Both the position numbers and the translations under genes were made by a program. A stretch of 64,000 bases of DNA from an uncultured Pelagibacteraceae bacterium (lineage in GTDB: Bacteria > Pseudomonadota > Alphaproteobacteria > Pelagibacterales > Pelagibacteraceae), in assembly GCA_902571375.1 (NCBI GenBank), contig CACGBP010000001.1, forward strand, positions 112,501 to 176,500, given 5' to 3'. Shown here piece by piece: positions 1 to 64,000 of the stretch. Position 1 is the stretch's first letter. Each line of letters begins with the position of its first letter. The notes under the pieces are model-generated. The model saw only the letters and a list, made by a program, of their open reading frames with translations, was not told the origin of the DNA and did not search any database.

Positions 1-1
1 A

Positions 2-1084
2 AGCACAAAAAAACCAGTGATTTGTTCAACTGGCGGTTTAGATCTTGATGGGATTGATAATATTTATAGTTTTTTTACACATAAAAAAATACCTCTGACT
101 TTGTTGCATTGTGTAAGTATTTATCCAACAAAAAATTCAAAGTCTTTTAATTTGAATTTTATACGTAAAATGAAAAATAGATATCCAGATGCGCTTATTG
201 GGTATTCGGGTCATGAAGAAGAAGATAATTATTTACCAGTAATAACCTCATCTTCATTAGGTGCAGAGGTTTTTGAGAGACACTATTCGATATTTGATAA
301 TAGAAATCAATATTCTATAGATCAAAAGCATATCAAAAAATTGTTAGAAAATTTAAGTGAAAATATCAGCATGCTTGGAAATTATATAAAAAATATTTCA
401 TCACAAGAATTAGAAAGTCTCAATATTTTAAGAAGAGGAGTATTTGTTAAAAAAAATATTTCAAAAAATAATATAAAAAATAATTTTTACTATGCTTTTC
501 CAAAAATAAAAAAAACACAATTAGAACCAGGTTTTACTAATAAAGATATTGTTTATGGAAAACAAAAATTTAAAAAAGATGAACCTCTGATTGGAGAGAT
601 TAAAGAGACAAAACAAAATCAAATAAGAAAATATGTACATAGATACAAGTCAATGTTTACAGAGTCTAATGTCACAGTTTCAAATGAAAAAAGAATTGAG
701 TTGTCTCATCATTATGGGTTAGAAAATTTGGAAAAAACTGGCGCAATGTTGATTACAGTTATAAATAGTAATGAATATTGTAAAAAACTAATTGCAATTT
801 TTCCTGGTCAAAATCATCCTACACATAGACATTTTAAAAAAGTTGAAACTTTTCATTTATTATCAGGTGATTTAACAGTTGTCATAAATTCAAAAGTGAC
901 TGTAATGAAACCAGGAGATAAATTGAATGTTTATAGAAATGAATGGCACTCTTTTTCATCTAAAGAAGGGGCAATATTTGAGGAAATTTCAACAGAAGCA
1001 TTGAGTTATGATTCTGAATATAAAGAAAAAAAAATTAACAAACTAGATACGACTCAAAGAAAAACTTTAGTTCCAGTTTGGTAA
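2..1084 (+). CDS. neuB: NeuB-family nonulosonate synthase with C-terminal cupin, 5'-truncated by window edge
   Basis: The frame is open from base 2, so the start lies left of the window; about 360 residues are visible. They begin in the middle of the TIM barrel (KPVICSTGG), continue with a strand ending LLHCVS.YPT and the IGYSGH and FERHYS motifs of NeuB/SpsE-type PEP-dependent sialic, legionaminic or pseudaminic acid synthases, and then an SAF-like region (near EPGFTNKDI). A C-terminal cupin follows, with metal-binding His/Glu in HPTHRHFKKVE and a distal EWHSF. Family members condense PEP with an N-acylated hexosamine to make a nine-carbon keto sugar. The cupin tail is an addition to the minimal enzyme. 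The exact sugar cannot be told from sequence. It opens a plus-strand surface-glycan run. Confidence 0.85.
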   Translation, partial: STKKPVICSTGGLDLDGIDNIYSFFTHKKIPLTLLHCVSIYPTKNSKSFNLNFIRKMKNRYPDALIGYSGHEEEDNYLPVITSSSLGAEVFERHYSIFDNRNQYSIDQKHIKKLLENLSENISMLGNYIKNISSQELESLNILRRGVFVKKNISKNNIKNNFYYAFPKIKKTQLEPGFTNKDIVYGKQKFKKDEPLIGEIKETKQNQIRKYVHRYKSMFTESNVTVSNEKRIELSHHYGLENLEKTGAMLITVINSNEYCKKLIAIFPGQNHPTHRHFKKVETFHLLSGDLTVVINSKVTVMKPGDKLNVYRNEWHSFSSKEGAIFEEISTEALSYDSEYKEKKINKLDTTQRKTLVPVW

Positions 1085-1125
1085 TATAAGAACAATCGTA
1101 TATATATTAATTAATTTTATTTGCA

Positions 1126-1881
1126 ATGAATTTAAATCAAAATTGGCAGTTCGATGTTTTGAACATTTACAACTATAATCAATTCGGAAATTTAGAGCAT
1201 TATTTTAATTTTATAAAAAAAAATCACAAAAAAATTGATGGAGATCTTTTAGAAGCTGGCGTTTTTAATGGTAGGTCGTTATTAGGAACCGCACTATTAT
1301 TAAAAGAATTGGGATCAAAAAAAAAAGTATATGGCTATGATAGTTGGGAGGGTTTTCCTAAAAATTCATATTCAGTTTACGATGATTTTAATAACTGGAA
1401 AAGATTATTAAAAAAAAAAAGTATCACTAAAAAACACTACAATTATGTAATGCAAAATTTAAAATTTAGGTCCTTGATTTTGAATAAAAAAATAAAAAAA
1501 TTAAATCCTCAAAATATCTCAAGTTCATTAAATTTTTCTGGAGCAAATTATCAAGCATTGAAAAAAAAAATTAAACTTCTTAAATTAGATAATATTGTTC
1601 TTATAAAAGGAAATTTTGATAATACTATGAAAAGAATTTTTTCCAAAAAAATATTTTCAGTTTTAATTGATGCTGATTTATATAAAAGTTATAAGACAGT
1701 TTTTAATTTTGTTTGGAAAAAAATAGAAAAAAACGGAATAATTTATTTAGATGAATATTATTCTTTAAAATTTCCTGGGGCTAAAATAGCAACTGACGAA
1801 ATCTGTAATGACCACAACATAAAAGTTAATAAATTTAAACAAATCAAAGGTGATTTTGAAAGATGGTATTTAAAAAAGTGA
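1126..1881 (+). CDS. TylF/macrocin-type SAM-dependent O-methyltransferase
   Basis: 251 residues. SAM-binding motif I is LLEAGVFNGRS (41-51), followed by YGYDSWEGFP (69-78), the acidic ribose-contacting strand. A later VLIDADLY and an IYLDEYYSLKFPGA segment match the metal-binding part of the TylF family. These enzymes methylate sugar hydroxyls, so capping or decorating a glycan is the likely role. The ABC transporter gene starts 1 nt after its stop, so the two are probably co-transcribed. Family assignment is good; the substrate is unknown. Confidence 0.75.
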   Translation: MNLNQNWQFDVLNIYNYNQFGNLEHYFNFIKKNHKKIDGDLLEAGVFNGRSLLGTALLLKELGSKKKVYGYDSWEGFPKNSYSVYDDFNNWKRLLKKKSITKKHYNYVMQNLKFRSLILNKKIKKLNPQNISSSLNFSGANYQALKKKIKLLKLDNIVLIKGNFDNTMKRIFSKKIFSVLIDADLYKSYKTVFNFVWKKIEKNGIIYLDEYYSLKFPGAKIATDEICNDHNIKVNKFKQIKGDFERWYLKK

Positions 1882-1882
1882 A

Positions 1883-3601
1883 ATGAAATTTGAAAATATT
1901 TTAATTAATAAAAAAATAAGAAATTTAACATTAAAAACAGTTTCTCTCTTTTTTATTAATTCTTTGTTCGAATTAGTGGGTTTGTCTCTTATACCACTAT
2001 TTTTAAGTATTTTAGTTGATAACTATGTTTTGATTAACAAAATACCATTGGAAAGTATAAAAAATTTTATTTTAAGTTTAGACAAGCAAAATTTTATATA
2101 TTTTTTTTCAATGTTTATCTTAGTTTTCTTTTTTATAAAATCATTATTAAAAATAATTAACACTTATCTTGAGGCATTGGTTTATAAAAAAATATATGAA
2201 TTGAATTCTAAAAAACTATATCAGGGTTATATTGATATGCCTTTTATAAATTTTTTTGACTCAACTCCTTCAGTATTAACAAGAAATATTGTTCAAGAAC
2301 TCGAGCAATATATAAGACTTTATACTTATAAATTGTCAATTGTTAGAGAAGCATTTTTGCTAATTTTTTTATTGATAGCCTCATTTTATGTAAATTTAAT
2401 AGTTTCTACTTTTGCTGTATTAATTTTCTCTACACTTTCGATTATATTTTATTTGATTTTTAAAAAAAAGATTAAAAACAAAGGTAATACTTCACTTAAA
2501 ATTAGAGAAGATTTAGTGAAAAACTTAAATCAAGACTTTAATATGGTTAATCAAATTAAATTGTTTAGGTTAGGTGAAATAACAACCGATAAAATAGAAA
2601 ATTTAATTGAAAAAAATGAGAGTATAAAACTTTTTTTTAACATAATAAATCAATTACCAAGAATATTTTTTGAAATAATGATTGTAATTGGTTTCTTGTT
2701 TGTATTTTTTTACTTAAATAATGATCAAAAATTGAATTTTACTCTAGTACCATCGCTACTTTTTAATACATTAATATTTATAAGGTTGGTGCCTTCTTTT
2801 ATAGCTTTGACCAAGGGTGTTTCAAGATTAGATTTCTTTAAACCTTCTAAAAAATTAATAGAAAATGAACTAAAAATATTCAATCAAAATAAAGAGAGTT
2901 TAAAAAGTAAAAAAATAATTTCTAGATTTTCAAAAAAAATTCAACTTAAAGATATATCCTTAGATATTAAAAATAAAAATATTTTAAAAAACATAAATTT
3001 TACAATTGATCATAACTCCTCAATAGCTATTTTAGGTCCATCTGGCTCAGGTAAATCAACATTATTAAATTTAATATTGGGATTATTAGATCCAAATAAA
3101 GGAAAAATTATTATAGACGACAACGAACTCAAACAAAATGAGCGATGGTTTCCCGAAGTCTCCTATGTGCCTCAGGATATTTATTTAAAAGATGATACTA
3201 TTAATAACAATATAATTAACTTTTCTTTTAAAAATAAAGATAATATCAACAATAAAAACAGGTTAAAGGAAATTTTAAAAATTTGTGGTCTTGATTATTT
3301 AGAAAATAAAAAAGATATAAATTTAGAAGATTTTAAAATTGGAGACAGGGGCTCAAAAATATCTGGCGGTGAAAAACAAAAAATTGCACTTGCTAGAGCA
3401 ATATACTCAGATAAAAATTTTTTAATATTAGATGAAGGAACAAGTTCTTTAGACGAAATATCCCAAAATCAAATAAAATTTATTTTGGATAGTTATAAAG
3501 GAAAAAAAACCATAATTTTTGTTACACATAGAGAGTCAATTATATCAAATTTCGATAAAATCCTTAAGTTAGATAAGGGTCAAATGTTAAGTGAGAAATA
3601 A
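1883..3601 (+). CDS. ABC exporter, fused permease and ATPase (PglK/MsbA-like)
   Basis: 572 residues: an N-terminal six-helix membrane domain (about 1-310) fused to a nucleotide-binding domain. Visible motifs are Walker A GPSGSGKS (385-392), Q-loop VPQD (429-432), signature SGGEKQ (494-499), Walker B LILDEGTSSLD (514-524) and H-loop THR (548-550), so the ATPase looks active. Half-transporters of this shape in glycan clusters usually flip lipid-linked oligosaccharides (PglK type) or lipids (MsbA type). With glycosyltransferases around it, a flippase role is the best inference. The next gene starts 5 nt downstream. Confidence 0.85.
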   Translation: MKFENILINKKIRNLTLKTVSLFFINSLFELVGLSLIPLFLSILVDNYVLINKIPLESIKNFILSLDKQNFIYFFSMFILVFFFIKSLLKIINTYLEALVYKKIYELNSKKLYQGYIDMPFINFFDSTPSVLTRNIVQELEQYIRLYTYKLSIVREAFLLIFLLIASFYVNLIVSTFAVLIFSTLSIIFYLIFKKKIKNKGNTSLKIREDLVKNLNQDFNMVNQIKLFRLGEITTDKIENLIEKNESIKLFFNIINQLPRIFFEIMIVIGFLFVFFYLNNDQKLNFTLVPSLLFNTLIFIRLVPSFIALTKGVSRLDFFKPSKKLIENELKIFNQNKESLKSKKIISRFSKKIQLKDISLDIKNKNILKNINFTIDHNSSIAILGPSGSGKSTLLNLILGLLDPNKGKIIIDDNELKQNERWFPEVSYVPQDIYLKDDTINNNIINFSFKNKDNINNKNRLKEILKICGLDYLENKKDINLEDFKIGDRGSKISGGEKQKIALARAIYSDKNFLILDEGTSSLDEISQNQIKFILDSYKGKKTIIFVTHRESIISNFDKILKLDKGQMLSEK

Positions 3602-3606
3602 TTTAA

Positions 3607-5211
3607 ATGATAGTTAATAAGTTAATTAGTTATTTGACAAATAAAAAAAAAGATAAAATTAAAATTGATTATCCTATAATTAATAAATCTTCTAAAAAAA
3701 AAATATTAGTTGCAAATATAATAAGTGGACATAGGTTTTGTTCGATAATAGAGACTTCAATTGCTATGGCTTTAAAATTGAGGGGACATGATGTTTCTTT
3801 CTTGCAATGTGATAAAGCCCTAGATGCTTGTGTCATGTGTATAGCCGATGATTTTAAAAATAATGATGAATTTTTAGAAAAAGGAGCAAAAAAAATATGC
3901 AGTCATTGTTGGGATACTAGAAAAAATATTTTTTTCGATACACTACTACCAGTAAAAAAAATAAGTAATTATATCTCTAAAAAAGAAATTGAAGGAGTTC
4001 ATAAATTTTTTGATAATACTCCATTAAATAAATTAAATAAAAGTTTTAAGTTTAAAAATATTAATATAGGCGACCAATCGATAGCTGGATGCATAAGGTA
4101 CTTGGGTAAGTCAATCGTAAAAACAAAAAAAGAAAATTTAATAAAAAAAAAATATTTTGTTTCATCTGCAATTCTAGTTATTGCTTTAAAAAGATTATTT
4201 AAAACTGAAAAATTTGATACAATTTTTTTTAATCATGGAATTTATGTTCCACACGGTATTGTCATTAATGTTGCCAAAAGTGAAAAGATAAGATTGGTAT
4301 GTTATGGTAAAGGTTACAGAACAAATACTCTAATTTTTGATAGAGATGAAACATATCACAAAACAATGATCGATGAAGATACCTCAATTTGGAAAAAAAC
4401 TAATCTCATATCTGAATACAAAAAAAAATTATTAACTTATTTAAAAAGTAGAAGAAAAGGTACCAATGATTGGACAACATATTTAGATAATCCTAAAAAA
4501 AATTCTAAATTAATAAATAAATTTAAAGAAAAACCTGTTATCTTAATATTAACAAATGTTGATTGGGACGCCCAAATTTATTACAAAAATAATATTTTCA
4601 AAAATATGCATGATTGGATTATTTTTACAATTAAATATTTTGTAAAAAGGAATGATTTAAATATTATAGTTAGGATACATCCTGCTGAATTATCTGGCAC
4701 AGTACCATCAAAACTTAAAGTTAATGATGTAATTTTAAATCACTTTAAAAAACTACCTGAAAACATAACTATTATAAAGCCTGATGATAAATTAAGTACA
4801 TATGATTTAGCAAAAATAGCTGATTGTGCTATCGTTTATGGAACAAAAATGGGAGTAGAATTGTCACCATTTGGCTTACATACAATTGTTTGTGGAGAAG
4901 CTTGGATTAAAAATAAAGGAATAACAATAGATATAAAGAGTAAAAATAATTATCGTAATATTCTAAATAAATTACCTTTTAAAAAGAAATTAACCAAAAG
5001 TAAGATTTTATTGGCTCAAAAATATGCTTATTATTATTTTTTTAGAAAAATGATAAAAATTAATTTTATAAAAAAAATTAAAAAATATCCATTTTATGTT
5101 TATAATTACCAGCATATTAACAAATTAAGGCCTGGTAGGGACAAGGGTTTAGATATTATTTGTGATGGTATTGTGGATAAAAACGTAAAATTTTTAAATG
5201 AAAATAATTAA
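3607..5211 (+). CDS. Capsule-biosynthesis-like protein with N-terminal cysteine cluster
   Basis: 534 residues, soluble, no obvious signal peptide. The N-terminal part resembles a Rossmann-type glycosyltransferase fold (KKILVANIISGHRF, then GHDVSFLQCD). It carries five cysteines, C68, C75, C78, C98 and C101, the last four arranged as two C-x2-C pairs, which suggests a metal site. The C-terminal half (VRIHPAELSG, then YGTKMGVELSPFGLHTIVCGEAW) resembles the nucleotide-sugar-binding half of capsule synthesis or CDP-glycerol-transferase-like proteins. Its stop overlaps the start of the dioxygenase gene by 14 nt. A surface-glycan transferase is the best guess; the reaction is unknown. Confidence 0.5.
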   Translation: MIVNKLISYLTNKKKDKIKIDYPIINKSSKKKILVANIISGHRFCSIIETSIAMALKLRGHDVSFLQCDKALDACVMCIADDFKNNDEFLEKGAKKICSHCWDTRKNIFFDTLLPVKKISNYISKKEIEGVHKFFDNTPLNKLNKSFKFKNINIGDQSIAGCIRYLGKSIVKTKKENLIKKKYFVSSAILVIALKRLFKTEKFDTIFFNHGIYVPHGIVINVAKSEKIRLVCYGKGYRTNTLIFDRDETYHKTMIDEDTSIWKKTNLISEYKKKLLTYLKSRRKGTNDWTTYLDNPKKNSKLINKFKEKPVILILTNVDWDAQIYYKNNIFKNMHDWIIFTIKYFVKRNDLNIIVRIHPAELSGTVPSKLKVNDVILNHFKKLPENITIIKPDDKLSTYDLAKIADCAIVYGTKMGVELSPFGLHTIVCGEAWIKNKGITIDIKSKNNYRNILNKLPFKKKLTKSKILLAQKYAYYYFFRKMIKINFIKKIKKYPFYVYNYQHINKLRPGRDKGLDIICDGIVDKNVKFLNENN

Positions 5212-6121
5212 TTATTTAAATTATAGAGTTTCAAGTTTTTTGTATCTTTTAAGATATATATTCTTAAATCTCCCTCAACATTTTTTTTATTTAATTAGTT
5301 CAAAAAAAAAAAATTCCATTGAAGACCAAATCATTGATAACCTAAACAATAATGGATACCATATATGTAAATTAGATGATATTTTTCAAAATGGTGAGTC
5401 AAAACATTATTTAGATAAATTTCATGATATTACGACTGAAGGTTATAAATCCGAAATTTTTAAAAAAAAACATGAACAATACATTCAAAATTTTGATAAA
5501 TCTGGAAAGCATTATATTTTTAAATTTATAGATAATTTATCACAAAATACTTTATCAAAAAATCATCCTCTAATAGAATTTGGCACATCTGAAAAAATTT
5601 TGAATATCATTAATGGTTATTTTAAATTACACTCCAAATTACAAGGAACAGAAATTTGGCACACTTTCTTCTCTGACAAAAAAAATCAGTTAATGAATGC
5701 ACAAAGATGGCATAGAGATAGATGTGATTTAAATATAATAAAAATTTATTTATATCTAAACGATGTTGATGAAGAAAATGGTGCAATGGATTTTATCCCA
5801 AATTCCTTAAGAAATAAGAAATATCAAAATTTATCTAAATTCTCTTTTGGAAATATTGAGCCTTGGAAAGTTTATCCAAATGACCATCGAATAAATAATT
5901 TGGATAAAAAAGAAATTATTAAATTTATTGGAAAAAAAGGTACAATAGTATTTGTAAATACCGTAGGATTGCACAGAGGAGGAAGAGCTTTAAAAAAAGA
6001 AAGATTATTTTGTATGTGGAGCTATGTTACACCTGCCTCTCTATCCAGAAAAAAAAAATTTAATTTAGCTAATGATTTTAAATTTGATTTGTCAAAACCT
6101 GGCAATTATGCTTTAAAATAA
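5198..6121 (+). CDS. Phytanoyl-CoA dioxygenase (PhyH)-family Fe(II)/2-oxoglutarate oxygenase
   Basis: 307 residues. The iron-binding facial triad is visible as H172-x-D174 (in RWHRDRCD) and H259 (in GLHRGGR), on a cupin-like core with LYLNDVDEENGAMDFIPNS between them. PhyH relatives hydroxylate lipids and small molecules, and some act on sugars or secondary metabolites. Here the gene overlaps the capsule-like gene by 14 nt and closes the plus-strand run before a convergent minus-strand operon, so a tailoring step on a surface glycan or its lipid carrier is plausible but unproven. Confidence 0.75.
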   Translation: MKIINYLNYRVSSFLYLLRYIFLNLPQHFFYLISSKKKNSIEDQIIDNLNNNGYHICKLDDIFQNGESKHYLDKFHDITTEGYKSEIFKKKHEQYIQNFDKSGKHYIFKFIDNLSQNTLSKNHPLIEFGTSEKILNIINGYFKLHSKLQGTEIWHTFFSDKKNQLMNAQRWHRDRCDLNIIKIYLYLNDVDEENGAMDFIPNSLRNKKYQNLSKFSFGNIEPWKVYPNDHRINNLDKKEIIKFIGKKGTIVFVNTVGLHRGGRALKKERLFCMWSYVTPASLSRKKKFNLANDFKFDLSKPGNYALK

Positions 6122-6138
6122 TTTTACCACCACTAAAA

Positions 6139-6170
6139 AAAAAATAAATCAATTTCAAAATTTATTTTTT
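6139..6170. terminator. Possible bidirectional AT-only hairpin between convergent genes
   Basis: AAAAAATAAAT (6139-6149) and its complement ATTTATTTTTT (6160-6170) can form an 11-bp stem with a 10-nt loop between two converging genes, with A and T runs on the outer sides. It overlaps the last codons of the minus-strand gene. The all-AT stem makes it a weak terminator candidate. Confidence 0.35.
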
Positions 6171-6974
6171 ATAAATATCTAGTTCATGTTTTTTCGAGAA
6201 AACATCAATCAAACCATCTGGATCAAGATTAATTATTCTATTACTTCTAAATAATTCGTATGATTTAAATATTTCGTGAAAATACAACAACATATCAGAA
6301 ATCGATTTTCCAGTTTTATTTAAATGGTATTTCTTATCATCATCGTAAAAGTGTCTGTTAATTTGTAGAATACGATTTTCTTTATCAACTTTGATATTAT
6401 TCCAATGATTATTATCAAAGCCACAAATATAAATATTTTTATAACCCATATATATACAAGCTGATAAAGCTTTGATTCCCGAAATTGAATTATAATTATA
6501 TGTTTTTGTTATATCAGAAAAATTATCTGTTGAACTCGAAAAAAAATTATTGAAATATAAAACATTTAACTCTTTTGAGACATCATCATTGATATAGTTA
6601 ACTGGAATAAAAGTTTTTACTCCTAGTTTACTTAATTTATTTAAAGTTTCTCTATAATTTTTTTTTTCATTATCAGAAATGTCGGTTTTTTCTGGAATAA
6701 TTGTTCTTTTATCAGACAGTAAATAATAATCAGGTATAAGATTATTAGATAAATCAGACTCAAAATAACCCCCGACAGAAAATATTTCAAAATTGTTTTT
6801 TTTTATTGTTAAAATCTTTTTATAATCAATTAGATTCATTGAAATACCTGTTCCAAGTAAAAAAACGCTATAATCATTCTTTGAATTTTTTAATTTATGT
6901 GTTTCTCTAAAGTATTTTCCATATTTCAATGAAATTTTTAAATTTAAATAATTTTTTATAATCAAATTTTTCAT
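6162..6974 (-). CDS. GT42 sialyltransferase-like / DUF115-like protein
   Basis: 270 residues. The layout recalls the CstII (GT42) and MptE/DUF115-type fold: an early VFLLGTGISMN (37-47), where those families have a GNGPS-type loop; a central SGIKALSACIYMGYKNIYIC (165-184); and then GFDNNHW with H190, where GT42 enzymes have a conserved G-D/H region. If it is a sialyltransferase it would use a CMP-nonulosonate, which fits the NeuB-type synthase in the same island, but no CMP-sialate synthetase is seen here. It is the last gene of a minus-strand operon that begins with the EPS regulator. The assignment is remote similarity only. Confidence 0.45.
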   Translation of the reverse strand: MKNLIIKNYLNLKISLKYGKYFRETHKLKNSKNDYSVFLLGTGISMNLIDYKKILTIKKNNFEIFSVGGYFESDLSNNLIPDYYLLSDKRTIIPEKTDISDNEKKNYRETLNKLSKLGVKTFIPVNYINDDVSKELNVLYFNNFFSSSTDNFSDITKTYNYNSISGIKALSACIYMGYKNIYICGFDNNHWNNIKVDKENRILQINRHFYDDDKKYHLNKTGKSISDMLLYFHEIFKSYELFRSNRIINLDPDGLIDVFSKKHELDIYKK

Positions 6975-6982
6975 ACTATTAT

Positions 6983-8125
6983 CTATCTTATTTTTTCTAA
7001 AATTTTTATATAATTAATTGCAAAAATTTTAAATTCTTTATTATTTCTTTTTAAAAGTAAGTTATAATTTTTTTTTGGATATTTTTTTTTGCTTTTATTT
7101 TTTTTCTTAAGTATTTTTGAAAGATTTTTAAAATTTTTAATGTCAAAAAATTCACCTTTTGTTTTCAATTGTTCCTTATGAACTTCTATATTTGAGGCCA
7201 AAACCTTTGTATTTAATGATTTTGCCTCTTCTACAGCAGTATTCCAGCCCTCAGATTTTGAGGGATTAATTAGATAATTTGCATTTAAAATTAAATTCAA
7301 TTGCTCGTTTCTTGAGATAATTCCTAATATTTTAAAATTTTCAATTTTATTTTTTTTAATTCTATTAATTAGGTCGTGATAATATTTGCTTGATCTCCAA
7401 TCAAGCTTTGCGCCTGTAGATAAAATAGTAGGGTGTAGATTATTCTTTTTTAAATCTACCAAAGAGTCAATAACTAAATCATAATTTTTATGTATCCAAA
7501 ATTGATTTGAAATTAAAAAATAATTTTTAAATTTTTTATATAAATTTCCTTTAGGTTTTTTATTCGGAAGTTTATTAATGAAATTTAAAATTTTAGTTTT
7601 GTCATGAGCTTTTGGATATTTTTTTATAAATTCATCCCTTATAGTTTTACAACTAAATAAAATTATATTGGAATGATAAAGTGAAATTAATCTCTCAAAT
7701 GTTCTTTTTAATTTTTGTTTAAAAGTGAATAATTCTTTTAAATTTAAATCTTGCATGTCTGGTATCCAATAAATAGATTTTATTTTAGAGTTCTTCCCTA
7801 AAGGATAGGCATGCGAAAGAATATCAATATTATGTTTTTTTAATATATTTTCAAAAATAAAATCTCTTTTTAAAAGAATTAGGCAAATAAATCTGATATA
7901 ATTTATTAAGATATTAATTTTTTTACTTGGATCCAAAATCTTTAAATAAACTATTTTATGTTTTAGAAAAGCAGGATTTAATTTATTTTTATCTATACCA
8001 GTAAAAATAACAATCTTATTTTTAGAATATTTGATTAAACCCTCAAATAAATTATTAAAATAATTACTTCCACCCAACCAACGATTATGACTAAAATTTA
8101 TTACAAATCCAATTTTTTTTTTCAT
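6983..8125 (-). CDS. Glycosyltransferase family 4
   Basis: 380 residues, GT-B fold. The N-terminal acceptor domain has a GG loop (18-19). The donor domain begins at ISNQFWIHKN (205-214) and holds the E-x7-E element in SEGWNTAVEEA (291-301), followed by VLASNIEVHKEQL. These features mark retaining GT4 enzymes using NDP-sugars. It lies 3 nt downstream of the epimerase gene and 8 nt upstream of the GT42-like gene on the minus strand, inside the EPS-regulator operon. Sugar and linkage are unknown. Confidence 0.8.
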   Translation of the reverse strand: MKKKIGFVINFSHNRWLGGSNYFNNLFEGLIKYSKNKIVIFTGIDKNKLNPAFLKHKIVYLKILDPSKKINILINYIRFICLILLKRDFIFENILKKHNIDILSHAYPLGKNSKIKSIYWIPDMQDLNLKELFTFKQKLKRTFERLISLYHSNIILFSCKTIRDEFIKKYPKAHDKTKILNFINKLPNKKPKGNLYKKFKNYFLISNQFWIHKNYDLVIDSLVDLKKNNLHPTILSTGAKLDWRSSKYYHDLINRIKKNKIENFKILGIISRNEQLNLILNANYLINPSKSEGWNTAVEEAKSLNTKVLASNIEVHKEQLKTKGEFFDIKNFKNLSKILKKKNKSKKKYPKKNYNLLLKRNNKEFKIFAINYIKILEKIR

Positions 8126-8128
8126 TTT

Positions 8129-9019
8129 TTATAAAGATTTATTAAAATAGTTTTTTTTAAACCATCTTAAATATAAATTTAATTCTTTATTAAATTTTCT
8201 TTTTGGTTTCCAATTGTAGTGTCTTTTAATTTTTTTATTTAAAGAAATAAAATTTCTGGACTCCGATATATGCTGGTTTTTAATAAATATTATTTTATCT
8301 TTATATAAAAAATATTTTTTTATTTTATTAATTATTTTGTCAATCCTCATACCTTTACCAGAGCCGACATTATATATTTGATTTGAAGTGACTTTTTTAT
8401 CATTAATGATTTTAAATATTAATGATAAAAAATCTTTAATATTTAAAAAATCTCTTATTTGTTTTCCATTACCCAAAAATTGAGTTTTCCTGTAATTAAT
8501 TTTCTTACAAGCATCCCAAATTATCTGCTTTTTTAATCCTATTCCGTAAATAGAAAAAATTCTTAATATTATAATTTGATTTTTTTTTATTTTTAAAAGC
8601 TCTTTTTCAGAAAGAAGCTTAAATTTACCATAATAAGATGATGGAAAAACTTTATCTTCTTCATGAATTTTATAGTTATTTTTTTTTGCATAAACAGCTT
8701 GGCTTGAAAAAAAAATAATCTTAGAATTTATTAATTTAGTTTTTTTGATAAAGTTTATTAGATGCATTGTGCTCAATAAATTTTTTTTGTAATAATCGTT
8801 TTTATTAAATCTATTATTTCCCAATAAGCCAGAGCCTGCTGCATGTAAGATAATTTGAGGTTTGAATTTTTTTTTAATTAATTTTCGATATATCTTATTA
8901 CTATTTTTTCTATTAATAGTTTGAATTTGATATTTTTTTTCTCTTAGTAATTTGATGATATTTTTTGCAATATACCCATTCGCACCAGTAATAAGAATTT
9001 TCAAATTATACCTCTTCAA
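8129..9019 (-). CDS. NAD-dependent epimerase/dehydratase (SDR)
   Basis: 296 residues. The nucleotide-binding loop TGANGYIA is at 11-18. The catalytic Ser strand reads FFSSQAVY (103-110), and the Tyr-x3-Lys pair is Y130/K134 (SSYYGKFK). The C-terminal half has the RDFLNIKD motif of extended-SDR sugar-nucleotide enzymes. It probably modifies an NDP-sugar for the adjacent glycosyltransferase. Its start overlaps the end of the upstream methyltransferase-like gene by 14 nt, a sign of translational coupling. Confidence 0.8.
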   Translation of the reverse strand: MKRYNLKILITGANGYIAKNIIKLLREKKYQIQTINRKNSNKIYRKLIKKKFKPQIILHAAGSGLLGNNRFNKNDYYKKNLLSTMHLINFIKKTKLINSKIIFFSSQAVYAKKNNYKIHEEDKVFPSSYYGKFKLLSEKELLKIKKNQIIILRIFSIYGIGLKKQIIWDACKKINYRKTQFLGNGKQIRDFLNIKDFLSLIFKIINDKKVTSNQIYNVGSGKGMRIDKIINKIKKYFLYKDKIIFIKNQHISESRNFISLNKKIKRHYNWKPKRKFNKELNLYLRWFKKNYFNKSL

Positions 9020-9899
9020 ACTTAAGATCTGATATAATTTCTTTTTCTTTTTGTGAACTTAAGTATATTTTTTTATAATCTTTATCTCTAGATTCTCTAA
9101 ACTTTCTATCAAAGTAACCATCTTTAATATTTTTCTTTTTTATTTTATCATTTTGAAGATCACTTTTAATGAAAAAAGCATTATTTCCTGCACTATTACA
9201 TCCCACAAAGACATAGCCCTTTCGTTCTGCAAGCTTATTTATGGCCAATAATGATGCTCCATAATAGATATTTGAATGATGAGCCTTTGTTCTATTAAAA
9301 TTTTTTTTATAGGGAACTACTAATGATTTATCGATCCCAAGGATGGAATTATACTCAATTATAACAATACTAGGATCAACTGAATTTATTACTTCCCAAA
9401 TCCAGTAATCATTTCCGTCGATATCTATTGATAACAATCCAATTTTTTTTATTGAAAGATTATTTTCAAGAATGATATTGATATTATCCCTATCTATAAA
9501 TTCACAAACTGCTTTTAAGGTATATTGCCAGTAAATTGGATCTCTTTTAATTTCCTCAATGTTTTTTTTTGAATTATCAATAATTAAACCAGTCCAATTA
9601 GAGTTTTTAAGTAAGAATCTTGTATTGGACTCTTTATAATTCTCTACACCAAACTCTACAAATACTTCATTTTCAATATGTAGATTTTTTATCAAATAAT
9701 TAATTATTCCATCCTCTCCCCACTGAGAGAAAACTTTAAATTCATAATCGTTAATATTTGAAGAATTGATTTTTGTTGAATTAATATCTAAAAGTTTTCC
9801 TAATTGCATTTTCATTTCTTCGTAATCTAAGTCGGAATTAGAATTATTTAATTTGAATAATTTATTTAATAATTTATTTAATAATTTCAAAATTTTCAT
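9006..9899 (-). CDS. FkbM-like methyltransferase-fold protein
   Basis: 297 residues. VFVEFGVENYKESNTRF (from residue 79) resembles SAM motif I in FkbM-type proteins, and LLSIDIDGNDYW (155-166) resembles their I-K-I-D-x-E/D-G-x-D motif. The N-terminus is a lysine/leucine repeat encoded by a 12-bp tandem repeat. FkbM relatives O-methylate sugars; here the GxG glycine loop is reduced (EFGVEN), so activity is uncertain. It is the third gene of the minus-strand operon, 56 nt after the radical SAM gene. Confidence 0.55.
   Translation of the reverse strand: MKILKLLNKLLNKLFKLNNSNSDLDYEEMKMQLGKLLDINSTKINSSNINDYEFKVFSQWGEDGIINYLIKNLHIENEVFVEFGVENYKESNTRFLLKNSNWTGLIIDNSKKNIEEIKRDPIYWQYTLKAVCEFIDRDNINIILENNLSIKKIGLLSIDIDGNDYWIWEVINSVDPSIVIIEYNSILGIDKSLVVPYKKNFNRTKAHHSNIYYGASLLAINKLAERKGYVFVGCNSAGNNAFFIKSDLQNDKIKKKNIKDGYFDRKFRESRDKDYKKIYLSSQKEKEIISDLKFEEV
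9856..9887 (-). repeat. In-frame 12-bp tandem repeat in the FkbM-like gene
   Basis: The plus strand reads the 12-mer AATAATTTATTT twice, then eight more bases of it. In the minus-strand gene this encodes repeated Lys-Leu-Leu-Asn near the N-terminus. Because 12 bp is four codons, copy-number change would lengthen the tail without breaking the frame. Confidence 0.8.
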
Positions 9900-9955
9900 T
9901 ATAGTTATCTTTTAAATCATCATTCTTTAAATATAAATTCTTTTGAAAAATTAAT

Positions 9956-10861
9956 TTAAATTTTATAAATTTTTTTCCAGATTTCAGCATGATTTTTTCC
10001 AAGTAAAGTTCCATCTGCATTACAATCCAAACAAGGTTTGTCGCATCTTTTTCCTTTAAGTAAATTTTTTCTAAATTTGTTCATTGATGCACTTACCCAT
10101 ATATCAAAAATGTCTTGTTGCATCATATTTCCCATTGAATGTCTTCTTTGCCAATCTTGAGGACAAAGAAATACATCACCATTCCAATCAATCAAAAATT
10201 GATAAGTAGGATAGTAACATATTGAATGTACTTTAGTGTCCAATTGATTTCCAATATTTATAGTTCCAGTTCTATTGGTTAATTTTACACCGAAATTTTG
10301 TGAGTCGTCGTACCATCTATCTCTCAATATAACAAAATCCTCAGGTATCTTTGCTTTTTGGATAATAGATTTGAACATATCTATTTGTTCAGGACCATCA
10401 TACATACTTATTAAACATCTACCTGCTTTAGCGTCATATAATTTTTTTAGTAATTTAGGACTTAGAACATCACCATTAGTGACTATCTCAACATTACAAA
10501 CTTTCGATAATTTTTTTACAATATATTCTATATCTTTATGTAATAGTGGTTCGCCGTAGCCACATAAAGCGATAGATCCATTATATTTAATTTTTTTTAG
10601 TTCACTTGAAAGTTTATCTATTAGTTTTCTGCTCATTTTTTGATATGTATCTGGAGCAACTGAGGGATCTGATTTAGGACAAAAAACGCAGGATCTATTA
10701 CATACATCAATTAAACTTAATTCAATCCAAGTAGGTAAAGGAATATTTTTATAAAACCTAATTCCTTCATCAACAATCATTGATCTTCTTTTTAAGTTTT
10801 TTAAAATTGTTTGTTTGGGATCTAAATCTATAGGTGGCCTGTTATGTCCTGTTTTATTCAT
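9956..10861 (-). CDS. Radical SAM/SPASM-domain protein with N-terminal GHNRPP tag
   Basis: 301 residues. The 4Fe-4S radical SAM motif C-x3-C-x2-C is C54/C58/C61 (CNRSCVFC), followed by an ALCGYGEPLL segment typical of the SAM-binding region. A SPASM-type C-terminal region has FLIDWNGDVFLCPQDW and the cysteine cluster CDKPCLDC, which should bind additional Fe-S clusters. Related proteins in glycan clusters perform radical chemistry on sugars or peptides; the substrate here is unknown. The extreme N-terminus (residues 5-10) reads GHNRPP, resembling the GHNxxPP tails seen on alphaproteobacterial and phage proteins. It is second in the EPS-regulator operon, 8 nt after the regulator. Confidence 0.8.
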   Translation of the reverse strand: MNKTGHNRPPIDLDPKQTILKNLKRRSMIVDEGIRFYKNIPLPTWIELSLIDVCNRSCVFCPKSDPSVAPDTYQKMSRKLIDKLSSELKKIKYNGSIALCGYGEPLLHKDIEYIVKKLSKVCNVEIVTNGDVLSPKLLKKLYDAKAGRCLISMYDGPEQIDMFKSIIQKAKIPEDFVILRDRWYDDSQNFGVKLTNRTGTINIGNQLDTKVHSICYYPTYQFLIDWNGDVFLCPQDWQRRHSMGNMMQQDIFDIWVSASMNKFRKNLLKGKRCDKPCLDCNADGTLLGKNHAEIWKKIYKI

Positions 10862-10869
10862 AATATCTA

Positions 10870-11226
10870 TTAAAGTAGCGTTTTATCTAATTTTTTTTTT
10901 GATTTATCATGTTTCATAAGTTCATATTTTAGCTCATCATATTCTTGTATCTTTTTTTTCATAAAATTAATTGTTAGTTTTGTTTTTAAAGTCACACCTT
11001 TAGGTGTAAGTATATAAAAATAATTATTTTTTGATTTAGGATTAAATCTGTTTTTATTATCTCGAAAATTTTTTATCTTTACTAGTCCTTTTTTTTTTAG
11101 GGAATTTATACAATAATTTAATTTACCTAGACTAATTCCCAAATTTGTTGATAAGGATCTTTGAGAGGCCTTAGGATCATTATTAATTTTTCTTAAAATA
11201 TCTAAGTATTCTTGATTTTTTTTCAT
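10870..11226 (-). CDS. EPS-associated MarR-family transcriptional regulator
   Basis: 118 residues. A winged helix covers roughly 1-75: RSLSTNLGISLGKLNYCI is the recognition helix-turn-helix and LVKIKNFRDNKNRF the wing. YILTPKGVTLKTKLTINFMK and a charged C-terminal helix follow. The length and the GISLGKxNYC and LTPKG motifs match the small MarR-like regulators found next to exopolysaccharide genes. It opens a six-gene minus-strand operon and is divergent from the aminomutase-like gene. Two GTTCA-N5-TGAAC palindromes sit just upstream of its start codon, so autoregulation is likely. Confidence 0.85.
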   Translation of the reverse strand: MKKNQEYLDILRKINNDPKASQRSLSTNLGISLGKLNYCINSLKKKGLVKIKNFRDNKNRFNPKSKNNYFYILTPKGVTLKTKLTINFMKKKIQEYDELKYELMKHDKSKKKLDKTLL

Positions 11227-11228
11227 AT

Positions 11229-11243
11229 GTTCATTTTATGAAC
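11229..11243. promoter_or_regulatory. Operator-like palindrome 1 (GTTCA-N5-TGAAC)
   Basis: GTTCATTTTATGAAC is a perfect 5-bp inverted repeat with a 5-bp spacer, 2 bp upstream of the start codon of the EPS regulator. A second copy of the same half-sites is centred 23 bp away. Dimeric winged-helix regulators bind such sites. The adjacent regulator is the obvious candidate. Confidence 0.65.
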
Positions 11244-11251
11244 ACATTAAT

Positions 11252-11266
11252 GTTCAAATATTGAAC
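11252..11266. promoter_or_regulatory. Operator-like palindrome 2 (GTTCA-N5-TGAAC)
   Basis: GTTCAAATATTGAAC repeats the half-sites of palindrome 1, and its central bases extend the symmetry to GTTCAA/TTGAAC. It lies in the divergent region between the minus-strand EPS operon and the plus-strand aminomutase-like gene, so it could control both. The centre-to-centre distance of 23 bp would put both dimers on nearly the same DNA face. Confidence 0.65.
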
Positions 11267-11340
11267 TGTAAAGTAAAAGATATACTTGTATTTAATTAAC
11301 AACTAATTAGTATAGTTTAATAACAACATTTCTTTAAAAA

Positions 11341-12576
11341 ATGTCAAAAAATATATTAAACGAGGGATATAACAATAATACTGAATTATTTAATTCTGGA
11401 AAAGGCTCATATATTTTCATTGGCAGTAAAGCCTATATTGATTTGTCAATGTGTGCAGGATCTTTATTGTTGGGTCATAATCATAACATATTTAAAAATA
11501 GTATCAAAAAGTTAGGGAAAAAAAATATCTCAAATTTGGCTGCACCAAATATAAATGCAGAAAAATTTTCAATAAATATAAAAAGAATTGTTAAGAATTC
11601 ACATAAAATAATTTTTTGTAATTCAGGTACGGAGGCAATAATAAAATCTTTAAGAATCTCTAGGGCGATTAATAAAAAGAAAAAAATTGTTTTAGTTTCT
11701 GGAGGTTGGCATGGTTCTGTGGATCAACTTTTATTTAAGTCAAATAAAAAATTACAACCAATTGATTTATCTTCTGGATTAAAAACTGAAGAAAAAAAAA
11801 ACCTTATATTTATACCATATAAAGATATCTTGAAATCAAAGCAAATATTAAAAAAAAATAAAAAAAAAATTAATTCTGTAGTTATTGAACCCATACAGGG
11901 AAGTTTGCCTAACTCTGATGTTAATGAATATTTACAATTTTTAAAATTGTATTGTAAGAAAAATAATATTAATCTAATTTTTGACGAAATGATAACAGGT
12001 TTAAGATCAGATTTATCAACCATTCAAGAATTATATAATATTGATGCAGATATAAGTATTTTTGGAAAATGTTTTGGTGCTGGCCTTCCATTAGGTTTTA
12101 TTTCAATTAATAAAAAAACATATAAAAAAATAAATAAATTAAAAAATAAAATTTTTTTTGGAGGTACTTTTTCTGGAAATTCAATAACTTCATTTATAGG
12201 TAACAGTGTATTAAATTATATTATAAAAAATGATAAAAAAATTTTTAAAAAATTGGATTATATTTCAAAATTTTTTGAACTAGAAATGAATAAATTTTTT
12301 GAAAAAAATAATCTTGATTTAAAAGTATATAGGTTTAAATCAATGTTGAGACTAGTTTATACTAAAAAAAACATTAAAGATAGAGTTGGAAGAGATTTTT
12401 TAGAAATGAGGAAAAATTTTTCTATTTCAGGTTTCAAAAGATATATTAAAAATCAAGGTATATATCTCCCAAGCAGTGGAATAATTTTTTTCTCCTATGC
12501 TCATAGCAAAAAACAAGTAGATTATATTATTGATAAATTTAAATTGGGCTCTTTAAAGTTTTTTGGAAAAAATTAG
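11341..12576 (+). CDS. Class-III PLP aminotransferase, glutamate-1-semialdehyde aminomutase-like
   Basis: 411 residues. PLP-binding features of class-III transaminases are visible: SGTEA (95-99) for the phosphate, GWHG (122-125) for ring stacking, FDEM (214-217) with the pyridine-nitrogen Asp, and the Schiff-base lysine K243 in FGKCFGAGLP. That last motif is closest to glutamate-1-semialdehyde 2,1-aminomutase. Because it sits in a surface island and is followed with no gap by an unknown gene, it may be an aminosugar or side-chain aminotransferase/mutase, not the tetrapyrrole enzyme. The divergent palindromes upstream suggest control by the EPS regulator. Confidence 0.8.
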   Translation: MSKNILNEGYNNNTELFNSGKGSYIFIGSKAYIDLSMCAGSLLLGHNHNIFKNSIKKLGKKNISNLAAPNINAEKFSINIKRIVKNSHKIIFCNSGTEAIIKSLRISRAINKKKKIVLVSGGWHGSVDQLLFKSNKKLQPIDLSSGLKTEEKKNLIFIPYKDILKSKQILKKNKKKINSVVIEPIQGSLPNSDVNEYLQFLKLYCKKNNINLIFDEMITGLRSDLSTIQELYNIDADISIFGKCFGAGLPLGFISINKKTYKKINKLKNKIFFGGTFSGNSITSFIGNSVLNYIIKNDKKIFKKLDYISKFFELEMNKFFEKNNLDLKVYRFKSMLRLVYTKKNIKDRVGRDFLEMRKNFSISGFKRYIKNQGIYLPSSGIIFFSYAHSKKQVDYIIDKFKLGSLKFFGKN

Positions 12577-13068
12577 ATGTTTTGGAAAAAAGTTAAAGTT
12601 AAAAAATATAAAACTATAAAACAACTTTTAAAAGTATATGATAAAAAATATTATCTTAGTGTTTGGATAAAGGATATCTTTAAAAAATTTAAGGATGTAA
12701 ATTTTAACAATCAAGAAATTGAAATTCATAGAGTTAAACTTAAAAATTTAGGTTTCAAAAAACCAACCACACTCAATAAAGTATATGAAGCATTTAGAAA
12801 AAAAGGTTATAAACCAATAGATCCAAAAGTAGCTGTATACCTCAGAGAACTTTATAGAAATCAACCAACTGGAGAATGGTTAAGAATAGCCGTTCCATTT
12901 AAATCAATGATAGATAGTGATGGGGTTCCCCATCTTCCTAAGTTAGGGAGCGCTCTAGGTAAATTGTTTATAGAGACTTACTGGTCCTATCCAGGAGCAA
13001 TATTTCATCCCCACAATGATTTTTTAGTTGAAAAAAATGGTTTAAAAAATAAAAAAAAAATTAAGTAG
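12577..13068 (+). CDS. Conserved hypothetical protein (QPxGEWLRIA family)
   Basis: 163 residues, basic, no signal peptide or membrane helix. The stretch from LGFKKPTTLNKVYEA through LRELYRNQPTGEWLRIA to a DSDGVPHLPKL segment resembles, from memory, a family of small stand-alone hypothetical proteins with a QxxDQPxGEWLxIAMEPIxDSDGxP motif. I know no function for them. Here the core is followed by a C-terminal tail with FHPHNDFLVEK. It starts immediately after the aminotransferase stop, so the two are probably translated from one message. A 92-bp spacer with no recognisable signal follows. Confidence 0.55.
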   Translation: MFWKKVKVKKYKTIKQLLKVYDKKYYLSVWIKDIFKKFKDVNFNNQEIEIHRVKLKNLGFKKPTTLNKVYEAFRKKGYKPIDPKVAVYLRELYRNQPTGEWLRIAVPFKSMIDSDGVPHLPKLGSALGKLFIETYWSYPGAIFHPHNDFLVEKNGLKNKKKIK

Positions 13069-13160
13069 TGATTTTTATAAATACATCAGAAAATATAAAA
13101 ATAAATATTCATTATAATTTATTTACAATTGATTATCGTCAAATTTTAAAGAAAGCTTAA

Positions 13161-14228
13161 ATGATCTTAAATAAACTATATTTTACTAGATGCAAAAAAT
13201 CGTTTTCTAATAGAATTTCAGTATCACCCATGTGCCAATATTCTGCAACAAATGGTATTCCAACAGATTGGCATTACAGGCACTTATCAAACTTACTAAT
13301 TTCTGGAGCGGGACTTTTAATGATCGAGTCTACAGCAGTAACAAGTAAAGGAAAAATTTCGAAAAAAGATCTATGTATTGAGACAAAAAAACAAAAAAAT
13401 GAATTTAAAAGATTGGTTAAATACTTAAAAAAGCAAGATAATACACCAATAGGAATTCAATTATCTCACTCTGGAAGAAAGGGCTCTAGTCAAATTCCCT
13501 CGATAAAATCAAATACACCATTAAAAAATAAGGAGTCTTGGAAAACTGTTTCTTCCTCAAATCTATCTAAAGATTTAGGATGGCCTAAGCCAAAACAATT
13601 GAGCATTAAAGGTATTGAAAAAATAAAAAAAAAATTTGAAAATTCAATTAAAAATTCTCTTTATGCAAATTTTGATATATTAGAATTGCATATGGCACAT
13701 GGTTATTTATTGCATCAATTTTTGTCACCAATTTGCAATAATCGAACTGATAGTTATGGTGGAAATAAATTTAAGCGATTTAGATTGGCATTGGAAATAG
13801 CTAAAATTGCTAGAAAAATTTGGCCTAAAAACAAAATACTTGGAGCAAGAATTACTGGTAATGATCATCTTAAGTCTGGAATTAGTACTAAGGAAGCAGT
13901 AGAATTTTGTTCAGAACTAGAAAAGATAGGCTTTGATTACGTTTGTGTAAGTTCTGGTGGAATTATTACTAAAACAAACATGAAACAAAAAAAATTTTTT
14001 AGATTAGATTTTGCAAAAGAAATTAAGAAAAAAACTAATTTAAAAGTTGGAATAACTGGCTTTACGAATGACTTAGAGTTAGCAGATAAATATATAAAGA
14101 AAAATTACTTTGATAATATATTTGTTGGAAGACCTTTTTTAAAAAATCCATTTTTTTTATATAATGAAGAATTTTTAAAAAAGAATGGTTTCAGAAATGC
14201 GCCATCACAATACTTAAGGGGATATTGA
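13161..14228 (+). CDS. Old Yellow Enzyme-family NADH:flavin oxidoreductase
   Basis: 355 residues, FMN-binding TIM barrel. VSPMCQYSATNG (21-32) is the N-terminal FMN motif, GIQLSHSGRKGS is the HxGR-type motif, and LHMAHGYLLHQFLSP followed by NNRTDSYGG is the catalytic and substrate region. A C-terminal IFVGRPFLKNP binds the FMN phosphate. The family reduces activated C=C bonds or demethylates amines using NAD(P)H. Its presence between aminotransferase and deoxysugar genes is unusual; no direct glycan role is known to me. The RmlD-like gene follows 10 nt later. Confidence 0.85.
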   Translation: MILNKLYFTRCKKSFSNRISVSPMCQYSATNGIPTDWHYRHLSNLLISGAGLLMIESTAVTSKGKISKKDLCIETKKQKNEFKRLVKYLKKQDNTPIGIQLSHSGRKGSSQIPSIKSNTPLKNKESWKTVSSSNLSKDLGWPKPKQLSIKGIEKIKKKFENSIKNSLYANFDILELHMAHGYLLHQFLSPICNNRTDSYGGNKFKRFRLALEIAKIARKIWPKNKILGARITGNDHLKSGISTKEAVEFCSELEKIGFDYVCVSSGGIITKTNMKQKKFFRLDFAKEIKKKTNLKVGITGFTNDLELADKYIKKNYFDNIFVGRPFLKNPFFLYNEEFLKKNGFRNAPSQYLRGY

Positions 14229-14238
14229 TCTTAGTAAA

Positions 14239-14976
14239 ATGAATACTAATAAGAGTATATTGATAACTGGAGGTAATAGCCGTTTCTGCAAATATTTAAA
14301 AAAACAACTATCTGGAAAAAATGTCATTTATAGTACAAAAAAACAATTAGATATCTTGAATTACGAAAAATTAATTAAAGTTTTAAAACAAAAAAAAATT
14401 AAAACTCTAATTCATGTTGCGGCCTTATCAAGACCAATGGCTATTCACAATAAAAAACTTGATCTAAGTATTGATACAAATATCATTGGTACTGCTAATG
14501 TGGTCAAGGCTTGTAACAAACTAAAAATAAAATTAATTTATTTTTCAACTAATTATGTTTATCCATGTAAAGATGGCAATTATAAAGAAACCGATCCTAT
14601 TTTTCCCATTAACAATTATGGATGGTCAAAATTAGGAGGTGAATGTGCTGTTCAAATGTTAAAAAACTTTCTAATCCTTAGACTGGCAATGACAGACTTT
14701 CCTTTTTCTTATAAAGCTGCAATTAAAAATGCCTATTCCTCATTCATATACAACAAAGATTTCGCAGAAATATTACCACATATTCTTGATGAAAAAGGAA
14801 TAATTAATATTGGAACAAAAAAAAGATCTATTTTTAATTTTGCCAAACAAAATAAAAAAAATATTAAAGGTATTAAGATTAATAAAAATTCTAATTTTCC
14901 AATTGATAGCTCACTAAATATTAGTAAATTTAAAAAGATAATTAAAAAAAATGTTAAAAAATCCTATAGTTTTTAG
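14239..14976 (+). CDS. RmlD-like dTDP-4-dehydrorhamnose reductase / SDR sugar enzyme
   Basis: 245 residues, shorter than most RmlD proteins. The N-terminal loop ITGGNSRFCKYL (9-20) replaces the usual GxxGxxG pattern. Catalytic Tyr-x3-Lys is Y127/K131 (NNYGWSK), and IYFSTNYVYP gives the Ser/Thr strand. RmlD reduces the 4-keto sugar made by RmlB/RmlC. The RmlC-like gene overlaps its end by 26 nt, so the two probably act together on a dTDP-deoxysugar. RmlA and RmlB are not in the window and could lie to the left. Confidence 0.7.
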   Translation: MNTNKSILITGGNSRFCKYLKKQLSGKNVIYSTKKQLDILNYEKLIKVLKQKKIKTLIHVAALSRPMAIHNKKLDLSIDTNIIGTANVVKACNKLKIKLIYFSTNYVYPCKDGNYKETDPIFPINNYGWSKLGGECAVQMLKNFLILRLAMTDFPFSYKAAIKNAYSSFIYNKDFAEILPHILDEKGIINIGTKKRSIFNFAKQNKKNIKGIKINKNSNFPIDSSLNISKFKKIIKKNVKKSYSF

Positions 14977-15463
14977 AAATAATAAAAAATATTTTGATAA
15001 AAGGGGTTTTTTTCAAGAAATTTTCTTAAAAAAAAAAATTAAAATAAATTTTGTATTTTCAGCTATTGCAAAATCAAAAAAAAATGTAATTAGAGGGCTT
15101 CATTTTCAAACAAAGAATAAACAAACAAAATTTATATATGTTATAGATGGTAAAATTTTAGATGTAGTGGTCAATTTAAATAAAAAATCTAAAAATTTTG
15201 GAAAAGTTAATAAATTTATTTTAAGAGAAGGTGATATTTTGATTGTACCAAATAAATATGCTCATGGTTATGAGTGTTTATCTAAAACATGTACCGTCTT
15301 GTATCATTTGGATGATTATAGAAATCCTAAAACAGAAAATGGTATTTTGTATAATGATAAAAAATTAAGAATTAAATGGATTACAAAAAAACCAATTTTA
15401 TCAATTAGAGACCAACATGGTAAATCATTTGATTTTTTTAAAGAAAGAATTAAATCCTTATAA
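14951..15463 (+). CDS. rmlC: dTDP-4-dehydrorhamnose 3,5-epimerase-like (RmlC)
   Basis: 170 residues, cupin fold. IRGLHFQ places the catalytic base at H51, and KFIYVIDGKILDVVVNL is the next RmlC strand. HGYECLSKTCTVLYHLDDY carries the conserved tyrosine (Y118 or Y123). WITKKPILSIRD matches the family C-terminus. It epimerises C3 and/or C5 of dTDP-4-keto-6-deoxyglucose. The start overlaps the RmlD-like gene by 26 nt, and its stop overlaps the end of the convergent GT2 gene by 6 nt. A mono-epimerase variant cannot be excluded. Confidence 0.75.
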   Translation: MLKNPIVFRNNKKYFDKRGFFQEIFLKKKIKINFVFSAIAKSKKNVIRGLHFQTKNKQTKFIYVIDGKILDVVVNLNKKSKNFGKVNKFILREGDILIVPNKYAHGYECLSKTCTVLYHLDDYRNPKTENGILYNDKKLRIKWITKKPILSIRDQHGKSFDFFKERIKSL

Positions 15464-16216
15464 TTTTTTTAAGTATTTGACAAAATTTTTAATTAATGCA
15501 TTTACAAATATTATAATTATCAAAAAAATATTTTGATTATTTTTTATTCTTATTTTTGTCTCCTCAACTAAATGATCTAATGCACTATAAGTAGATGAAA
15601 ATCCACCACTTTGAACTTCACCAATTATTTTATCTCGATTAGTGCTCATAACCTTAAGATCTTTTAGCTTAAATATTCTTAAATAAAAATCATAATCAGC
15701 AGAACACTTAAAACTTAAATCATAAAGTCCAATTTTATTATGAAATTTTTTTTTAATGTAAAAACCTGTTGAGTGTGCAGTGGCAAAATCAAAATTATAA
15801 TTTAATCTTTTAAGATTATAACCACTCTTAATAATTGTTGTACCTAAGTAATTTCTTTTTACTGTAGCAAAAAGAACATCAATATCTTTTTTAAGAAATT
15901 TGATTATAGTTTTCAGTGAATTAAATTTAATAATATCACCACTATTACAAAAACCTATATATTTTCCATTTGCATTTCTGATACCAATATTCATTGCATC
16001 ATAAATACCTTTATCTTTAGTAGAAATGATCTTATCAATTTTATTCCCAAATTTATTTATCCTCTGCAACGTTCCATCTGAAGATTTTCCATCAATTATA
16101 AGATACTCAATATATTGGTTTTTTTGGTGAATTATCGACTTAATTGTTTTTTCAATATTAATGACATCATTTTTTACTACAGTAATAATTGATAAAAGTT
16201 TATTTTTAGTTTTCAT
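15458..16216 (-). CDS. Glycosyltransferase family 2 (WcaE-like)
   Basis: 252 residues, GT-A fold. SIITVVKNDVINIEKTI opens the nucleotide-binding half, YLIIDGKSSDGT (38-49) gives the first Asp, and DKGIYDAMNIGI (68-79) plus FCNSGD (89-94) take the place of the classical DxD; this variant is characteristic of colanic-acid-type GT2 enzymes. A C-terminal hydrophobic segment may tether it to the membrane. It stands alone on the minus strand, convergent with the RmlC-like gene and divergent from a GT4 gene. Confidence 0.8.
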   Translation of the reverse strand: MKTKNKLLSIITVVKNDVINIEKTIKSIIHQKNQYIEYLIIDGKSSDGTLQRINKFGNKIDKIISTKDKGIYDAMNIGIRNANGKYIGFCNSGDIIKFNSLKTIIKFLKKDIDVLFATVKRNYLGTTIIKSGYNLKRLNYNFDFATAHSTGFYIKKKFHNKIGLYDLSFKCSADYDFYLRIFKLKDLKVMSTNRDKIIGEVQSGGFSSTYSALDHLVEETKIRIKNNQNIFLIIIIFVNALIKNFVKYLKKL

Positions 16217-16272
16217 GAATTTTTTTTAGAATAGTATAAAATTATCCATTAAAAAATGTTTATATTTAAAAA

Positions 16273-17433
16273 ATGAAATTATATTATTGGTCTCCTTTTT
16301 TTTCTAATATTGCAACTGAAAAGGCTGTTATTAACTCAATTGAGTCTATCAATAAATATTCAAATAATGAAATTTCTACATGCTTATTAGAAATCATAGG
16401 TGAATGGAGAAATCAAAAAGAAAATATTAATCAAAAAAAAATAAAAATTAAAAAATTATCAAATTTTAATCTAATTGATTTTTTGCCTAAATTTGGATTT
16501 ATAAAAAGTAGAATTTCATACTTTATCATTTTTTTATTTTCAATTATGAAACTTCATAGATTATTAAAATCAGACAAACCAGATTTTTTAGTTATTCATT
16601 TAATGACTTTTATACCTCTTATTTTATTATCAATTTTTAAATACGATACAAAATTTATTTTAAGGATTTCAGGATTTCCAAAGTTGAATTTTTTAAGATC
16701 CTTTTTCTGGAGGATTGTCGGAAAAAAAATTTTTCTTGTAACAACACCAACTAAATCAACTTTAAAAATTCTAATAGAGTCTAATATTTTTGATTCTGTG
16801 AAGGTAAAATATTTACCAGACCCAATATTAAATATTAAAGAAATTCAGAAAAAGAAAAAAGAGAATAACATTATTGAAAAAGAAATTTCCTCAAAAAATA
16901 CTTTAATATCTATAGGTAGACTCACTAAACAAAAAAACTTTAGATTCTTAATAAAAGTATTTAGTGAAATAAATATATTATATCCAAATTTAAATTTATG
17001 TATCATAGGAGATGGAGAGGATAAGCAAAAATTAATTGATGATATTAAAAAATACAAATTACAAAACAAAGTTTTTTTATTAGGATATAAAGTTAATATT
17101 TACGATTATTTGAAAAATTCACGCATATTAATTTTACCTTCTCTTTGGGAGGACCCAGGGTTTGTTTTAATTGAAGCAGGATACATGAACAAAACAATTT
17201 TATCTAGTGACTGTCCAAATAGCCCCCGTGAACTTCTAGATAATGGAAAAAATGGATTTATTTTTAAATCCAATAATTCTGAAAGTTTTTTAAGAACATT
17301 TAAAAATGTATATGACTCAGACAATAAAAGCTTATTATTGAAAAAAATTTCATACAAGAAAAAACTTAAAGAATTTACTCTTTTCAATCACTATAAAATT
17401 TTAAGTAAATTAATAAAAGGTTATGAAAATTAA
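16273..17433 (+). CDS. Glycosyltransferase family 4
   Basis: 386 residues, GT-B fold. The donor domain starts at ISIGRLTKQKNF (212-223) and has CIIGDGED (243-250). The E-x7-E motif is E293/E301 (LWEDPGFVLIEAG), followed by SPRELLDNGKNGFIF, the nucleotide-sugar phosphate region. It is a retaining transferase of unknown specificity. The next GT4 gene overlaps its 3' end by 11 nt, so the pair likely adds consecutive sugars. Confidence 0.85.
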   Translation: MKLYYWSPFFSNIATEKAVINSIESINKYSNNEISTCLLEIIGEWRNQKENINQKKIKIKKLSNFNLIDFLPKFGFIKSRISYFIIFLFSIMKLHRLLKSDKPDFLVIHLMTFIPLILLSIFKYDTKFILRISGFPKLNFLRSFFWRIVGKKIFLVTTPTKSTLKILIESNIFDSVKVKYLPDPILNIKEIQKKKKENNIIEKEISSKNTLISIGRLTKQKNFRFLIKVFSEINILYPNLNLCIIGDGEDKQKLIDDIKKYKLQNKVFLLGYKVNIYDYLKNSRILILPSLWEDPGFVLIEAGYMNKTILSSDCPNSPRELLDNGKNGFIFKSNNSESFLRTFKNVYDSDNKSLLLKKISYKKKLKEFTLFNHYKILSKLIKGYEN

Positions 17434-18526
17434 TATATTCTTTTTTATTTCAAGATTTACTTTTGGTGGAGCTGGTAATGCTATATTTACTTTTTTGAAT
17501 AATTTAGATCGTAAAAAATATAAATTACACATATTTTTCTTGGGAAACTCAGAATATGAAAAAATTTTACCAAAATATGTAAAGTATTATAAATTAAAGA
17601 TTAATTATAGAGTTTTTAAAACTTTTTTTTGTTTTTTTGAGATAAGAAAAATTTTGAATAAACAATCAAAAGAATTCCAAAAAAATATTTTTATTTCAAA
17701 TATTCATTACTCAAATGTTTTATCAATAATATTTTTAAAAAAAATTAAAAATTTAAAGTTAATTTTATTTGAAAGGACCTCGGTCAAGGAACTAGATATA
17801 TTTGAAAATGTATTTTCTTTCATTAAAAACAAGATAGTTAAATTCTTAATAGGTTTCACATATTCCAAAGCTGATGCTGTTTTGACTAATTCAAAAACTT
17901 CATCATTAGAATTAAGTAAATTTAATATTAAGTCAAAAGTAGTATATTCTGGGCCAATTCAAAGATTGCGTAAATTCAATAAAAAGAGAAAAAAATTATT
18001 ATTTTTTAATTTTATTGCCGTCGGTAGATTGTCTGCGCAAAAAGATTATTTAACTCTTTTAAAAGCAATTAATTTATTAGATTGCAAAAATTTTAGATTA
18101 AGTATTTTTGGTAGTGGTGAACTGAGAAAAAAAATAGAAAAATTTATAAAAAATAATAAATTAAATAAGTACGTTAAATTAAAAGGTCATGAAAAAGATA
18201 AAAAAAAGATTTATAAAAAAGCAGACTTGTTAATTCACACTGCAATATTTGAAGGAATGCCAAATGCAATAGTTGAAGCTATGAATTTTAGAGTTCCCGT
18301 AATTGCAGCTGATAGTCCCGGAGGAACAAGAGAATTATTAGAATCTGGTAAATATGGACAACTCTTTGAACCACAAAATCATATAGAGTTATCAAAAAAG
18401 ATTGAAGACTTTATTTTGAATCCTGAAAAATTAAATAAAAAAATTATGAATTCCAAATGGATTTTAAAAAAATTTACACATAAAAGTTCAACTAAAAGTT
18501 TAGAAAAAATACTTAACAGTATATAA
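17423..18526 (+). CDS. Glycosyltransferase family 4
   Basis: 367 residues. An N-terminal FGGAGN loop (14-19) contacts the acceptor side. The donor side has AVGRLSAQKDY (199-209), IFGSGELR, E277/E285 in FEGMPNAIVEAM, and DSPGGTRELLESGKYGQLF. These are textbook GT4 signatures with all key residues present. It overlaps the preceding GT4 by 11 nt and is followed 22 nt later by an FkbM methyltransferase gene. Confidence 0.88.
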   Translation: MKINIFFFISRFTFGGAGNAIFTFLNNLDRKKYKLHIFFLGNSEYEKILPKYVKYYKLKINYRVFKTFFCFFEIRKILNKQSKEFQKNIFISNIHYSNVLSIIFLKKIKNLKLILFERTSVKELDIFENVFSFIKNKIVKFLIGFTYSKADAVLTNSKTSSLELSKFNIKSKVVYSGPIQRLRKFNKKRKKLLFFNFIAVGRLSAQKDYLTLLKAINLLDCKNFRLSIFGSGELRKKIEKFIKNNKLNKYVKLKGHEKDKKKIYKKADLLIHTAIFEGMPNAIVEAMNFRVPVIAADSPGGTRELLESGKYGQLFEPQNHIELSKKIEDFILNPEKLNKKIMNSKWILKKFTHKSSTKSLEKILNSI

Positions 18527-18548
18527 GATATTTGATTAAATAAATTTA

Positions 18549-19331
18549 ATGAATTATTTAGTAAAAATTTTTTCGAAAAAAAAATTTGATTTTTTGAGAA
18601 AACTACTACTTCACCTTTGTTTAAAAATTTCTGGGTATAAAAATTTTGGCAATTTTTTTGAAACAGGAGAAAACTTTGTATTTGAATTAATTAAAATTCA
18701 TAAAGTTAAAAATTGTCTAGACATCGGAGCTCATACTGGAGCTTTTTCTAAAAAAATACTAGCTATAAAAAATACAAAAGTAATTGCTTTCGAGCCAATG
18801 AAACACTCATACCTAAAATTGAAAAAAATAGAAGTTGAAAATAGAGAAAATTTTAAATGTTTTAATATTGCTTTATCAAATCAAAAAAAAATTTCAGAAA
18901 TATATTTTACTAATTCTCAATCTCAATTAGCTTCAGTAAATTTCAATTTAAACAATATAAATTTTTTAAGAAAAAAAAAATTACAAAAACAAAAAATTAA
19001 AACTGAAACTTTAGATAGTTTTGAGGCCAAACATAAGAATTTATTTTTGAAAAAAATTGATTATATCAAAATTGACACTGAGGGGCATGATTATAAAGTT
19101 TTACTTGGAGCTAAAAAATTTTTAAAAAAACATAAACCAAAATTTATACAATTTGAGATGAATTATCATTATTTATTTTCAGGAGAAAATTTATATCAAT
19201 TTACAGTCTTATTGAAAAATTATAATTTATTTCAAATCATGCCATATAACAATGGATTGCTTAAAATAGATGCATCTCGCCCAGAAAACAACATATTTCA
19301 TTTGTCAAACTTCATTTTTATTAAAAAATGA
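18549..19331 (+). CDS. FkbM-family SAM-dependent methyltransferase
   Basis: 260 residues. SAM motif I is CLDIGAHTGAFS (56-67), the acidic loop AFEPMKHSY (80-88), and the family hallmark IKIDTEGHDYKVLLGA (173-188). FkbM proteins methylate hydroxyls on sugars and polyketides. The gene follows two GT4 genes and overlaps murC by 4 nt (ATGA), so the surface-glycan run passes into murC with no break. Methylation of a terminal sugar is the likely role. Confidence 0.85.
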   Translation: MNYLVKIFSKKKFDFLRKLLLHLCLKISGYKNFGNFFETGENFVFELIKIHKVKNCLDIGAHTGAFSKKILAIKNTKVIAFEPMKHSYLKLKKIEVENRENFKCFNIALSNQKKISEIYFTNSQSQLASVNFNLNNINFLRKKKLQKQKIKTETLDSFEAKHKNLFLKKIDYIKIDTEGHDYKVLLGAKKFLKKHKPKFIQFEMNYHYLFSGENLYQFTVLLKNYNLFQIMPYNNGLLKIDASRPENNIFHLSNFIFIKK

Positions 19332-20722
19332 AAATAGAATTAGCTAAAGAAGAAACAATACATTTCATAGGAATTGGTGGCATAGGCATGAGTGGCCTTT
19401 CTTTAATTATGAAAGGCAAAGGTTTTAAAATCCAAGGAAGTGATATTGTAATTAATAAAAATATTGAGAGATTAAAAAAAGAAAAAATAAAAATTTTTAT
19501 TGGTCAAAAAAAGCAAAATTTAAGAGATGCAACTATTGTTGTCATTTCATCAGCAATTAAAAATAATAACCCTGAATTAATTGAGGCAAAAAAAAAGAAA
19601 ATTCCAATAATATCTAGAGGTAAAATGCTTGCTCATATTGTTTCATTGATGAAAAATATTGTTGTTACTGGTTCACATGGCAAAACTACTACCACATCTT
19701 TAATTGCATCGATATTTCAAAAAACTAACTTAGACCCTACAATTATAAATGGTGGAGTTATTAACTCTCTTAAAAGTACAGTAAAATTGGGACGTAGTGA
19801 TTGGTCAATTTTAGAGGCAGATGAATCAGATGGAAGTTTTATTCATGTGCCTTCAACATACTCCATAATTACAAATATTGATCGTGAGCACATGGATTTC
19901 TACCAATCTATGGATCAATTAAAACAATACTTTGTTAACTTCATTAATAAAGTTCCATCATTTGGAAAAGTATTCATTTGTTTAGATGATAGAATTAACT
20001 ACAACTTAATAAAAAAAATCAAAAATCATAATTTTTATACCTATGGTTTAAATGATAAATCTAATTTTTGTATTAGGAATTTAAAACAGGAAAAAACTTT
20101 TACTCAATTTGATTTATCAATAAAGTTAACTAATAAAAAAAAATTTTTAGTAAAAAAAATAAAAATACCTTTGTTGGGTGTTCATAATGTTAGAAACTCT
20201 GTTGCAGCTATAGGAGTAGCGCTTACAGTAGGTATTTCAATTAAAGTTATTAAAAAAGGACTATCAAGTTTTAAAGGCGTACAAAGAAGATTTAATAAGA
20301 TTTTTACCCACAACCAGATTGATTATTATGATGATTACGCTCATCATCCTACAGAGATAAAATTTGTTTTGGATGGTTTAAAGAAAGTTTATAAGGATTA
20401 TGAAAAAATTTGTATTTTTCAACCACACAGAATCTCTAGATTAAAGGATCTTAGAAAGGAATTTTCTTATTCGTTTTCAGATGCAGATACAGTCATTTTA
20501 TGTCCAATTTTTACCGCAGGTGAAAAAATGAATTTGGGATTCAGTTATAATTCATTTGCTAGAGAAATTATCAAAAACTCAAAGGTAAAAGTTTTTTTAG
20601 TAAATGATAATATTGAATTAGCAAAATTTTTAAAATATCTAAGCGGAAAAAAAATAGTTGTTGGAATGGGTGCAGGCACCATTTCCAATTGGATGAGACA
20701 ACTACCAAAATTAATGAAATGA
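19328..20722 (+). CDS. murC: UDP-N-acetylmuramate-L-alanine ligase
   Basis: 464 residues, full length. HFIGIGGIGMSGLSL (12-26) is the UDP-binding loop, TGSHGKTTTTSL (114-125) the ATP P-loop, and YDDYAHHPTEI the C-terminal domain motif of Mur ligases. LEADESDGSF carries the metal-binding acidic pair. The enzyme adds L-alanine to UDP-MurNAc in the cytoplasm, the first step of the stem peptide. It overlaps the FkbM gene by 4 nt and murB by 4 nt. Its place inside a surface-glycan island is unusual; a second copy elsewhere in the genome cannot be ruled out. Confidence 0.93.
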   Translation: MKIELAKEETIHFIGIGGIGMSGLSLIMKGKGFKIQGSDIVINKNIERLKKEKIKIFIGQKKQNLRDATIVVISSAIKNNNPELIEAKKKKIPIISRGKMLAHIVSLMKNIVVTGSHGKTTTTSLIASIFQKTNLDPTIINGGVINSLKSTVKLGRSDWSILEADESDGSFIHVPSTYSIITNIDREHMDFYQSMDQLKQYFVNFINKVPSFGKVFICLDDRINYNLIKKIKNHNFYTYGLNDKSNFCIRNLKQEKTFTQFDLSIKLTNKKKFLVKKIKIPLLGVHNVRNSVAAIGVALTVGISIKVIKKGLSSFKGVQRRFNKIFTHNQIDYYDDYAHHPTEIKFVLDGLKKVYKDYEKICIFQPHRISRLKDLRKEFSYSFSDADTVILCPIFTAGEKMNLGFSYNSFAREIIKNSKVKVFLVNDNIELAKFLKYLSGKKIVVGMGAGTISNWMRQLPKLMK

Positions 20723-21627
20723 AAACAGAATATTTGAAAAATTTATTTGATACATTTGGTGAGAATATAAAATTTGATTATAATTTAAAAAAAAGAACAT
20801 GGTTTAATATTGGAGGGAAAACAAAAATTTTTTATAAGGCAGAAAGTTTAAAAAATTTAGTAAATTTCTTAAAAAAAATTAATGATAAAGAAAAAATATT
20901 TATTTTAGGTGCTGGTTCTAACACTTTAATCTCAGATGAATTATTTGATGGTGTTGTTGTAAAATTAGGAAAATCTTTTAATAACATATCTCTTCTAGGT
21001 GAAGATCTTATAATTGCAGGTAGTGCTGTTTCAGATAAAACTTTGTCAGATTTTGCAATTAATAATAGTTTAAGTGGTTTTGAATTTTTATCAGGTATAC
21101 CAGGTACTGTTGGAGGTGGTATTAAAATGAATGCAGGATGTTTTGGAAGTGAGTTTAAAGATATATTAATTTCTGTTCAAGCTGTAGATAAAAAAGGGAA
21201 TATTATAACAATTCCAAAAAAAGATATTAATTTCGAATATAGAAACAACAATCTTTCTAATGACTTAATTTTTTTAAGTGCTTCTTTTAAAGGAGTTAAA
21301 GCTGACTTAAACGATATCAAAAATAAGACTATAAGACTAAGAAATGAAAAAGAAAGAAATCAACCCAATAGGATAAAAACAAGTGGTAGTACTTTTAAAA
21401 ATCCGATCTCACAAACAAATAAAAAAGTTTGGGAATTAATTAAGCAGTCTGTACCTTTAGACAAGAGTTTTGGAGATGCGTGTATTTCAGAAAAACACTG
21501 TAATTTTTTTGTTAATAAAGGAAATGCAACATTTAAAGATATGAAAGACTTGATTAATTTTGTGACTGATAATGTTTACAAAAAAACTGGTATAAAGTTA
21601 GAAAAAGAAATTAAAATTTTAGAATAA
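20719..21627 (+). CDS. murB: UDP-N-acetylenolpyruvoylglucosamine reductase
   Basis: 302 residues from the ATG at 20719, chosen because it forms an ATGA overlap with the murC stop; an in-frame TTG 30 nt upstream is less likely. FAD-binding LGAGSNTLISDE (63-74) and SGIPGTVGGGIKMNAGCFG (125-143) are clear. The catalytic region has EYR with R175 and SGSTFKNP (222-229) with S224 as proton donor. Near the C-terminus, IKLEKEIKIL supplies the conserved glutamate. MurB reduces UDP-GlcNAc-enolpyruvate to UDP-MurNAc with NADPH. Confidence 0.93.
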   Translation: MKTEYLKNLFDTFGENIKFDYNLKKRTWFNIGGKTKIFYKAESLKNLVNFLKKINDKEKIFILGAGSNTLISDELFDGVVVKLGKSFNNISLLGEDLIIAGSAVSDKTLSDFAINNSLSGFEFLSGIPGTVGGGIKMNAGCFGSEFKDILISVQAVDKKGNIITIPKKDINFEYRNNNLSNDLIFLSASFKGVKADLNDIKNKTIRLRNEKERNQPNRIKTSGSTFKNPISQTNKKVWELIKQSVPLDKSFGDACISEKHCNFFVNKGNATFKDMKDLINFVTDNVYKKTGIKLEKEIKILE

Positions 21628-21628
21628 T

Positions 21629-22693
21629 TTGAATAAAAAAATCTTAATTGCAACTGGTGGATCAGGTGGACATATAATGCCAGCACTTGTTTTTTATAAT
21701 ATATTTAATAAAAAATTTAAATCTTTTATCTCATCAGATTCTAGAGGTTTGAATTATTTGAATACAAAAAAATATAATCCTAAAGTTTTCAAAACTCCTC
21801 AAATTTCTAATAGTTACCTTTTATTTCCTTTTAAAATAATTTTCATTCTATATCTTATAATTCAATCTATAATTTTTTTAAAAAAAAACAAAATTGATAT
21901 TGTTTTTTCAACTGGTGGATATGCTCCGACCCCATTATGTGTTGCAAGTTTAATTTTGAAAAAAAAGTTATATATTTACGAACCTAATCATGTCATTGGA
22001 AAATCAAATAAATTTTTTTTACCTTATTGTAACAAAATTTTTTGTCATTCATACAAAATTAAATTATTTCCTAAAAAATTTAAAAATAAAATAGTTTTAA
22101 TAGCGCCAATAGTTAGAGATATTTTTAAAAAAAAAAGAATTAATCCTATTAAAGGATTAAATTTAATGATTATTGGTGGAAGTCAAGGTGCAAGAATTTT
22201 TAATAAAAATTTTCATCAAATTATTTTTGAATTATCTAAGAAATTAAACTTGAAAATTATTCATCAGACAGATGTAAAAAACATTAAATTTTTGAAAAGT
22301 TTTTATAATAAATGTAATATAAAAAATAAAGTTTTCAGTTATGATAATAATTTTTTTGAATTAATTAAAAGATGTAATTTTTGTATTACAAGAGGAGGCT
22401 CCTCAACATTAGCTGAATTATTTGTATTAAGAATACCTTTTTTAGTAATTCCTTTAAAAAATTCAAAAGATAATCATCAGTTAGAAAATGCAAAATTTTA
22501 TAAAGATAAAAATTGCTGCTGGATTTTAGATGAAAGTAATCTTGATAAAAAAAAACTTTATCATGAATTGAGCAATATTCTTTTGAATAAAAAAAAATTT
22601 ACTAGTAAAAAAAAATCATTAAATAACCTGAATCACAATATAGATTGGAACAAACAAAAAAAACTTATTTTAAAGGAATTAAATGAAAATTAA
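21629..22693 (+). CDS. murG: UDP-GlcNAc:MurNAc-pentapeptide-undecaprenol GlcNAc transferase
   Basis: 354 residues with a TTG start 1 nt after the murB stop. GGSGGHIMPAL (10-20) is the glycine loop with H15, IIGGSQGARIFN is the second G-loop, and ITRGGSSTLAEL followed by PLKNSKDNHQLENA forms the UDP-GlcNAc pocket. MurG makes lipid II on the inner face of the membrane. Its 3' end overlaps a GT2 gene by 11 nt, tying it to glycan genes and not to ftsW or murD as in a usual dcw cluster. Confidence 0.9.
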   Translation: MNKKILIATGGSGGHIMPALVFYNIFNKKFKSFISSDSRGLNYLNTKKYNPKVFKTPQISNSYLLFPFKIIFILYLIIQSIIFLKKNKIDIVFSTGGYAPTPLCVASLILKKKLYIYEPNHVIGKSNKFFLPYCNKIFCHSYKIKLFPKKFKNKIVLIAPIVRDIFKKKRINPIKGLNLMIIGGSQGARIFNKNFHQIIFELSKKLNLKIIHQTDVKNIKFLKSFYNKCNIKNKVFSYDNNFFELIKRCNFCITRGGSSTLAELFVLRIPFLVIPLKNSKDNHQLENAKFYKDKNCCWILDESNLDKKKLYHELSNILLNKKKFTSKKKSLNNLNHNIDWNKQKKLILKELNEN

Positions 22694-23426
22694 AATTAGT
22701 GTTATAATCCCATTTTATGATAATTTTAAACTTTTAAAAAAAGCAATATATTCTGTAAAAAGTCAATCTTTTAAAAATTATGAATTGATTATCATTTATG
22801 ACAATCCTGATGATAAGGAAAATATAAAATTACTTAAAGAATTTGTAAAAAAAAAAAAAATTAAGGTTTTAATTAATAATAAAAATCTTGGTGCCGGCTT
22901 ATCAAGAAATAAAGGTATTAGGAAAGCAAAAGGTGAATTTATCGCCTTCTTGGATAGTGATGACATATGGAAAAAAAATAAGCTTCGAATTCAATACGAC
23001 TACATGAAAAAAAATAATTTACTTATATCACATACCTCTTATGATCTTTTCGATGAGAATAATAAATTTTTACAAAAACGTTTAGCAAGAAAATTAAATT
23101 ATTTTGATTTATTAAATTCATGCGATATAGGCCTTTCCACTGTAATGGTAAAAAAAAAATTAATTTTAAAACATAAATTATTTCCAAGTCTTAAAACAAA
23201 AGAAGATTATGTATTGTGGCTTAAAATTTCAAAAAGTGGAATTCTATTTTATGGAATAAAAAAAGTTTTAACTAATTGGACTGATAGAAAAAATTCTTTA
23301 TCAAAATCCTCTTTCCAAAAAATCAAAGATGCATTTAAAGTATACTATAAATATGAAAAATTTAATTTTTTAGACTCTATATTTAAAGTAATAATTTTAT
23401 CAATTAATTTTTTAAGAAAAAAGTAA
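22683..23426 (+). CDS. Glycosyltransferase family 2 containing an A14 tract
   Basis: 247 residues, GT-A fold. SVIIPFYDNFKLLKKAI starts the fold, LIIIYDNPDD (35-44) gives the first acidic cluster, and FIAFLDSDDIW (86-96) contains the DxD. LKTKEDYVLWLKI is the typical ED motif of the catalytic base. It overlaps murG by 11 nt and the WecA-like gene by 1 nt. A run of 14 adenines encodes KKKK at 56-59 and could cause slippage. The sugar is unknown. Confidence 0.83.
   Translation: MKIKISVIIPFYDNFKLLKKAIYSVKSQSFKNYELIIIYDNPDDKENIKLLKEFVKKKKIKVLINNKNLGAGLSRNKGIRKAKGEFIAFLDSDDIWKKNKLRIQYDYMKKNNLLISHTSYDLFDENNKFLQKRLARKLNYFDLLNSCDIGLSTVMVKKKLILKHKLFPSLKTKEDYVLWLKISKSGILFYGIKKVLTNWTDRKNSLSKSSFQKIKDAFKVYYKYEKFNFLDSIFKVIILSINFLRKK
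22847..22860 (+). repeat. A14 homopolymer inside a GT2 gene
   Basis: Fourteen consecutive adenines run from the last base of a GTA codon through four AAA codons into ATT. Loss or gain of one A would truncate the glycosyltransferase early. It is the longest A run I noticed in the surface genes, though pgk has one almost as long. Confidence 0.9.
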
Positions 23427-24433
23427 TGCAATATTTAATTTCATATTCATATTTATTGATAATTTTTTTAATCTGTAGATATATTTTTAAAAATTTAAAA
23501 AGCAAATTTTATAAAAAACACCAAAAATTTGCTGGTAGACAATCAATTCCTCTTATTGGGGGGATAATTTTTTTTATTTATATCAGCTTAAATTTTGAAT
23601 ATTTCAATGAATATATTTTGTTCTTTTCATTACTAATTCTTTGTTTGGGAATTTCATCTGATTGTGATTTCATAAATTCACCTAAAATTAGATTGATTTT
23701 ACAATCATCACTAATTATTATTTTTGTTGATATTCTTAATTTAAATATTCTTGATTTAAGAAATGATTTTTTAAATAATTTAATATCTAATTATTATTTT
23801 AATGTATTTTTTATAACATTTTGCTTATTAGTTTTAATAAATGGTTCTAATTTTATTGATGGTCTTGATGGGTTAAATTTAGGATATTTTTTGTCTATTG
23901 TGATTATAATATTAATACTTAGTCAATCTTCAAAAATAATTATTAACAAAAATCAAATAATGATTTTATTTTATGCTATGTCTTTTTTATTTATATTAAA
24001 TTTATTAAATCTTTTATACTTGGGTGACTCAGGATCTTATTTGATTGGTTATCTATTTGGCTATTTCTTAATAGAGATAAATAGTTCAAATCCACTTATA
24101 TCTCCATATTTTATAGCTTTATTACTTTGGTATCCTGCATTTGAAAATTTATTTTCCATTATAAGAAAAAAAATTATAAAATTAGATCCTTTAGATGCAG
24201 ACAATTTACATTTTCATCAATTATTATTTTATTTTTTAAAAAGAAAAAAAAATAATTTCATAAAAAATTTTTCTAATCCAATCTCATCTGTAATTATAAA
24301 CCTCTATAATTTTTCAATTTTTTTTATAGGTTTATCGTATTTTTCACACACAAAATCTTTGTTATTTTTAATTTTATTTAATGTAACTATTTATTTATTT
24401 TTTTATTTTTTACTAAAAAAAAAATTATATTGA
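23426..24433 (+). CDS. WecA/MraY-like polyprenyl-phosphate sugar-1-phosphate transferase
   Basis: 335 residues with about ten membrane helices. QKFAGRQSIPLIGGI (33-47) matches the early cytoplasmic loop of the family. GISSDCDF (75-82) stands where the DD motif is usual. NGSNFIDGLDGLN (139-151) and YLGDSGSY (198-205) hold the catalytic aspartates, and DADNLHFHQL (257-266) gives the HxH motif. Such enzymes start lipid-linked glycans by moving a sugar-phosphate to undecaprenyl phosphate. Its stop overlaps the convergent ligase gene by 9 nt. Confidence 0.85.
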   Translation: MQYLISYSYLLIIFLICRYIFKNLKSKFYKKHQKFAGRQSIPLIGGIIFFIYISLNFEYFNEYILFFSLLILCLGISSDCDFINSPKIRLILQSSLIIIFVDILNLNILDLRNDFLNNLISNYYFNVFFITFCLLVLINGSNFIDGLDGLNLGYFLSIVIIILILSQSSKIIINKNQIMILFYAMSFLFILNLLNLLYLGDSGSYLIGYLFGYFLIEINSSNPLISPYFIALLLWYPAFENLFSIIRKKIIKLDPLDADNLHFHQLLFYFLKRKKNNFIKNFSNPISSVIINLYNFSIFFIGLSYFSHTKSLLFLILFNVTIYLFFYFLLKKKLY

Positions 24434-25669
24434 TTTATTGTTTTTTGCTAAAATTGCAAAATTAAGCCAAAATAAAGTAGCTCCGTAGGTTGTAAAAAAA
24501 CTTCCACTTGGAATAAAAGGAATTAAAGTAACAAAAACAAATAAAATACCAGAAAATTTATAAAAATCATTTTTTTTAAAAAAAGATCTTATTGAAAAAA
24601 ATAGACTTTGAAAAATAACATAAAAAAAACAAAAATATCCAAATAGACCTAATTCCGCTAAAAATTCAAAATGTATCTGATGTGGGTGAACAGATGCATT
24701 TTTAGCATAAACATTCTTTGAAGACTCTGGTGCATAATTTCTTATTCCAACACCAAAAAATTTATTTCTGTTAAAAACTTCTAATGCAGCTTTATAGTGA
24801 TCTCCATAAGGCGGTATAAATAAAGTTTCAATAGGATTTTTGATCAATGGATTTAAAAAGGTAATCCAAAATCGTTGTTTGAATCTTTCATTATTTAGTA
24901 CCAAACTGGTAAAAATTATCCCGCAAATTAATAAGATTGAAATAGTAGCTTTTAAATTTTTTTTTAAAAATAATATGAATATTACAAAAATAAATAAAAC
25001 TCTAACGAAATTCGCCCTCTCTCCAATTAAAAAAGAAGTAATCAGAAAAATAGCTGCCAAACAAAAAAAGATAAATTCTTTTAAAAATTTTTTATCATTG
25101 ATATTTTTATAATTATTTAGAAAATTATTTATTGTGATTAACACAATTAAGATAAATGCAGAATAAAAGTGACCAATTTTCATTTCATCTTTAAAAAAGC
25201 CTACAAGTCTTCCAGTCAATTCCGCTTTAAAACCAAAAATATTTTGTCCTAATATATATTCAATAATTAGATCAAATGAAACAAACAAAAAAATTATAGT
25301 CCAAATTTTAAAAACTTTATTAGAGTAATAATTTTCTTTTATTTCAAAAATATATTTAATTGCAAAAACAAAAAATATAAATCTTAAAAAACCAACTGAT
25401 CTTAAAATAGAATTAGAGGGATCAACACTAAAAAAAAATAAGTTAATCATAAAAGTAGCCCAAAGAAAAATTAAAAGATAAAAAAAGATATTATTTAAGA
25501 ACTTTAATTTTTTTGTTCTGTAAATTTCAATTAAAAATAAAAGATCTATAATTATTATAGTTATGTTTAACAAACCAGATCCTAAAAAAATGATGATCGG
25601 TAGTATTGAAATAATAAAAAAGGATAATGTTTCTAATATGTTATTCTTATAATATTCGATTTTATACAT
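24425..25669 (-). CDS. O-antigen ligase/polymerase-like membrane protein (Wzy/WaaL)
   Basis: 414 residues with roughly eleven membrane helices. A large periplasmic loop near the C-terminal third contains FGVGIRNY and then HPHQIHFEFLAELG, the conserved region of the O-antigen ligase (Wzy_C) superfamily, where the His and Arg residues are catalytic. It would polymerise or ligate lipid-linked glycan on the outer face of the inner membrane. It overlaps the upstream GT2 gene by 8 nt on the minus strand. Ligase versus polymerase cannot be separated by sequence alone. Confidence 0.78.
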   Translation of the reverse strand: MYKIEYYKNNILETLSFFIISILPIIIFLGSGLLNITIIIIDLLFLIEIYRTKKLKFLNNIFFYLLIFLWATFMINLFFFSVDPSNSILRSVGFLRFIFFVFAIKYIFEIKENYYSNKVFKIWTIIFLFVSFDLIIEYILGQNIFGFKAELTGRLVGFFKDEMKIGHFYSAFILIVLITINNFLNNYKNINDKKFLKEFIFFCLAAIFLITSFLIGERANFVRVLFIFVIFILFLKKNLKATISILLICGIIFTSLVLNNERFKQRFWITFLNPLIKNPIETLFIPPYGDHYKAALEVFNRNKFFGVGIRNYAPESSKNVYAKNASVHPHQIHFEFLAELGLFGYFCFFYVIFQSLFFSIRSFFKKNDFYKFSGILFVFVTLIPFIPSGSFFTTYGATLFWLNFAILAKNNKSI

Positions 25670-26336
25670 TTTTAAAAAACAATTTCACCATACTATATAA
25701 AATCTTTAAACCATCTCTAAATTCGTTTACTTTTTTTTCACCTGCTATTCGTTTAAACTCAACAGAACTCGATGATTTTATTAACATTTTATTTCTAACT
25801 GCTTTTATTGGTAATTCGACACAAAAAGCAAAATTTTTTGATTTCAATTTTAGTTTTTTAGCTTTTTGGGCTTTACCCAAGACAAAAGTATAAAGGATAT
25901 CAGTTATAGGTAATTTAAAAAAAATTTGTCCAATTTTAGTGAAAAAAAAATTTCCAATATAAGTTAAAGCTGTATCATCATGGCTATAAGCATTTTTTTG
26001 ATATCTTGATCCAAATATAAAATCTAATTTTTTAGAATTTAAAATCCTTTTCATTTTAGTGATTTCAGAAATTTTAAAAGAACCATCTGCGTTAAATATG
26101 CAGAAAAATTCTGTTTTACAATTATTAATTCCTTTAATTAGTGCATCCCCATAACCTAGATTGTTTTGAAATACAATTTTCACTTTAAATGGCTTTATTG
26201 AATTAATAGTTTTTAAATCAGATTTATGTAAAACGACCATAATTTTGAAATCATACTTTTTAAGCTTTTTAAGAACCAATGGAAGCGACTCAGACTCGTC
26301 TTTTGCAGGAATTATCAAAGTTATATTTTTCATCAT
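25662..26336 (-). CDS. Glycosyltransferase family 2 (polyprenyl-phosphate type)
   Basis: 224 residues. ITLIIPAKDESESLPLVL is the start of DPM1-like GT2 enzymes, NLGYGDALIKGI is the K/R-G loop, and FCIFNADGSF contains a D-G-S in place of the usual DADxQ. FIFGSRYQ is a further family motif. Such proteins often make polyprenyl-phosphate-linked sugars used by periplasmic transferases; the large membrane protein on the other strand could be a user. Divergent from that gene, with 61 nt between. Confidence 0.75.
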   Translation of the reverse strand: MMKNITLIIPAKDESESLPLVLKKLKKYDFKIMVVLHKSDLKTINSIKPFKVKIVFQNNLGYGDALIKGINNCKTEFFCIFNADGSFKISEITKMKRILNSKKLDFIFGSRYQKNAYSHDDTALTYIGNFFFTKIGQIFFKLPITDILYTFVLGKAQKAKKLKLKSKNFAFCVELPIKAVRNKMLIKSSSSVEFKRIAGEKKVNEFRDGLKILYSMVKLFFKNV

Positions 26337-26397
26337 TTAAATAAAAATTTTGTTTAAATATACTCACTATTAATTTAATTATAGTTATTAATTAATA

Positions 26398-28047
26398 ATG
26401 TCATTAAACTTTTTTATATTTTTCACTTATTATTTTATTATTTTAGTATCTATAGTTGGATATGGATCCGTTTTTTTGAGTTTTGAGAAAAAAAATAAAT
26501 CTGAATATAATCTTGGTGTTATTGGTTTAGTTGGAATATTTTTTTTAATTGTTTATTCGTATTTAAGCAATATTTTTATACCTCATTCTAAAATACATAA
26601 TTTTTTAATTATCTTTTTCGGATTTTTATTTTTTCTCTACTATATTTATAAAAATCATCATAAGAGAAATTTAAAAAATAATTTGCTTTTATTTTTTCTT
26701 ATATTCTTAGCATTATTTATATCATTACTAATTGAAAAAAATCATGATGATTTTCCTTATTATCATTTTGCCTATACATATAATCTAACACAAGACAGTC
26801 TTAATTTTGGAATTGGAAAGCTGAATCATGGATTTAGGACACCGTCATCAATTTTTTATCTCAATTCATTATTTTATTTGCCCTTTGCAGAATACTATTT
26901 ATTTAATTTTTCTGCTGTCTTTATATTGGGTTTTTCAAATATTATTTTGTTAAAAAAAATTAGTAATTTTTTTGAGAATTTCAAAATGAAAAGTATGGAA
27001 ATTAACTTCTCAAATTATTTGGCATTATTGTCATTTATTTTTATAAATATTTTTTTTTACAGAATATCTGAACATGGCACAGATAGATCAGCACAGATTT
27101 TAATTTTTTTATTATTCATTTATCTATTTGAAATGTTCGAAAATAAAAATAATGAAAAAATAGATCTATTTTTTATTTCAATTTTATTTACACTTATTAT
27201 TTCTTTAAAATCTTTCTATTTTTTATACATGTTATTGTTTATTCCTTTGTTTTATTTTTTTTTACAAAAAAATAATAATTTATCTTTAACTTTAAGATTA
27301 TTTTTTACAAAAAATTATTCATTTTATTCAACTTTGTTAATTTTATTAATTTTACTTTCATATTTTGTAAATACAGGGTGTTTACTTTATCCAATTTCAT
27401 TTACATGTTTTGAAAATTTTGCATGGTCAATACCAATCGATAGTGTAAAAAAAATGAATGATTGGTATGAGTTGTGGTCTAAATCTGGTGCTAATCCAAA
27501 TTATAGAGTTTCTAATCCCGAGGAATATATAATTGGTTTAAATTGGGTTTCAAATTGGATCCAGAATTATTTTTTTTATAAAGTGTCAGATTTTATATTA
27601 GGTTTAATTTCAATTCTTTTGATTTTTTGGATAATAATTAGAAATTTTAAGAAAAAGAAAAAAAAATTAATAATAAATAAATTTTCAAAATATTTATATC
27701 TGGTATTAATATTGATTTTTATTGAATGGTTCTTAAATCATCCAGCTTTGAGGTATGGAGGCTTTTCTGTTATTGCGCTTTTAATTTTTATTCCTTTTTC
27801 ATTTTATCTAAACAAATTTAGTCTTAATTATTCCCAATTTAATCGAATTTCGGTAGTGCTAGTTTGTTTGACGACACTTATTTTTGAAGCTAGAAATTTA
27901 AATAGGATTGTTAAGGAAGTAAAAATATATAATTATAAGCCTTTTATTGAAACATATTACAAAATTGATAAAAACTATTTTTCAATCCAAAAAAAAATAG
28001 ATAACTTAAAAAATGAAGATGGTCCATTATCTAAAACTATTTTTTAG
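26398..28047 (+). CDS. Multi-pass membrane protein, putative GT-C-like
   Basis: 549 residues with about twelve hydrophobic helices. After a cluster of N-terminal helices comes a loop beginning EKNHDDFPYYHF, where acidic residues after an early helix recall the catalytic Asp of GT-C fold glycosyltransferases, then LNHGFRTPSSIFYLNSLFYLPF and a conserved-looking NHPALRYGG near the C-terminus. That layout is shared with large hypothetical membrane proteins of polysaccharide loci. A polyprenyl-phosphate-sugar-dependent transferase is a reasonable inference; I do not recognise a specific family. Confidence 0.5.
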   Translation: MSLNFFIFFTYYFIILVSIVGYGSVFLSFEKKNKSEYNLGVIGLVGIFFLIVYSYLSNIFIPHSKIHNFLIIFFGFLFFLYYIYKNHHKRNLKNNLLLFFLIFLALFISLLIEKNHDDFPYYHFAYTYNLTQDSLNFGIGKLNHGFRTPSSIFYLNSLFYLPFAEYYLFNFSAVFILGFSNIILLKKISNFFENFKMKSMEINFSNYLALLSFIFINIFFYRISEHGTDRSAQILIFLLFIYLFEMFENKNNEKIDLFFISILFTLIISLKSFYFLYMLLFIPLFYFFLQKNNNLSLTLRLFFTKNYSFYSTLLILLILLSYFVNTGCLLYPISFTCFENFAWSIPIDSVKKMNDWYELWSKSGANPNYRVSNPEEYIIGLNWVSNWIQNYFFYKVSDFILGLISILLIFWIIIRNFKKKKKKLIINKFSKYLYLVLILIFIEWFLNHPALRYGGFSVIALLIFIPFSFYLNKFSLNYSQFNRISVVLVCLTTLIFEARNLNRIVKEVKIYNYKPFIETYYKIDKNYFSIQKKIDNLKNEDGPLSKTIF

Positions 28048-28083
28048 ATTTTATTTCAACTGAAATTAGTGTAATAAATTTTT

Positions 28084-29133
28084 ATGGCGAAAAAAATTGC
28101 ACTTATATTTGGTATAACTGGTCAAGATGGATCTTACTTAGCAGACTTTTTGTTAAGAAAAAAATATACTGTTCATGGAGTAAAAAGAAGATCGTCATCA
28201 TTCAACACAGCTAGAATTGACCACATTTATCAAGATCCACACGAAAGTAAGAAAAATTTTATACTTCATTATGGAGATGTAACCGACTCTTCTTCTGTTT
28301 CACAAATAATAAAAAATGTGAGACCCAATGAAATTTATAATCTTGCAGCACAGTCACATGTTGCAGTTTCATTTGAAGTACCAGAGTATACTGCTAATGC
28401 AGATGGATTGGGAGTTTTAAGAATTTTAGAGGCAATTAAATTTCATAAGTTGGAGAGTTATACAAAATTTTATCAAGCCGGAACCTCTGAGATGTATGGT
28501 GAAGTCCAGCAAATCCCACAAACTGAAAAAACTGAATTTTATCCTTTAAGTCCATATGGTGTTGCAAAATTATACGGTCACTGGATTACAAAAAATTATA
28601 GAGAGGCCTATAACATATTTGCTTGTAATGGAATATTATTTAATCATGAAAGTCCCAGAAGAGGTGAGACGTTTGTAACAAAAAAAATAATCAGGGGCCT
28701 TGTAAGAATTAAGTACGGTTATGATAAAAAGTTGTATTTAGGGAATTTAGATGCCAAAAGGGATTGGGGTCATGCGAAAGATTATGTAGAGGCCATGTGG
28801 AAAATTTTACAACAAAAAAAACCAGAGGATTATGTAATTGCCACCGGTAAACAATATAGTATTAGAAAATTTGTAAATATAGTTTGTCAGAAATTAGGAT
28901 TTAGAATTGTTTGGAGAGGTAAAGGCTTAAATGAAAAAGCATTTGATAAGAAAGATAAAAAAACCATTATTGAAGTTGATAAAAAATATTTTAGACCTTT
29001 AGATGTTAATACATTATTAGGAAAAGCGACCAAAGCAAGAAAAAAACTTAACTGGAAACCAAAGTATAATCTCAATTCATTAATAGATGAAATGATTGGG
29101 GAAGAGATTAAACAAATAAATGAAAATAAATAA
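28084..29133 (+). CDS. gmd: GDP-mannose 4,6-dehydratase
   Basis: 349 residues, full length. [10 protein letters not shown] (10-19) is the NADP loop, [17 protein letters not shown] (33-49) the Gmd-specific 2'-phosphate region, GTSEMYGE (133-140) the catalytic Ser/Thr and Glu, and Y158/K162 (SPYGVAK) the Tyr-x3-Lys pair. [13 protein letters not shown] is also family-specific. It makes GDP-4-keto-6-deoxymannose. Its end overlaps fcl by 14 nt. The mannose-supplying genes are not in this window. Confidence 0.95.
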
Positions 29134-30058
29134 GAACTCCAAAATTTTCATTGCTGGACACAATGGAATGGTAGGCTCAGCAATTAAAAAAAAATTTATA
29201 GAAAAAGGTTTTAAAAAAATCATTACTGTAAACAAAAAAAAATTAAACCTTATTGATCAACTTAAGGTATTTAATTTTTTAAAGAAAAAAAAGCCTGATT
29301 TAGTTATATTGGCTGCAGCAAAAGTTGGAGGAATTGTTGCAAACAGTTTATATAAAGAGAGTTTTATTTATGAAAATTTGCAAATTCAAAATAATATAAT
29401 ACATGGATCTTACAAAGCTGGAATTAAAGATTTAATATTTTTAGGCTCAAGCTGCATTTACCCAAAATTTTCTAGACAACCAATCAAAGAAAAATATATT
29501 TTGACTGGAGCACTAGAAGAAACAAATGATGCTTATGCAATTGCAAAAATTGCTGGTATAATAATGTGTAATAATTACAGCAAGAATTATAAATTAAATT
29601 ATAAATGTTTAATGCCATCCAATATGTATGGACCAAATGATAATTATGATCTTCAAAATTCCCATTTTTTTGCAGCATTAATAAGAAAAATACATGAAGC
29701 TAAAACTTTAAAAAAAAAATCTGTAAAAGTTTGGGGTAGTGGAAAAGTATTAAGAGAACTTTTGTTTGTAGATGATTTTGCTGATGCAGTTTACTTTTTT
29801 TTAAATAAAAAAATCAAGGAGTCATTTATTAATATTGGCTCAGGTCAAGATTATACAATTGAATGGTATACAAAATTTATAATGAAACAAATGGGTGTGC
29901 AGTTAAGGATTGATTATGATAAGTCTAAACCAGACGGTGTGCCAAAAAAATTACTTGATGTAAGTTTAGCAAAAAAATATGGGTGGAAAAGTAAAACGTC
30001 TTTAAGAGAAGGTCTTATTCAGACTTTAGAAGATTTTGAGTTAGGTTATAGGACATGA
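29120..30058 (+). CDS. fcl: GDP-L-fucose synthase
   Basis: 312 residues. [11 protein letters not shown] (12-22) is the NADP loop, [10 protein letters not shown] (108-117) the catalytic serine strand, and Y139/K143 (YAIAK) the catalytic pair. [12 protein letters not shown] and [12 protein letters not shown] are characteristic of Fcl/WcaG. It epimerises and reduces the Gmd product to GDP-L-fucose. Overlap with gmd by 14 nt and with the next SDR gene by 4 nt suggests one operon delivering fucose to a local glycosyltransferase. Confidence 0.95.
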
Positions 30059-30951
30059 AAAAAAATAATATTGTAATTACAGGAGGTGCTGGATTTGTTG
30101 GATCAAACCTTATTGAATTTTTTTTAAAAAAAACCAAATATAAAATTTTAAGTATTGACAATTACTCTTCTGGAACAATTAAAAATCATATCCGAAACAG
30201 AAGGGTAAGTTATATAAAAGGTGAAACAAAAAATATTCATAAAATATTAAATTCAAAAAAAAAGGTTATAAATTCTGTATTTCATTTTGGTGAATTTTCT
30301 AGAATTTATCAAAGCTTTCTTAAAATGAACGAGTGTATTGACTCAAATACTATTGGAACAAATGCGGTTTTTAGTTTTTGTTTAAAAAATAAAATTAAAT
30401 TGATTTATTCAGCAACATCAGCCTCAATTGGCAATAGAGGTAATGATAAAAACTTATCTCCGTATGCTTTCACGAAAGCTAAAAATTTAGAGTTACTTGA
30501 TAATTTAAAAAAATGGTTCAACTTTAAATTTGAAATTTTGTACTTTTATAATGTTTATGGTCCTAAACAAATCTCAATTGGAAATATGGCTACAGTGATT
30601 GGTATTTTTGAGGATCTTTATAAAAAAAAAAAGCCTTTAACTGTAGTTAAACCTGGAACGCAGAGTAGAAGATTTACACATATAGATGATACCATTAATG
30701 CATGTTATAAAGCATGGAGACTAAATAAATGTAGACATTATAGCATTACAAGTAAAACTAGTTACACTATTTTAGAAGTTGCAAAATTATTTAATTCAAA
30801 AATTAAAATGGTACCTTCAAGGAGAGGTGAGAGATTTGCATCAGCTTTAACTAATATGAATTTATCAAACAAAGTATATAAAATATATGGTAAAATTAGT
30901 CTTTCAGATTATATAAAAAACATCCTAAAAAGCTTAAGAAAATCAAGTTAA
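30055..30951 (+). CDS. NAD-dependent nucleotide-sugar epimerase (GalE-like SDR)
   Basis: 298 residues. ITGGAGFVGSNLIEF (8-22) is the NAD loop. LIYSATSASIGN supplies the Ser/Thr strand and Y137/K141 (SPYAFTK) the catalytic pair. FYNVYGPKQ and RRFTHIDD are extended-SDR motifs. It is shorter than classical GalE (about 335 residues), so a UDP- or GDP-sugar epimerase or dehydratase of unknown specificity is the safest call. It is the last surface gene before the 5S promoter. Confidence 0.8.
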   Translation: MKKNNIVITGGAGFVGSNLIEFFLKKTKYKILSIDNYSSGTIKNHIRNRRVSYIKGETKNIHKILNSKKKVINSVFHFGEFSRIYQSFLKMNECIDSNTIGTNAVFSFCLKNKIKLIYSATSASIGNRGNDKNLSPYAFTKAKNLELLDNLKKWFNFKFEILYFYNVYGPKQISIGNMATVIGIFEDLYKKKKPLTVVKPGTQSRRFTHIDDTINACYKAWRLNKCRHYSITSKTSYTILEVAKLFNSKIKMVPSRRGERFASALTNMNLSNKVYKIYGKISLSDYIKNILKSLRKSS

Positions 30952-30958
30952 TTGATTG

Positions 30959-30986
30959 TTTACATTATTTTAATTTCAAGTATAAA
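30959..30986 (+). promoter_or_regulatory. Sigma-70-type promoter driving the 5S gene
   Basis: TTTACA (30959-30964) and TATAAA (30981-30986) are separated by 16 bp and lie in the 39-bp gap after the last surface gene. Transcription would begin at or within a few bases of the predicted 5S 5' end at 30991. The placement fits a 5S gene that is no longer part of the 16S-23S transcript. Confidence 0.6.
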
Positions 30987-30990
30987 TCTC

Positions 30991-31108
30991 ATGCCGGTGA
31001 TTACTGCGAAGGGGTTATACCCGATCCCATTCCGAACTCGGAAGTCAAGCCCTTCTGCGCCGATGGTACTTTGTCTTAAGACATGGAAGAGTAGGACTTT
31101 GCCGGCAT
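30991..31108 (+). rRNA. rrf: 5S ribosomal RNA, detached from 16S-23S
   Basis: About 118 nt. The 5' ATGCCGG and 3' CCGGCAT ends pair perfectly as helix I. Conserved internal 5S sequences are present: CCCGATCCCATTCCGAACTC, followed by GAAGTCAAG in the loop B/helix III region, and CGATGGTACT in loop E/helix IV. The ends are inferred from helix I. No tRNA or 23S lies within 30 kb on the left, and the next gene is rpmJ 9 nt away. Confidence 0.93.
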
Positions 31109-31117
31109 TTTAATCAT

Positions 31118-31243
31118 ATGAAAATTAAAAGCTCATTAAAATCCATTAAAAAAAGAGATCTCAATTCTAAATTAGTTAGAAGAAGAGGAAGAATTTATGT
31201 GATTAATAAAACTAATCCAAAATTTAAAGCAAGACAAAAGTAA
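31118..31243 (+). CDS. rpmJ: 50S ribosomal protein L36
   Basis: 41 residues, [18 protein letters not shown] followed by [23 protein letters not shown]. This matches the alphaproteobacterial zinc-free (C-minus) L36, which lacks the cysteines of the zinc-binding form. It begins 9 nt after the 5S end, so the mRNA probably continues from the 5S transcript or is processed from it. The start codon lies in the loop of a possible hairpin (31108-31114 with 31124-31130). Confidence 0.93.
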
Positions 31244-31248
31244 TTCTT

Positions 31249-31359
31249 ATGGATAATGAAAGCCATAAAAATACTTGGAATAATTTCACTAAATTTGTTT
31301 TGTGGGGATCTGTCGCTGTAGTAATAGTTTTAGTTTTAATGGCAATATTCTTGTTATAG
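31249..31359 (+). CDS. aa3-type cytochrome c oxidase subunit IV (small)
   Basis: 36 residues: a short charged N-terminus (MDNESHKNTWNNFTKFVLWG) and one membrane helix of V, I, L and M residues. Length, the T-W aromatic lead and the single C-terminal helix match the bacterial aa3-type subunit IV family (alphaproteobacterial), which is commonly found directly before the transhydrogenase genes, as here. It is 5 nt after rpmJ and 9 nt before pntAA. It should sit in the inner membrane with the oxidase. Confidence 0.72.
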   Translation: MDNESHKNTWNNFTKFVLWGSVAVVIVLVLMAIFLL

Positions 31360-31368
31360 ATATTCTCA

Positions 31369-32457
31369 ATGAAGATAGCATCAATTTCAGAAGACAAAAA
31401 TATTGAGAAACGAGTTTCGATTACTCCAGAAATTGCAAAGAAATATTTGTCGAATGGATTTGAGGTTTCTCTCAGTAAAAATTATGGTGTTCATTTAGGA
31501 TTTAGCAATCAAGAATATGAGTCTATAGGAGTAAAGCTAGCTGAAAATAATAAAGACGTAATTAAAGATAGTGATATTGTAACTCAATTAGGTCTTCCAA
31601 CAGATGAAAATCTTTCACATTTTCATGAAAATCAAATTTTAATTGGAGTTCTTAATCCTTATTTAAATAAAAATAAATTAGATGAGCTAAATAAAAAAAA
31701 AATAAATATGTTCTCATTGGAATTATTACCCAGAATTACACGAGCACAGTCAATGGATATACTTTCATCTCAAGCAAATTTAGCTGGATACAAAGCGGTA
31801 GTAGAGTCTTTTGCATATTTTCAAAAAGCTATTCCAATGATGATGACAGCAGCAGGAACGATCCCTGCAGCAAAAGTTTTAGTTGTTGGTGCTGGTGTTG
31901 CAGGTCTTCAAGCAATTGCAACTGCTAAAAGAATGGGGGCAATTGTTTTTGCTACTGATGTAAGAATTGCTTCAAAAGAGCAGGTTGAAAGTTTAGGTGG
32001 AAAATTTTTAATGGTGGAGGGATCTGAAAATCTTGAAACAGAGGGTGGATATGCAAAAGAAACATCAGATGATTTTAAAAAAAAACAAGAGGAACTTTTA
32101 GCAGAAACATTGAAAAAAATTGATATTGTTATTTGTACTGCTTTAATACCAGGAAAAAAAGCTCCAATTATTATTAAAGCTGAAATGATTAAGAATATGC
32201 AGTCGGGTTCTGTGATCTATGATTTAGCTGCTATCCAGGGAGGCAATACCTCATTAACTAAAGTTAATCAAATTATAGATGATAATGGCGTGAAAATTAT
32301 GGGTGAAACAAATATTTTAAATAAACTACCAACTTCAGCATCGAATCTTTATGCAAAAAATGTATTTAACTTCATTACTAATCTATATGATAATAAAGAA
32401 AAAAAGATTAATATTAATTTAGAAGATGAAATAATAGAGAAAACACTTATTAAATAG
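31369..32457 (+). CDS. pntAA: NAD(P)+ transhydrogenase alpha subunit, part 1
   Basis: 362 residues. This is the soluble NAD(H)-binding domain I: EKRVSITPEIAKKY at the N-terminus, SMDILSSQANLAGY (the RQD-loop region), and the Rossmann motif VLVVGAGVAGLQAIATAKRMGA. The alpha subunit is split from its membrane part, the usual alphaproteobacterial arrangement. With pntAB and pntB it forms the proton-translocating transhydrogenase that makes NADPH from NADH. The gap to pntAB is 2 nt. Confidence 0.94.
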   Translation: MKIASISEDKNIEKRVSITPEIAKKYLSNGFEVSLSKNYGVHLGFSNQEYESIGVKLAENNKDVIKDSDIVTQLGLPTDENLSHFHENQILIGVLNPYLNKNKLDELNKKKINMFSLELLPRITRAQSMDILSSQANLAGYKAVVESFAYFQKAIPMMMTAAGTIPAAKVLVVGAGVAGLQAIATAKRMGAIVFATDVRIASKEQVESLGGKFLMVEGSENLETEGGYAKETSDDFKKKQEELLAETLKKIDIVICTALIPGKKAPIIIKAEMIKNMQSGSVIYDLAAIQGGNTSLTKVNQIIDDNGVKIMGETNILNKLPTSASNLYAKNVFNFITNLYDNKEKKININLEDEIIEKTLIK

Positions 32458-32459
32458 TT

Positions 32460-32768
32460 ATGGAAATAGATCCCTTTATATTTAGATTGAGCATATTTAT
32501 ATTGTCTATATTTGTAGGATATTATGTTGTATGGAGCGTAACTCCGTCATTGCACACACCTTTGATGTCTGTAACTAATGCTATATCATCAGTAATTATA
32601 GTAGGTGCAATAATTGCAGCATTATCTGGTAATGAGGAAGTTATCTTTTCATCATCAAGTATTTATGGTTTCTTAGCAATTGTATTAGCGGCAGTTAATA
32701 TTTTCGGTGGATTTTTGGTTACTCAAAGAATGCTGGCTATGTATAAAAAAAAGAAAAAGGATAAATAA
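32460..32768 (+). CDS. pntAB: NAD(P) transhydrogenase alpha subunit, part 2 (membrane)
   Basis: 102 residues with about three or four membrane helices, including VVWSVTPSLHTPLMSVTNAI, the conserved signature of the domain II alpha portion, and a C-terminal basic tail. It overlaps pntB by 1 nt (TAATG). Together with pntB helices it forms the proton channel in the inner membrane. Confidence 0.93.
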   Translation: MEIDPFIFRLSIFILSIFVGYYVVWSVTPSLHTPLMSVTNAISSVIIVGAIIAALSGNEEVIFSSSSIYGFLAIVLAAVNIFGGFLVTQRMLAMYKKKKKDK

Positions 32769-34165
32769 TGTCTGCAAACCTTTCAGCATCCTTATATTTA
32801 ATATCAGGGGTATTATTTATTTTAGCTTTAAGAGGACTGTCTTCACCAGAAACTTCAAGACAGGGGAATTTATTTGGTATAATTGGAATGGTAATAGCAG
32901 TTACTGTTACATTTCTATCTGTAGGTAATTTTACATCTGGATTTATTTATGTGTTAATATTTTTAATTATAGGTGGAAGTATTGGCGCATTTATAGCTTA
33001 TAAAATTCCAATGACTGCAATGCCAGAACTAGTTGCAGGCTTTCACAGTTTAGTAGGATTAGCTGCTGTATTTGTAGCGATTTCTGCTTTTATAAATCCA
33101 GAAGCTTTTGGACTTGGAACTCCAGGCAATATAAAGTTAGCAAGCCTAATCGAGATGGCGATTGGAGCTGCAGTTGGTGCGATTACTTTTTCAGGCTCAG
33201 TTATTGCATTTTTAAAACTCCAAGGAATAATGTCAGGAGCACCTATTACTTTTAAAGGCCAACATGCATTAAATGCATTAATATTGGCTTCAATAGTAAT
33301 TTTAACTTTTTATTTATGCTCTTCTCAATCCTCTAATTTATTTTGGATATTAATTGCAGTTTCTTTTTTAATTGGTTTTTTAATTATTATTCCAATCGGT
33401 GGAGCAGATATGCCAGTAGTTATTTCGATGCTTAATTCATACTCTGGTTGGGCTGCTGCAGGTATAGGATTTACATTAGAAAACTCTGCATTAATAATAA
33501 CTGGGGCCTTAGTAGGTTCTTCGGGTGCAATATTATCTTACATAATGTGTAAAGGTATGAACCGATCTTTCTTTAATGTTATTTTAGGTGGTTTTGGAGC
33601 AACTGAGCAATCAACTTCAGATAAAAATAAAGAGCAACGTCCAGTAAAAAGTGGGAATGCTGACGACGCAGGTTTTTTAATGAAAAATGCTTCTTCAGTT
33701 ATAATTGTACCAGGCTATGGAATGGCTGTGGCTCAGGCTCAGCACGCTTTAAGAGAAATGGTCGATACCTTAAAAAAAAACGATATAAAAGTTTCTTACG
33801 CAATACACCCTGTTGCAGGAAGGATGCCAGGCCATATGAATGTTTTGCTTGCTGAAGCAAATGTACCATATGATGAGGTTTTTGAACTAGAAGAAATTAA
33901 CAATGATTTTGCTAATGCAGATGTTGCCTATGTTATAGGTGCTAACGATGTTACTAATCCAGTTGCAAAAACTGATCCTCAAAGTCCAATTTATGGTATG
34001 CCAGTACTTGATGTAGAAAAATGTAAATCTGTACTTTTTGTTAAAAGAAGTCTATCCCCAGGATATGCAGGGATCGATAATGATCTTTTTTATAAAGAAA
34101 ATACTCTTATGTTGTTTGGTGATGCAAAAAAAATGACAGAGGAAATAATTAAGAATCTTGGCTAG
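32768..34165 (+). CDS. pntB: NAD(P) transhydrogenase beta subunit
   Basis: 465 residues. The N-terminal half has about nine membrane helices (GADMPVVISMLNSYSGWAAAG is a strong family motif). The C-terminal domain III binds NADP(H): IVPGYGMAVAQAQHALREM, HPVAGRMPGHMNVLLAEA and ANDVTNPVAKTDPQSPIYGMP. All are intact. It ends the conserved block and is followed after 36 nt by the second surface block. Confidence 0.95.
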   Translation: MSANLSASLYLISGVLFILALRGLSSPETSRQGNLFGIIGMVIAVTVTFLSVGNFTSGFIYVLIFLIIGGSIGAFIAYKIPMTAMPELVAGFHSLVGLAAVFVAISAFINPEAFGLGTPGNIKLASLIEMAIGAAVGAITFSGSVIAFLKLQGIMSGAPITFKGQHALNALILASIVILTFYLCSSQSSNLFWILIAVSFLIGFLIIIPIGGADMPVVISMLNSYSGWAAAGIGFTLENSALIITGALVGSSGAILSYIMCKGMNRSFFNVILGGFGATEQSTSDKNKEQRPVKSGNADDAGFLMKNASSVIIVPGYGMAVAQAQHALREMVDTLKKNDIKVSYAIHPVAGRMPGHMNVLLAEANVPYDEVFELEEINNDFANADVAYVIGANDVTNPVAKTDPQSPIYGMPVLDVEKCKSVLFVKRSLSPGYAGIDNDLFYKENTLMLFGDAKKMTEEIIKNLG

Positions 34166-34173
34166 ATAAAAAG

Positions 34174-34194
34174 AATAATCATAAATAGATTATT
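34174..34194 (+). terminator. Weak AT-rich hairpin after pntB
   Basis: AATAATC and GATTATT form a 7-bp stem with a 7-nt loop in the 36-nt gap after pntB. There is no clean T run behind it, so it is at best a weak terminator or an mRNA-end hairpin. Confidence 0.3.
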
Positions 34195-34201
34195 TAAATA
34201 T

Positions 34202-35341
34202 ATGAGTTTAAAAGGAGATTTAAATAACAAAAAAAAAAATTTAATATTTTTTTATCCCTCACTAGAAATAGGTGGTTTGACAAAAAATTTATTCTCTTTA
34301 ATAAACTCTTTGTCGAGAAAAAACTATAATATAACCTTTATCACTTTTGACAAAATTTCTGAAAATAATGTAGGCAGTAAATTATACAAATTTGATAAAA
34401 ACATAAAAGTTGTAACTCCAGAAATAAAAATTAAATCTCACAAAAGGTATTTAAAATATTTTTTTTGTTTTTTTTTATTATTAAAATATTTGTATAATAA
34501 AAAATATTTATTGGTTTCATTTCAAAGTAATGTTTTGGCTATTTTGGCTGCTAAACTCACAAATTCAAAAATTGTAATTAGGTGTAATACGGCTCCATCA
34601 AAGTATATTACTAACTTAATTAAAAAAATTTTCTTTAAGGTTGTATATTCGCAATCAAACAAAATATTAGTAACTTCAAAAGATTTTAAAATTGAAATGA
34701 AAAAATATTTTAATCTAAATAGTATTGTGCATAGACAGTCGCTAGATATTGAAGGAATAAAATTAAAATCTAAAAAAAAAATAAATTTCAATTTTTTCAA
34801 AAATTATAGAGACTTAAAAATAATTAATGTTGGAAGATTGACCTATCAAAAAGATATTATAACTTTATTAAAGTCATTTTCAAAACTTATTAAAATAAGA
34901 AAAGCAAGATTGTTGTTAATTGGAAATGGATCTGAAGAAAATAAAATTAAGATTTTTGTTAAAAAGTATAAATTATCAGCGCATGTAAAAATTATCAATT
35001 TTCAAAATAACCCATATAACTATATTTCTCTAGCTGATGTAAAAGTATTAAGTTCAAGATTTGAGGGTAATCCAAATATATTATTAGAAATAGCTTGTCT
35101 AAAAAAATTAATCATTTCAACTGATTGTAAAGTTGGACCAAGTGAGATTTTGCAGAGAGGGAAAGGTGGTATTTTATATAATGTGGGTGACTTTAACTCA
35201 TTATATAAGATTCTTAAAAACTTAAATTTAGGAGACAAAGTATTAAAAAAAAAAATAGACATTACATATAAATATGTAAAAAGTAATTTTAGAAAAGATA
35301 TAAGCAAAAAATTTATTAAAATCATTAGAGATATAAAATGA
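34202..35341 (+). CDS. Glycosyltransferase family 4
   Basis: 379 residues. LEIGGLTKNLF (21-31) is the acceptor-side GG loop, NVGRLTYQKDI (209-219) and LIGNGSEE (239-246) the donor side, and E288/E296 in RFEGNPNILLEIA the E-x7-E motif, followed by KVGPSEIL. All GT4 elements are present. It is the first gene of the second surface block. Its stop overlaps the FAD oxidoreductase start by 4 nt (ATGA). Confidence 0.87.
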   Translation: MSLKGDLNNKKKNLIFFYPSLEIGGLTKNLFSLINSLSRKNYNITFITFDKISENNVGSKLYKFDKNIKVVTPEIKIKSHKRYLKYFFCFFLLLKYLYNKKYLLVSFQSNVLAILAAKLTNSKIVIRCNTAPSKYITNLIKKIFFKVVYSQSNKILVTSKDFKIEMKKYFNLNSIVHRQSLDIEGIKLKSKKKINFNFFKNYRDLKIINVGRLTYQKDIITLLKSFSKLIKIRKARLLLIGNGSEENKIKIFVKKYKLSAHVKIINFQNNPYNYISLADVKVLSSRFEGNPNILLEIACLKKLIISTDCKVGPSEILQRGKGGILYNVGDFNSLYKILKNLNLGDKVLKKKIDITYKYVKSNFRKDISKKFIKIIRDIK

Positions 35342-36375
35342 AAATTGCTGTTATAGGGTCAGGTTTTTATGGATGTGCCGTAGCAATAATTTTATCTAAA
35401 AAAAATCAGGTGGATCTCTATGAAAAAGAATCTAATATTTTTAATGGAGCTTCATCTTGCAACCAATTTAGATATCATTCTGGCTACCATTATCCAAGGT
35501 CCCAAAAAACTGTTAATGAGATTAAGAAATCTAAAAAAGATTTTATGTCATTCTTTACTAAAAATGTTTTCAAAAAAACAATTAATTATTATTCGGTAGC
35601 AAAAAAAAGCAAAGTCAACTTCAAAAAGTACTCAAAATTTTTAAAAAAAAATAGATTATATTTTAAAGAGAGTGATATATTAGATAAAGTTTCAACAATT
35701 GAAAAAACTGTAAGAGTTGATGAAAAAATTTTAAATTTTTTTCAAACACGGAAAAAATTACTGAATGAAATTAAAAGAAATAAGATTAATTTATATTTAA
35801 ATAAAGAATTCAAAAAAAATAATCTGAAGAATTACGATAAAGTTATAATTGCTACTTACTCAAATAATAATAATATTTTGTCTAGTTTAGGGATTAAGAA
35901 AATCTCAACTAATAAATACCAGCTCGTTGAAAAAATTTTGATAAAACTACCAAAAGAATATGAAAGAAAGAGCTATGTAGTAATTGATGGTAATTTTGTT
36001 TGTGTAGATCCATATTTAGGAACTACTTATCATTTATTAAGTGACGTAAAATTATCTAAATTAGAAACTTTAATATCAAAATATCCAAATTTTTATTCAT
36101 TTAAAAAAAGATACTTAAATAAAGGCATAATTAAAAATAAAAAGGTTTCACGATTTAAAGCGTTTATTTCAAATAGTTCTAAATATTTACCATTCTTGCA
36201 AAAAGCCAAATATATTGGATCAATGTTTGTTGTCCGTGCATTGAAAATTAATAAAGAAAATACCGACGAAAGAGTTACTTCGATTAATTATCATAATAAA
36301 AAAATTATAAGTGTGTTTTCAGGAAAATGGAACAACTGTATCTATTTGGCAAAAAATTTAAATTTGAAAAAATGA
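35338..36375 (+). CDS. FAD-dependent oxidoreductase (DAO-like)
   Basis: 345 residues. IAVIGSGFYGCAVAIIL (3-19) is the FAD dinucleotide fold, and VDLYEKES supplies the acidic end of strand 2. NQFRYHSGYHYPRS is a conserved-looking active-site segment. It is reminiscent of D-amino-acid-oxidase-type proteins in polysaccharide loci. The substrate is unknown; oxidation of a sugar or amino side chain is possible. It is coupled to a GT4 upstream and a Gfo/Idh enzyme downstream by 4-nt overlaps. Confidence 0.7.
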   Translation: MKIAVIGSGFYGCAVAIILSKKNQVDLYEKESNIFNGASSCNQFRYHSGYHYPRSQKTVNEIKKSKKDFMSFFTKNVFKKTINYYSVAKKSKVNFKKYSKFLKKNRLYFKESDILDKVSTIEKTVRVDEKILNFFQTRKKLLNEIKRNKINLYLNKEFKKNNLKNYDKVIIATYSNNNNILSSLGIKKISTNKYQLVEKILIKLPKEYERKSYVVIDGNFVCVDPYLGTTYHLLSDVKLSKLETLISKYPNFYSFKKRYLNKGIIKNKKVSRFKAFISNSSKYLPFLQKAKYIGSMFVVRALKINKENTDERVTSINYHNKKIISVFSGKWNNCIYLAKNLNLKK

Positions 36376-37103
36376 AAAAAAATGTAGGATTGATTGGTAA
36401 GGGAAAATGGGGTTCCCTTATCAAATCAAAATTATCAAAACTAGCACATTTAAAATTTATAATTGGTAAAAATAAAAATTTTGTAAATTTAATTAAAAAG
36501 AGTGATTTAGATTGGGTTTTTATTGCAACACCTAATTCTACACATTATCAAATTGTAAAAAAATGTTTGGAATTAAAGATCAACGTCTTTTGTGAAAAAC
36601 CTTTGTCATTAAGTTTAGATGAAGCAAAACGATTATTCAGAATTGCAAAAAAAAATAAAGTAAAATTATATGTTAGTGATATTTATTCATTTCAAAAAAG
36701 AAAAATTAAAAAAATTACATTGAATAATAAAATTAAAAGAACCAAGAACGTTTATGGTAAGGATAATGAATTTCTTTATCGATTTATGTATCATGATATT
36801 TCAATATTATATAACTACATATATGATAAAAAGTTGAAAAATTTTACTTTTATTCAAAATAAAAAAAAAAAAGTATCTTATTTAACAATTAGATTTAAAG
36901 ATAACACAAATTTTTTGTTTGAGTATCATTTAAAAAAAAGACTTAAAAAACATTATATAAATAATATAAATTTTATTTCGAAAGATGATGTTTTAAAAAA
37001 AATGCTTAACTCAGTCCTTTACAAAAAAATGGATATAAGGTTAAATAATAGAAAAGCATTATATATATTAAAATTCTTAAGTTTTTTAAAGAACAGAATA
37101 TAA
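36372..37103 (+). CDS. Gfo/Idh/MocA-family NAD(P) oxidoreductase, short form
   Basis: 243 residues from ATG 36372. That start gives an ATGA overlap with the previous stop and begins MKKNVGLIGKGKWG directly at the Rossmann strand; an in-frame ATG 45 nt upstream would add a non-homologous leader. FIATPNSTHY (50-59) and FCEKPLS (73-79, EKP at 75-77) are family motifs with the catalytic lysine. The C-terminal substrate domain is shorter than usual. It may oxidise or reduce a nucleotide-sugar. It contains an A12 run at 36861-36872. Confidence 0.75.
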   Translation: MKKNVGLIGKGKWGSLIKSKLSKLAHLKFIIGKNKNFVNLIKKSDLDWVFIATPNSTHYQIVKKCLELKINVFCEKPLSLSLDEAKRLFRIAKKNKVKLYVSDIYSFQKRKIKKITLNNKIKRTKNVYGKDNEFLYRFMYHDISILYNYIYDKKLKNFTFIQNKKKKVSYLTIRFKDNTNFLFEYHLKKRLKKHYINNINFISKDDVLKKMLNSVLYKKMDIRLNNRKALYILKFLSFLKNRI

Positions 37104-37104
37104 T

Positions 37105-37800
37105 ATGACAGAAATATATTGTGATATTGCTGATATCAAAGATATTAAAAAATTTGTAAAAAAAAAAATAGTTAAGGGCTTTACAACAAACCCAAGCTTG
37201 ATGAGAAAAGCCGGAGCTAAGGACTATAAAAATTATTCAAAAAAAATATTAAAGATTTGTAAAGAAAAATCTGTATCTTTAGAAGTTTTTGCTGATGATT
37301 ATTTAAACATGAAACTTCAAGCCTTTAAAATAACGAATTGGGGAAAAAATGTTTATGTGAAAGTTCCAGTTATAAATTCAAAAGGTATTTTCATGGGAAA
37401 ATTAATAAAAGAACTTAATGATAAAGGTGTTAAAATAAATATCACAGCTGTGTACAGTTATAAACAAGTTAAAAAAATTTTAAAAAAAATTAATAAAAAA
37501 ACAAAAGTAATAATATCAATATTTGCTGGTAGAGCAGGTGATGCTGGTAAAGATCCAATTCCAGAATTTAAAAAAAGTCTTTTGATCACAAAAAAATATA
37601 AAAATGTAAAAATTCTTTGGGCAAGTGTAAGAGAACCATATAATTTTTTAGAGGCAAAAAAGATTGGATGTCATATCATAACGGTTCCACCTTTGATAAT
37701 TAATAAAATTGAAAAATTTGGCAAAAGTCTCAACCAGCTTAGTCTTGAGACAGTTAAAGGCTTTTTAATCGATAGTAAAAAATCTAATTTTAAGATTTAA
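37105..37800 (+). CDS. Transaldolase-like / fructose-6-phosphate aldolase-like protein
   Basis: 231 residues, TIM barrel. MTEIYCDIADIKDIKKF opens the fold, FTTNPSLMRKAGAKDY (26-41) is a transaldolase motif, the Schiff-base lysine is K86 in VYVKVPV, and SIFAGRAGDAGKDP and LWASVREPYN complete the set. This is the small MipB/TalC type. Presence in a surface-glycan block suggests making or rearranging a sugar precursor, not general pentose phosphate flow. It starts 1 nt after the Gfo/Idh gene. Confidence 0.8.
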   Translation: MTEIYCDIADIKDIKKFVKKKIVKGFTTNPSLMRKAGAKDYKNYSKKILKICKEKSVSLEVFADDYLNMKLQAFKITNWGKNVYVKVPVINSKGIFMGKLIKELNDKGVKINITAVYSYKQVKKILKKINKKTKVIISIFAGRAGDAGKDPIPEFKKSLLITKKYKNVKILWASVREPYNFLEAKKIGCHIITVPPLIINKIEKFGKSLNQLSLETVKGFLIDSKKSNFKI

Positions 37801-37805
37801 TTTTT

Positions 37806-38471
37806 TTACTTTAAAATATGAACATTGTAAAAAAGATTTAGGTCAAACGATTTTATCTTAAATGGAAGGTAAGATTCATTAATAGAACCTTTAAAATTAT
37901 ATTTAATTATAGAGTGTAAACCAAATATTGAATTAACATGCTCTGTTGCATTCATATAATCGAATTGATCTGCTGTAATATTGTATTTTTTTTTAATTGA
38001 AAATATCTTAAGGTAAAGCCTTCCCAATCTAAATAAAACACCTGGATCTGTAGGTAATGAAATTGATAGAACTCCACCTTTTTTTAGTTTGCTCATCATC
38101 TCAAATAAAAATTTTTCTGGATTTATAATATGTTCCAAACATTGAGAAATTATAATTCTATCAAAATATTCGTTATCATATGGAATGTTTTTTCCATCAT
38201 AATTTTTGGCTTTTACTTTTGGATTATCATAGCTATCTGGATTTATATCATTTGATGTTTCAATGATGTGATATTCTTCATAAGTATGTTTGATATACTT
38301 GTAATGTGGTTCCGTGCCTGCACCAATTTCTAATACTTTTGAAATATTATTAGGAAATTTAAAGTTTTCTAGTTGTATATGACATTTTTTCATAAAAAAA
38401 CCCATCAAACCTGTGTAAGCATGATTACTATATTTTAAGCTTAAATCTTTGAAAATTTTTTTTTTAAACAT
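37806..38471 (-). CDS. Class I SAM-dependent methyltransferase
   Basis: 221 residues. SAM motif I is VLEIGAGTEPHYKYI (46-60), and FDRIIISQCLEHIINPEKF and LKKGGVLSISLPTD are the later methyltransferase strands (UbiE/COQ5 type). Its substrate is unknown. It stands alone on the minus strand, convergent with the transaldolase-like gene (5-nt gap) and divergent from the DUF6311-like gene (62-nt gap). Housing in the surface block suggests methylation of a glycan or lipid. Confidence 0.78.
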   Translation of the reverse strand: MFKKKIFKDLSLKYSNHAYTGLMGFFMKKCHIQLENFKFPNNISKVLEIGAGTEPHYKYIKHTYEEYHIIETSNDINPDSYDNPKVKAKNYDGKNIPYDNEYFDRIIISQCLEHIINPEKFLFEMMSKLKKGGVLSISLPTDPGVLFRLGRLYLKIFSIKKKYNITADQFDYMNATEHVNSIFGLHSIIKYNFKGSINESYLPFKIKSFDLNLFYNVHILK

Positions 38472-38533
38472 AGAATGATAATTATATCATATTTAAATTT
38501 AAAAATAACTTATTACATTTGAAAAAATTCTAA

Positions 38534-40630
38534 ATGACGAATATTAAATTTAAAATTATCTTCTTCATATTTGTTATATCTTTAAGTTTTTTTTTCTTAT
38601 TTTTAGGATTCAATTTTTCAAATCCTACTAATACAGATTGGTTGAGAACACAGGATTTAATAAGTTATCAAGATGCATGGAATTTCTATAAAAATGATGA
38701 TTGGAGATTTCCTATTGGTAGAATTCCAAATTATGGAATTGAAATAGGAAACTCAATAGTTTACGCAGATATTATTCCAATATTTGCGATAATTTTTAAA
38801 TCTTTAAAAAATTTTTTCTTTTTTAATTTTCAGTATTATTCAATTTGGATATTTCTCTCTATTTTTTTACAATGCTATATTGCATTTTTAATAATATTTA
38901 AATTCACCAAAAGTTATAATTACTCAATTCTAGGTTCAATATTTTTTATTATATCACCAGTTTTTATAAGTCGTCTTGGCATGCATATTGCATTAGCAAG
39001 TCACTGGTTAATTCTTTTTGCATTTTACATAGAAACAATAAATAAAAAAAAAGATCTGCTTAGAAATTTTAATATTTTATTATCTTTATCAATTCATTTT
39101 AGCTTAACAATAATAGTAGCAATAATTCATTATATTTTTAAATTTAATCAATTATTCAATAAAAAAGAAAGATTAAAATTTTTTTTTGATAGTTCAATAT
39201 TATTAATTTTTTCTTTTCTCATTATGTATATTTTGGGTTATTTTGAAATTCCTCCATATGATGGATTAGGTGGTGGATATGGATATTTTGCATTTAATTT
39301 GAATAGTTTTTTTAATCCTTTAAATACAATTAATGAGTTAAATAATTCTTGGTCTATATTAATTCCTGCTCTAGAGTTTCCTAGGGGTCATTATGAGGGA
39401 TTTGCATATTTAGGTTTATCCGGAATTATATTTTTTTTATTATTCTTATTATCTTTTTTTGTTAGGAAAAGTGGTTTTATCTTTAATAAAAAAAAAATAG
39501 TTTTTATCTCTTTAGTTTTTTTAGCTTCAGCAACAACACATCAAATTTATTTTTCAGAAAATTTACTTGTATCAATTCCACTTAATAATTATCTTTATGG
39601 ATTATTAGGAATTATTAGAGCAAGTGGCAGAATGATTTGGCCACTATATTATTTAATTTTTTTTATAGGAATAATCTTTATATTTAATAATTTTACTAAA
39701 ACAAAAAGTATGATTATTCTGACTGTTTTGTTTTTAATTCAAATTGTTGATTTAAGTCCAGGTTTTTCAAATTTTTATAATGGAAAAATTTATCAATACA
39801 ACCATAAACTAAAAGATGAAATTTGGTCTATATTACCTAACCATTATGAAAATGTGAAAGTTTTAGAAAGAAAAAATAATTCAGATTTATATAAGATGAT
39901 GCCAGATTATCTAGGTAGGAATAATTTTAAGAAAACAGATATATTTAATGCTGCAAGATTAGATAGACAAAAACTAAAAGAAGGTTCATATTTTACCACT
40001 AAAGAGTTTAGTGAGGGATATATAGATGAGAAATCTTTTTATCTAACCATTTACAATCAGCAAGTAATTATAATGAAAAAAATATTTGAAAATAAAAAAA
40101 ATTATCATTTTTATAATAGAGACGGTATTTGGATTTTAACAAATAAAGAATTATTAAAAAAAAATGAAGAGGAATTAAAAAAATTTAGAGAACTTAAACC
40201 ACAACTTCTCGAATTTAACAAAAAAGTAAAAATAAATTTTGATTTAAATAGTGGATATCAGGGTTTGGGTTGGGTTACTTTAGCAACTGATGGAATTCAA
40301 AGTGTAGGATATTTATCTTCAATTATTTTTTCGATAGATAAAAAAAAATGTAATAATATAAATAATCTTAATATATATTTTAGCTTAAATGAAAAACTTC
40401 ATGTAAAAGAAAAGTTTGAAATAAAGGTTTTTGTAAACAAAAATTTTTATGATAAAATTGATTTGAAAAAAATTAATAACAAATATTTTCCTATAAATAT
40501 TGATTGTAAAGAGAATAACTATCTCATTGAATTTCATACATTAAATCCTGTTTCATTGAGAGAAACAAAAAAAAATCTAAATGCAGAGAAACTTGGATTT
40601 GGAATAAATCATATTCAACTTAAAAATTAA
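38534..40630 (+). CDS. DUF6311-like large membrane protein, probable GT-C
   Basis: 698 residues. The N-terminal two thirds contain about twelve helices, with the loop DWRFPIGRIPNYGIEIGNSI followed by VYADIIPIFAIIF, a pattern I associate with DUF6311. An RASGRMIWPLYYL segment and then a soluble C-terminal domain of about 270 residues follow. Proteins of this shape in polysaccharide loci are thought to be GT-C glycosyltransferases acting on the outer face of the membrane. The VTT gene follows 1 nt later. Confidence 0.65.
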   Translation: MTNIKFKIIFFIFVISLSFFFLFLGFNFSNPTNTDWLRTQDLISYQDAWNFYKNDDWRFPIGRIPNYGIEIGNSIVYADIIPIFAIIFKSLKNFFFFNFQYYSIWIFLSIFLQCYIAFLIIFKFTKSYNYSILGSIFFIISPVFISRLGMHIALASHWLILFAFYIETINKKKDLLRNFNILLSLSIHFSLTIIVAIIHYIFKFNQLFNKKERLKFFFDSSILLIFSFLIMYILGYFEIPPYDGLGGGYGYFAFNLNSFFNPLNTINELNNSWSILIPALEFPRGHYEGFAYLGLSGIIFFLLFLLSFFVRKSGFIFNKKKIVFISLVFLASATTHQIYFSENLLVSIPLNNYLYGLLGIIRASGRMIWPLYYLIFFIGIIFIFNNFTKTKSMIILTVLFLIQIVDLSPGFSNFYNGKIYQYNHKLKDEIWSILPNHYENVKVLERKNNSDLYKMMPDYLGRNNFKKTDIFNAARLDRQKLKEGSYFTTKEFSEGYIDEKSFYLTIYNQQVIIMKKIFENKKNYHFYNRDGIWILTNKELLKKNEEELKKFRELKPQLLEFNKKVKINFDLNSGYQGLGWVTLATDGIQSVGYLSSIIFSIDKKKCNNINNLNIYFSLNEKLHVKEKFEIKVFVNKNFYDKIDLKKINNKYFPINIDCKENNYLIEFHTLNPVSLRETKKNLNAEKLGFGINHIQLKN

Positions 40631-40631
40631 A

Positions 40632-41288
40632 ATGAAAAAAAAGATTATTTTTTTTACAATTTTTGTTATCCTATTATTGGTAATATATGAGTTTATATTT
40701 AGTAAGAATTTTATTTTAAAAAGTTTATTCGAGTATTTGATTCTTAATAAAAATGAATATTTTTTAATCATAATTGTTAATTTTTTATATTTTTTAACAC
40801 CTTTGCCAGTTACTCCGATAATCCTGTTTAATGGTTTTTTTTATGGTTATTTGGGTTTTTTTATAATTTACCCAATTATAATATTAGACTCTCTATTAAT
40901 TTTTTTTTCATCAAAGAAATTAGTAAAATCAAAATTATATAAATTTTTTTTTAAAAAAGATATTTATAAGGATTATAGATTTGTTAAAATAAATAAATTA
41001 TCATCAAGCTATTACATCTTTATATTAAGCAGATATATCCTTCCTTACTTTATACATAATTTAATTTATGGAATTTTAAATATTTCTTGGAAAAAATTTT
41101 TATACTTAATCGTATTATCCGAAATACCGTTGACTTATGCTTTTATAATGCTAGGTAATTCACTAAGTAATTTTATGTACCAAGAAATAAATATTATTGA
41201 AATTTTTTATTCACAAAATTTCTTATTACCTCTAGCTATAATATTGATTTTTATGATTGTTATAAAAATTTTTAAAAAGAATTTTTAA
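40632..41288 (+). CDS. VTT-domain (DedA/TVP38-like) membrane protein
   Basis: 218 residues with about five helices. LTPLPVTPIILFNGFFYGYLGFFI is the re-entrant-loop region of VTT (SNARE-associated Golgi/DedA) proteins, and SRYILPYFIHNLIYGIL the second conserved loop. Members scramble or recycle lipids, including undecaprenyl phosphate and phospholipids. Downstream of a GT-C-like protein it may help carrier-lipid recycling. It sits 1 nt from its two neighbours, so operon membership is clear. Confidence 0.7.
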   Translation: MKKKIIFFTIFVILLLVIYEFIFSKNFILKSLFEYLILNKNEYFLIIIVNFLYFLTPLPVTPIILFNGFFYGYLGFFIIYPIIILDSLLIFFSSKKLVKSKLYKFFFKKDIYKDYRFVKINKLSSSYYIFILSRYILPYFIHNLIYGILNISWKKFLYLIVLSEIPLTYAFIMLGNSLSNFMYQEINIIEIFYSQNFLLPLAIILIFMIVIKIFKKNF

Positions 41289-41289
41289 G

Positions 41290-43206
41290 ATGTGTGGAAT
41301 TTTTGGCATAGTTTCTAATTCAAATATTAATTTAGATAAAATTAATTTTGATATAAAAAGTTTTGTTAAGTATAGTGAAGCAAGAGGCTCAGATACATTT
41401 GGCGTTTCTTTGAAAGTTGAGGGTTTAAATTACGTTTTCAAAGAAAACGAAAAACCATCAGATGTTTTAAAAAAAGATGAATATAAAAATTTTTTTCGTA
41501 ATAATTTAGCTGACAAAGAAATTGAAAAAATAATTTTGATTGGTCAAACAAGACTAGTTACTAATGGATCAAAGTTCTCATATAAAAATAATCAACCATT
41601 GTTAACAAATAATATTATCGGAATACATAATGGGATATTTACAAACTTAGATGACAAAAATGAGACAAGAACAAAAAATTATGAGTCTTATAATGTTAAA
41701 AGTGACTCTCTGATTTTCTTCGAAGAATTATCTGAAATAGCAAATAAAGAAAATTTTTTAAAAGAATATGAAGAATATTTAAAAAGTATTAAGGGAAATT
41801 ATTCTATTGCTTTTAAGTTAAGAGATGAAAATAAGATATTTTTATCATCAAATTGTGGAAGTTTATATTATTATCATGATCATGATTTTTTTTGTTTTGC
41901 GTCGGAAAAAAAAATTTTAATTAACTATTTAAAAGTTTCAAATTTAAAAAATAATAAAAAGATTAATCATAGGTTCTTAAAACAATGTTTGAATGAAACT
42001 ATAATTTTTAATCACGAAAATAATAATATAGAAAATTTAAGTGATAAAAATAAAAAAATTAATTTAAATAAAAAGTTAAATATTGTAAATAATTTCGATT
42101 ACAGAATAAATCGTATAATTAGGCTTAAAAGATGTTCCAAATGTATTCTACCTGAAACATATCCTTTTATAAAATTTGATGAAAAAAATGTTTGCAATTA
42201 TTGTGCAAATTATGAGAAACAAATATTTTATGGTGAAAAAAAACTCAATGAGTATTTAGACAAGTATAGATCTAAAAATAATAATTCTGACTGCATTGTT
42301 GGACTAAGCGGGGGTAGAGACAGTTGTTATGGATTACATTTATTAAAAACTAAATATGGGATGAACCCTATCGCTTATACTTATGACTGGGGTTTAACTA
42401 CTGATATTTCCAGAATAAACGCAGCAAAAATATGTGGTTCTCTTGGTGTAGAACATATTATTAGAGCAGCTAACATTGAAAAGAAAAGAAAATTTGTACA
42501 TAAAAACTTGTTTGCATGGTTAAATAGACCTCATCTAGGAATGTTACCGATAATACAAGTTGGAGATAAAGGTTTCTATGACTATGGGAGAAAATTATCT
42601 AAAGAATTAGATATAAAACTTGTTGTTCATTGTACCGGTTATCAATTAGAGCAAAGAGAATTTTTTCTGGGCTTTGCTGGTATAAATCAAAAACTTAAAA
42701 ACAATCAAAGAATGTATTCATATAGTTTTTTAAATAAATTTAAAATGCTTTATTGGTACTCATTACAGTTTATTTTAAACCCTGCTTATATTAATTCTGC
42801 AATGTTAGATAATTTTGATGGATTTTTAGCTAGCTTTATAAGAAAAGATGATTTTTTACATTTATATAATTATGAACCATGGGATGAAAAAAAAATGATT
42901 AGTGTCTTGAATGAAAAGTATAATTGGCTGGATGATATTTCTTATGGCAAAAATCAATGGAGAATGGGAGATGGACAAACTGCATTTAATAATTACGTTT
43001 ATTATACAATAGCTGGTTTTTCTGAGTATGATAATTTTAGATCAAATCAAATTAGGGAAGGTTTAATTTCAAGAGATCAGGCAATTAAGCTCTGCAAAGA
43101 AGATAATGAGATTAAATATGATACCTTAAAGAATTTTAGCGAGATTATAGGTTTTAATTTAGATAATGTTTTATCTAAAATATCTACTTTACCAAAACTT
43201 TATTAA
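41290..43206 (+). CDS. Fused class-II glutamine amidotransferase and N-acetyl-sugar amidotransferase
   Basis: 638 residues with two enzymes in one chain. Residues 1-230: an Ntn-hydrolase glutaminase with nucleophile C2 (MCGIFGIV), GQTRLVTNGS (85-94) and GIHNGIFTN (111-119). Residues 280-638: a WbpG/PseA-type N-acetyl-sugar amidotransferase with a four-cysteine knuckle (C282, C285, C302, C305) and a PP-loop SGGRDS (340-345), then YTYDWGLTT. The PP-loop half adenylates an N-acetyl group on a sugar and transfers ammonia to make an amidine. Usually ammonia comes from a separate HisH-type protein; here the glutaminase is fused in. A product amidine on a nonulosonate or aminosugar would fit the island. 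Its stop overlaps the convergent GT2 gene by 4 nt. Confidence 0.85.
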   Translation: MCGIFGIVSNSNINLDKINFDIKSFVKYSEARGSDTFGVSLKVEGLNYVFKENEKPSDVLKKDEYKNFFRNNLADKEIEKIILIGQTRLVTNGSKFSYKNNQPLLTNNIIGIHNGIFTNLDDKNETRTKNYESYNVKSDSLIFFEELSEIANKENFLKEYEEYLKSIKGNYSIAFKLRDENKIFLSSNCGSLYYYHDHDFFCFASEKKILINYLKVSNLKNNKKINHRFLKQCLNETIIFNHENNNIENLSDKNKKINLNKKLNIVNNFDYRINRIIRLKRCSKCILPETYPFIKFDEKNVCNYCANYEKQIFYGEKKLNEYLDKYRSKNNNSDCIVGLSGGRDSCYGLHLLKTKYGMNPIAYTYDWGLTTDISRINAAKICGSLGVEHIIRAANIEKKRKFVHKNLFAWLNRPHLGMLPIIQVGDKGFYDYGRKLSKELDIKLVVHCTGYQLEQREFFLGFAGINQKLKNNQRMYSYSFLNKFKMLYWYSLQFILNPAYINSAMLDNFDGFLASFIRKDDFLHLYNYEPWDEKKMISVLNEKYNWLDDISYGKNQWRMGDGQTAFNNYVYYTIAGFSEYDNFRSNQIREGLISRDQAIKLCKEDNEIKYDTLKNFSEIIGFNLDNVLSKISTLPKLY

Positions 43207-43925
43207 AATTTTAAAATAATTTTTGACAATTCTAGTAAATATCTAAAATTGTTAAAATCAAATATCCTAATAGTCGAAACTTTTGGGATCTTATAATTAA
43301 TTGGTATTGAGTAAAATTTTACATTTTTTTTGCTATAATATGACATTATTTCTGCGTCTAAAAAAAATTTGTTTGATATAAATTTTTGTTTTTTAAATTT
43401 TTTATCAACTTTAAATCCCTTAAGGCCCGATTGAGTATCTCCTTTGAAATTTTTTATCAATAATTTTGAAATTATATAATTTACAAGCTTGCTTATCATA
43501 AATCTTAAAATCTGGTAAAAATTAAGTTTAGATTTATCAAGTTTACTTTTTATTGACCTTCTATCAATGAATACAAATTCTTTTCCTTGGGCAAGTTTAT
43601 CAATCAATTTATCAAGGTATTGAAAATAAGGTAGATCGCAGTCAAGAAATATGAGAATGTCGTTTTTGCTTTTTTGAATTCCTTTTTTTAAAGCTGCTGA
43701 TTTGCCTAAATTTTGATTGTAGGAAATCAATGAAATGTTTTTATTTCGAAGTTTTATATTTCTTAATTTACTTAATGAATTATCGGTACTTCCATCATTG
43801 ATATAGATAATTTCAAACTTAATTTTTTTTTTTTGAACTTTGTTTATTAATTTTTTATTATTTTTTTCTATTATTTTTTCGCAGTTGTAACATGGAACAA
43901 GAATACTGAAATTTCTCATAAGCAA
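43203..43925 (-). CDS. Glycosyltransferase family 2 (DPM1-like)
   Basis: 240 residues. SILVPCYNCEKII (7-19), NDGSTDNS (43-50), NQNLGKSAALKKGI (70-83) and the DxD at LDCDLPY (94-100) are clear GT2 motifs of the dolichyl-phosphate-mannose-synthase type. SGLKGFKVDKKF is a further DPM1-like element. It probably makes a polyprenyl-phosphate sugar donor for the GT-C-like proteins. It is the last surface gene before the initiator tRNA. It contains an A12 run on its coding strand. Confidence 0.8.
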   Translation of the reverse strand: MLMRNFSILVPCYNCEKIIEKNNKKLINKVQKKKIKFEIIYINDGSTDNSLSKLRNIKLRNKNISLISYNQNLGKSAALKKGIQKSKNDILIFLDCDLPYFQYLDKLIDKLAQGKEFVFIDRRSIKSKLDKSKLNFYQILRFMISKLVNYIISKLLIKNFKGDTQSGLKGFKVDKKFKKQKFISNKFFLDAEIMSYYSKKNVKFYSIPINYKIPKVSTIRIFDFNNFRYLLELSKIILKF

Positions 43926-43962
43926 TTATCAGATTACTATGAAATTTTATAATTAGCAAAAT

Positions 43963-44039
<77 letters not shown>

Positions 44040-44045
44040 TTATGT

Positions 44046-44246
44046 TTAAATTCTATTTTTAAGCTTGTTGAGCTTCTTAACTCTTTTAATATTTTCTTGA
44101 AGAATTCTTTTCTTTTTTTCTGAAGGCTTTTCGTATGTATTTTTTAACTTAATTATTCTAAAAAAACCGTCTCTCTGAAGTTTTCTTTTTAAAACTCTTA
44201 GAGCCTGCTCAACATTGTTATCTTTCACTTCTATTTTAATAACCAC
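44046..44246 (-). CDS. rpsU: 30S ribosomal protein S21, unusual start
   Basis: 66 residues if the GTG at 44246 is used. The body (VKDNNVEQALRVLKRKLQRD, YEKPSEKKKRI) is clear S21. A perfect AGGAGG (44251-44246) overlaps that GTG, too close to serve it. An ATT at 44240 lies 5 nt after AGGAGG and would give the usual S21 N-terminal length, so a rare ATT start (64 residues) is plausible. S21 helps 30S translation initiation. It is followed after 6 nt by the initiator tRNA. Confidence 0.9.
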   Translation of the reverse strand: MVIKIEVKDNNVEQALRVLKRKLQRDGFFRIIKLKNTYEKPSEKKKRILQENIKRVKKLNKLKNRI

Positions 44247-44251
44247 CTCCT
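44246..44251 (-). promoter_or_regulatory. Strong Shine-Dalgarno of rpsU
   Basis: AGGAGG, extended to AGGAGGTG, matches the 16S tail over eight bases. Most genes in this window have no such site. It places initiation at ATT 44240 instead of the GTG that overlaps it. Confidence 0.7.
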
Positions 44252-44314
44252 AAAAAATGATTAACTAGCATTTTTATATTTTTCTGTCTATTATTTTTAT
44301 TCATATTTTTAATT

Positions 44315-44884
44315 TTATTGAGCTTGTTTAAGCTTTTCTTTTTCTTTTTTTTCTCTTTTAATTCTTCTTTCAGCTTTTGCTATTGCATCTGCTAAATCTT
44401 TTTGGGTAAATAAATTTAGTGCAACTGGATCTTTGGGATTTAAATTATTGTAGTTCCAATAACTTTTATTTCTTATCGAGGTAACAGAGTTTTTTGTTAT
44501 ACCAACTAGTTTTGCGATTTGAGAATCTTTTAAAATATCATGTTGTTTAATTAACCATAATGCAGAATCAGGTTTGTCCTGTCTCTTTGATAAAGGAATA
44601 TATTTCTTAATTTTTTTTTCTGAATTAGAAATTTCAATATCAACACTCGTAATTTGTAACGGTCGATTTTCATCTCTAGATGAAAGATTGATTTCCTCTC
44701 GTGATAATTGTCCAGAGATTATAGGGTTGTAGGCTTTAATTCCTTTTGCAACTTCTCCATCTGCTATACCTTGAACTTCAACCTCATGTAATTTACAAAA
44801 ATCAGCAATTTGTTTGAATGTAAGTGTGGTATTTTCCACGAGCCATAAAGCTGTTGCCATCGGCATTAATGGTGCGTTTGACAT
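44315..44884 (-). CDS. trcR: Cell-cycle transcriptional regulator TrcR (DUF1013)
   Basis: 189 residues. MSNAPLMPMATALWLVENT and KQIADFCKLHEVEVQGIADG at the start are the DUF1013 signature, repeated in part at DSALWLIKQHDILKDSQIAKL, so two helix-turn-helix-like units are present. A basic coiled C-terminus follows. The family is confined to Alphaproteobacteria and linked to cell-cycle transcription. It starts one nt before rpmE ends (no gap), so both are likely in one operon. Confidence 0.87.
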   Translation of the reverse strand: MSNAPLMPMATALWLVENTTLTFKQIADFCKLHEVEVQGIADGEVAKGIKAYNPIISGQLSREEINLSSRDENRPLQITSVDIEISNSEKKIKKYIPLSKRQDKPDSALWLIKQHDILKDSQIAKLVGITKNSVTSIRNKSYWNYNNLNPKDPVALNLFTQKDLADAIAKAERRIKREKKEKEKLKQAQ

Positions 44885-45115
44885 TTAATTTTTTTTTTCT
44901 GATTTAAAATTTTGGAATTTCTTATTAAATTTACTTATTCTTCCTTTATCCATTAATTTTTGCTTACCACCTGTCCATGCAGAATGTGATTTTGGATCTA
45001 TCTCTAATTTTAACAGATCACCTTCAGCTCCCCAAGTAGATTTTGTTTCGAACTGAGTACCATCAGTCATTTCTACTTTTATAGTGTGATAATCAGGATG
45101 TATTTTTTTTTTCAT
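44885..45115 (-). CDS. rpmE: 50S ribosomal protein L31
   Basis: 76 residues. [20 protein letters not shown] and [20 protein letters not shown] match alphaproteobacterial L31. The CxxC zinc motif of type-A L31 is absent (the zinc-free form), as is L36's in this genome. It is upstream of trcR without a gap and 35 nt downstream of suhB. Confidence 0.94.
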
Positions 45116-45150
45116 GACGAGACTTATAGCAAAACATTTTTTTAAAACAA

Positions 45151-45891
45151 TTAAAAGTTATTAAGTTTTTCTAATAATTTTGTATTAATTGTAGGACTTG
45201 ACGCTATTACTTGAATATTTTTATTACTAAAAAGGTCTATATTATTTATTATTCCACCTGCTTCTTTTATTAATACGATGCCTGCTGCTATATCCCAAAT
45301 ATTCAAATCATTTTGAAAATATCCATCATATCTACCTGCCGATACATATGCCATATCAAGAGCTGCACACCCTGATTTCCTATAAGGAATACTTAATTCT
45401 TTTTTGATCTTACCCCCTGTAACAAACAAACATTCTTCAATATTATTTTTTTTTGAAACTCTTATTCTTTGATTATTGAAAAAAGCACCATTATTTTTTT
45501 CAGCATAAAATAACTCATCTTTGATTGGATCAAAAATTAAACCAGAAATTATTTCATTTTCAGATCTTAATCCAATTGAAATTGCAAAATGTGGAATACC
45601 GTGTAAAAAATTTACCGTTCCATCAATCGGATCTATAATCCATGTATTGTCTTCATCTTTATTTTTTTTAATACCATTTTCCTCACTAATTATTGAATAG
45701 CTAGGTCTAGCTTTTTCTAATTCTTCAATGATAATCTTTTCAGCTTTTATGTCCGCATTTGTTACAAAATCAATAGGTCCTTTTTTTGACACTTGCAATT
45801 TTTCTACCTCACCAAAATCTCTGATCAATATTTTAGAAGCTTTTTCACTAGCTTTGATCATAATATTCATGTTTGATGATATTGAATTCAT
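45151..45891 (-). CDS. suhB: Inositol monophosphatase family protein (SuhB-like)
   Basis: 246 residues. Metal-binding residues are visible: E70-E71 (ISEENG), D87-x-x-D90-G-T (DPIDGT, 87-92) and WDIAAG near 198. [14 protein letters not shown] is the N-terminal loop. It hydrolyses inositol-1-phosphate and related sugar phosphates; in many bacteria it also aids rRNA transcription. It starts 3 nt after efp ends. Confidence 0.88.
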
Positions 45892-45894
45892 AAA

Positions 45895-46455
45895 TTAAAT
45901 CTTTTTTACGTACTCTATAGTCCTTGTATCCACAATTATGTTATCACCTGACTCAATAAAAGGTGGTACTTGGATATTTAAACCATTGTCTAAAGTGGCT
46001 GGTTTATATGATGATGAAACTGTTTGTCCTTTTAAAGCAACATCCGTTGTCTCTATTTTACATGTTACTTGATTTGGTAAATCTATAGAAATAGGTGAGT
46101 CATTGTAAAAACTTACTGATACTTCTAAATTTTCTTTAAGAAATTTTCCCTTTTCTCCAATTATAATTTTTTTAATTTCAATTTGTTCGAAGGACTTTGG
46201 TTCAATAAAAAAATAATTATTTTCATCCTCATATAAAAAAGTATGATTCACTTCATCTAAAGATGCTTTCTCAACAGTTTCACTAGATCTAAATCTTTCA
46301 TTCAATTTAGTATTTTTGTTTACACTTTTCATCTCAACTTGCGCGAATGCTCCACCTTTTCCAGGTTTCACATGTTGAGTTTTAAGTACCTGCCATAAAT
46401 CATCTTTGTACTCAATCAGCATACCAACTCTTATTTCACTTGCATTTATTTTCAT
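45895..46455 (-). CDS. efp: Elongation factor P
   Basis: 186 residues, three OB-like domains. KINASEIRVGMLIEY and the loop VKPGKGGAF place the modified lysine at K33. C-terminal GLNIQVPPFIESGDNIIVDTRT is diagnostic. EF-P relieves ribosome stalling at polyproline. It overlaps thiE by 4 nt. No epmA or epmB is seen here. Confidence 0.95.
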   Translation of the reverse strand: MKINASEIRVGMLIEYKDDLWQVLKTQHVKPGKGGAFAQVEMKSVNKNTKLNERFRSSETVEKASLDEVNHTFLYEDENNYFFIEPKSFEQIEIKKIIIGEKGKFLKENLEVSVSFYNDSPISIDLPNQVTCKIETTDVALKGQTVSSSYKPATLDNGLNIQVPPFIESGDNIIVDTRTIEYVKKI

Positions 46456-47066
46456 TTTAGCTTTTTTATTGCATCTATTGGTTTAAGTTTTTTATTTTTC
46501 CAAATGTAGCCTGAAATAGCTAATAAGTTAGCTTTATTCAACAAAAGTTTTTTATAGTTACTCGAATTTATCCCTCCAATAGCAACTATTGGTTTTTTTG
46601 TAATCTTTCTTGCTTTTTTCAATAAATTTAAAGATGCCCTATATTTTGCTTTTTTTGTTTTTGATAAATAAAAAGCTCCAAAAGCTAAATAGTTGGCTTT
46701 ATTTTTCAAAGCAACTTTTGCTAATTGAATCGAATTATGACAGGTGATACCGATTATCTTATTTCCAATTAATTTTCTTGCATCTAAAATATTCATATCT
46801 TTTTGACCTAAATGACAACCATCTGCATTTAATTTTTTAGCAAGATAAACATCATCATTTATTAAAAATTTAACATTAAATTTTTTGCAGATTTTTTTTA
46901 TTCTATTTGCAATAATTAACTGTTTTTTTAAATTTTTTTTTTTAAGTCGTAATTGAAAAAAACTTACTTTTTTTTGACTTAAAACATTTTCTAGATGAGG
47001 ATAAAAAGTTTTTTCTATTTTTAATGGTGAGATTAGATAGACAAATTTTTTGTTATTAATTCTCAA
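46452..47066 (-). CDS. thiE: Thiamine-phosphate synthase-like (ThiE/TenI family)
   Basis: 204 residues. FQLRLKKKNLKKQ is the substrate loop, INDDVYLAKKLNADGCHLGQ the pyrophosphate-binding motif, then IIGITCHN and VAIGGINSSN. FGAFYLSKTKKAKYRA replaces the common GPxFxTxTK, so it is slightly divergent. It would join the thiazole and pyrimidine halves of thiamine. It overlaps fba by 11 nt and efp by 4 nt. SAR11 bacteria lack parts of thiamine synthesis, so salvage is likely its role. Confidence 0.82.
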   Translation of the reverse strand: MRINNKKFVYLISPLKIEKTFYPHLENVLSQKKVSFFQLRLKKKNLKKQLIIANRIKKICKKFNVKFLINDDVYLAKKLNADGCHLGQKDMNILDARKLIGNKIIGITCHNSIQLAKVALKNKANYLAFGAFYLSKTKKAKYRASLNLLKKARKITKKPIVAIGGINSSNYKKLLLNKANLLAISGYIWKNKKLKPIDAIKKLK

Positions 47067-48063
47067 GATCTTTAGACCATTTTCCTTGAGCTGCCAAAGT
47101 ATTCATCTTTGCACGGTGGTTAAAGATTTTTTGGGTACCCTCAATATTTTTTGTATCTTTAGACCAAAATTTTAGAGCACTTTGTTGAAGGGCTCGTCCA
47201 TAAGAATAACTCATTATAAAATTTGTATTATTGTGTTTGTTAATCAAATTTAAGTTTTCTGTTGCTTCTAATTCTGATTGACCACCAGATAAAAAGGCAA
47301 TCCCAGGCACCTCTGAAGGAACCGAGCTCTCTAAGCATTTTAAAGTTAACTTAGCAATTTCATCATTAGAGATTTTTTCTCCAGATTTATTTCCAGCTAA
47401 AATCATATTTGGTTTAAGAATAATTCCCTTCAGATCAACTTTATGCAAGATTAATTCATCAAAACATCTTTTAATTACCTCTGAAGTTTTCTCATAACAA
47501 TCTTGTGCTGAATGTTCACCATCCATAAGAACCTCTGGTTCTACTATTGGAACCATATTGCATTCTTGTACTAGTGCAGAATATCTAGCTAGAGCATGAG
47601 CATTAGAATGTATTGAGAGTTTACTTGGATAATTTTTTGCAATATTGTAAACACCTCTCCATTTTGTAAATCTTGCACCAAGTTTATAGTAATCTTTTAA
47701 TCTTTCCCTCAGTCCATCTAATCCTTCAGTAATTTTTTCATCTGGTGAGCCAGCTAGAACTTTAGCACCCGTATCTACTTTTATTCCTGGTGCAGAACCC
47801 ATTTCAGAAATTAATTTAGCAATACTCTTTTTTTTTGAGGAGTCTTGTTTTATTGTTTCATCATATAAAATTACTCCTCCAATACACTTAGTCATACTTG
47901 AAGAACTAAAAAGAGTTTCTCTAAATAACAACCTGTTCTCAGGAGTCGAGTTAACATTTACACCCTCTAATCTTTTAGTCATAGTTGCAGTACTTTCATC
48001 TGCAGCTAGAATTCCTTTTCCATTTTCAAGGATTTTGAGAACTATGTTATTTAATTCTGACAT
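47056..48063 (-). CDS. fba: Class I fructose-bisphosphate aldolase
   Basis: 335 residues. The Schiff-base lysine is K217 in GIILKPNM (213-220). GILAADEST (17-25), KVDTGAK and PIVEPEVLMDG (172-182) are conserved class-I motifs. It splits fructose-1,6-bisphosphate; the class-I (metal-free) form is the eukaryotic-like type. It starts with no gap after pgk ends, continuing the tkt-gap-pgk-fba run. Confidence 0.94.
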   Translation of the reverse strand: MSELNNIVLKILENGKGILAADESTATMTKRLEGVNVNSTPENRLLFRETLFSSSSMTKCIGGVILYDETIKQDSSKKKSIAKLISEMGSAPGIKVDTGAKVLAGSPDEKITEGLDGLRERLKDYYKLGARFTKWRGVYNIAKNYPSKLSIHSNAHALARYSALVQECNMVPIVEPEVLMDGEHSAQDCYEKTSEVIKRCFDELILHKVDLKGIILKPNMILAGNKSGEKISNDEIAKLTLKCLESSVPSEVPGIAFLSGGQSELEATENLNLINKHNNTNFIMSYSYGRALQQSALKFWSKDTKNIEGTQKIFNHRAKMNTLAAQGKWSKDLEN

Positions 48064-49242
48064 TTATTTTAGAGCTTTTATACCAGGAAGTTCTTTTCCT
48101 TCAAGATATTCTAAAAATGCACCACCAGCAGTTGAAACAAAGTTAAAATCCTTTGCGACATCGATTTGATTTAAAACAGCTATTGTATCTCCGCCTCCAA
48201 CTACTGAATAAATTGATTTAAATTTTTTTTTTTTTACAATTGTTTTAGCAATCTCGTAACTACCATTAGCAAAATTTGGGTTCTCAAAATAACCCGCTGG
48301 ACCATTCCATAAAACAGTTTTGCTATTTTCAATTATGCTTTTTATTTTATTTGTTGTTTTTGGACCAATATCTAAAATTACGTCATCATCTGTAATTTCA
48401 TTTAATTCTTTTGTTCTTGATTTATCTTCCATGTGCTTACCAACCAATACATCCTCTGGATATGTAATTACGCAAGAATATTTTTTTGAAGTATCAAAAA
48501 TTTCATTAATCATTTTTTCACAATTGTCTTCTTTGATTGATTTTCCTATATTATTTCCATTAAAGTTAAGAATATTGTTAGCCATTCCTCCTACAATTAT
48601 AATATTGTTAAATTTGGGTATTAAATTTTTGATTATTCCAATTTTAGTTGAAATTTTTGAACCTCCAATGATACATGTAATTGGTTTTTTAATCTCTGTG
48701 GTAACTTTCTTTAAGGCATTTATCTCAGTTTCTAACTGTAAACCAGCATATGAGGGTAAAAACTCAGCAACTTTACACACAGAAGCATGAGCTCTATGTG
48801 AACATGAAAAAGCATCATTTACAAATAAATCAGCAAATGAGGCTAAATGTTTTGAAAAATTTAAGTCATTATCTTCTTCTTCTTTATAAAATCTAATATT
48901 TTCTAAAAAAACTATTTGATTGTCAGGGTCTTTAAAAAAATCTTTCCTTTTTAATTTAAAAATATCATCACTTACTAATTGAATTTTTCTTTTAATTTTT
49001 TTTTCTAAATTTTCACAAATTGGTTTCATAGAAAGATCTTTATTAACATTTCCTTTTGGACGTCCTACATGTGAAACTATTAAGATTTTAGATTTTTCCT
49101 TCAATAAAAATTTAATAATGGGTAAGATTTTATCAATTCTAGTCTCGTCAGCAATTATTCCTTGTTTTAAAGGAACATTCAAATCTAGCCTTAACAAAAC
49201 TATTTTTTGATTAAGATTTTTTAAATCTTTAATATTATTCAT
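48064..49242 (-). CDS. pgk: Phosphoglycerate kinase
   Basis: 392 residues. RLDLNVPLKQGIIADETRI, HVGRPKG, FVNDAFSCSHRAHAS and the C-terminal VVGGGDTIAVL are family motifs, and GPAGYFENPNFA is the nucleotide site. It transfers phosphate from 1,3-bisphosphoglycerate to ADP. Its start shares a base with the gap stop. The A13 run (48223-48235 on the plus strand as T) falls in a KKKK segment. Confidence 0.95.
   Translation of the reverse strand: MNNIKDLKNLNQKIVLLRLDLNVPLKQGIIADETRIDKILPIIKFLLKEKSKILIVSHVGRPKGNVNKDLSMKPICENLEKKIKRKIQLVSDDIFKLKRKDFFKDPDNQIVFLENIRFYKEEEDNDLNFSKHLASFADLFVNDAFSCSHRAHASVCKVAEFLPSYAGLQLETEINALKKVTTEIKKPITCIIGGSKISTKIGIIKNLIPKFNNIIIVGGMANNILNFNGNNIGKSIKEDNCEKMINEIFDTSKKYSCVITYPEDVLVGKHMEDKSRTKELNEITDDDVILDIGPKTTNKIKSIIENSKTVLWNGPAGYFENPNFANGSYEIAKTIVKKKKFKSIYSVVGGGDTIAVLNQIDVAKDFNFVSTAGGAFLEYLEGKELPGIKALK
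48223..48235 (-). repeat. A13 homopolymer within pgk (T13 on plus strand)
   Basis: Thirteen T on the plus strand, so A13 on the coding strand, encoding IVKKKKFKS. Its presence in a housekeeping gene shows that such runs need not be phase-variation switches in this genome. Confidence 0.9.
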
Positions 49243-50243
49243 TAAGAAATTTTATGAATATACTCTGCTATATCACACATCCTATTGGAAAAACCCCATT
49301 CATTATCATACCAAGCAGAAATTTTACCCATATTTTTGCCAACGACATTTGTTAAAGTTGCATCAACTATTGAAGAAGCGGGATTATGATTAAAATCAAT
49401 GGATACAAGTTTTTCGTCAGTTATTTTAAGAATTTTGTTTTTTTTGCTAAAATTTTGAAATGCAGAATTGATCATATCAATACTCAAATCTTTTTTTGTG
49501 CAAAACACAAGTTCAATTAAAGAAACATTTGGAGTAGGGACTCTCATAGCAACACCTTCTAATTTACCCTTAAGAGAGGGAATAATTTCTCCAATCGCTT
49601 TAGATGCACCAGTTGAGGTTGGAACAATAGACTGGCTTGCCGATCTAGCTCTTCTTGGATCTTTGTGAGAGTTATCTAAAATTCTTTGATCAGAGGTGAA
49701 AGCATGAATTGTCGTCATAAAGCCTTTTTCAATTTCAAAATTTTTATTTAAGATATATGCCACTGGAGCAAGACAATTTGTTGTACATGATGCAGCAGAA
49801 ATTATCTCATCATCTTTTTTTAACTCAGACTCATTTACTCCAAATACAATCGTTTTGTCAGCATTTTTGCATGGGGCTGAAACTATAACTTTTTTTGCTC
49901 CATTATTTAAATGGGGTATTAATTTTTCTTTAGAATTAAATTTACCAGTACATTCAAAAACATAATCTACTTCATGTTTTTTCCAGTTAATATTATTTAA
50001 ATTTGTCTCTTGGCTAAAGGTAATTTTATTTCTATTAATTATAAGGTGTTTCTCATCAAAACTTATATCTGCATTAAATTTACCATGGATGGAGTCATAT
50101 TTTAAAAGTGTTGAACAGTTCTCAGAACTAGTTCGATTATTAATATGTTTTATTTCAATCTTACTATTATTGCTCTCAATAATAGATCGAACAATCATTC
50201 TTCCTATTCTACCCATTCCATTTATACCAACATTTATTTTCAT
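49242..50243 (-). CDS. gap: Glyceraldehyde-3-phosphate dehydrogenase
   Basis: 333 residues. [16 protein letters not shown] (5-20) is the dinucleotide fold, catalytic C153 lies in [12 protein letters not shown], and [12 protein letters not shown] and [14 protein letters not shown] are the C-terminal motifs. At the end of strand 2 ([10 protein letters not shown]) the usual aspartate that favours NAD is an asparagine, with an arginine nearby, so NADP use is possible. It overlaps tkt by 4 nt and pgk by 1 nt. Confidence 0.94.
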
Positions 50244-52183
50244 AATTTTGCTTTTATTTTTTTTGCTATTTTTTCAGGGTCTAATCCAAAATGTTCATAT
50301 ATTTTTTTATATGGAGCACTTTTTCCAAAATCATTTATTCCAAAATTTAATCCATTACTGCCTGTGTACTTTTTCCAATAATCTTTTTCAGAAGCCTCTA
50401 TAGATACAACGAGTTTTGTTTCGGCTAAAATTTTACTTTTGTAGCCTTCACTTTGTTGATCAAATAATTCGTGACAAGGCATTGACACTATCTTGGAATA
50501 GATACCGTCTGTGGCTAATTTATGACCAACTTCAATAGCTAAGCTAGTTTCTGATCCTGTTGCTATAATAGTAACATTAATATTATCATTAGTTCTTAAA
50601 ACTTCGTAAGCGCCCGAGAAAGATTCATTTTTTGATGAATTTTTTGTTCTTATGGGTGAGGCTCCTTGCCTGGTAAGAGCTATCACACTAGGTGTGTCTT
50701 TACTTTCGAGTGCTAATTGCCAACATTCGAAAGTTTCAATCAGATCTGATGGTCTAAAAACATTTAAGTTTGGAATTGATCTCAAACTTGTTAATTGTTC
50801 AATTGGCTGATGTGTTGGACCATCTTCACCTAGTCCAATTGAGTCATGAGTAAACACATATATAACTCTTTGTTTCATCATTGCTGCCAATCTTATTGAA
50901 GGTTTACAATAGTCACTAAATATTAAAAAAGTGCCACCATATGGAATGAAATTACTATGTAATGCTATTCCATTCATTATTCCACACATTGCATGTTCTC
51001 TTACTCCGTAGTGGATATAGTTTCCAGAAAAATTTCCAGGTTTAATTATTTCGTGATCTTTTGTCTTAGTGTTATTTGATCCAGCTAAATCAGCTGAACC
51101 GCCTATAAGGTTAGGTAATTTAGATATAATGTTTAAAAACATTTCAGATGATTTTCTTGTAGCTAGAGGCTTTATATTTTTTAAATAATCATTTTTTGTT
51201 CTCTCAATTAAATTTTTAAATGTGTCCCATCCTTTAAAATTTGAAAATATTTTTTTATATTTGTTCTCATGTTTTTCAGCTTTTTTTAAATTTTTTTCAC
51301 CAATTTTTCTCCATTGATTTAATAAAATATCTGGTATCTCAAAAGGTTCGTAGTTCCATTTCAATTTATTTCTAACTAATTTTATTTCATCTTCACCTAA
51401 CGGACTTCCATGAGATGAAGATTTGCCACTTTTATTCGGAGACCCATAGCCTATCGTTGTTTTGCATGAAATTGCAATCGGCCTTTTTGATTTTTGTGCT
51501 TTTTTAAGAGCCTTTGATATTTCTTTAAAGTTATGGCCATTAATTTTTATATAATCCCATCCATAGCTTTTAAACCTTTTTTCGTGATTATCCGAAACTG
51601 CTAAGTTAGTAGGGCCATCAATTGAAATAGAATTATTATCAAATAATAAAATAAGATTTTTTAATTTTAAATGTCCTGCTAAACTTAATGCTTCGTGACT
51701 TATGCCTTCCATTAAACACCCATCACCGGCTAATACATAAGTTTTATGATCAATAACTTTTCTTCCAACCTGTTTTTTTAAAATTTCTTCTGATATTGCG
51801 AAACCAACTGCATTTGATATTCCTTGTCCTAAGGGTCCAGTAGTGGTTTCTATTCCAGTATTTGGATGATATTCAGGGTGTCCAGCACAAATGGAGTCTA
51901 GTTGTCTAAAATTTTTAATATCATTTAATGAAATATTTTTATAACCAGTTAAATACAATAGAGAGTAAAGCAACATAGATCCATGTCCTGCAGAAAGGAC
52001 AAACCTATCTCTATTAATCCAACTTGGATTCTTTGGGTTGAAGTTTAAATAGTCTTTAAACAGCACTGTTGCTACATCAGCCATTCCCATAGGCATACCA
52101 GGATGCCCCGAGTTCGCTTTTTGCACAGCATCTATGGACAAAAATCTTATACAATTAGCTAATTCTCTATATTGTTTACTCAA
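50240..52183 (-). CDS. tkt: Transketolase
   Basis: 647 residues, full length. [30 protein letters not shown], the ThDP motif [12 protein letters not shown] to NSISIDGPT, and the pyrimidine half [15 protein letters not shown] and [20 protein letters not shown] are all present. It links the pentose phosphate pathway with glycolysis. It is first in the tkt-gap-pgk-fba-thiE-efp run; 54 nt of AT-rich sequence separates it from the divergent coiled-coil gene, room for two promoters. Confidence 0.95.
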
Positions 52184-52237
52184 AAATTATCCTGTCTAGA
52201 CTAAGAAGATTCTATTTAATAATATGTTTATATATAT

Positions 52238-52561
52238 ATGAATTCTGTATTCGAAAAAGAAAAAAAATTAAATATAGCGTTAACAAAATTAAAAAACTTA
52301 AATCTAAAAAACCCAGAAATAAAAAAAGAATTAAAAAACTTAAGTAATCAAAAAAATCAATTAGAAATTGAAAAACAAGATTTAGAGCAAAAAAACAAAA
52401 ATCTAAGAGATGATTATAATAATTTGAGTGAGAAATTAGATGAATTACAGAATAAAGAAAAAGTTGAACATAAAAAACAAATTGAATTTGCAGAAAAAAT
52501 TGATGAATTAAATCAGGAAACAGATACTTTATTGAGTGAGATAGAAAAATGGCAAACGTAA
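52238..52561 (+). CDS. Small coiled-coil protein upstream of zapA (DUF4164-like)
   Basis: 107 residues, almost one continuous coiled coil of heptads rich in K, E, L and N (NLKNPEIKKELKNLSNQKNQ and onwards), with no enzymatic motif. Small coiled-coil proteins are often found before zapA in Alphaproteobacteria. Its end overlaps zapA by 13 nt, so the two are likely co-translated. A role with Z-ring accessory proteins is inferred from context only. Confidence 0.62.
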   Translation: MNSVFEKEKKLNIALTKLKNLNLKNPEIKKELKNLSNQKNQLEIEKQDLEQKNKNLRDDYNNLSEKLDELQNKEKVEHKKQIEFAEKIDELNQETDTLLSEIEKWQT

Positions 52562-52992
52562 GTATTAAATTTAATGGTAAAGAGTTTTTATTGTCTTGCG
52601 ATGATGGACAGGAGGAACATTTAGAAGAATTATTAATTCAAATAAATCAAAAATTTAATAAATTAAAGAATGATTTAGGCAATTTAGGTGAAAACAAGCT
52701 CTTGCTGATCACAGCCGTTAAAGTAATGGACGAATATTATGATACTGCAAAAAAAGTTGAGCAAAAAAAAGCCGAGCTGAAAGATCTGTCAAATAAATTT
52801 AGAGAGCTTAAATCTTTGGTTTATGATTTTAGAGATAAAAAAGAACAAGAAATTAAAGAATTAAATAACAACTATCAGAAAATGAAAAATGAAATTGAAA
52901 TCAATCAAAAAAATTATGAAAAAATAATTGATGAAACAGCTGATGAAATTTCAAATTTTGTTGAAAGAATTAATTTAGAAAAATTATCTTAG
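52549..52992 (+). CDS. zapA: Cell division protein ZapA
   Basis: 147 residues. VSIKFNGKEFLLSCDDGQEE is the globular head and KLLLITAVKVMDEYYD the conserved helix, followed by a long coiled coil of about 80 residues. ZapA tetramers cross-link FtsZ filaments at mid-cell. It overlaps the preceding coiled-coil gene by 13 nt, and the 5-FCL gene follows 9 nt later, the common zapA-fau pairing. There is no room for the 6S RNA gene often found between them. Confidence 0.85.
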   Translation: MANVSIKFNGKEFLLSCDDGQEEHLEELLIQINQKFNKLKNDLGNLGENKLLLITAVKVMDEYYDTAKKVEQKKAELKDLSNKFRELKSLVYDFRDKKEQEIKELNNNYQKMKNEIEINQKNYEKIIDETADEISNFVERINLEKLS

Positions 52993-53001
52993 CAAGTTTT
53001 T

Positions 53002-53541
53002 GTGAAAAAATCAGCAATTAGAAAAAAAATTATCAAATTAAGAAAAAAAAATTACTTAAAAGATATAAAAATTAATTTTCAATCAATAATTAAAATTCTA
53101 AGAAAAAAAAAACAAACAAAAAAAATTGTTGGTGGATATTTTTCATATAATTATGAAGCAAATGTTATGCCGATCTTGGAAAAATTCGAGAAACTAAACT
53201 ATATCATTACAATTCCAAAAATAGGTAAAAAATATGATATGAACTTTTTTGTTTGGTCAACTAATGATCCATTAAATATTAACAAATATGGAATTCCAGA
53301 ACCAATAACAAATAAAATTTTATATCCTGATATTCTATTAGTTCCTTTGGTAGCTTATGATGGAGATAAAAATAGGATTGGTTATGGTGGTGGGTTTTAC
53401 GACAGATATATAAAAAAATTAAAAAAAATAAAAAAAATTATAACAATTGGAGTTGCTTTTTCATATCAAAAAGTAAAAAAAATTCCAATTGAAAAAAATG
53501 ATATAAAATTAGATTTTATTATTACTGAAAAAAATAAATGA
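53002..53541 (+). CDS. 5-formyltetrahydrofolate cyclo-ligase
   Basis: 179 residues from GTG 53002. KKSAIRKKIIKLRK opens the protein, and IPKIGKKYDMNF, YGIPEP and RIGYGGGFYDRYI are the conserved motifs, the last binding ATP phosphate and folate. It converts 5-formyl-THF to methenyl-THF. It overlaps the YmdB-like gene by 4 nt (ATGA). Confidence 0.9.
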   Translation: MKKSAIRKKIIKLRKKNYLKDIKINFQSIIKILRKKKQTKKIVGGYFSYNYEANVMPILEKFEKLNYIITIPKIGKKYDMNFFVWSTNDPLNINKYGIPEPITNKILYPDILLVPLVAYDGDKNRIGYGGGFYDRYIKKLKKIKKIITIGVAFSYQKVKKIPIEKNDIKLDFIITEKNK

Positions 53542-54344
53542 GAATACTATTTTTAGGTGATGTTGTAGGAAATTCAGGATGTTCTAAAATTATAGAAAAT
53601 CTTTCAGATGAAATTAAAAAGAATAAAATTGATTTTGTAATAGTTAATGCGGAAAATGCAGATGAGACAGGCGTAGGTTTAACACAATCAATATGTGAAA
53701 ACTTCTTTGAGTGTGGCATTGATGTAATTACAACTGGTAATCACGTTTGGGATCAAAAAGATATAATGAAGTTTATAGAAAAAGAAAATCGATTATTAAG
53801 ACCCAAAAATTTATTTGAACCAGCACCAGGTAATGGTTTTGAAATTTTTTCTTGCAAAGATGATCTTAAGATTGGTGTATTAAATTTGATGGGTAATGTT
53901 TTCATGAAAAAATGTGATGATGTTTTTGAAACTTCTAAAAAATTTATAGATAAATTTAAATTAAAAAAAGATTATGATTTTCTTGTTGTCGATTTTCACG
54001 GAGAGATTACAAGTGAAAAAAATGCTATTGGTCATTTTTTTGATGGAAAAGCTACACTAGTAGTTGGTACACATACACATATACCAACTAATGATGCAAG
54101 AATTTTGAAGAATGGAACTGCCTATCAAACTGATGCTGGCATGTGTGGTGATTATGATTCAGTAATTGGTATGGATAAAGGTAATTCTTTAAAAAGATTT
54201 ATGAAAAAAGACTCTATAAAACATTTTCCAGCAAAAGGTGAAGCATCTTTAAGTGGTGTTATAGTTGATTGTAATATAAAAACTGGATTGGCCACAAAAG
54301 TAAGAAGTTATATTTTTGGTGGCCATTTAAAAAATATAAATTAA
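53538..54344 (+). CDS. YmdB-family metallophosphoesterase
   Basis: 268 residues. MRILFLGDVVGNSG gives the first metal Asp, NAENADETGVG and TGNHVWDQKDI (with metal His) the next, VVDFHGEITSEKNA and HTHIPTNDARIL the later metal ligands. All are TIGR00282/YmdB features. Homologues hydrolyse 2',3'-cyclic nucleotides. The gene begins in the 5-FCL stop and is followed 3 nt later by yebC. Confidence 0.9.
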   Translation: MRILFLGDVVGNSGCSKIIENLSDEIKKNKIDFVIVNAENADETGVGLTQSICENFFECGIDVITTGNHVWDQKDIMKFIEKENRLLRPKNLFEPAPGNGFEIFSCKDDLKIGVLNLMGNVFMKKCDDVFETSKKFIDKFKLKKDYDFLVVDFHGEITSEKNAIGHFFDGKATLVVGTHTHIPTNDARILKNGTAYQTDAGMCGDYDSVIGMDKGNSLKRFMKKDSIKHFPAKGEASLSGVIVDCNIKTGLATKVRSYIFGGHLKNIN

Positions 54345-54347
54345 TTT

Positions 54348-55070
54348 ATGGCAGGACATTCTCATTGGGCCGGAATAAAACACAAAAAAGGTAAGGCTGA
54401 CAAGTTAAGATCAAAAATATTTTCAAAATTATCTAAAGAAATTACTGTAGCAGCAAAATTAGGAGATAAAGATCCAGCAATGAATCCTAGATTAAGATCT
54501 GCAATCCAAGCAGCAAGATCTGCAAATATGCCAAAAGATAACATTGAAAGAGCTATTGATAAATCATCTATTAATACTGAACAAAATTTTGAAAATTTAA
54601 GATACGAGGGTTTTGGGCCAGAAAGAATAGCAGTTATTGTTGAGGCTTTAACAGATAATAAAAATAGGACTGCATCAACAATTAGAACTATTTTTCAAAA
54701 AGCTGGGGGTAGTCTTGGTACCCAAGGATCTGCATCACATAACTTTAATCAACTAGGAGTAATCAAAATTGATAAAAAAGAAATAACCGATGAGCGTATT
54801 TTTGAACTTGCTATAGAGGCTGGTGCTGATGAGTGTAAATCAAATAATGAATTTCATGAAATTCACTGCCCAATTAATGAAATTTATAATGTCAAAAAAG
54901 AATTAGAAAAAGAGATTGAAAATTTTATTTCAACAGAAATTGAGTGGATACCACTAAATAATGTTGAGGTTTCTAAAGAAAAAAATGATGATTTGATTAA
55001 TTTTTTTGAATCATTAGAAGAAGATGATGATATTCAGAACATATATACAAATGCAGAATTCACAAAATAA
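54348..55070 (+). CDS. yebC: YebC/PmpR-family transcriptional/translational regulator
   Basis: 240 residues, full length. MAGHSHWAGIKHKKGKADK and RSKIFSKLSKEITVAAKLG are diagnostic, with NMPKDNIERAIDK and YEGFGPERIAVIVEALTDN further on. Recent work links the family to relief of ribosome stalling as well as transcription control. It is 3 nt before a RuvC-like gene, the usual yebC-ruvC neighbourhood. Confidence 0.94.
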   Translation: MAGHSHWAGIKHKKGKADKLRSKIFSKLSKEITVAAKLGDKDPAMNPRLRSAIQAARSANMPKDNIERAIDKSSINTEQNFENLRYEGFGPERIAVIVEALTDNKNRTASTIRTIFQKAGGSLGTQGSASHNFNQLGVIKIDKKEITDERIFELAIEAGADECKSNNEFHEIHCPINEIYNVKKELEKEIENFISTEIEWIPLNNVEVSKEKNDDLINFFESLEEDDDIQNIYTNAEFTK

Positions 55071-55073
55071 ATC

Positions 55074-55568
55074 ATGTTAGTTATTGGAATAGACCCTGGA
55101 ATTTCTGGATCAATCTGTTTTTTTAAGGACGGTGAAATTCTTGATGTTATTGAGATGCCAACTATGACTGAAGGAAAAAAAAATAAAAAACAAGTAAATG
55201 GATCCCAAATTTACAATGAGATTTTAAAAAGAGTTAATAAATTAGAAAAAAATGACATTAGAGTGATTGTTGAACAGGTATCGGCAATGCCTGGTCAAGG
55301 CGTGACAAGCATGTTTAATTTTGGTCAATCGTTTGGAATTTTAAAGGGGATATGTTCTGCGATGCAATTGCCTATTTATTTTGTAAGACCAGCAAAATGG
55401 AAAAAATATTTTAATCTGATTAATTCTGAAAAAGATGCTAGCAGAACAAGAGCAATTGAAATATTTCCTTATTTTTCATCACAATTATCAAAAAAAAAGG
55501 ATGCCAACAAAGCTGATGCTATTCTAATTGCAAGTTTTTATTATGAAACTTACAAAATAGAGGAATAA
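55074..55568 (+). CDS. Phage-type RuvC-like Holliday junction nuclease
   Basis: 164 residues, RNase H fold. Acidic residues are visible as D7 (GIDPGISGSI), E67 (VIVEQVSAMPGQGV), D143 and D148 (KKDANKADAILIA). The motif EQVSAMPGQGVTSMFNFGQS and the later VRPAKWKKYF and RAIEIFP match RuvC-like proteins of phages and related hypothetical enzymes more than classical RuvC. It sits where ruvC is expected after yebC, but ruvA and ruvB do not follow. A junction resolvase is the likely role. Confidence 0.75.
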   Translation: MLVIGIDPGISGSICFFKDGEILDVIEMPTMTEGKKNKKQVNGSQIYNEILKRVNKLEKNDIRVIVEQVSAMPGQGVTSMFNFGQSFGILKGICSAMQLPIYFVRPAKWKKYFNLINSEKDASRTRAIEIFPYFSSQLSKKKDANKADAILIASFYYETYKIEE

Positions 55569-55619
55569 TTGGAAAATTTTAAGACAAAATCATGACACAT
55601 TTAAGTGTGAGAAGATCTC

Positions 55620-56294
55620 ATGGAAGCTGATATTTCGACTCAAGCTGTAGGACTTGCCTCTAGCGCAGATTTCTCTTTAATGAATTTATTCATAAGGGCA
55701 GATATAATAGTTAAGTCTGTCATAATTCTTTTAATTGCCTGTTCAATTTACTCATGGGCAGTAATAATCGAAAAGTTCAGGCTTTTTAAAAAAATAAACC
55801 AAACTACAGAGGAATTTGAGACAAAGTTTTGGAATTCAAAATCAGCAGAATCTTTTTACAATAACCTTCCTTCTAATATTGAAGACCCAATGGCTTTAGT
55901 ATTTAAAGACGCTATGCAAGCTCTTTTAAAAAGAAGATCAAAAACAGATCTAAACAACAGAATAACAACTATGCTTGAGACTGGAATTGAAAAACAAATG
56001 TCAAAACTTAGTAAAGGGTTTACTTTCCTTGCAACAGTTGGATCTACAGCACCTTTTATAGGTTTATTTGGAACAGTATGGGGAATAATGAATTCATTTC
56101 AATCCATTGCAATTTCAAGAAATACTAGTTTAGCTATAGTTGCGCCAGGAATTGCAGAAGCATTGTTTGCTACGGCTTTAGGTTTGTTGGCAGCTATCCC
56201 AGCAGTAATTGCTTACAATAAATTTAATAACGACTCCATAAAATATTCCCAAAAGTTAGAAAATTTTTCAAAAAGATTTTTAACTATAATTTAA
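55620..56294 (+). CDS. tolQ: Tol-Pal system protein TolQ
   Basis: 224 residues with three membrane helices (about 25-48, 130-155, 170-195). GLFGTVWGIMNSFQSIA and ISRNTSLAIVAPGIAEALFATALGL are the TolQ/ExbB/MotA motifs. TolQ with TolR forms the proton-motive-force motor that energises TolA at the division site. TolR begins 1 nt after its stop, and TolA, TolB, Pal and CpoB follow. Confidence 0.94.
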   Translation: MEADISTQAVGLASSADFSLMNLFIRADIIVKSVIILLIACSIYSWAVIIEKFRLFKKINQTTEEFETKFWNSKSAESFYNNLPSNIEDPMALVFKDAMQALLKRRSKTDLNNRITTMLETGIEKQMSKLSKGFTFLATVGSTAPFIGLFGTVWGIMNSFQSIAISRNTSLAIVAPGIAEALFATALGLLAAIPAVIAYNKFNNDSIKYSQKLENFSKRFLTII

Positions 56295-56295
56295 A

Positions 56296-56712
56296 ATGGC
56301 CTTTAAATTAAATCGTTCATCAAAAGAGCCAATGAGCGAAATTAACGTCACCCCCTTTGTTGATGTAATGTTAGTACTTTTAATAATATTTATGGTAACT
56401 GCTCCTTTATTGACTGTTGGTGTTCAAGTTGATTTGCCTGAAAGTTCAGCAGACTCTCTTCCCGAAGAAGCCGAACCACTTACTTTAACTATTAATTCAA
56501 AAGGCGAAATTTTTATACAAGAGTCAAAAGTAGAGTATGAAAAAATAATTGCAAAAGTTTTAGCTGTTTCAAAAAATAGAACCGATACAAGAATTTATGT
56601 TAGAGGAGATAAAACAATCAATTATGGAAGAGTTTTAGAAATTATGGGTTTACTATCAGGCTCTGGTTTTACGAAAGTTGCACTGATATCAGAACCTTAT
56701 AAAGAAAGGTAG
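56296..56712 (+). CDS. tolR: Tol-Pal system protein TolR
   Basis: 138 residues. MSEINVTPFVDVMLVLLIIF is the single membrane helix with the proton-carrying Asp. The periplasmic domain (LTLTINSKGEIFIQ, VYVRGDKTINYGRVLEIM-like) is the dimerising ExbD/TolR fold. It is followed by tolA after 7 nt. Confidence 0.94.
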   Translation: MAFKLNRSSKEPMSEINVTPFVDVMLVLLIIFMVTAPLLTVGVQVDLPESSADSLPEEAEPLTLTINSKGEIFIQESKVEYEKIIAKVLAVSKNRTDTRIYVRGDKTINYGRVLEIMGLLSGSGFTKVALISEPYKER

Positions 56713-56719
56713 GCTTAGA

Positions 56720-57529
56720 GTGAGTAGAAGCATACTAATTTCTTCTGTTTTACACTTGATTTTAATTATGATCACAGCAATTAGTTTACCTTTTTTAGCA
56801 AAAAAACCAATTGATCTTCCTCCAATTGTATCAGTAGAATTGATACAAATTACCGATGAAACAAATATTCCATTTGCCCCAAAAGCAAAAAAAATTATTG
56901 AAAAAATAAAGGAAAAAGACAAAAAGTTAGTTTCGGAACAAGCACCACCTAAAAAAGTAAAAAAAGTAAAACCTGATGCAGTTCCATTGCCTGAAGATAA
57001 AACCAAAAAAATTGAGAAAATAAAAGAGGATAAACAGAATCCTGAAAAAATTGATAATGAAGTTAAACAAGTTTCTGAGTTTGAAAAAAAAGAATTATTT
57101 GATCCAAATAATATTGCTGCATTAATTGATAAATCTAAGATTGAAAGTGCAGAAACAATTAATAAAACTGATAAAATAACTCAAGATCAAAATAAAACAG
57201 TGAATACTTCTGGTTTATCTTTAAGTGAAGAAGATGCTTTGAAAGCACAAATATTTGGATGCTGGAGTATACCACTTGGATTACCTTATAATGAAAATTT
57301 ACTTGTAAGGATTAAACTTCAATTGAATCCAGATGGAACAGTGTCACAATCAGAAATTTTAGATCATGCTCGAATGAATAAACCTGGTCAAGGTTTTTAT
57401 AAGGTTTTGGCTGAAAGTGCATTAAGAGCTGTTAAATTATGTCAACCTTTGAGAGTTCCTACTACTGGTTATGAAAGATGGAAGGAGTTACAATTAAATT
57501 TTGATGCAAGAGAGATGTTAGAAGGGTAA
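56720..57529 (+). CDS. tolA: Tol-Pal system protein TolA
   Basis: 269 residues from GTG 56720. An N-terminal membrane helix (ISSVLHLILIMITAISLPFL) is followed by a Lys/Glu-rich linker (about 50-170) and a C-terminal periplasmic domain (QIFGCWSIPLGLPYNENL onwards) typical of TolA/TonB ends. It spans the periplasm from TolQR to Pal. The linker is short for a TolA. Confidence 0.88.
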   Translation: MSRSILISSVLHLILIMITAISLPFLAKKPIDLPPIVSVELIQITDETNIPFAPKAKKIIEKIKEKDKKLVSEQAPPKKVKKVKPDAVPLPEDKTKKIEKIKEDKQNPEKIDNEVKQVSEFEKKELFDPNNIAALIDKSKIESAETINKTDKITQDQNKTVNTSGLSLSEEDALKAQIFGCWSIPLGLPYNENLLVRIKLQLNPDGTVSQSEILDHARMNKPGQGFYKVLAESALRAVKLCQPLRVPTTGYERWKELQLNFDAREMLEG

Positions 57530-57539
57530 TATATAAATT

Positions 57540-58880
57540 ATGATTAGAATTTTATTCATTTTATTATTTTTGTTATTACCATTTAAATCTAATGCATTGA
57601 TTGAAGTTGATATAACAAGAGGAAATCTTAACCCCTTACCAATAGCTGTTTCGCCTTTATCAATAGATGAAAACTCAAGAAAAAATTTTGAAAAAATTTT
57701 GAAAAAAAAAAATATAGGATCTGAAATTTCTATAGTTGTTGAAAAAAATTTAAGGACATCAGGTCTTTTTAATCCACTAAATAAAGATGCGTTTTTACAA
57801 ACACCAGATATAGCCAACATAAAACCTAGATTTGAAGATTGGAGTTTAATAAAAGCTCAAGCATTGATTACAGGAAAAGTAAACTTTAATGACGATAAGT
57901 TGAGAGTTGAATTTAGATTATGGGATGTACTTGCTGGAAAAGAAATGATGGCGCTTGCATTTACCACTGTTCCAACAAATTGGAGGAGAGTAGGGCATAT
58001 AATTACTGATAAAGTTTATGAACGTTTGACTGGTGAAAAAGGTTATTTTGATACAAGAATTATTTATGTCGCTGAAGAAGGTCCAAAAACTAAAAGAATA
58101 AAAAAATTAGCAATTATGGATCAAGATGGGGAAAATAATAAATTTTTAACTTTAGGTAATGAACTTGTTTTGACACCACGATTTAATCCTACAAGTCAAA
58201 TGGTTACTTATTTATCATATTTTAAAAATTTACCTAGGGTATATCTTTTAGATATAGAAACTGGGATGCAAGAAGTTGTTGGAGATTTTCCAGGAATGAC
58301 ATTTGCACCAAGATTTTCACCAGATGGAAAAAAAATAATCATGAGTTTTGCAAAAGATGGTAATTCTGATATTTATACAATGGATTTAGAAAATAGAATT
58401 GTTCAAAAAATAACAAATCATCCATCAATCGATACATCTCCATCATATTCACCAGATGGTAAATTTATTTGTTTTAATTCGGATAGAAGTGGCTATCAGC
58501 AAATTTATATTATGAAAAGTGACGGAACAAATGTTAAAAGAATTTCATTTGGTAAAGGTTTATATGGCACGCCTGTTTGGTCACCTAGAGGAGATTTGAT
58601 TGCCTTTACTAAACTACATAAGGGGAAATTTTATATTGGTGTCATGAGAACAGATGGAACTGGAGAAAGACTTTTAACTGAGAACTTTTACCAGGAAGCA
58701 CCTTCTTGGTCTCCGAATGGGAGAGTTTTGATTTTTTATAGAGAAACAAAAACTGATAGTAAAGGAGAGGGTTTTTCAGCTAAATTATGGTCTATCGATT
58801 TAACAGGTTATAATGAAAGGTTAGTAGACACTCCAACTGACGCTTCAGACCCATCGTGGTCATCTTTATTAAGTAATTAA
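57540..58880 (+). CDS. tolB: Tol-Pal system protein TolB
   Basis: 446 residues. A signal peptide ([19 protein letters not shown]) precedes an N-terminal alpha/beta domain and a six-bladed propeller built from PD40-type repeats such as [32 protein letters not shown] and [11 protein letters not shown]. TolB is periplasmic and bridges Pal and TolA. The pal gene follows after an 80-nt gap. Confidence 0.94.
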
Positions 58881-58949
58881 ACAATATTATGTTGATTTTT
58901 TATCTTGAAACATCTATCTAGTTGTGAAAAAGTATAAGAAATATTGATC

Positions 58950-58955
58950 AAGGAG
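58950..58955 (+). promoter_or_regulatory. Strong ribosome binding site of pal
   Basis: AAGGAG lies 5 nt before the pal ATG (58961). Such clear sites are rare in this window and fit the high expression expected for Pal. The 80-nt gap upstream may hold a separate pal promoter; I could not define its boxes. Confidence 0.75.
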
Positions 58956-58960
58956 CAATA

Positions 58961-59440
58961 ATGAAAATAGTCAAAATTCTAAAAAACAGTTTTTTAATAC
59001 TGGCTGCATGCCTAGTACTTTCTGCATGTGCTACGTCAAAGAAATCAACTGGACAAATGCAAGGAGATGTTTACACGGGAACTGATACCGTAGAGTATCT
59101 TGCTTCAGGTGTTCCTGATAGAGTTTTCTTTGCTACAAACGAGTCAGTGCTTACGACTGCTTCAAGAGAAACTTTAAGAAAGCAAGCTGCATGGTTAAGA
59201 AAAAATTCTAATGTTACAATAGTATTAGAAGGTCACGCAGATGAAAGAGGAACAAGAGAATACAACTTAGCTTTAGGTGAAAGAAGAGCTAATGCTGCTA
59301 AAGATTATTTAATGACTTATGGAATTTCTTCAGACAGAATTTCGGTTTTAAGTTATGGTAAGGAAAGACCAGTAGACTCTGGTTCAAATCCTCTAGCTTG
59401 GTCTAAAAATAGAAGATCAGTTACAGTTAAAGCAAATTAA
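58961..59440 (+). CDS. pal: Peptidoglycan-associated lipoprotein Pal
   Basis: 159 residues. Lipobox VLSAC puts the lipidated cysteine at C23 after a hydrophobic signal. An OmpA-like domain has NVTIVLEGHADERGTREYNL and ERRANAAKDYLMTYGI, then SYGKERPVDSG. Pal anchors the outer membrane to peptidoglycan. A strong Shine-Dalgarno precedes it and a long-stemmed terminator follows it, so it may be the main stop for the operon. Confidence 0.95.
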   Translation: MKIVKILKNSFLILAACLVLSACATSKKSTGQMQGDVYTGTDTVEYLASGVPDRVFFATNESVLTTASRETLRKQAAWLRKNSNVTIVLEGHADERGTREYNLALGERRANAAKDYLMTYGISSDRISVLSYGKERPVDSGSNPLAWSKNRRSVTVKAN

Positions 59441-59451
59441 TTTTAAAATTT

Positions 59452-59491
59452 AAAAGACCCTTTGATAAATTTATCTAAGGGTCTTTTTTTT
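59452..59491 (+). terminator. Rho-independent terminator after pal
   Basis: AAAAGACCCTT (59452-59462) pairs with AAGGGTCTTTT (59477-59487), and an internal palindrome GATAAATTTATC extends the stem beyond one T-T mismatch. A T run to 59491 follows. It is the clearest intrinsic terminator in the window and lies upstream of the likely cpoB start. Confidence 0.9.
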
Positions 59492-59518
59492 GCCATTATT
59501 TTAATCATAACATCTGTA

Positions 59519-60505
59519 ATGAAGTTACATTGGAATATTCTAAAATTAAAAATCATAGTTTTATTAAGTTTTTTTTCTCTTTCAGTTACACTAGCTGACA
59601 ATCATAATATTTATGAAACTTTAGAACAGATTCAAAAAGATGTAAAAACTTTAGAAAAAGCAGTTTACTCTGGTTCAATAGAATTTAATAATAGTTCAAA
59701 CAGTACAACTATGAATAATAATTCAGAAGATGTTTTGACAAGACATTTGTTAAAACTTTCTGAAATTGAAAATCAATTTCAACAACTTACAAATAAATTT
59801 GAAGAAATAAATTTTAAGTTAGACAAATTATCTAATAGACTATCCAAAGTTCAAGCTGATAATCAACTAAGATTTCAGGACCTAGAGGAAACAATTATCT
59901 CTGATGATCCAAGCAAGAAACTTTCAAAAAAACCAGACAATAAAAAGGATAAAAATTTACCTGGAAGCTCAGAGCCTCAAGACCTAGGTTCAATATCTTA
60001 TAAGGACACTGCTTCTAATGAAACAACTCAAAAAACACAATCTATTGATACTACAGCGACTATTGTTACTGAAACTTTTGTCGCAGAGGAAAAAATTTTA
60101 CCCAATGAAACTCCAGAAAAACAATATGAGTTTGCAACAAGCTTTTTAAAAGTTGGAGATTATACGACTGCTGAACGTGCTTTTAGAGAATTTGTAACAA
60201 GTAATCCCGATCATGATTTAGCTGGTAATGCACAATATTGGTATGCAGAAACATTCAGGATAAGACAACTTTATACAGATGCAGCATCAGCATATCTAGA
60301 AGGTTATCAAAAATATCCTAAAGGTGAAAAAGCCCCAATAAATTTATTGAAGCTTGGTGTATCCATGGTACAAATTGGAGAAAAAGATCAGGGTTGTAAA
60401 ATGATTAATGGTGTTGAAAAACAATACCCAAAAGCAAATCAATCAGTGATTCAAAAAGCAAAATATGAGTCTCAAAAATTTGAGTGTAATAATCAAAATT
60501 CCTAA
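59519..60505 (+). CDS. cpoB: Cell division coordinator CpoB (YbgF)
   Basis: 328 residues from ATG 59519. The TTG at 59462 would read through the terminator and lacks a signal peptide; the chosen start gives a signal peptide ending about SLSVTLA. A coiled-coil region (about 30-120) is followed by a C-terminal TPR part, YEFATSFLKVGDYTTAERAF, then YWYAETFRIRQLYTDAA. CpoB couples Tol-Pal to peptidoglycan synthesis. It overlaps tilS at its 3' end. Confidence 0.88.
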   Translation: MKLHWNILKLKIIVLLSFFSLSVTLADNHNIYETLEQIQKDVKTLEKAVYSGSIEFNNSSNSTTMNNNSEDVLTRHLLKLSEIENQFQQLTNKFEEINFKLDKLSNRLSKVQADNQLRFQDLEETIISDDPSKKLSKKPDNKKDKNLPGSSEPQDLGSISYKDTASNETTQKTQSIDTTATIVTETFVAEEKILPNETPEKQYEFATSFLKVGDYTTAERAFREFVTSNPDHDLAGNAQYWYAETFRIRQLYTDAASAYLEGYQKYPKGEKAPINLLKLGVSMVQIGEKDQGCKMINGVEKQYPKANQSVIQKAKYESQKFECNNQNS

Positions 60506-61493
60506 CATATTAAAAGACAAACTAAAAAACAAAAAAATTTCACAAATTTATAAAAGATTTGAAAAATCTGTTGATTTAAAAGAGAGATTTATCGTGGCTG
60601 TTTCTGGTGGTCCAGATAGCCTAGCTCTAGCTTTTTTGTCAAAAATATACTCAATCAAAAAAAATCTAGATACAAAATTTTTTATTGTAGATCACAAGCT
60701 AAGACATGGTTCAACAGATGAAGCTTTGAAAGTAAAACAAATTTTAAGAAAATTTAAAATAAATGTAAAAATTTTAACTTGGGTTGGTAGAAAACCAAAT
60801 AAAAATATTCAATCAATAGCAAGAATTGCTAGATATGATTTATTATTTTCAAAATCTAGACAATTAGGAATTAATTATATACTTACTGGCCATCAACAGG
60901 GTGATTTGATCGAAAATTTTTTTATAAGAATGTTAAGAGGAAGTGGATTAAAAGGTTTAGTTTCGTTAGATAAAAAAAACAAGATAAATGATGTAAATCT
61001 TTTAAGACCGTTATTAGATGAAAAAAGAGAAGATTTAGAATTTTTATCCAACTTTGTATTCAATTTTTATGTTAAAGACCCATCAAATAATAACGAAAAG
61101 TTTCAAAGAATTAAAGTAAGACGGTTTATTAAAAATTTAAAAATTAATGGATTAGAGAGCAATAAGTTTATCAAGACCCTGCAAAATTTAAAAAGTTCCA
61201 ACGAAGTTGTGAATTTTTATGTAAGAGAAAATTTAAATAAAAACACTCATTATTTAAGAAACGAAAATAAATTAATTCTTAATAAAGATTTTTTTTTACA
61301 ACCTTATGAAATAGTATTTAGATGTCTTTCAAACTCAATTCAGATGATTGGTGGGAAATATTATAGTGTAAGAGGAAAAAAAACGGAAAATCTTATTAAC
61401 AAACTCCAAAATAATCAGGCATTTAGAGTTACTTTAGGCGGTTGTATTGTTGAAAAAGTTAATCAAACTGTAATAATTTATGAGGAATATTAA
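60465..61493 (+). CDS. tilS: tRNA(Ile)-lysidine synthase
   Basis: 342 residues from ATG 60465. The PP-loop is SGGPDS (47-52), preceded by RFIVAV, with ILTGHQQGDLIENFFIRMLRGSG, LLRPLLDE and KDPSNNN following. TilS converts the AUA-reading tRNA by adding lysidine to C34. The start overlaps cpoB by 41 nt; in-frame TTG 60480 or GTG 60486 would shorten it. ftsH follows after 63 nt, the usual tilS-ftsH order. Confidence 0.9.
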   Translation: MSLKNLSVIIKIPNILKDKLKNKKISQIYKRFEKSVDLKERFIVAVSGGPDSLALAFLSKIYSIKKNLDTKFFIVDHKLRHGSTDEALKVKQILRKFKINVKILTWVGRKPNKNIQSIARIARYDLLFSKSRQLGINYILTGHQQGDLIENFFIRMLRGSGLKGLVSLDKKNKINDVNLLRPLLDEKREDLEFLSNFVFNFYVKDPSNNNEKFQRIKVRRFIKNLKINGLESNKFIKTLQNLKSSNEVVNFYVRENLNKNTHYLRNENKLILNKDFFLQPYEIVFRCLSNSIQMIGGKYYSVRGKKTENLINKLQNNQAFRVTLGGCIVEKVNQTVIIYEEY

Positions 61494-61556
61494 GTATTTG
61501 CCACATTGTCCAAAATTGCCACTTGTTAAATACATAATAATTCTTATTTTATAACT

Positions 61557-63464
61557 ATGAATTTAAAAAATATCGCAATGTGGGCTATCATAGTTTTTTT
61601 GACTATAGGTCTATACAATATGTTCAAAAATCCTCAATCCAATGTAAGAGGAGGTAGTCAAGTTATTTTTTCAGAATTTTTAACTGCTGTTGAAAATGGT
61701 GAAGTGCTTAAAGTAGAAATTCAAGGCAACAATATCAAGGGTGTTTATTCAAATGGAAATACTTTTACAACTTATTCTCCAAATGATCCAAATTTGATTG
61801 AAAAGTTGTCAGATAAAGGGGTAAGTATCTCAGCAGCACCATTAGATGAGAAAATGCCATCTTTGTTTGGTGTTCTGCTATCGTGGTTTCCAATGCTACT
61901 CTTAATTGCAGTATGGATATTTTTTATGAGACAAATGCAAGGTGGTAAAGGTGGGGCGATGGGATTTGGAAGATCCAAAGCTAAGATGATGAATGAATTA
62001 AAGGGAAAAGTTACCTTCAATGATGTTGCAGGCGTTGAAGAAGCTAAAGAAGAAGTTGAAGAGATTGTTGAGTTTTTAAAAGATCCAAAAAAGTTTAGTA
62101 GACTTGGAGGTAAAATTCCAAGAGGTGCTTTATTAGTTGGTCCGCCAGGCACAGGTAAAACTTTGTTAGCAAGAGCAATAGCTGGTGAAGCAGGAGTTCC
62201 ATTCTTTACAATTTCTGGATCAGATTTTGTGGAAATGTTCGTTGGTGTTGGTGCGTCTAGAGTTAGAGATATGTTTGAACAAGGAAAGAAAAATTCTCCA
62301 TGCATTATATTTATTGATGAAATAGATGCTGTTGGAAGAAGTAGGGGAGCAGGTTTAGGTGGCGGCAATGATGAAAGAGAACAAACACTAAATCAATTAT
62401 TAGTAGAAATGGATGGATTTGATACTAATGAAGGAGTGATAATAATTGCAGCTACTAACAGACCAGATGTCCTTGACCCAGCTTTATTGAGACCAGGAAG
62501 ATTTGATAGGCAAGTTGTAGTATCTAATCCAGATATAATCGGAAGAGAAAAAATTTTAAAAGTTCATGTTAAAAAAATAAAAATGGCTCCAGACGTTAAT
62601 TTGAGAACTATTGCAAGAGGGACACCTGGTTTTTCAGGAGCAGATCTTGCTAATTTGGTTAATGAGGCAGCTTTATTAGCAGCAAGAAAGAATAAAAGAA
62701 TAGTCACTCTAAGTGAATTTGAAGATGCTAAGGATAAAGTAATGATGGGTGCTGAAAGAAGATCAATGGTTATGACTGAGGATGAGAAAAAACTAACTGC
62801 TTATCATGAGGGTGGTCATGCTTTAGTTTCATTTAATATGCCTAGTTATGATCCAATTCATAAAGCAACAATTATTCCAAGGGGAAGAGCTTTGGGTATG
62901 GTTATGAATCTACCTGAAAGAGACAAACATGGTTATTCAATCAAATACCTCAAAGCTAGGTTAGCAGTATGTTTTGGTGGTAGAGTAGCTGAAGAACTTA
63001 TATTTGGAAAAGATGACATTACTACTGGCGCAGGTGGCGGAAATGGTTCAGATATAAACCAAGCAACTCAACTTGCTCGGGCAATGGTAACTAAATATGG
63101 AATGAGTGAGGAAATGGGACCTGTGGAGTACGGAGAAAATCAAGAAGAGGTATTTTTAGGCAGATCCGTAACCCAAACTCAATCTGTCTCTGAAGCAGTT
63201 GCTCAAAAAATTGATAAAGAAATCAGAAAATTAGTTGATGAAGGTTACAATCAAGCTAAGAAAATATTAACTGAAAAAATAGATGATTTACATAAGATTG
63301 CTAAAGCTTTAATGACTTATGAAACTTTAACTGGAGAGGAAATTGAAAATATAATCAACAAAAATGAATATCCAAAAGATAAAAACTTAGAGAAGCCAGA
63401 AGATAAGAATGATGAAAGTTCAGCTTTAGGTGCAATGGGCTTAAAACCAAAAATAGTTCACTAA
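61557..63464 (+). CDS. ftsH: ATP-dependent zinc metalloprotease FtsH
   Basis: 635 residues. Two membrane helices (about 5-22 and 104-125) flank a periplasmic part. AAA motifs are Walker A GPPGTGKT (195-202), Walker B IFIDEID (251-257) and the second region of homology [20 protein letters not shown]. The zinc site is HEGGH (417-421; HEAGH in most homologues) with a third Asp near 497. It degrades membrane and regulatory proteins. folP follows 6 nt after the stop. Confidence 0.96.
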
Positions 63465-63470
63465 AAATTA

Positions 63471-64000
63471 ATGAGCAGATATTACACAAGAGCGTGTAAT
63501 TTCTATTATGGCTTAAAATCAAAATCTTTAGTAAAGAAAAAAAAAACTTTGCCACTTAATGGCAATAACGAAATTTCTTTTGATAAAATTGAAATTATTT
63601 CAAGAAAATCAAGTAAAACTATTAATTTGAATGAAATTCATAAATTACCAATAAGTTTAAAAAAAAAAATTAAAAAAGATATAAAAAAAATTTCCTCAAA
63701 AAAAGATACTAAAAATTTACGTTTTGGATCAACACCAAAAGTTATGGGTGTTTTGAATGTTACTCCTGACAGTTTTTCTGATGGTGGAAAGTATAATAGA
63801 ATAAGTTCTGCAAAAAAACATTTAGATTATCTTTTTAAAAGTGGAGCAAATGTTGTTGATATAGGTGGAGAGTCCACCAGACCAGGGTCACAGCCTATAA
63901 GTTCAAATGTTGAATGGAAGAGACTAAAGAATATTTTAAAAAAACTTAATAAAAAAAAAATTATATCTCTTGATACAAGAAAATCAGAAATTATGGAGAA
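63471..64000 (+). CDS. folP: Dihydropteroate synthase, 3'-truncated by window edge
   Basis: The first 176 codons are visible from ATG 63471; the rest lies beyond the window. After an 85-residue N-terminal extension (RACNFYYGLKSKSL) comes GVLNVTPDSFSDGG (93-106), the pterin/pABA site, then VVDIGGESTRPGS (128-140) and a later SLDTRKSE. The enzyme joins pABA to the pterin pyrophosphate in folate synthesis. The ftsH-folP order is standard. Confidence 0.93.
   Translation, partial: MSRYYTRACNFYYGLKSKSLVKKKKTLPLNGNNEISFDKIEIISRKSSKTINLNEIHKLPISLKKKIKKDIKKISSKKDTKNLRFGSTPKVMGVLNVTPDSFSDGGKYNRISSAKKHLDYLFKSGANVVDIGGESTRPGSQPISSNVEWKRLKNILKKLNKKKIISLDTRKSEIME

Follow-up and report, generated by a model that had tools for sequence, protein, structure and literature searches.

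A 5S rRNA gene set apart from 16S-23S by a surface-glycan island has its own predicted, conserved promoter in Pelagibacteraceae

The window, by which we mean the whole 64-kb stretch of DNA analyzed here (C1:112501-176500 of the source assembly, which has 24 contigs and is 86% complete), contained a complete 5S rRNA gene, while an Rfam search of the same 64 kb recovered neither 16S nor 23S. This copy was the single 5S match in the assembly, in which the stretch from 23S to the window is partly masked. Three same-strand genes were located to its right (Table 1): rpmJ, with its start codon 10 nt 3′ of the 5S, a 36-aa frame, and pntA, which served as the right-hand marker for retrieving relatives. 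An Rfam match to RF01810, the 'pntA sRNA' (31245-31306), overlapped the start of the 36-aa frame. The frame was present in 73 of 81 loci and of equal length in 69, across which codon-position entropy (0.33/0.09/0.82) followed a coding pattern, and it had no NCBIfam match; RF01810 may be a misread coding sequence.

Table 1. Features of the 5S locus (positions in the window).
Feature	Position	Strand	Evidence
Surface-glycan island (HVR2), between 23S (left of the window) and 5S	17..30951	both	ORF scan
-35 hexamer, TTTACA	30959..30964	+	sequence and family conservation
Spacer, 16 nt, sequence little conserved	30965..30980	+	family comparison
-10 hexamer, TATAAA	30981..30986	+	sequence and family conservation
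Discriminator, -10 to predicted start	30987..30992	+	length and G+C across family
Predicted transcription start, first nt of 5S helix I (G)	30993	+	geometry only
5S rRNA gene, complete, not truncated	30993..31107	+	Rfam RF00001, 85.9 bits, model 1-120
rpmJ, type B ribosomal protein L36, 41 aa	31118..31243	+	PF00444 8e-17; NF002021 7.9e-22
COX4_pro_2 small protein (aa3-type cytochrome oxidase subunit IV), 36 aa	31249..31359	+	PF07835 1.4e-11
pntA, transhydrogenase alpha subunit	31369..32457	+	PF05222 and PF01262

The 10 island ORFs that we scanned comprised NeuB, an ABC transporter, two glycosyltransferases, a Mur ligase, a GDP-mannose dehydratase, two epimerases, an Oxidored_FMN protein, and one with a weak CitMHS match. 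Both epimerase ORFs were located immediately 5′ of the 5S, the last of which (PF01370 epimerase family) ended at position 30951. Blocks of minus-strand ORFs (6162-11226, 15458-16216, and 24425-26336) make read-through from the rRNA operon to the 5S unlikely. Left of the window, 16S (C1:106413-107887) and 23S (starting at C1:108295, with the final detected piece ending at C1:109982) were on the same contig and strand as the 5S (C1:143493), and ~33 kb separated the last 23S piece from it. The original prediction, made from the sequence of the window, had placed a complete 5S gene at least 30 kb from any 23S to its left and directly after a surface-glycan island, and both points were borne out.

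The PntA of the window was 81% identical to that of a Pelagibacterales SAG, and every title among the best 80 named PntA loci of 235 relatives was Pelagibacterales or Pelagibacteraceae, on which basis we identify the locus as SAR11 HVR2. It has the features of an HVR2-type split operon, namely a lone 5S tens of kb from 23S, polysaccharide genes between the two, and a Pelagibacteraceae host. The arrangement of a linked operon, in which no more than a few hundred nt separate 23S from 5S, was found neither in the source genome nor in 23 other genomes of the family, all of which had ~19 kb or more between the genes.

Indeed, 23S and 5S were separated in all 24 family genomes for which both could be placed on one contig. 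The distance from the 23S marker to the 5S was 18.8-57.8 kb, on the same strand, in 19 genomes that had both on one contig, 61.9 kb in G003, 57.5 kb from the 23S start in G005, and ~83 kb in G016. The exact marker was detected in 71 of 197 family genomes, the source genome being among those missed, and 20 of the 71 (the 19 and G003) carried a listed 5S alongside it on that contig, whereas the others had theirs on another contig or had none; the LSU search missed 9 of 16, and rows without 23S were not counted as absence of the gene. A second 5S directly after 23S, named beforehand as one observation that would count against the original prediction, was absent from 20 of 20 flanks of relatives, ~2 kb each (with 801 masked bases in L206), and from 11 single-contig family genomes that had exactly one 5S match apiece; the source genome is masked at that position. 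Second 5S matches in G010 and G048 were weak, at 30-53 bits, and came from other contigs. Viewed from the 5S, no 23S end was detected upstream in any of 54 named loci with at least 3 kb of upstream sequence. An apparent 23S end 8.1 kb from the 5S of L050 proved on inspection to be a chance match inside coding sequence.

One genome, G051, was an exception in layout, in that 23S and 5S were ~437 kb apart and on opposite strands, with island genes beside the 5S, which was still preceded by TTTACA and TATAAC. This represents either a relocation or an assembly join. Among 806 islands delimited elsewhere with 16S-23S and 5S as markers, genomospecies Ib.4 is described as having a moved island and a 5S located elsewhere (PMC11898729); in the available text of that study the Ib.4 island stays with 23S, hence the G051 layout need not be the same. 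The right-hand marker varied as well. In the complete genome G005 (C1:231385-304780), 5S, an epimerase, and rpmJ were together, but pntA was found among core genes 72 kb beyond them. Not every genome of the family therefore pairs rpmJ with pntA, and rpmJ is the safer marker.

Within the gap between the last epimerase ORF and the 5S, which spans 41 nt if the 5S is taken to start where Rfam places it and 39 nt with the start originally read, we confirmed the TTTACA-16-TATAAA pair reported in the original prediction. The predicted start is the seventh nt after the -10 hexamer, and usual promoter spacing would thus begin the RNA at the G with which helix I begins. A lone promoter-like match in AT-rich sequence is weak evidence, since loose matches were no more frequent than in shuffled sequence (55 versus 66.8 sites per 10 kb); the loose scan omitted the 5S promoter itself, the sixth -10 base of which is A. 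The strict pattern TTKACW-N16/17-TATAA occurred just twice on the two strands of the window (30959, plus; 58763, minus). What makes the case for a promoter strong is conservation across the family, not the single sequence.

This conservation was assessed in a set drawn from four sources: the window itself; 30 loci, the top scorers from the 152 matching genomes; those 75 loci, out of 80 named ones retrieved via the PntA protein, that contained a 5S (L045, L051, L075, L078, and L101 had none in the retrieved DNA); and 20 further loci that include two repeats. The set totaled 126 loci, 125 with 110 nt upstream, and 122 distinct sequences after removal of L001 (the source genome again), L031 (short upstream sequence), and three duplicates, two of them the same genomes retrieved twice (G040 and G002). 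Near relatives remain among the 122, which are not independent, and loci were best-scoring or hand-chosen rather than randomly drawn. With the -10 hexamer required to end 3-7 nt 5′ of the 5S, and scoring out of 12 hexamer bases, 118 of the 122 sequences had a -35/-10 pair matching at 9 or more bases and 97 had one matching at 10 or more, versus 19-32 and 1-9 of 122, respectively, at five other offsets in the same sequences. Four sequences reached just 8/12, and loci from genera g5, g6, and g7 scored 8-9.

The most common -35 variants were TTTACA (69 of 122), TTTACT (18), and TTGACT (15), and those of the -10 were TATAAA (42), TATAAG (23), and TATAAC (18). Spacers were 16 nt in 55 and 17 nt in 57 sequences (together 112/122), and the discriminator was 5 or 6 nt in 106/122. 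Mean pairwise identity was 0.81 for the -35 and 0.78 for the -10, values that are inflated because the hexamers were chosen by match, versus 0.36 for the 30 nt upstream and 0.41 for the spacer. When sequences were aligned on the 5S start alone, with no choice of hexamers, relative entropy was 0.74, 1.00, and 0.88 bits at positions -34, -33, and -30 and at most 0.25 bits over -70 to -36. G+C content across the family was 40% in the discriminator, 22% upstream, and 14% in the spacer, although the discriminator was not conserved in sequence (identity of 0.31 over its first 4 nt). A G+C-rich discriminator recalls growth-rate-controlled promoters. Collectively, the elements have the properties of a sigma-70-type promoter, that is, -35 and -10 boxes at 16-17 nt, a fixed distance to the 5S, and conservation relative to flanking sequence. 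The upstream alignment across SAR11 therefore agrees with the original prediction of a promoter aimed at the 5S start: a putative promoter so directed is conserved in this family, and we predict it to be active.

A second difference from a conventional rRNA operon concerned 5S processing. We scored a processing stem as a duplex between the 30-nt flanks of the 5S of -12 kcal/mol or lower, and found one in 1 of 127 family rows (repeats among them, and the palindromic contig L067 counted twice), in 18 of 20 loci from the sister family, that is, the second family of the same order, and in 29 of 35 loci from elsewhere in the class. The flanks of the window 5S gave -5.2 kcal/mol and had no extended stem by this measure. 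The 23S 3′ tail was near-identical in 20 of 20 relatives, with divergence immediately beyond it, and a duplex of the relatives' tail with sequence flanking the 5′ side of the source-genome 23S reached -34.9 kcal/mol, so the 23S processing stem has been kept. Upstream of 16S, a CTTG -35-like core was found in 19 of 19 aligned loci (the source genome and 18 relatives; 2 of 21 loci yielded no 16S start), with a -10 that varied among genera.

The 16S leader of two of these loci, L215 and L216, contained exact GCTCTTTAA, which we take to be boxA-like, and related sequence was present in the other aligned loci. Having no leader, the 5S unit could not share rRNA antitermination. Past the 23S tail, five loci of one genus (L202, L205, L208, L211, and L212) had GTTCAA-N-TTGAAC palindromes preceding a small ORF, which in L211 (1616-1966) encodes a MarR family EPS-associated regulator (TIGR04176, 2.1e-39), perhaps the island's own.

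To the right of the 5S, the next same-strand ORF began 7-58 nt away in all 126 family loci (a total that includes repeats), with a median of 11 nt and a distance of 28 nt or less in 123. This ORF was rpmJ in 84 loci and of epimerase type in the other 42; in the six epimerase-type genomes that were checked, rpmJ followed ~0.9-1.0 kb after the 5S. Such a gap leaves scant space for a promoter outside the 5S gene, which points to a 5S-mRNA transcript from which the 5S would be released by a 3′ cut. From this geometry we predict that the 5S and the next ORF, either rpmJ or epimerase, share one mixed rRNA/mRNA transcript, with the caveats that a nearby downstream gene is no proof of co-transcription and that 6 of 126 gaps contain a run of five T.

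The state outside Pelagibacteraceae was different. In the sister family, where a 5S match was obtained from 20 of the 30 genomes sampled, the 5S was 231-239 nt past the 23S 3′-end motif in 20 of 20 loci, and in two genomes 89 and 96 nt separated the 23S end from the 5S. A promoter at the 5S reached at least 9/12 in 1 of 20 sister-family loci and at least 10/12 in none. Among 35 loci drawn from 34 of 51 other class genomes, all 51 of which had a 5S match, the corresponding counts were 3 and 1, and the 23S motif was 172-424 nt upstream of the 5S in 28. Three of the seven loci without the motif (L160, L168, and L184) were at contig edges, and three (L159, L174, and L187) retained strong stems, and their 5S may yet be part of an operon. 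In the seventh, L175, from a 0.6 Mb genome (G243), no 23S motif was detected within 6 kb and the stem was weak (-8.2 kcal/mol); this may be an independent unlinking of 5S in another family of the class. Because the sister family and most class loci have kept them, 23S-5S linkage and the stem most likely represent the ancestral state, as judged from these comparisons, and the promoter, the separation, and the loss of the stem coincide in one family, the Pelagibacteraceae.

The sister family nevertheless shares the broader layout. Nine of its 20 genomes had 5S, rpmJ, and pntA on one contig and one strand, in the order 23S-joined 5S, 34-78 kb, rpmJ, ~1.8-2.1 kb, pntA. Six proteins right of the 5S in one sister-family genome, G208, were a GDP-mannose dehydratase/epimerase, a DegT aminotransferase, an Asn-synthase type protein, a glycosyltransferase, a sugar transferase, and Polysacc_synt_2, with ~8 kb of other ORFs between these glycan genes and rpmJ. 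Both families have the order rRNA operon, island, rpmJ (the glycan genes of the sister family being those of one genome), and differ in the side of the island that holds the 5S. In the wider class, pntA was found in 17 of 20 genomes searched and shared a contig with a listed 5S in 10, the nearest pair being ~60 kb apart (G238) and all others >150 kb. As no searched class genome had pntA beside the 5S, the rRNA-island-rpmJ slot looks specific to this order.

How the 5S came to the right border of the island can be read in two ways. In the first, to which we give even odds, the island was ancestrally located between the rRNA operon and rpmJ, and the 5S moved across it and gained a promoter, or, in a variant, a 5S copy arose before rpmJ and the original was lost. 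The nine sister-family genomes with an intervening stretch, glycan-type in G208, would then retain the older arrangement, and the position of the SAR11 5S just before rpmJ, or before an epimerase with rpmJ a little beyond in the six genomes checked, fits as well, as does the distance between rRNA and pntA in the class genomes searched. Against this, no genome had two 5S copies flanking the island, the second matches in G010 and G048 being weak and on other contigs; islands could have entered one slot twice; and the other ORFs before rpmJ in G208, as well as the remote pntA of G005, depart from the shared layout.

The second way starts from an ancestral 23S-5S-rpmJ cluster that received an island in each family, in one of them splitting 23S from 5S, as the original prediction has it, and in the other splitting 5S from rpmJ. 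We consider this a credible reading, if one that falls somewhat short of an even chance. It accounts for the adjacency of 5S and rpmJ in SAR11 and for rpmJ near the operon in both families, and the available text of PMC3815206 speaks of an insertion, yet it requires two independent island captures at one locus, and no island-free genome of either family was present among those examined. A single change of side is somewhat more economical than two insertions, given that pntA was beside the 5S in no class genome searched. The further claim of the original prediction, that insertion of the island forced the 5S to gain a promoter, was not established: in the one family all 24 genomes with both genes placed showed separation and 118 of 122 sequences had the promoter at 9/12 or better, the sister family has neither, and none of the genomes examined had an intermediate layout that would fix the order of events.

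Independent of its origin, we propose that the Pelagibacteraceae 5S is a transcription unit of its own, with a probability of roughly 0.87. A sigma-70-type promoter at a fixed distance would start the RNA at the first nt of 5S helix I, so that the 5′ end of 5S would come from initiation in place of nuclease cleavage, the 5S-flanking processing stem of the ancestral operon having been lost. Transcription would then continue into the gene ~11 nt after the 5S, either rpmJ or an epimerase followed by rpmJ, with the 3′ end of the 5S being cut out of the 5S-mRNA transcript, while 16S-23S would remain under a separate promoter and would keep the stem for processing 23S. The glycan island would have a functional border at either end, the 23S stem on its left and the 5S promoter on its right, and could vary without touching rRNA expression. 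More tentative, and in our estimation a little less probable than not, is the conjunction of a 5S that is a primary transcript, that acts as leader of the L36 message, that has its level set by this promoter, and that changed sides across an ancestral island.

The promoter could alternatively serve mainly the downstream rpmJ or epimerase, with 5S supplied by read-through from the rRNA operon. The short distance from 5S to the next ORF in all 126 loci does suggest that one promoter probably serves both, but it keeps to a set distance from the beginning of the 5S (discriminator of 5-6 nt in 106/122), island ORFs are on both strands, the 5S processing stem of the operon has been lost, and G051 kept its promoter boxes with 23S on the other strand ~437 kb away, all of which makes this alternative highly improbable. 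That the boxes are chance promoter-like sequence in AT-rich DNA, as the unexceptional density of loose matches might suggest, is refuted as a general explanation by the position-specific conservation in 118 of 122 sequences relative to same-sequence offset controls and the sister family, and we give it almost no weight.

If the 5S is indeed a primary transcript, ribosomes of these bacteria would carry 5S with the initiating (tri)phosphate, or a trimmed form thereof. Bacterial rRNA stoichiometry is usually secured by a single transcript, and it follows logically from separate promoters, as predicted here, that 5S stoichiometry would be freed from a shared one. In SAR11, whose cells rank with the most abundant in the ocean, two promoters seem to have taken the place of this one transcript. 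The proposed arrangement also suggests why a variable glycan region can sit harmlessly in an rRNA locus, as both of its borders would be self-contained rRNA elements. Cultured SAR11 strains exist, in which the 5′ end of 5S, the ratio of 5S to 23S, and any coupling with rpmJ are directly measurable.

In the canonical bacterial 16S-23S-5S operon, 5S is cut from a precursor (the 9S RNA of E. coli). The linkage and stem of that operon are kept by the sister family and most class loci and are both absent in Pelagibacteraceae. Mycoplasma bovoculi, presumably of a different phylum from SAR11, offers a parallel. Like SAR11, it has a single 5S outside its 16S-23S operon and a small AT-rich genome; unlike for SAR11 here, no information on a 5S promoter is given in the text examined (PMC3931370). 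Broken operons are likewise reported in Pirellula, Buchnera, Wolbachia, Helicobacter, Thermus, and Thermoplasma, and breakage in symbionts has been linked with reduced, AT-rich genomes, although in the portion of that account available the break in Wolbachia and Helicobacter is between 16S and 23S-5S, rather than between 23S and 5S as in SAR11, and in Thermoplasma all three genes are apart; SAR11 and Pelagibacter have no occurrences in it (PMC7761764).

Within SAR11, the original prediction was right in recalling that HVR2 had been reported between 23S and 5S. In HTCC1062, 5S was described in 2007 as split from 16S-23S by a surface-polysaccharide region, under the term 'split ribosomal RNA operons' (PMC2217521), and the same split is found in other SAR11 genomes (PMC3815206, PMC4053759, PMC6018831, and PMC11898729). 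The accessible portions of these accounts treat the same locus and the same split and cover layout and diversity only: the word 'promoter' is absent from PMC2217521, PMC11898729, PMC2704228, PMC3815206, and PMC4053759, and its sole use in the available text of PMC6018831 concerns another operon, not 5S. Our search, outside which most subscription literature fell, recovered no published account of a SAR11 5S promoter, and for 5S promoters of other bacteria it found nothing on point. As far as the literature was searched, then, the 23S-5S split has been known since 2007, and a 5S promoter directed at the mature end, the loss of the stem, the placement of 5S as a putative leader of rpmJ, and the possible change of side are undescribed. 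To the HVR2 literature the present analysis adds the predicted start-site geometry, the loss of the stem, the putative rpmJ leader arrangement, and the state of the sister family.
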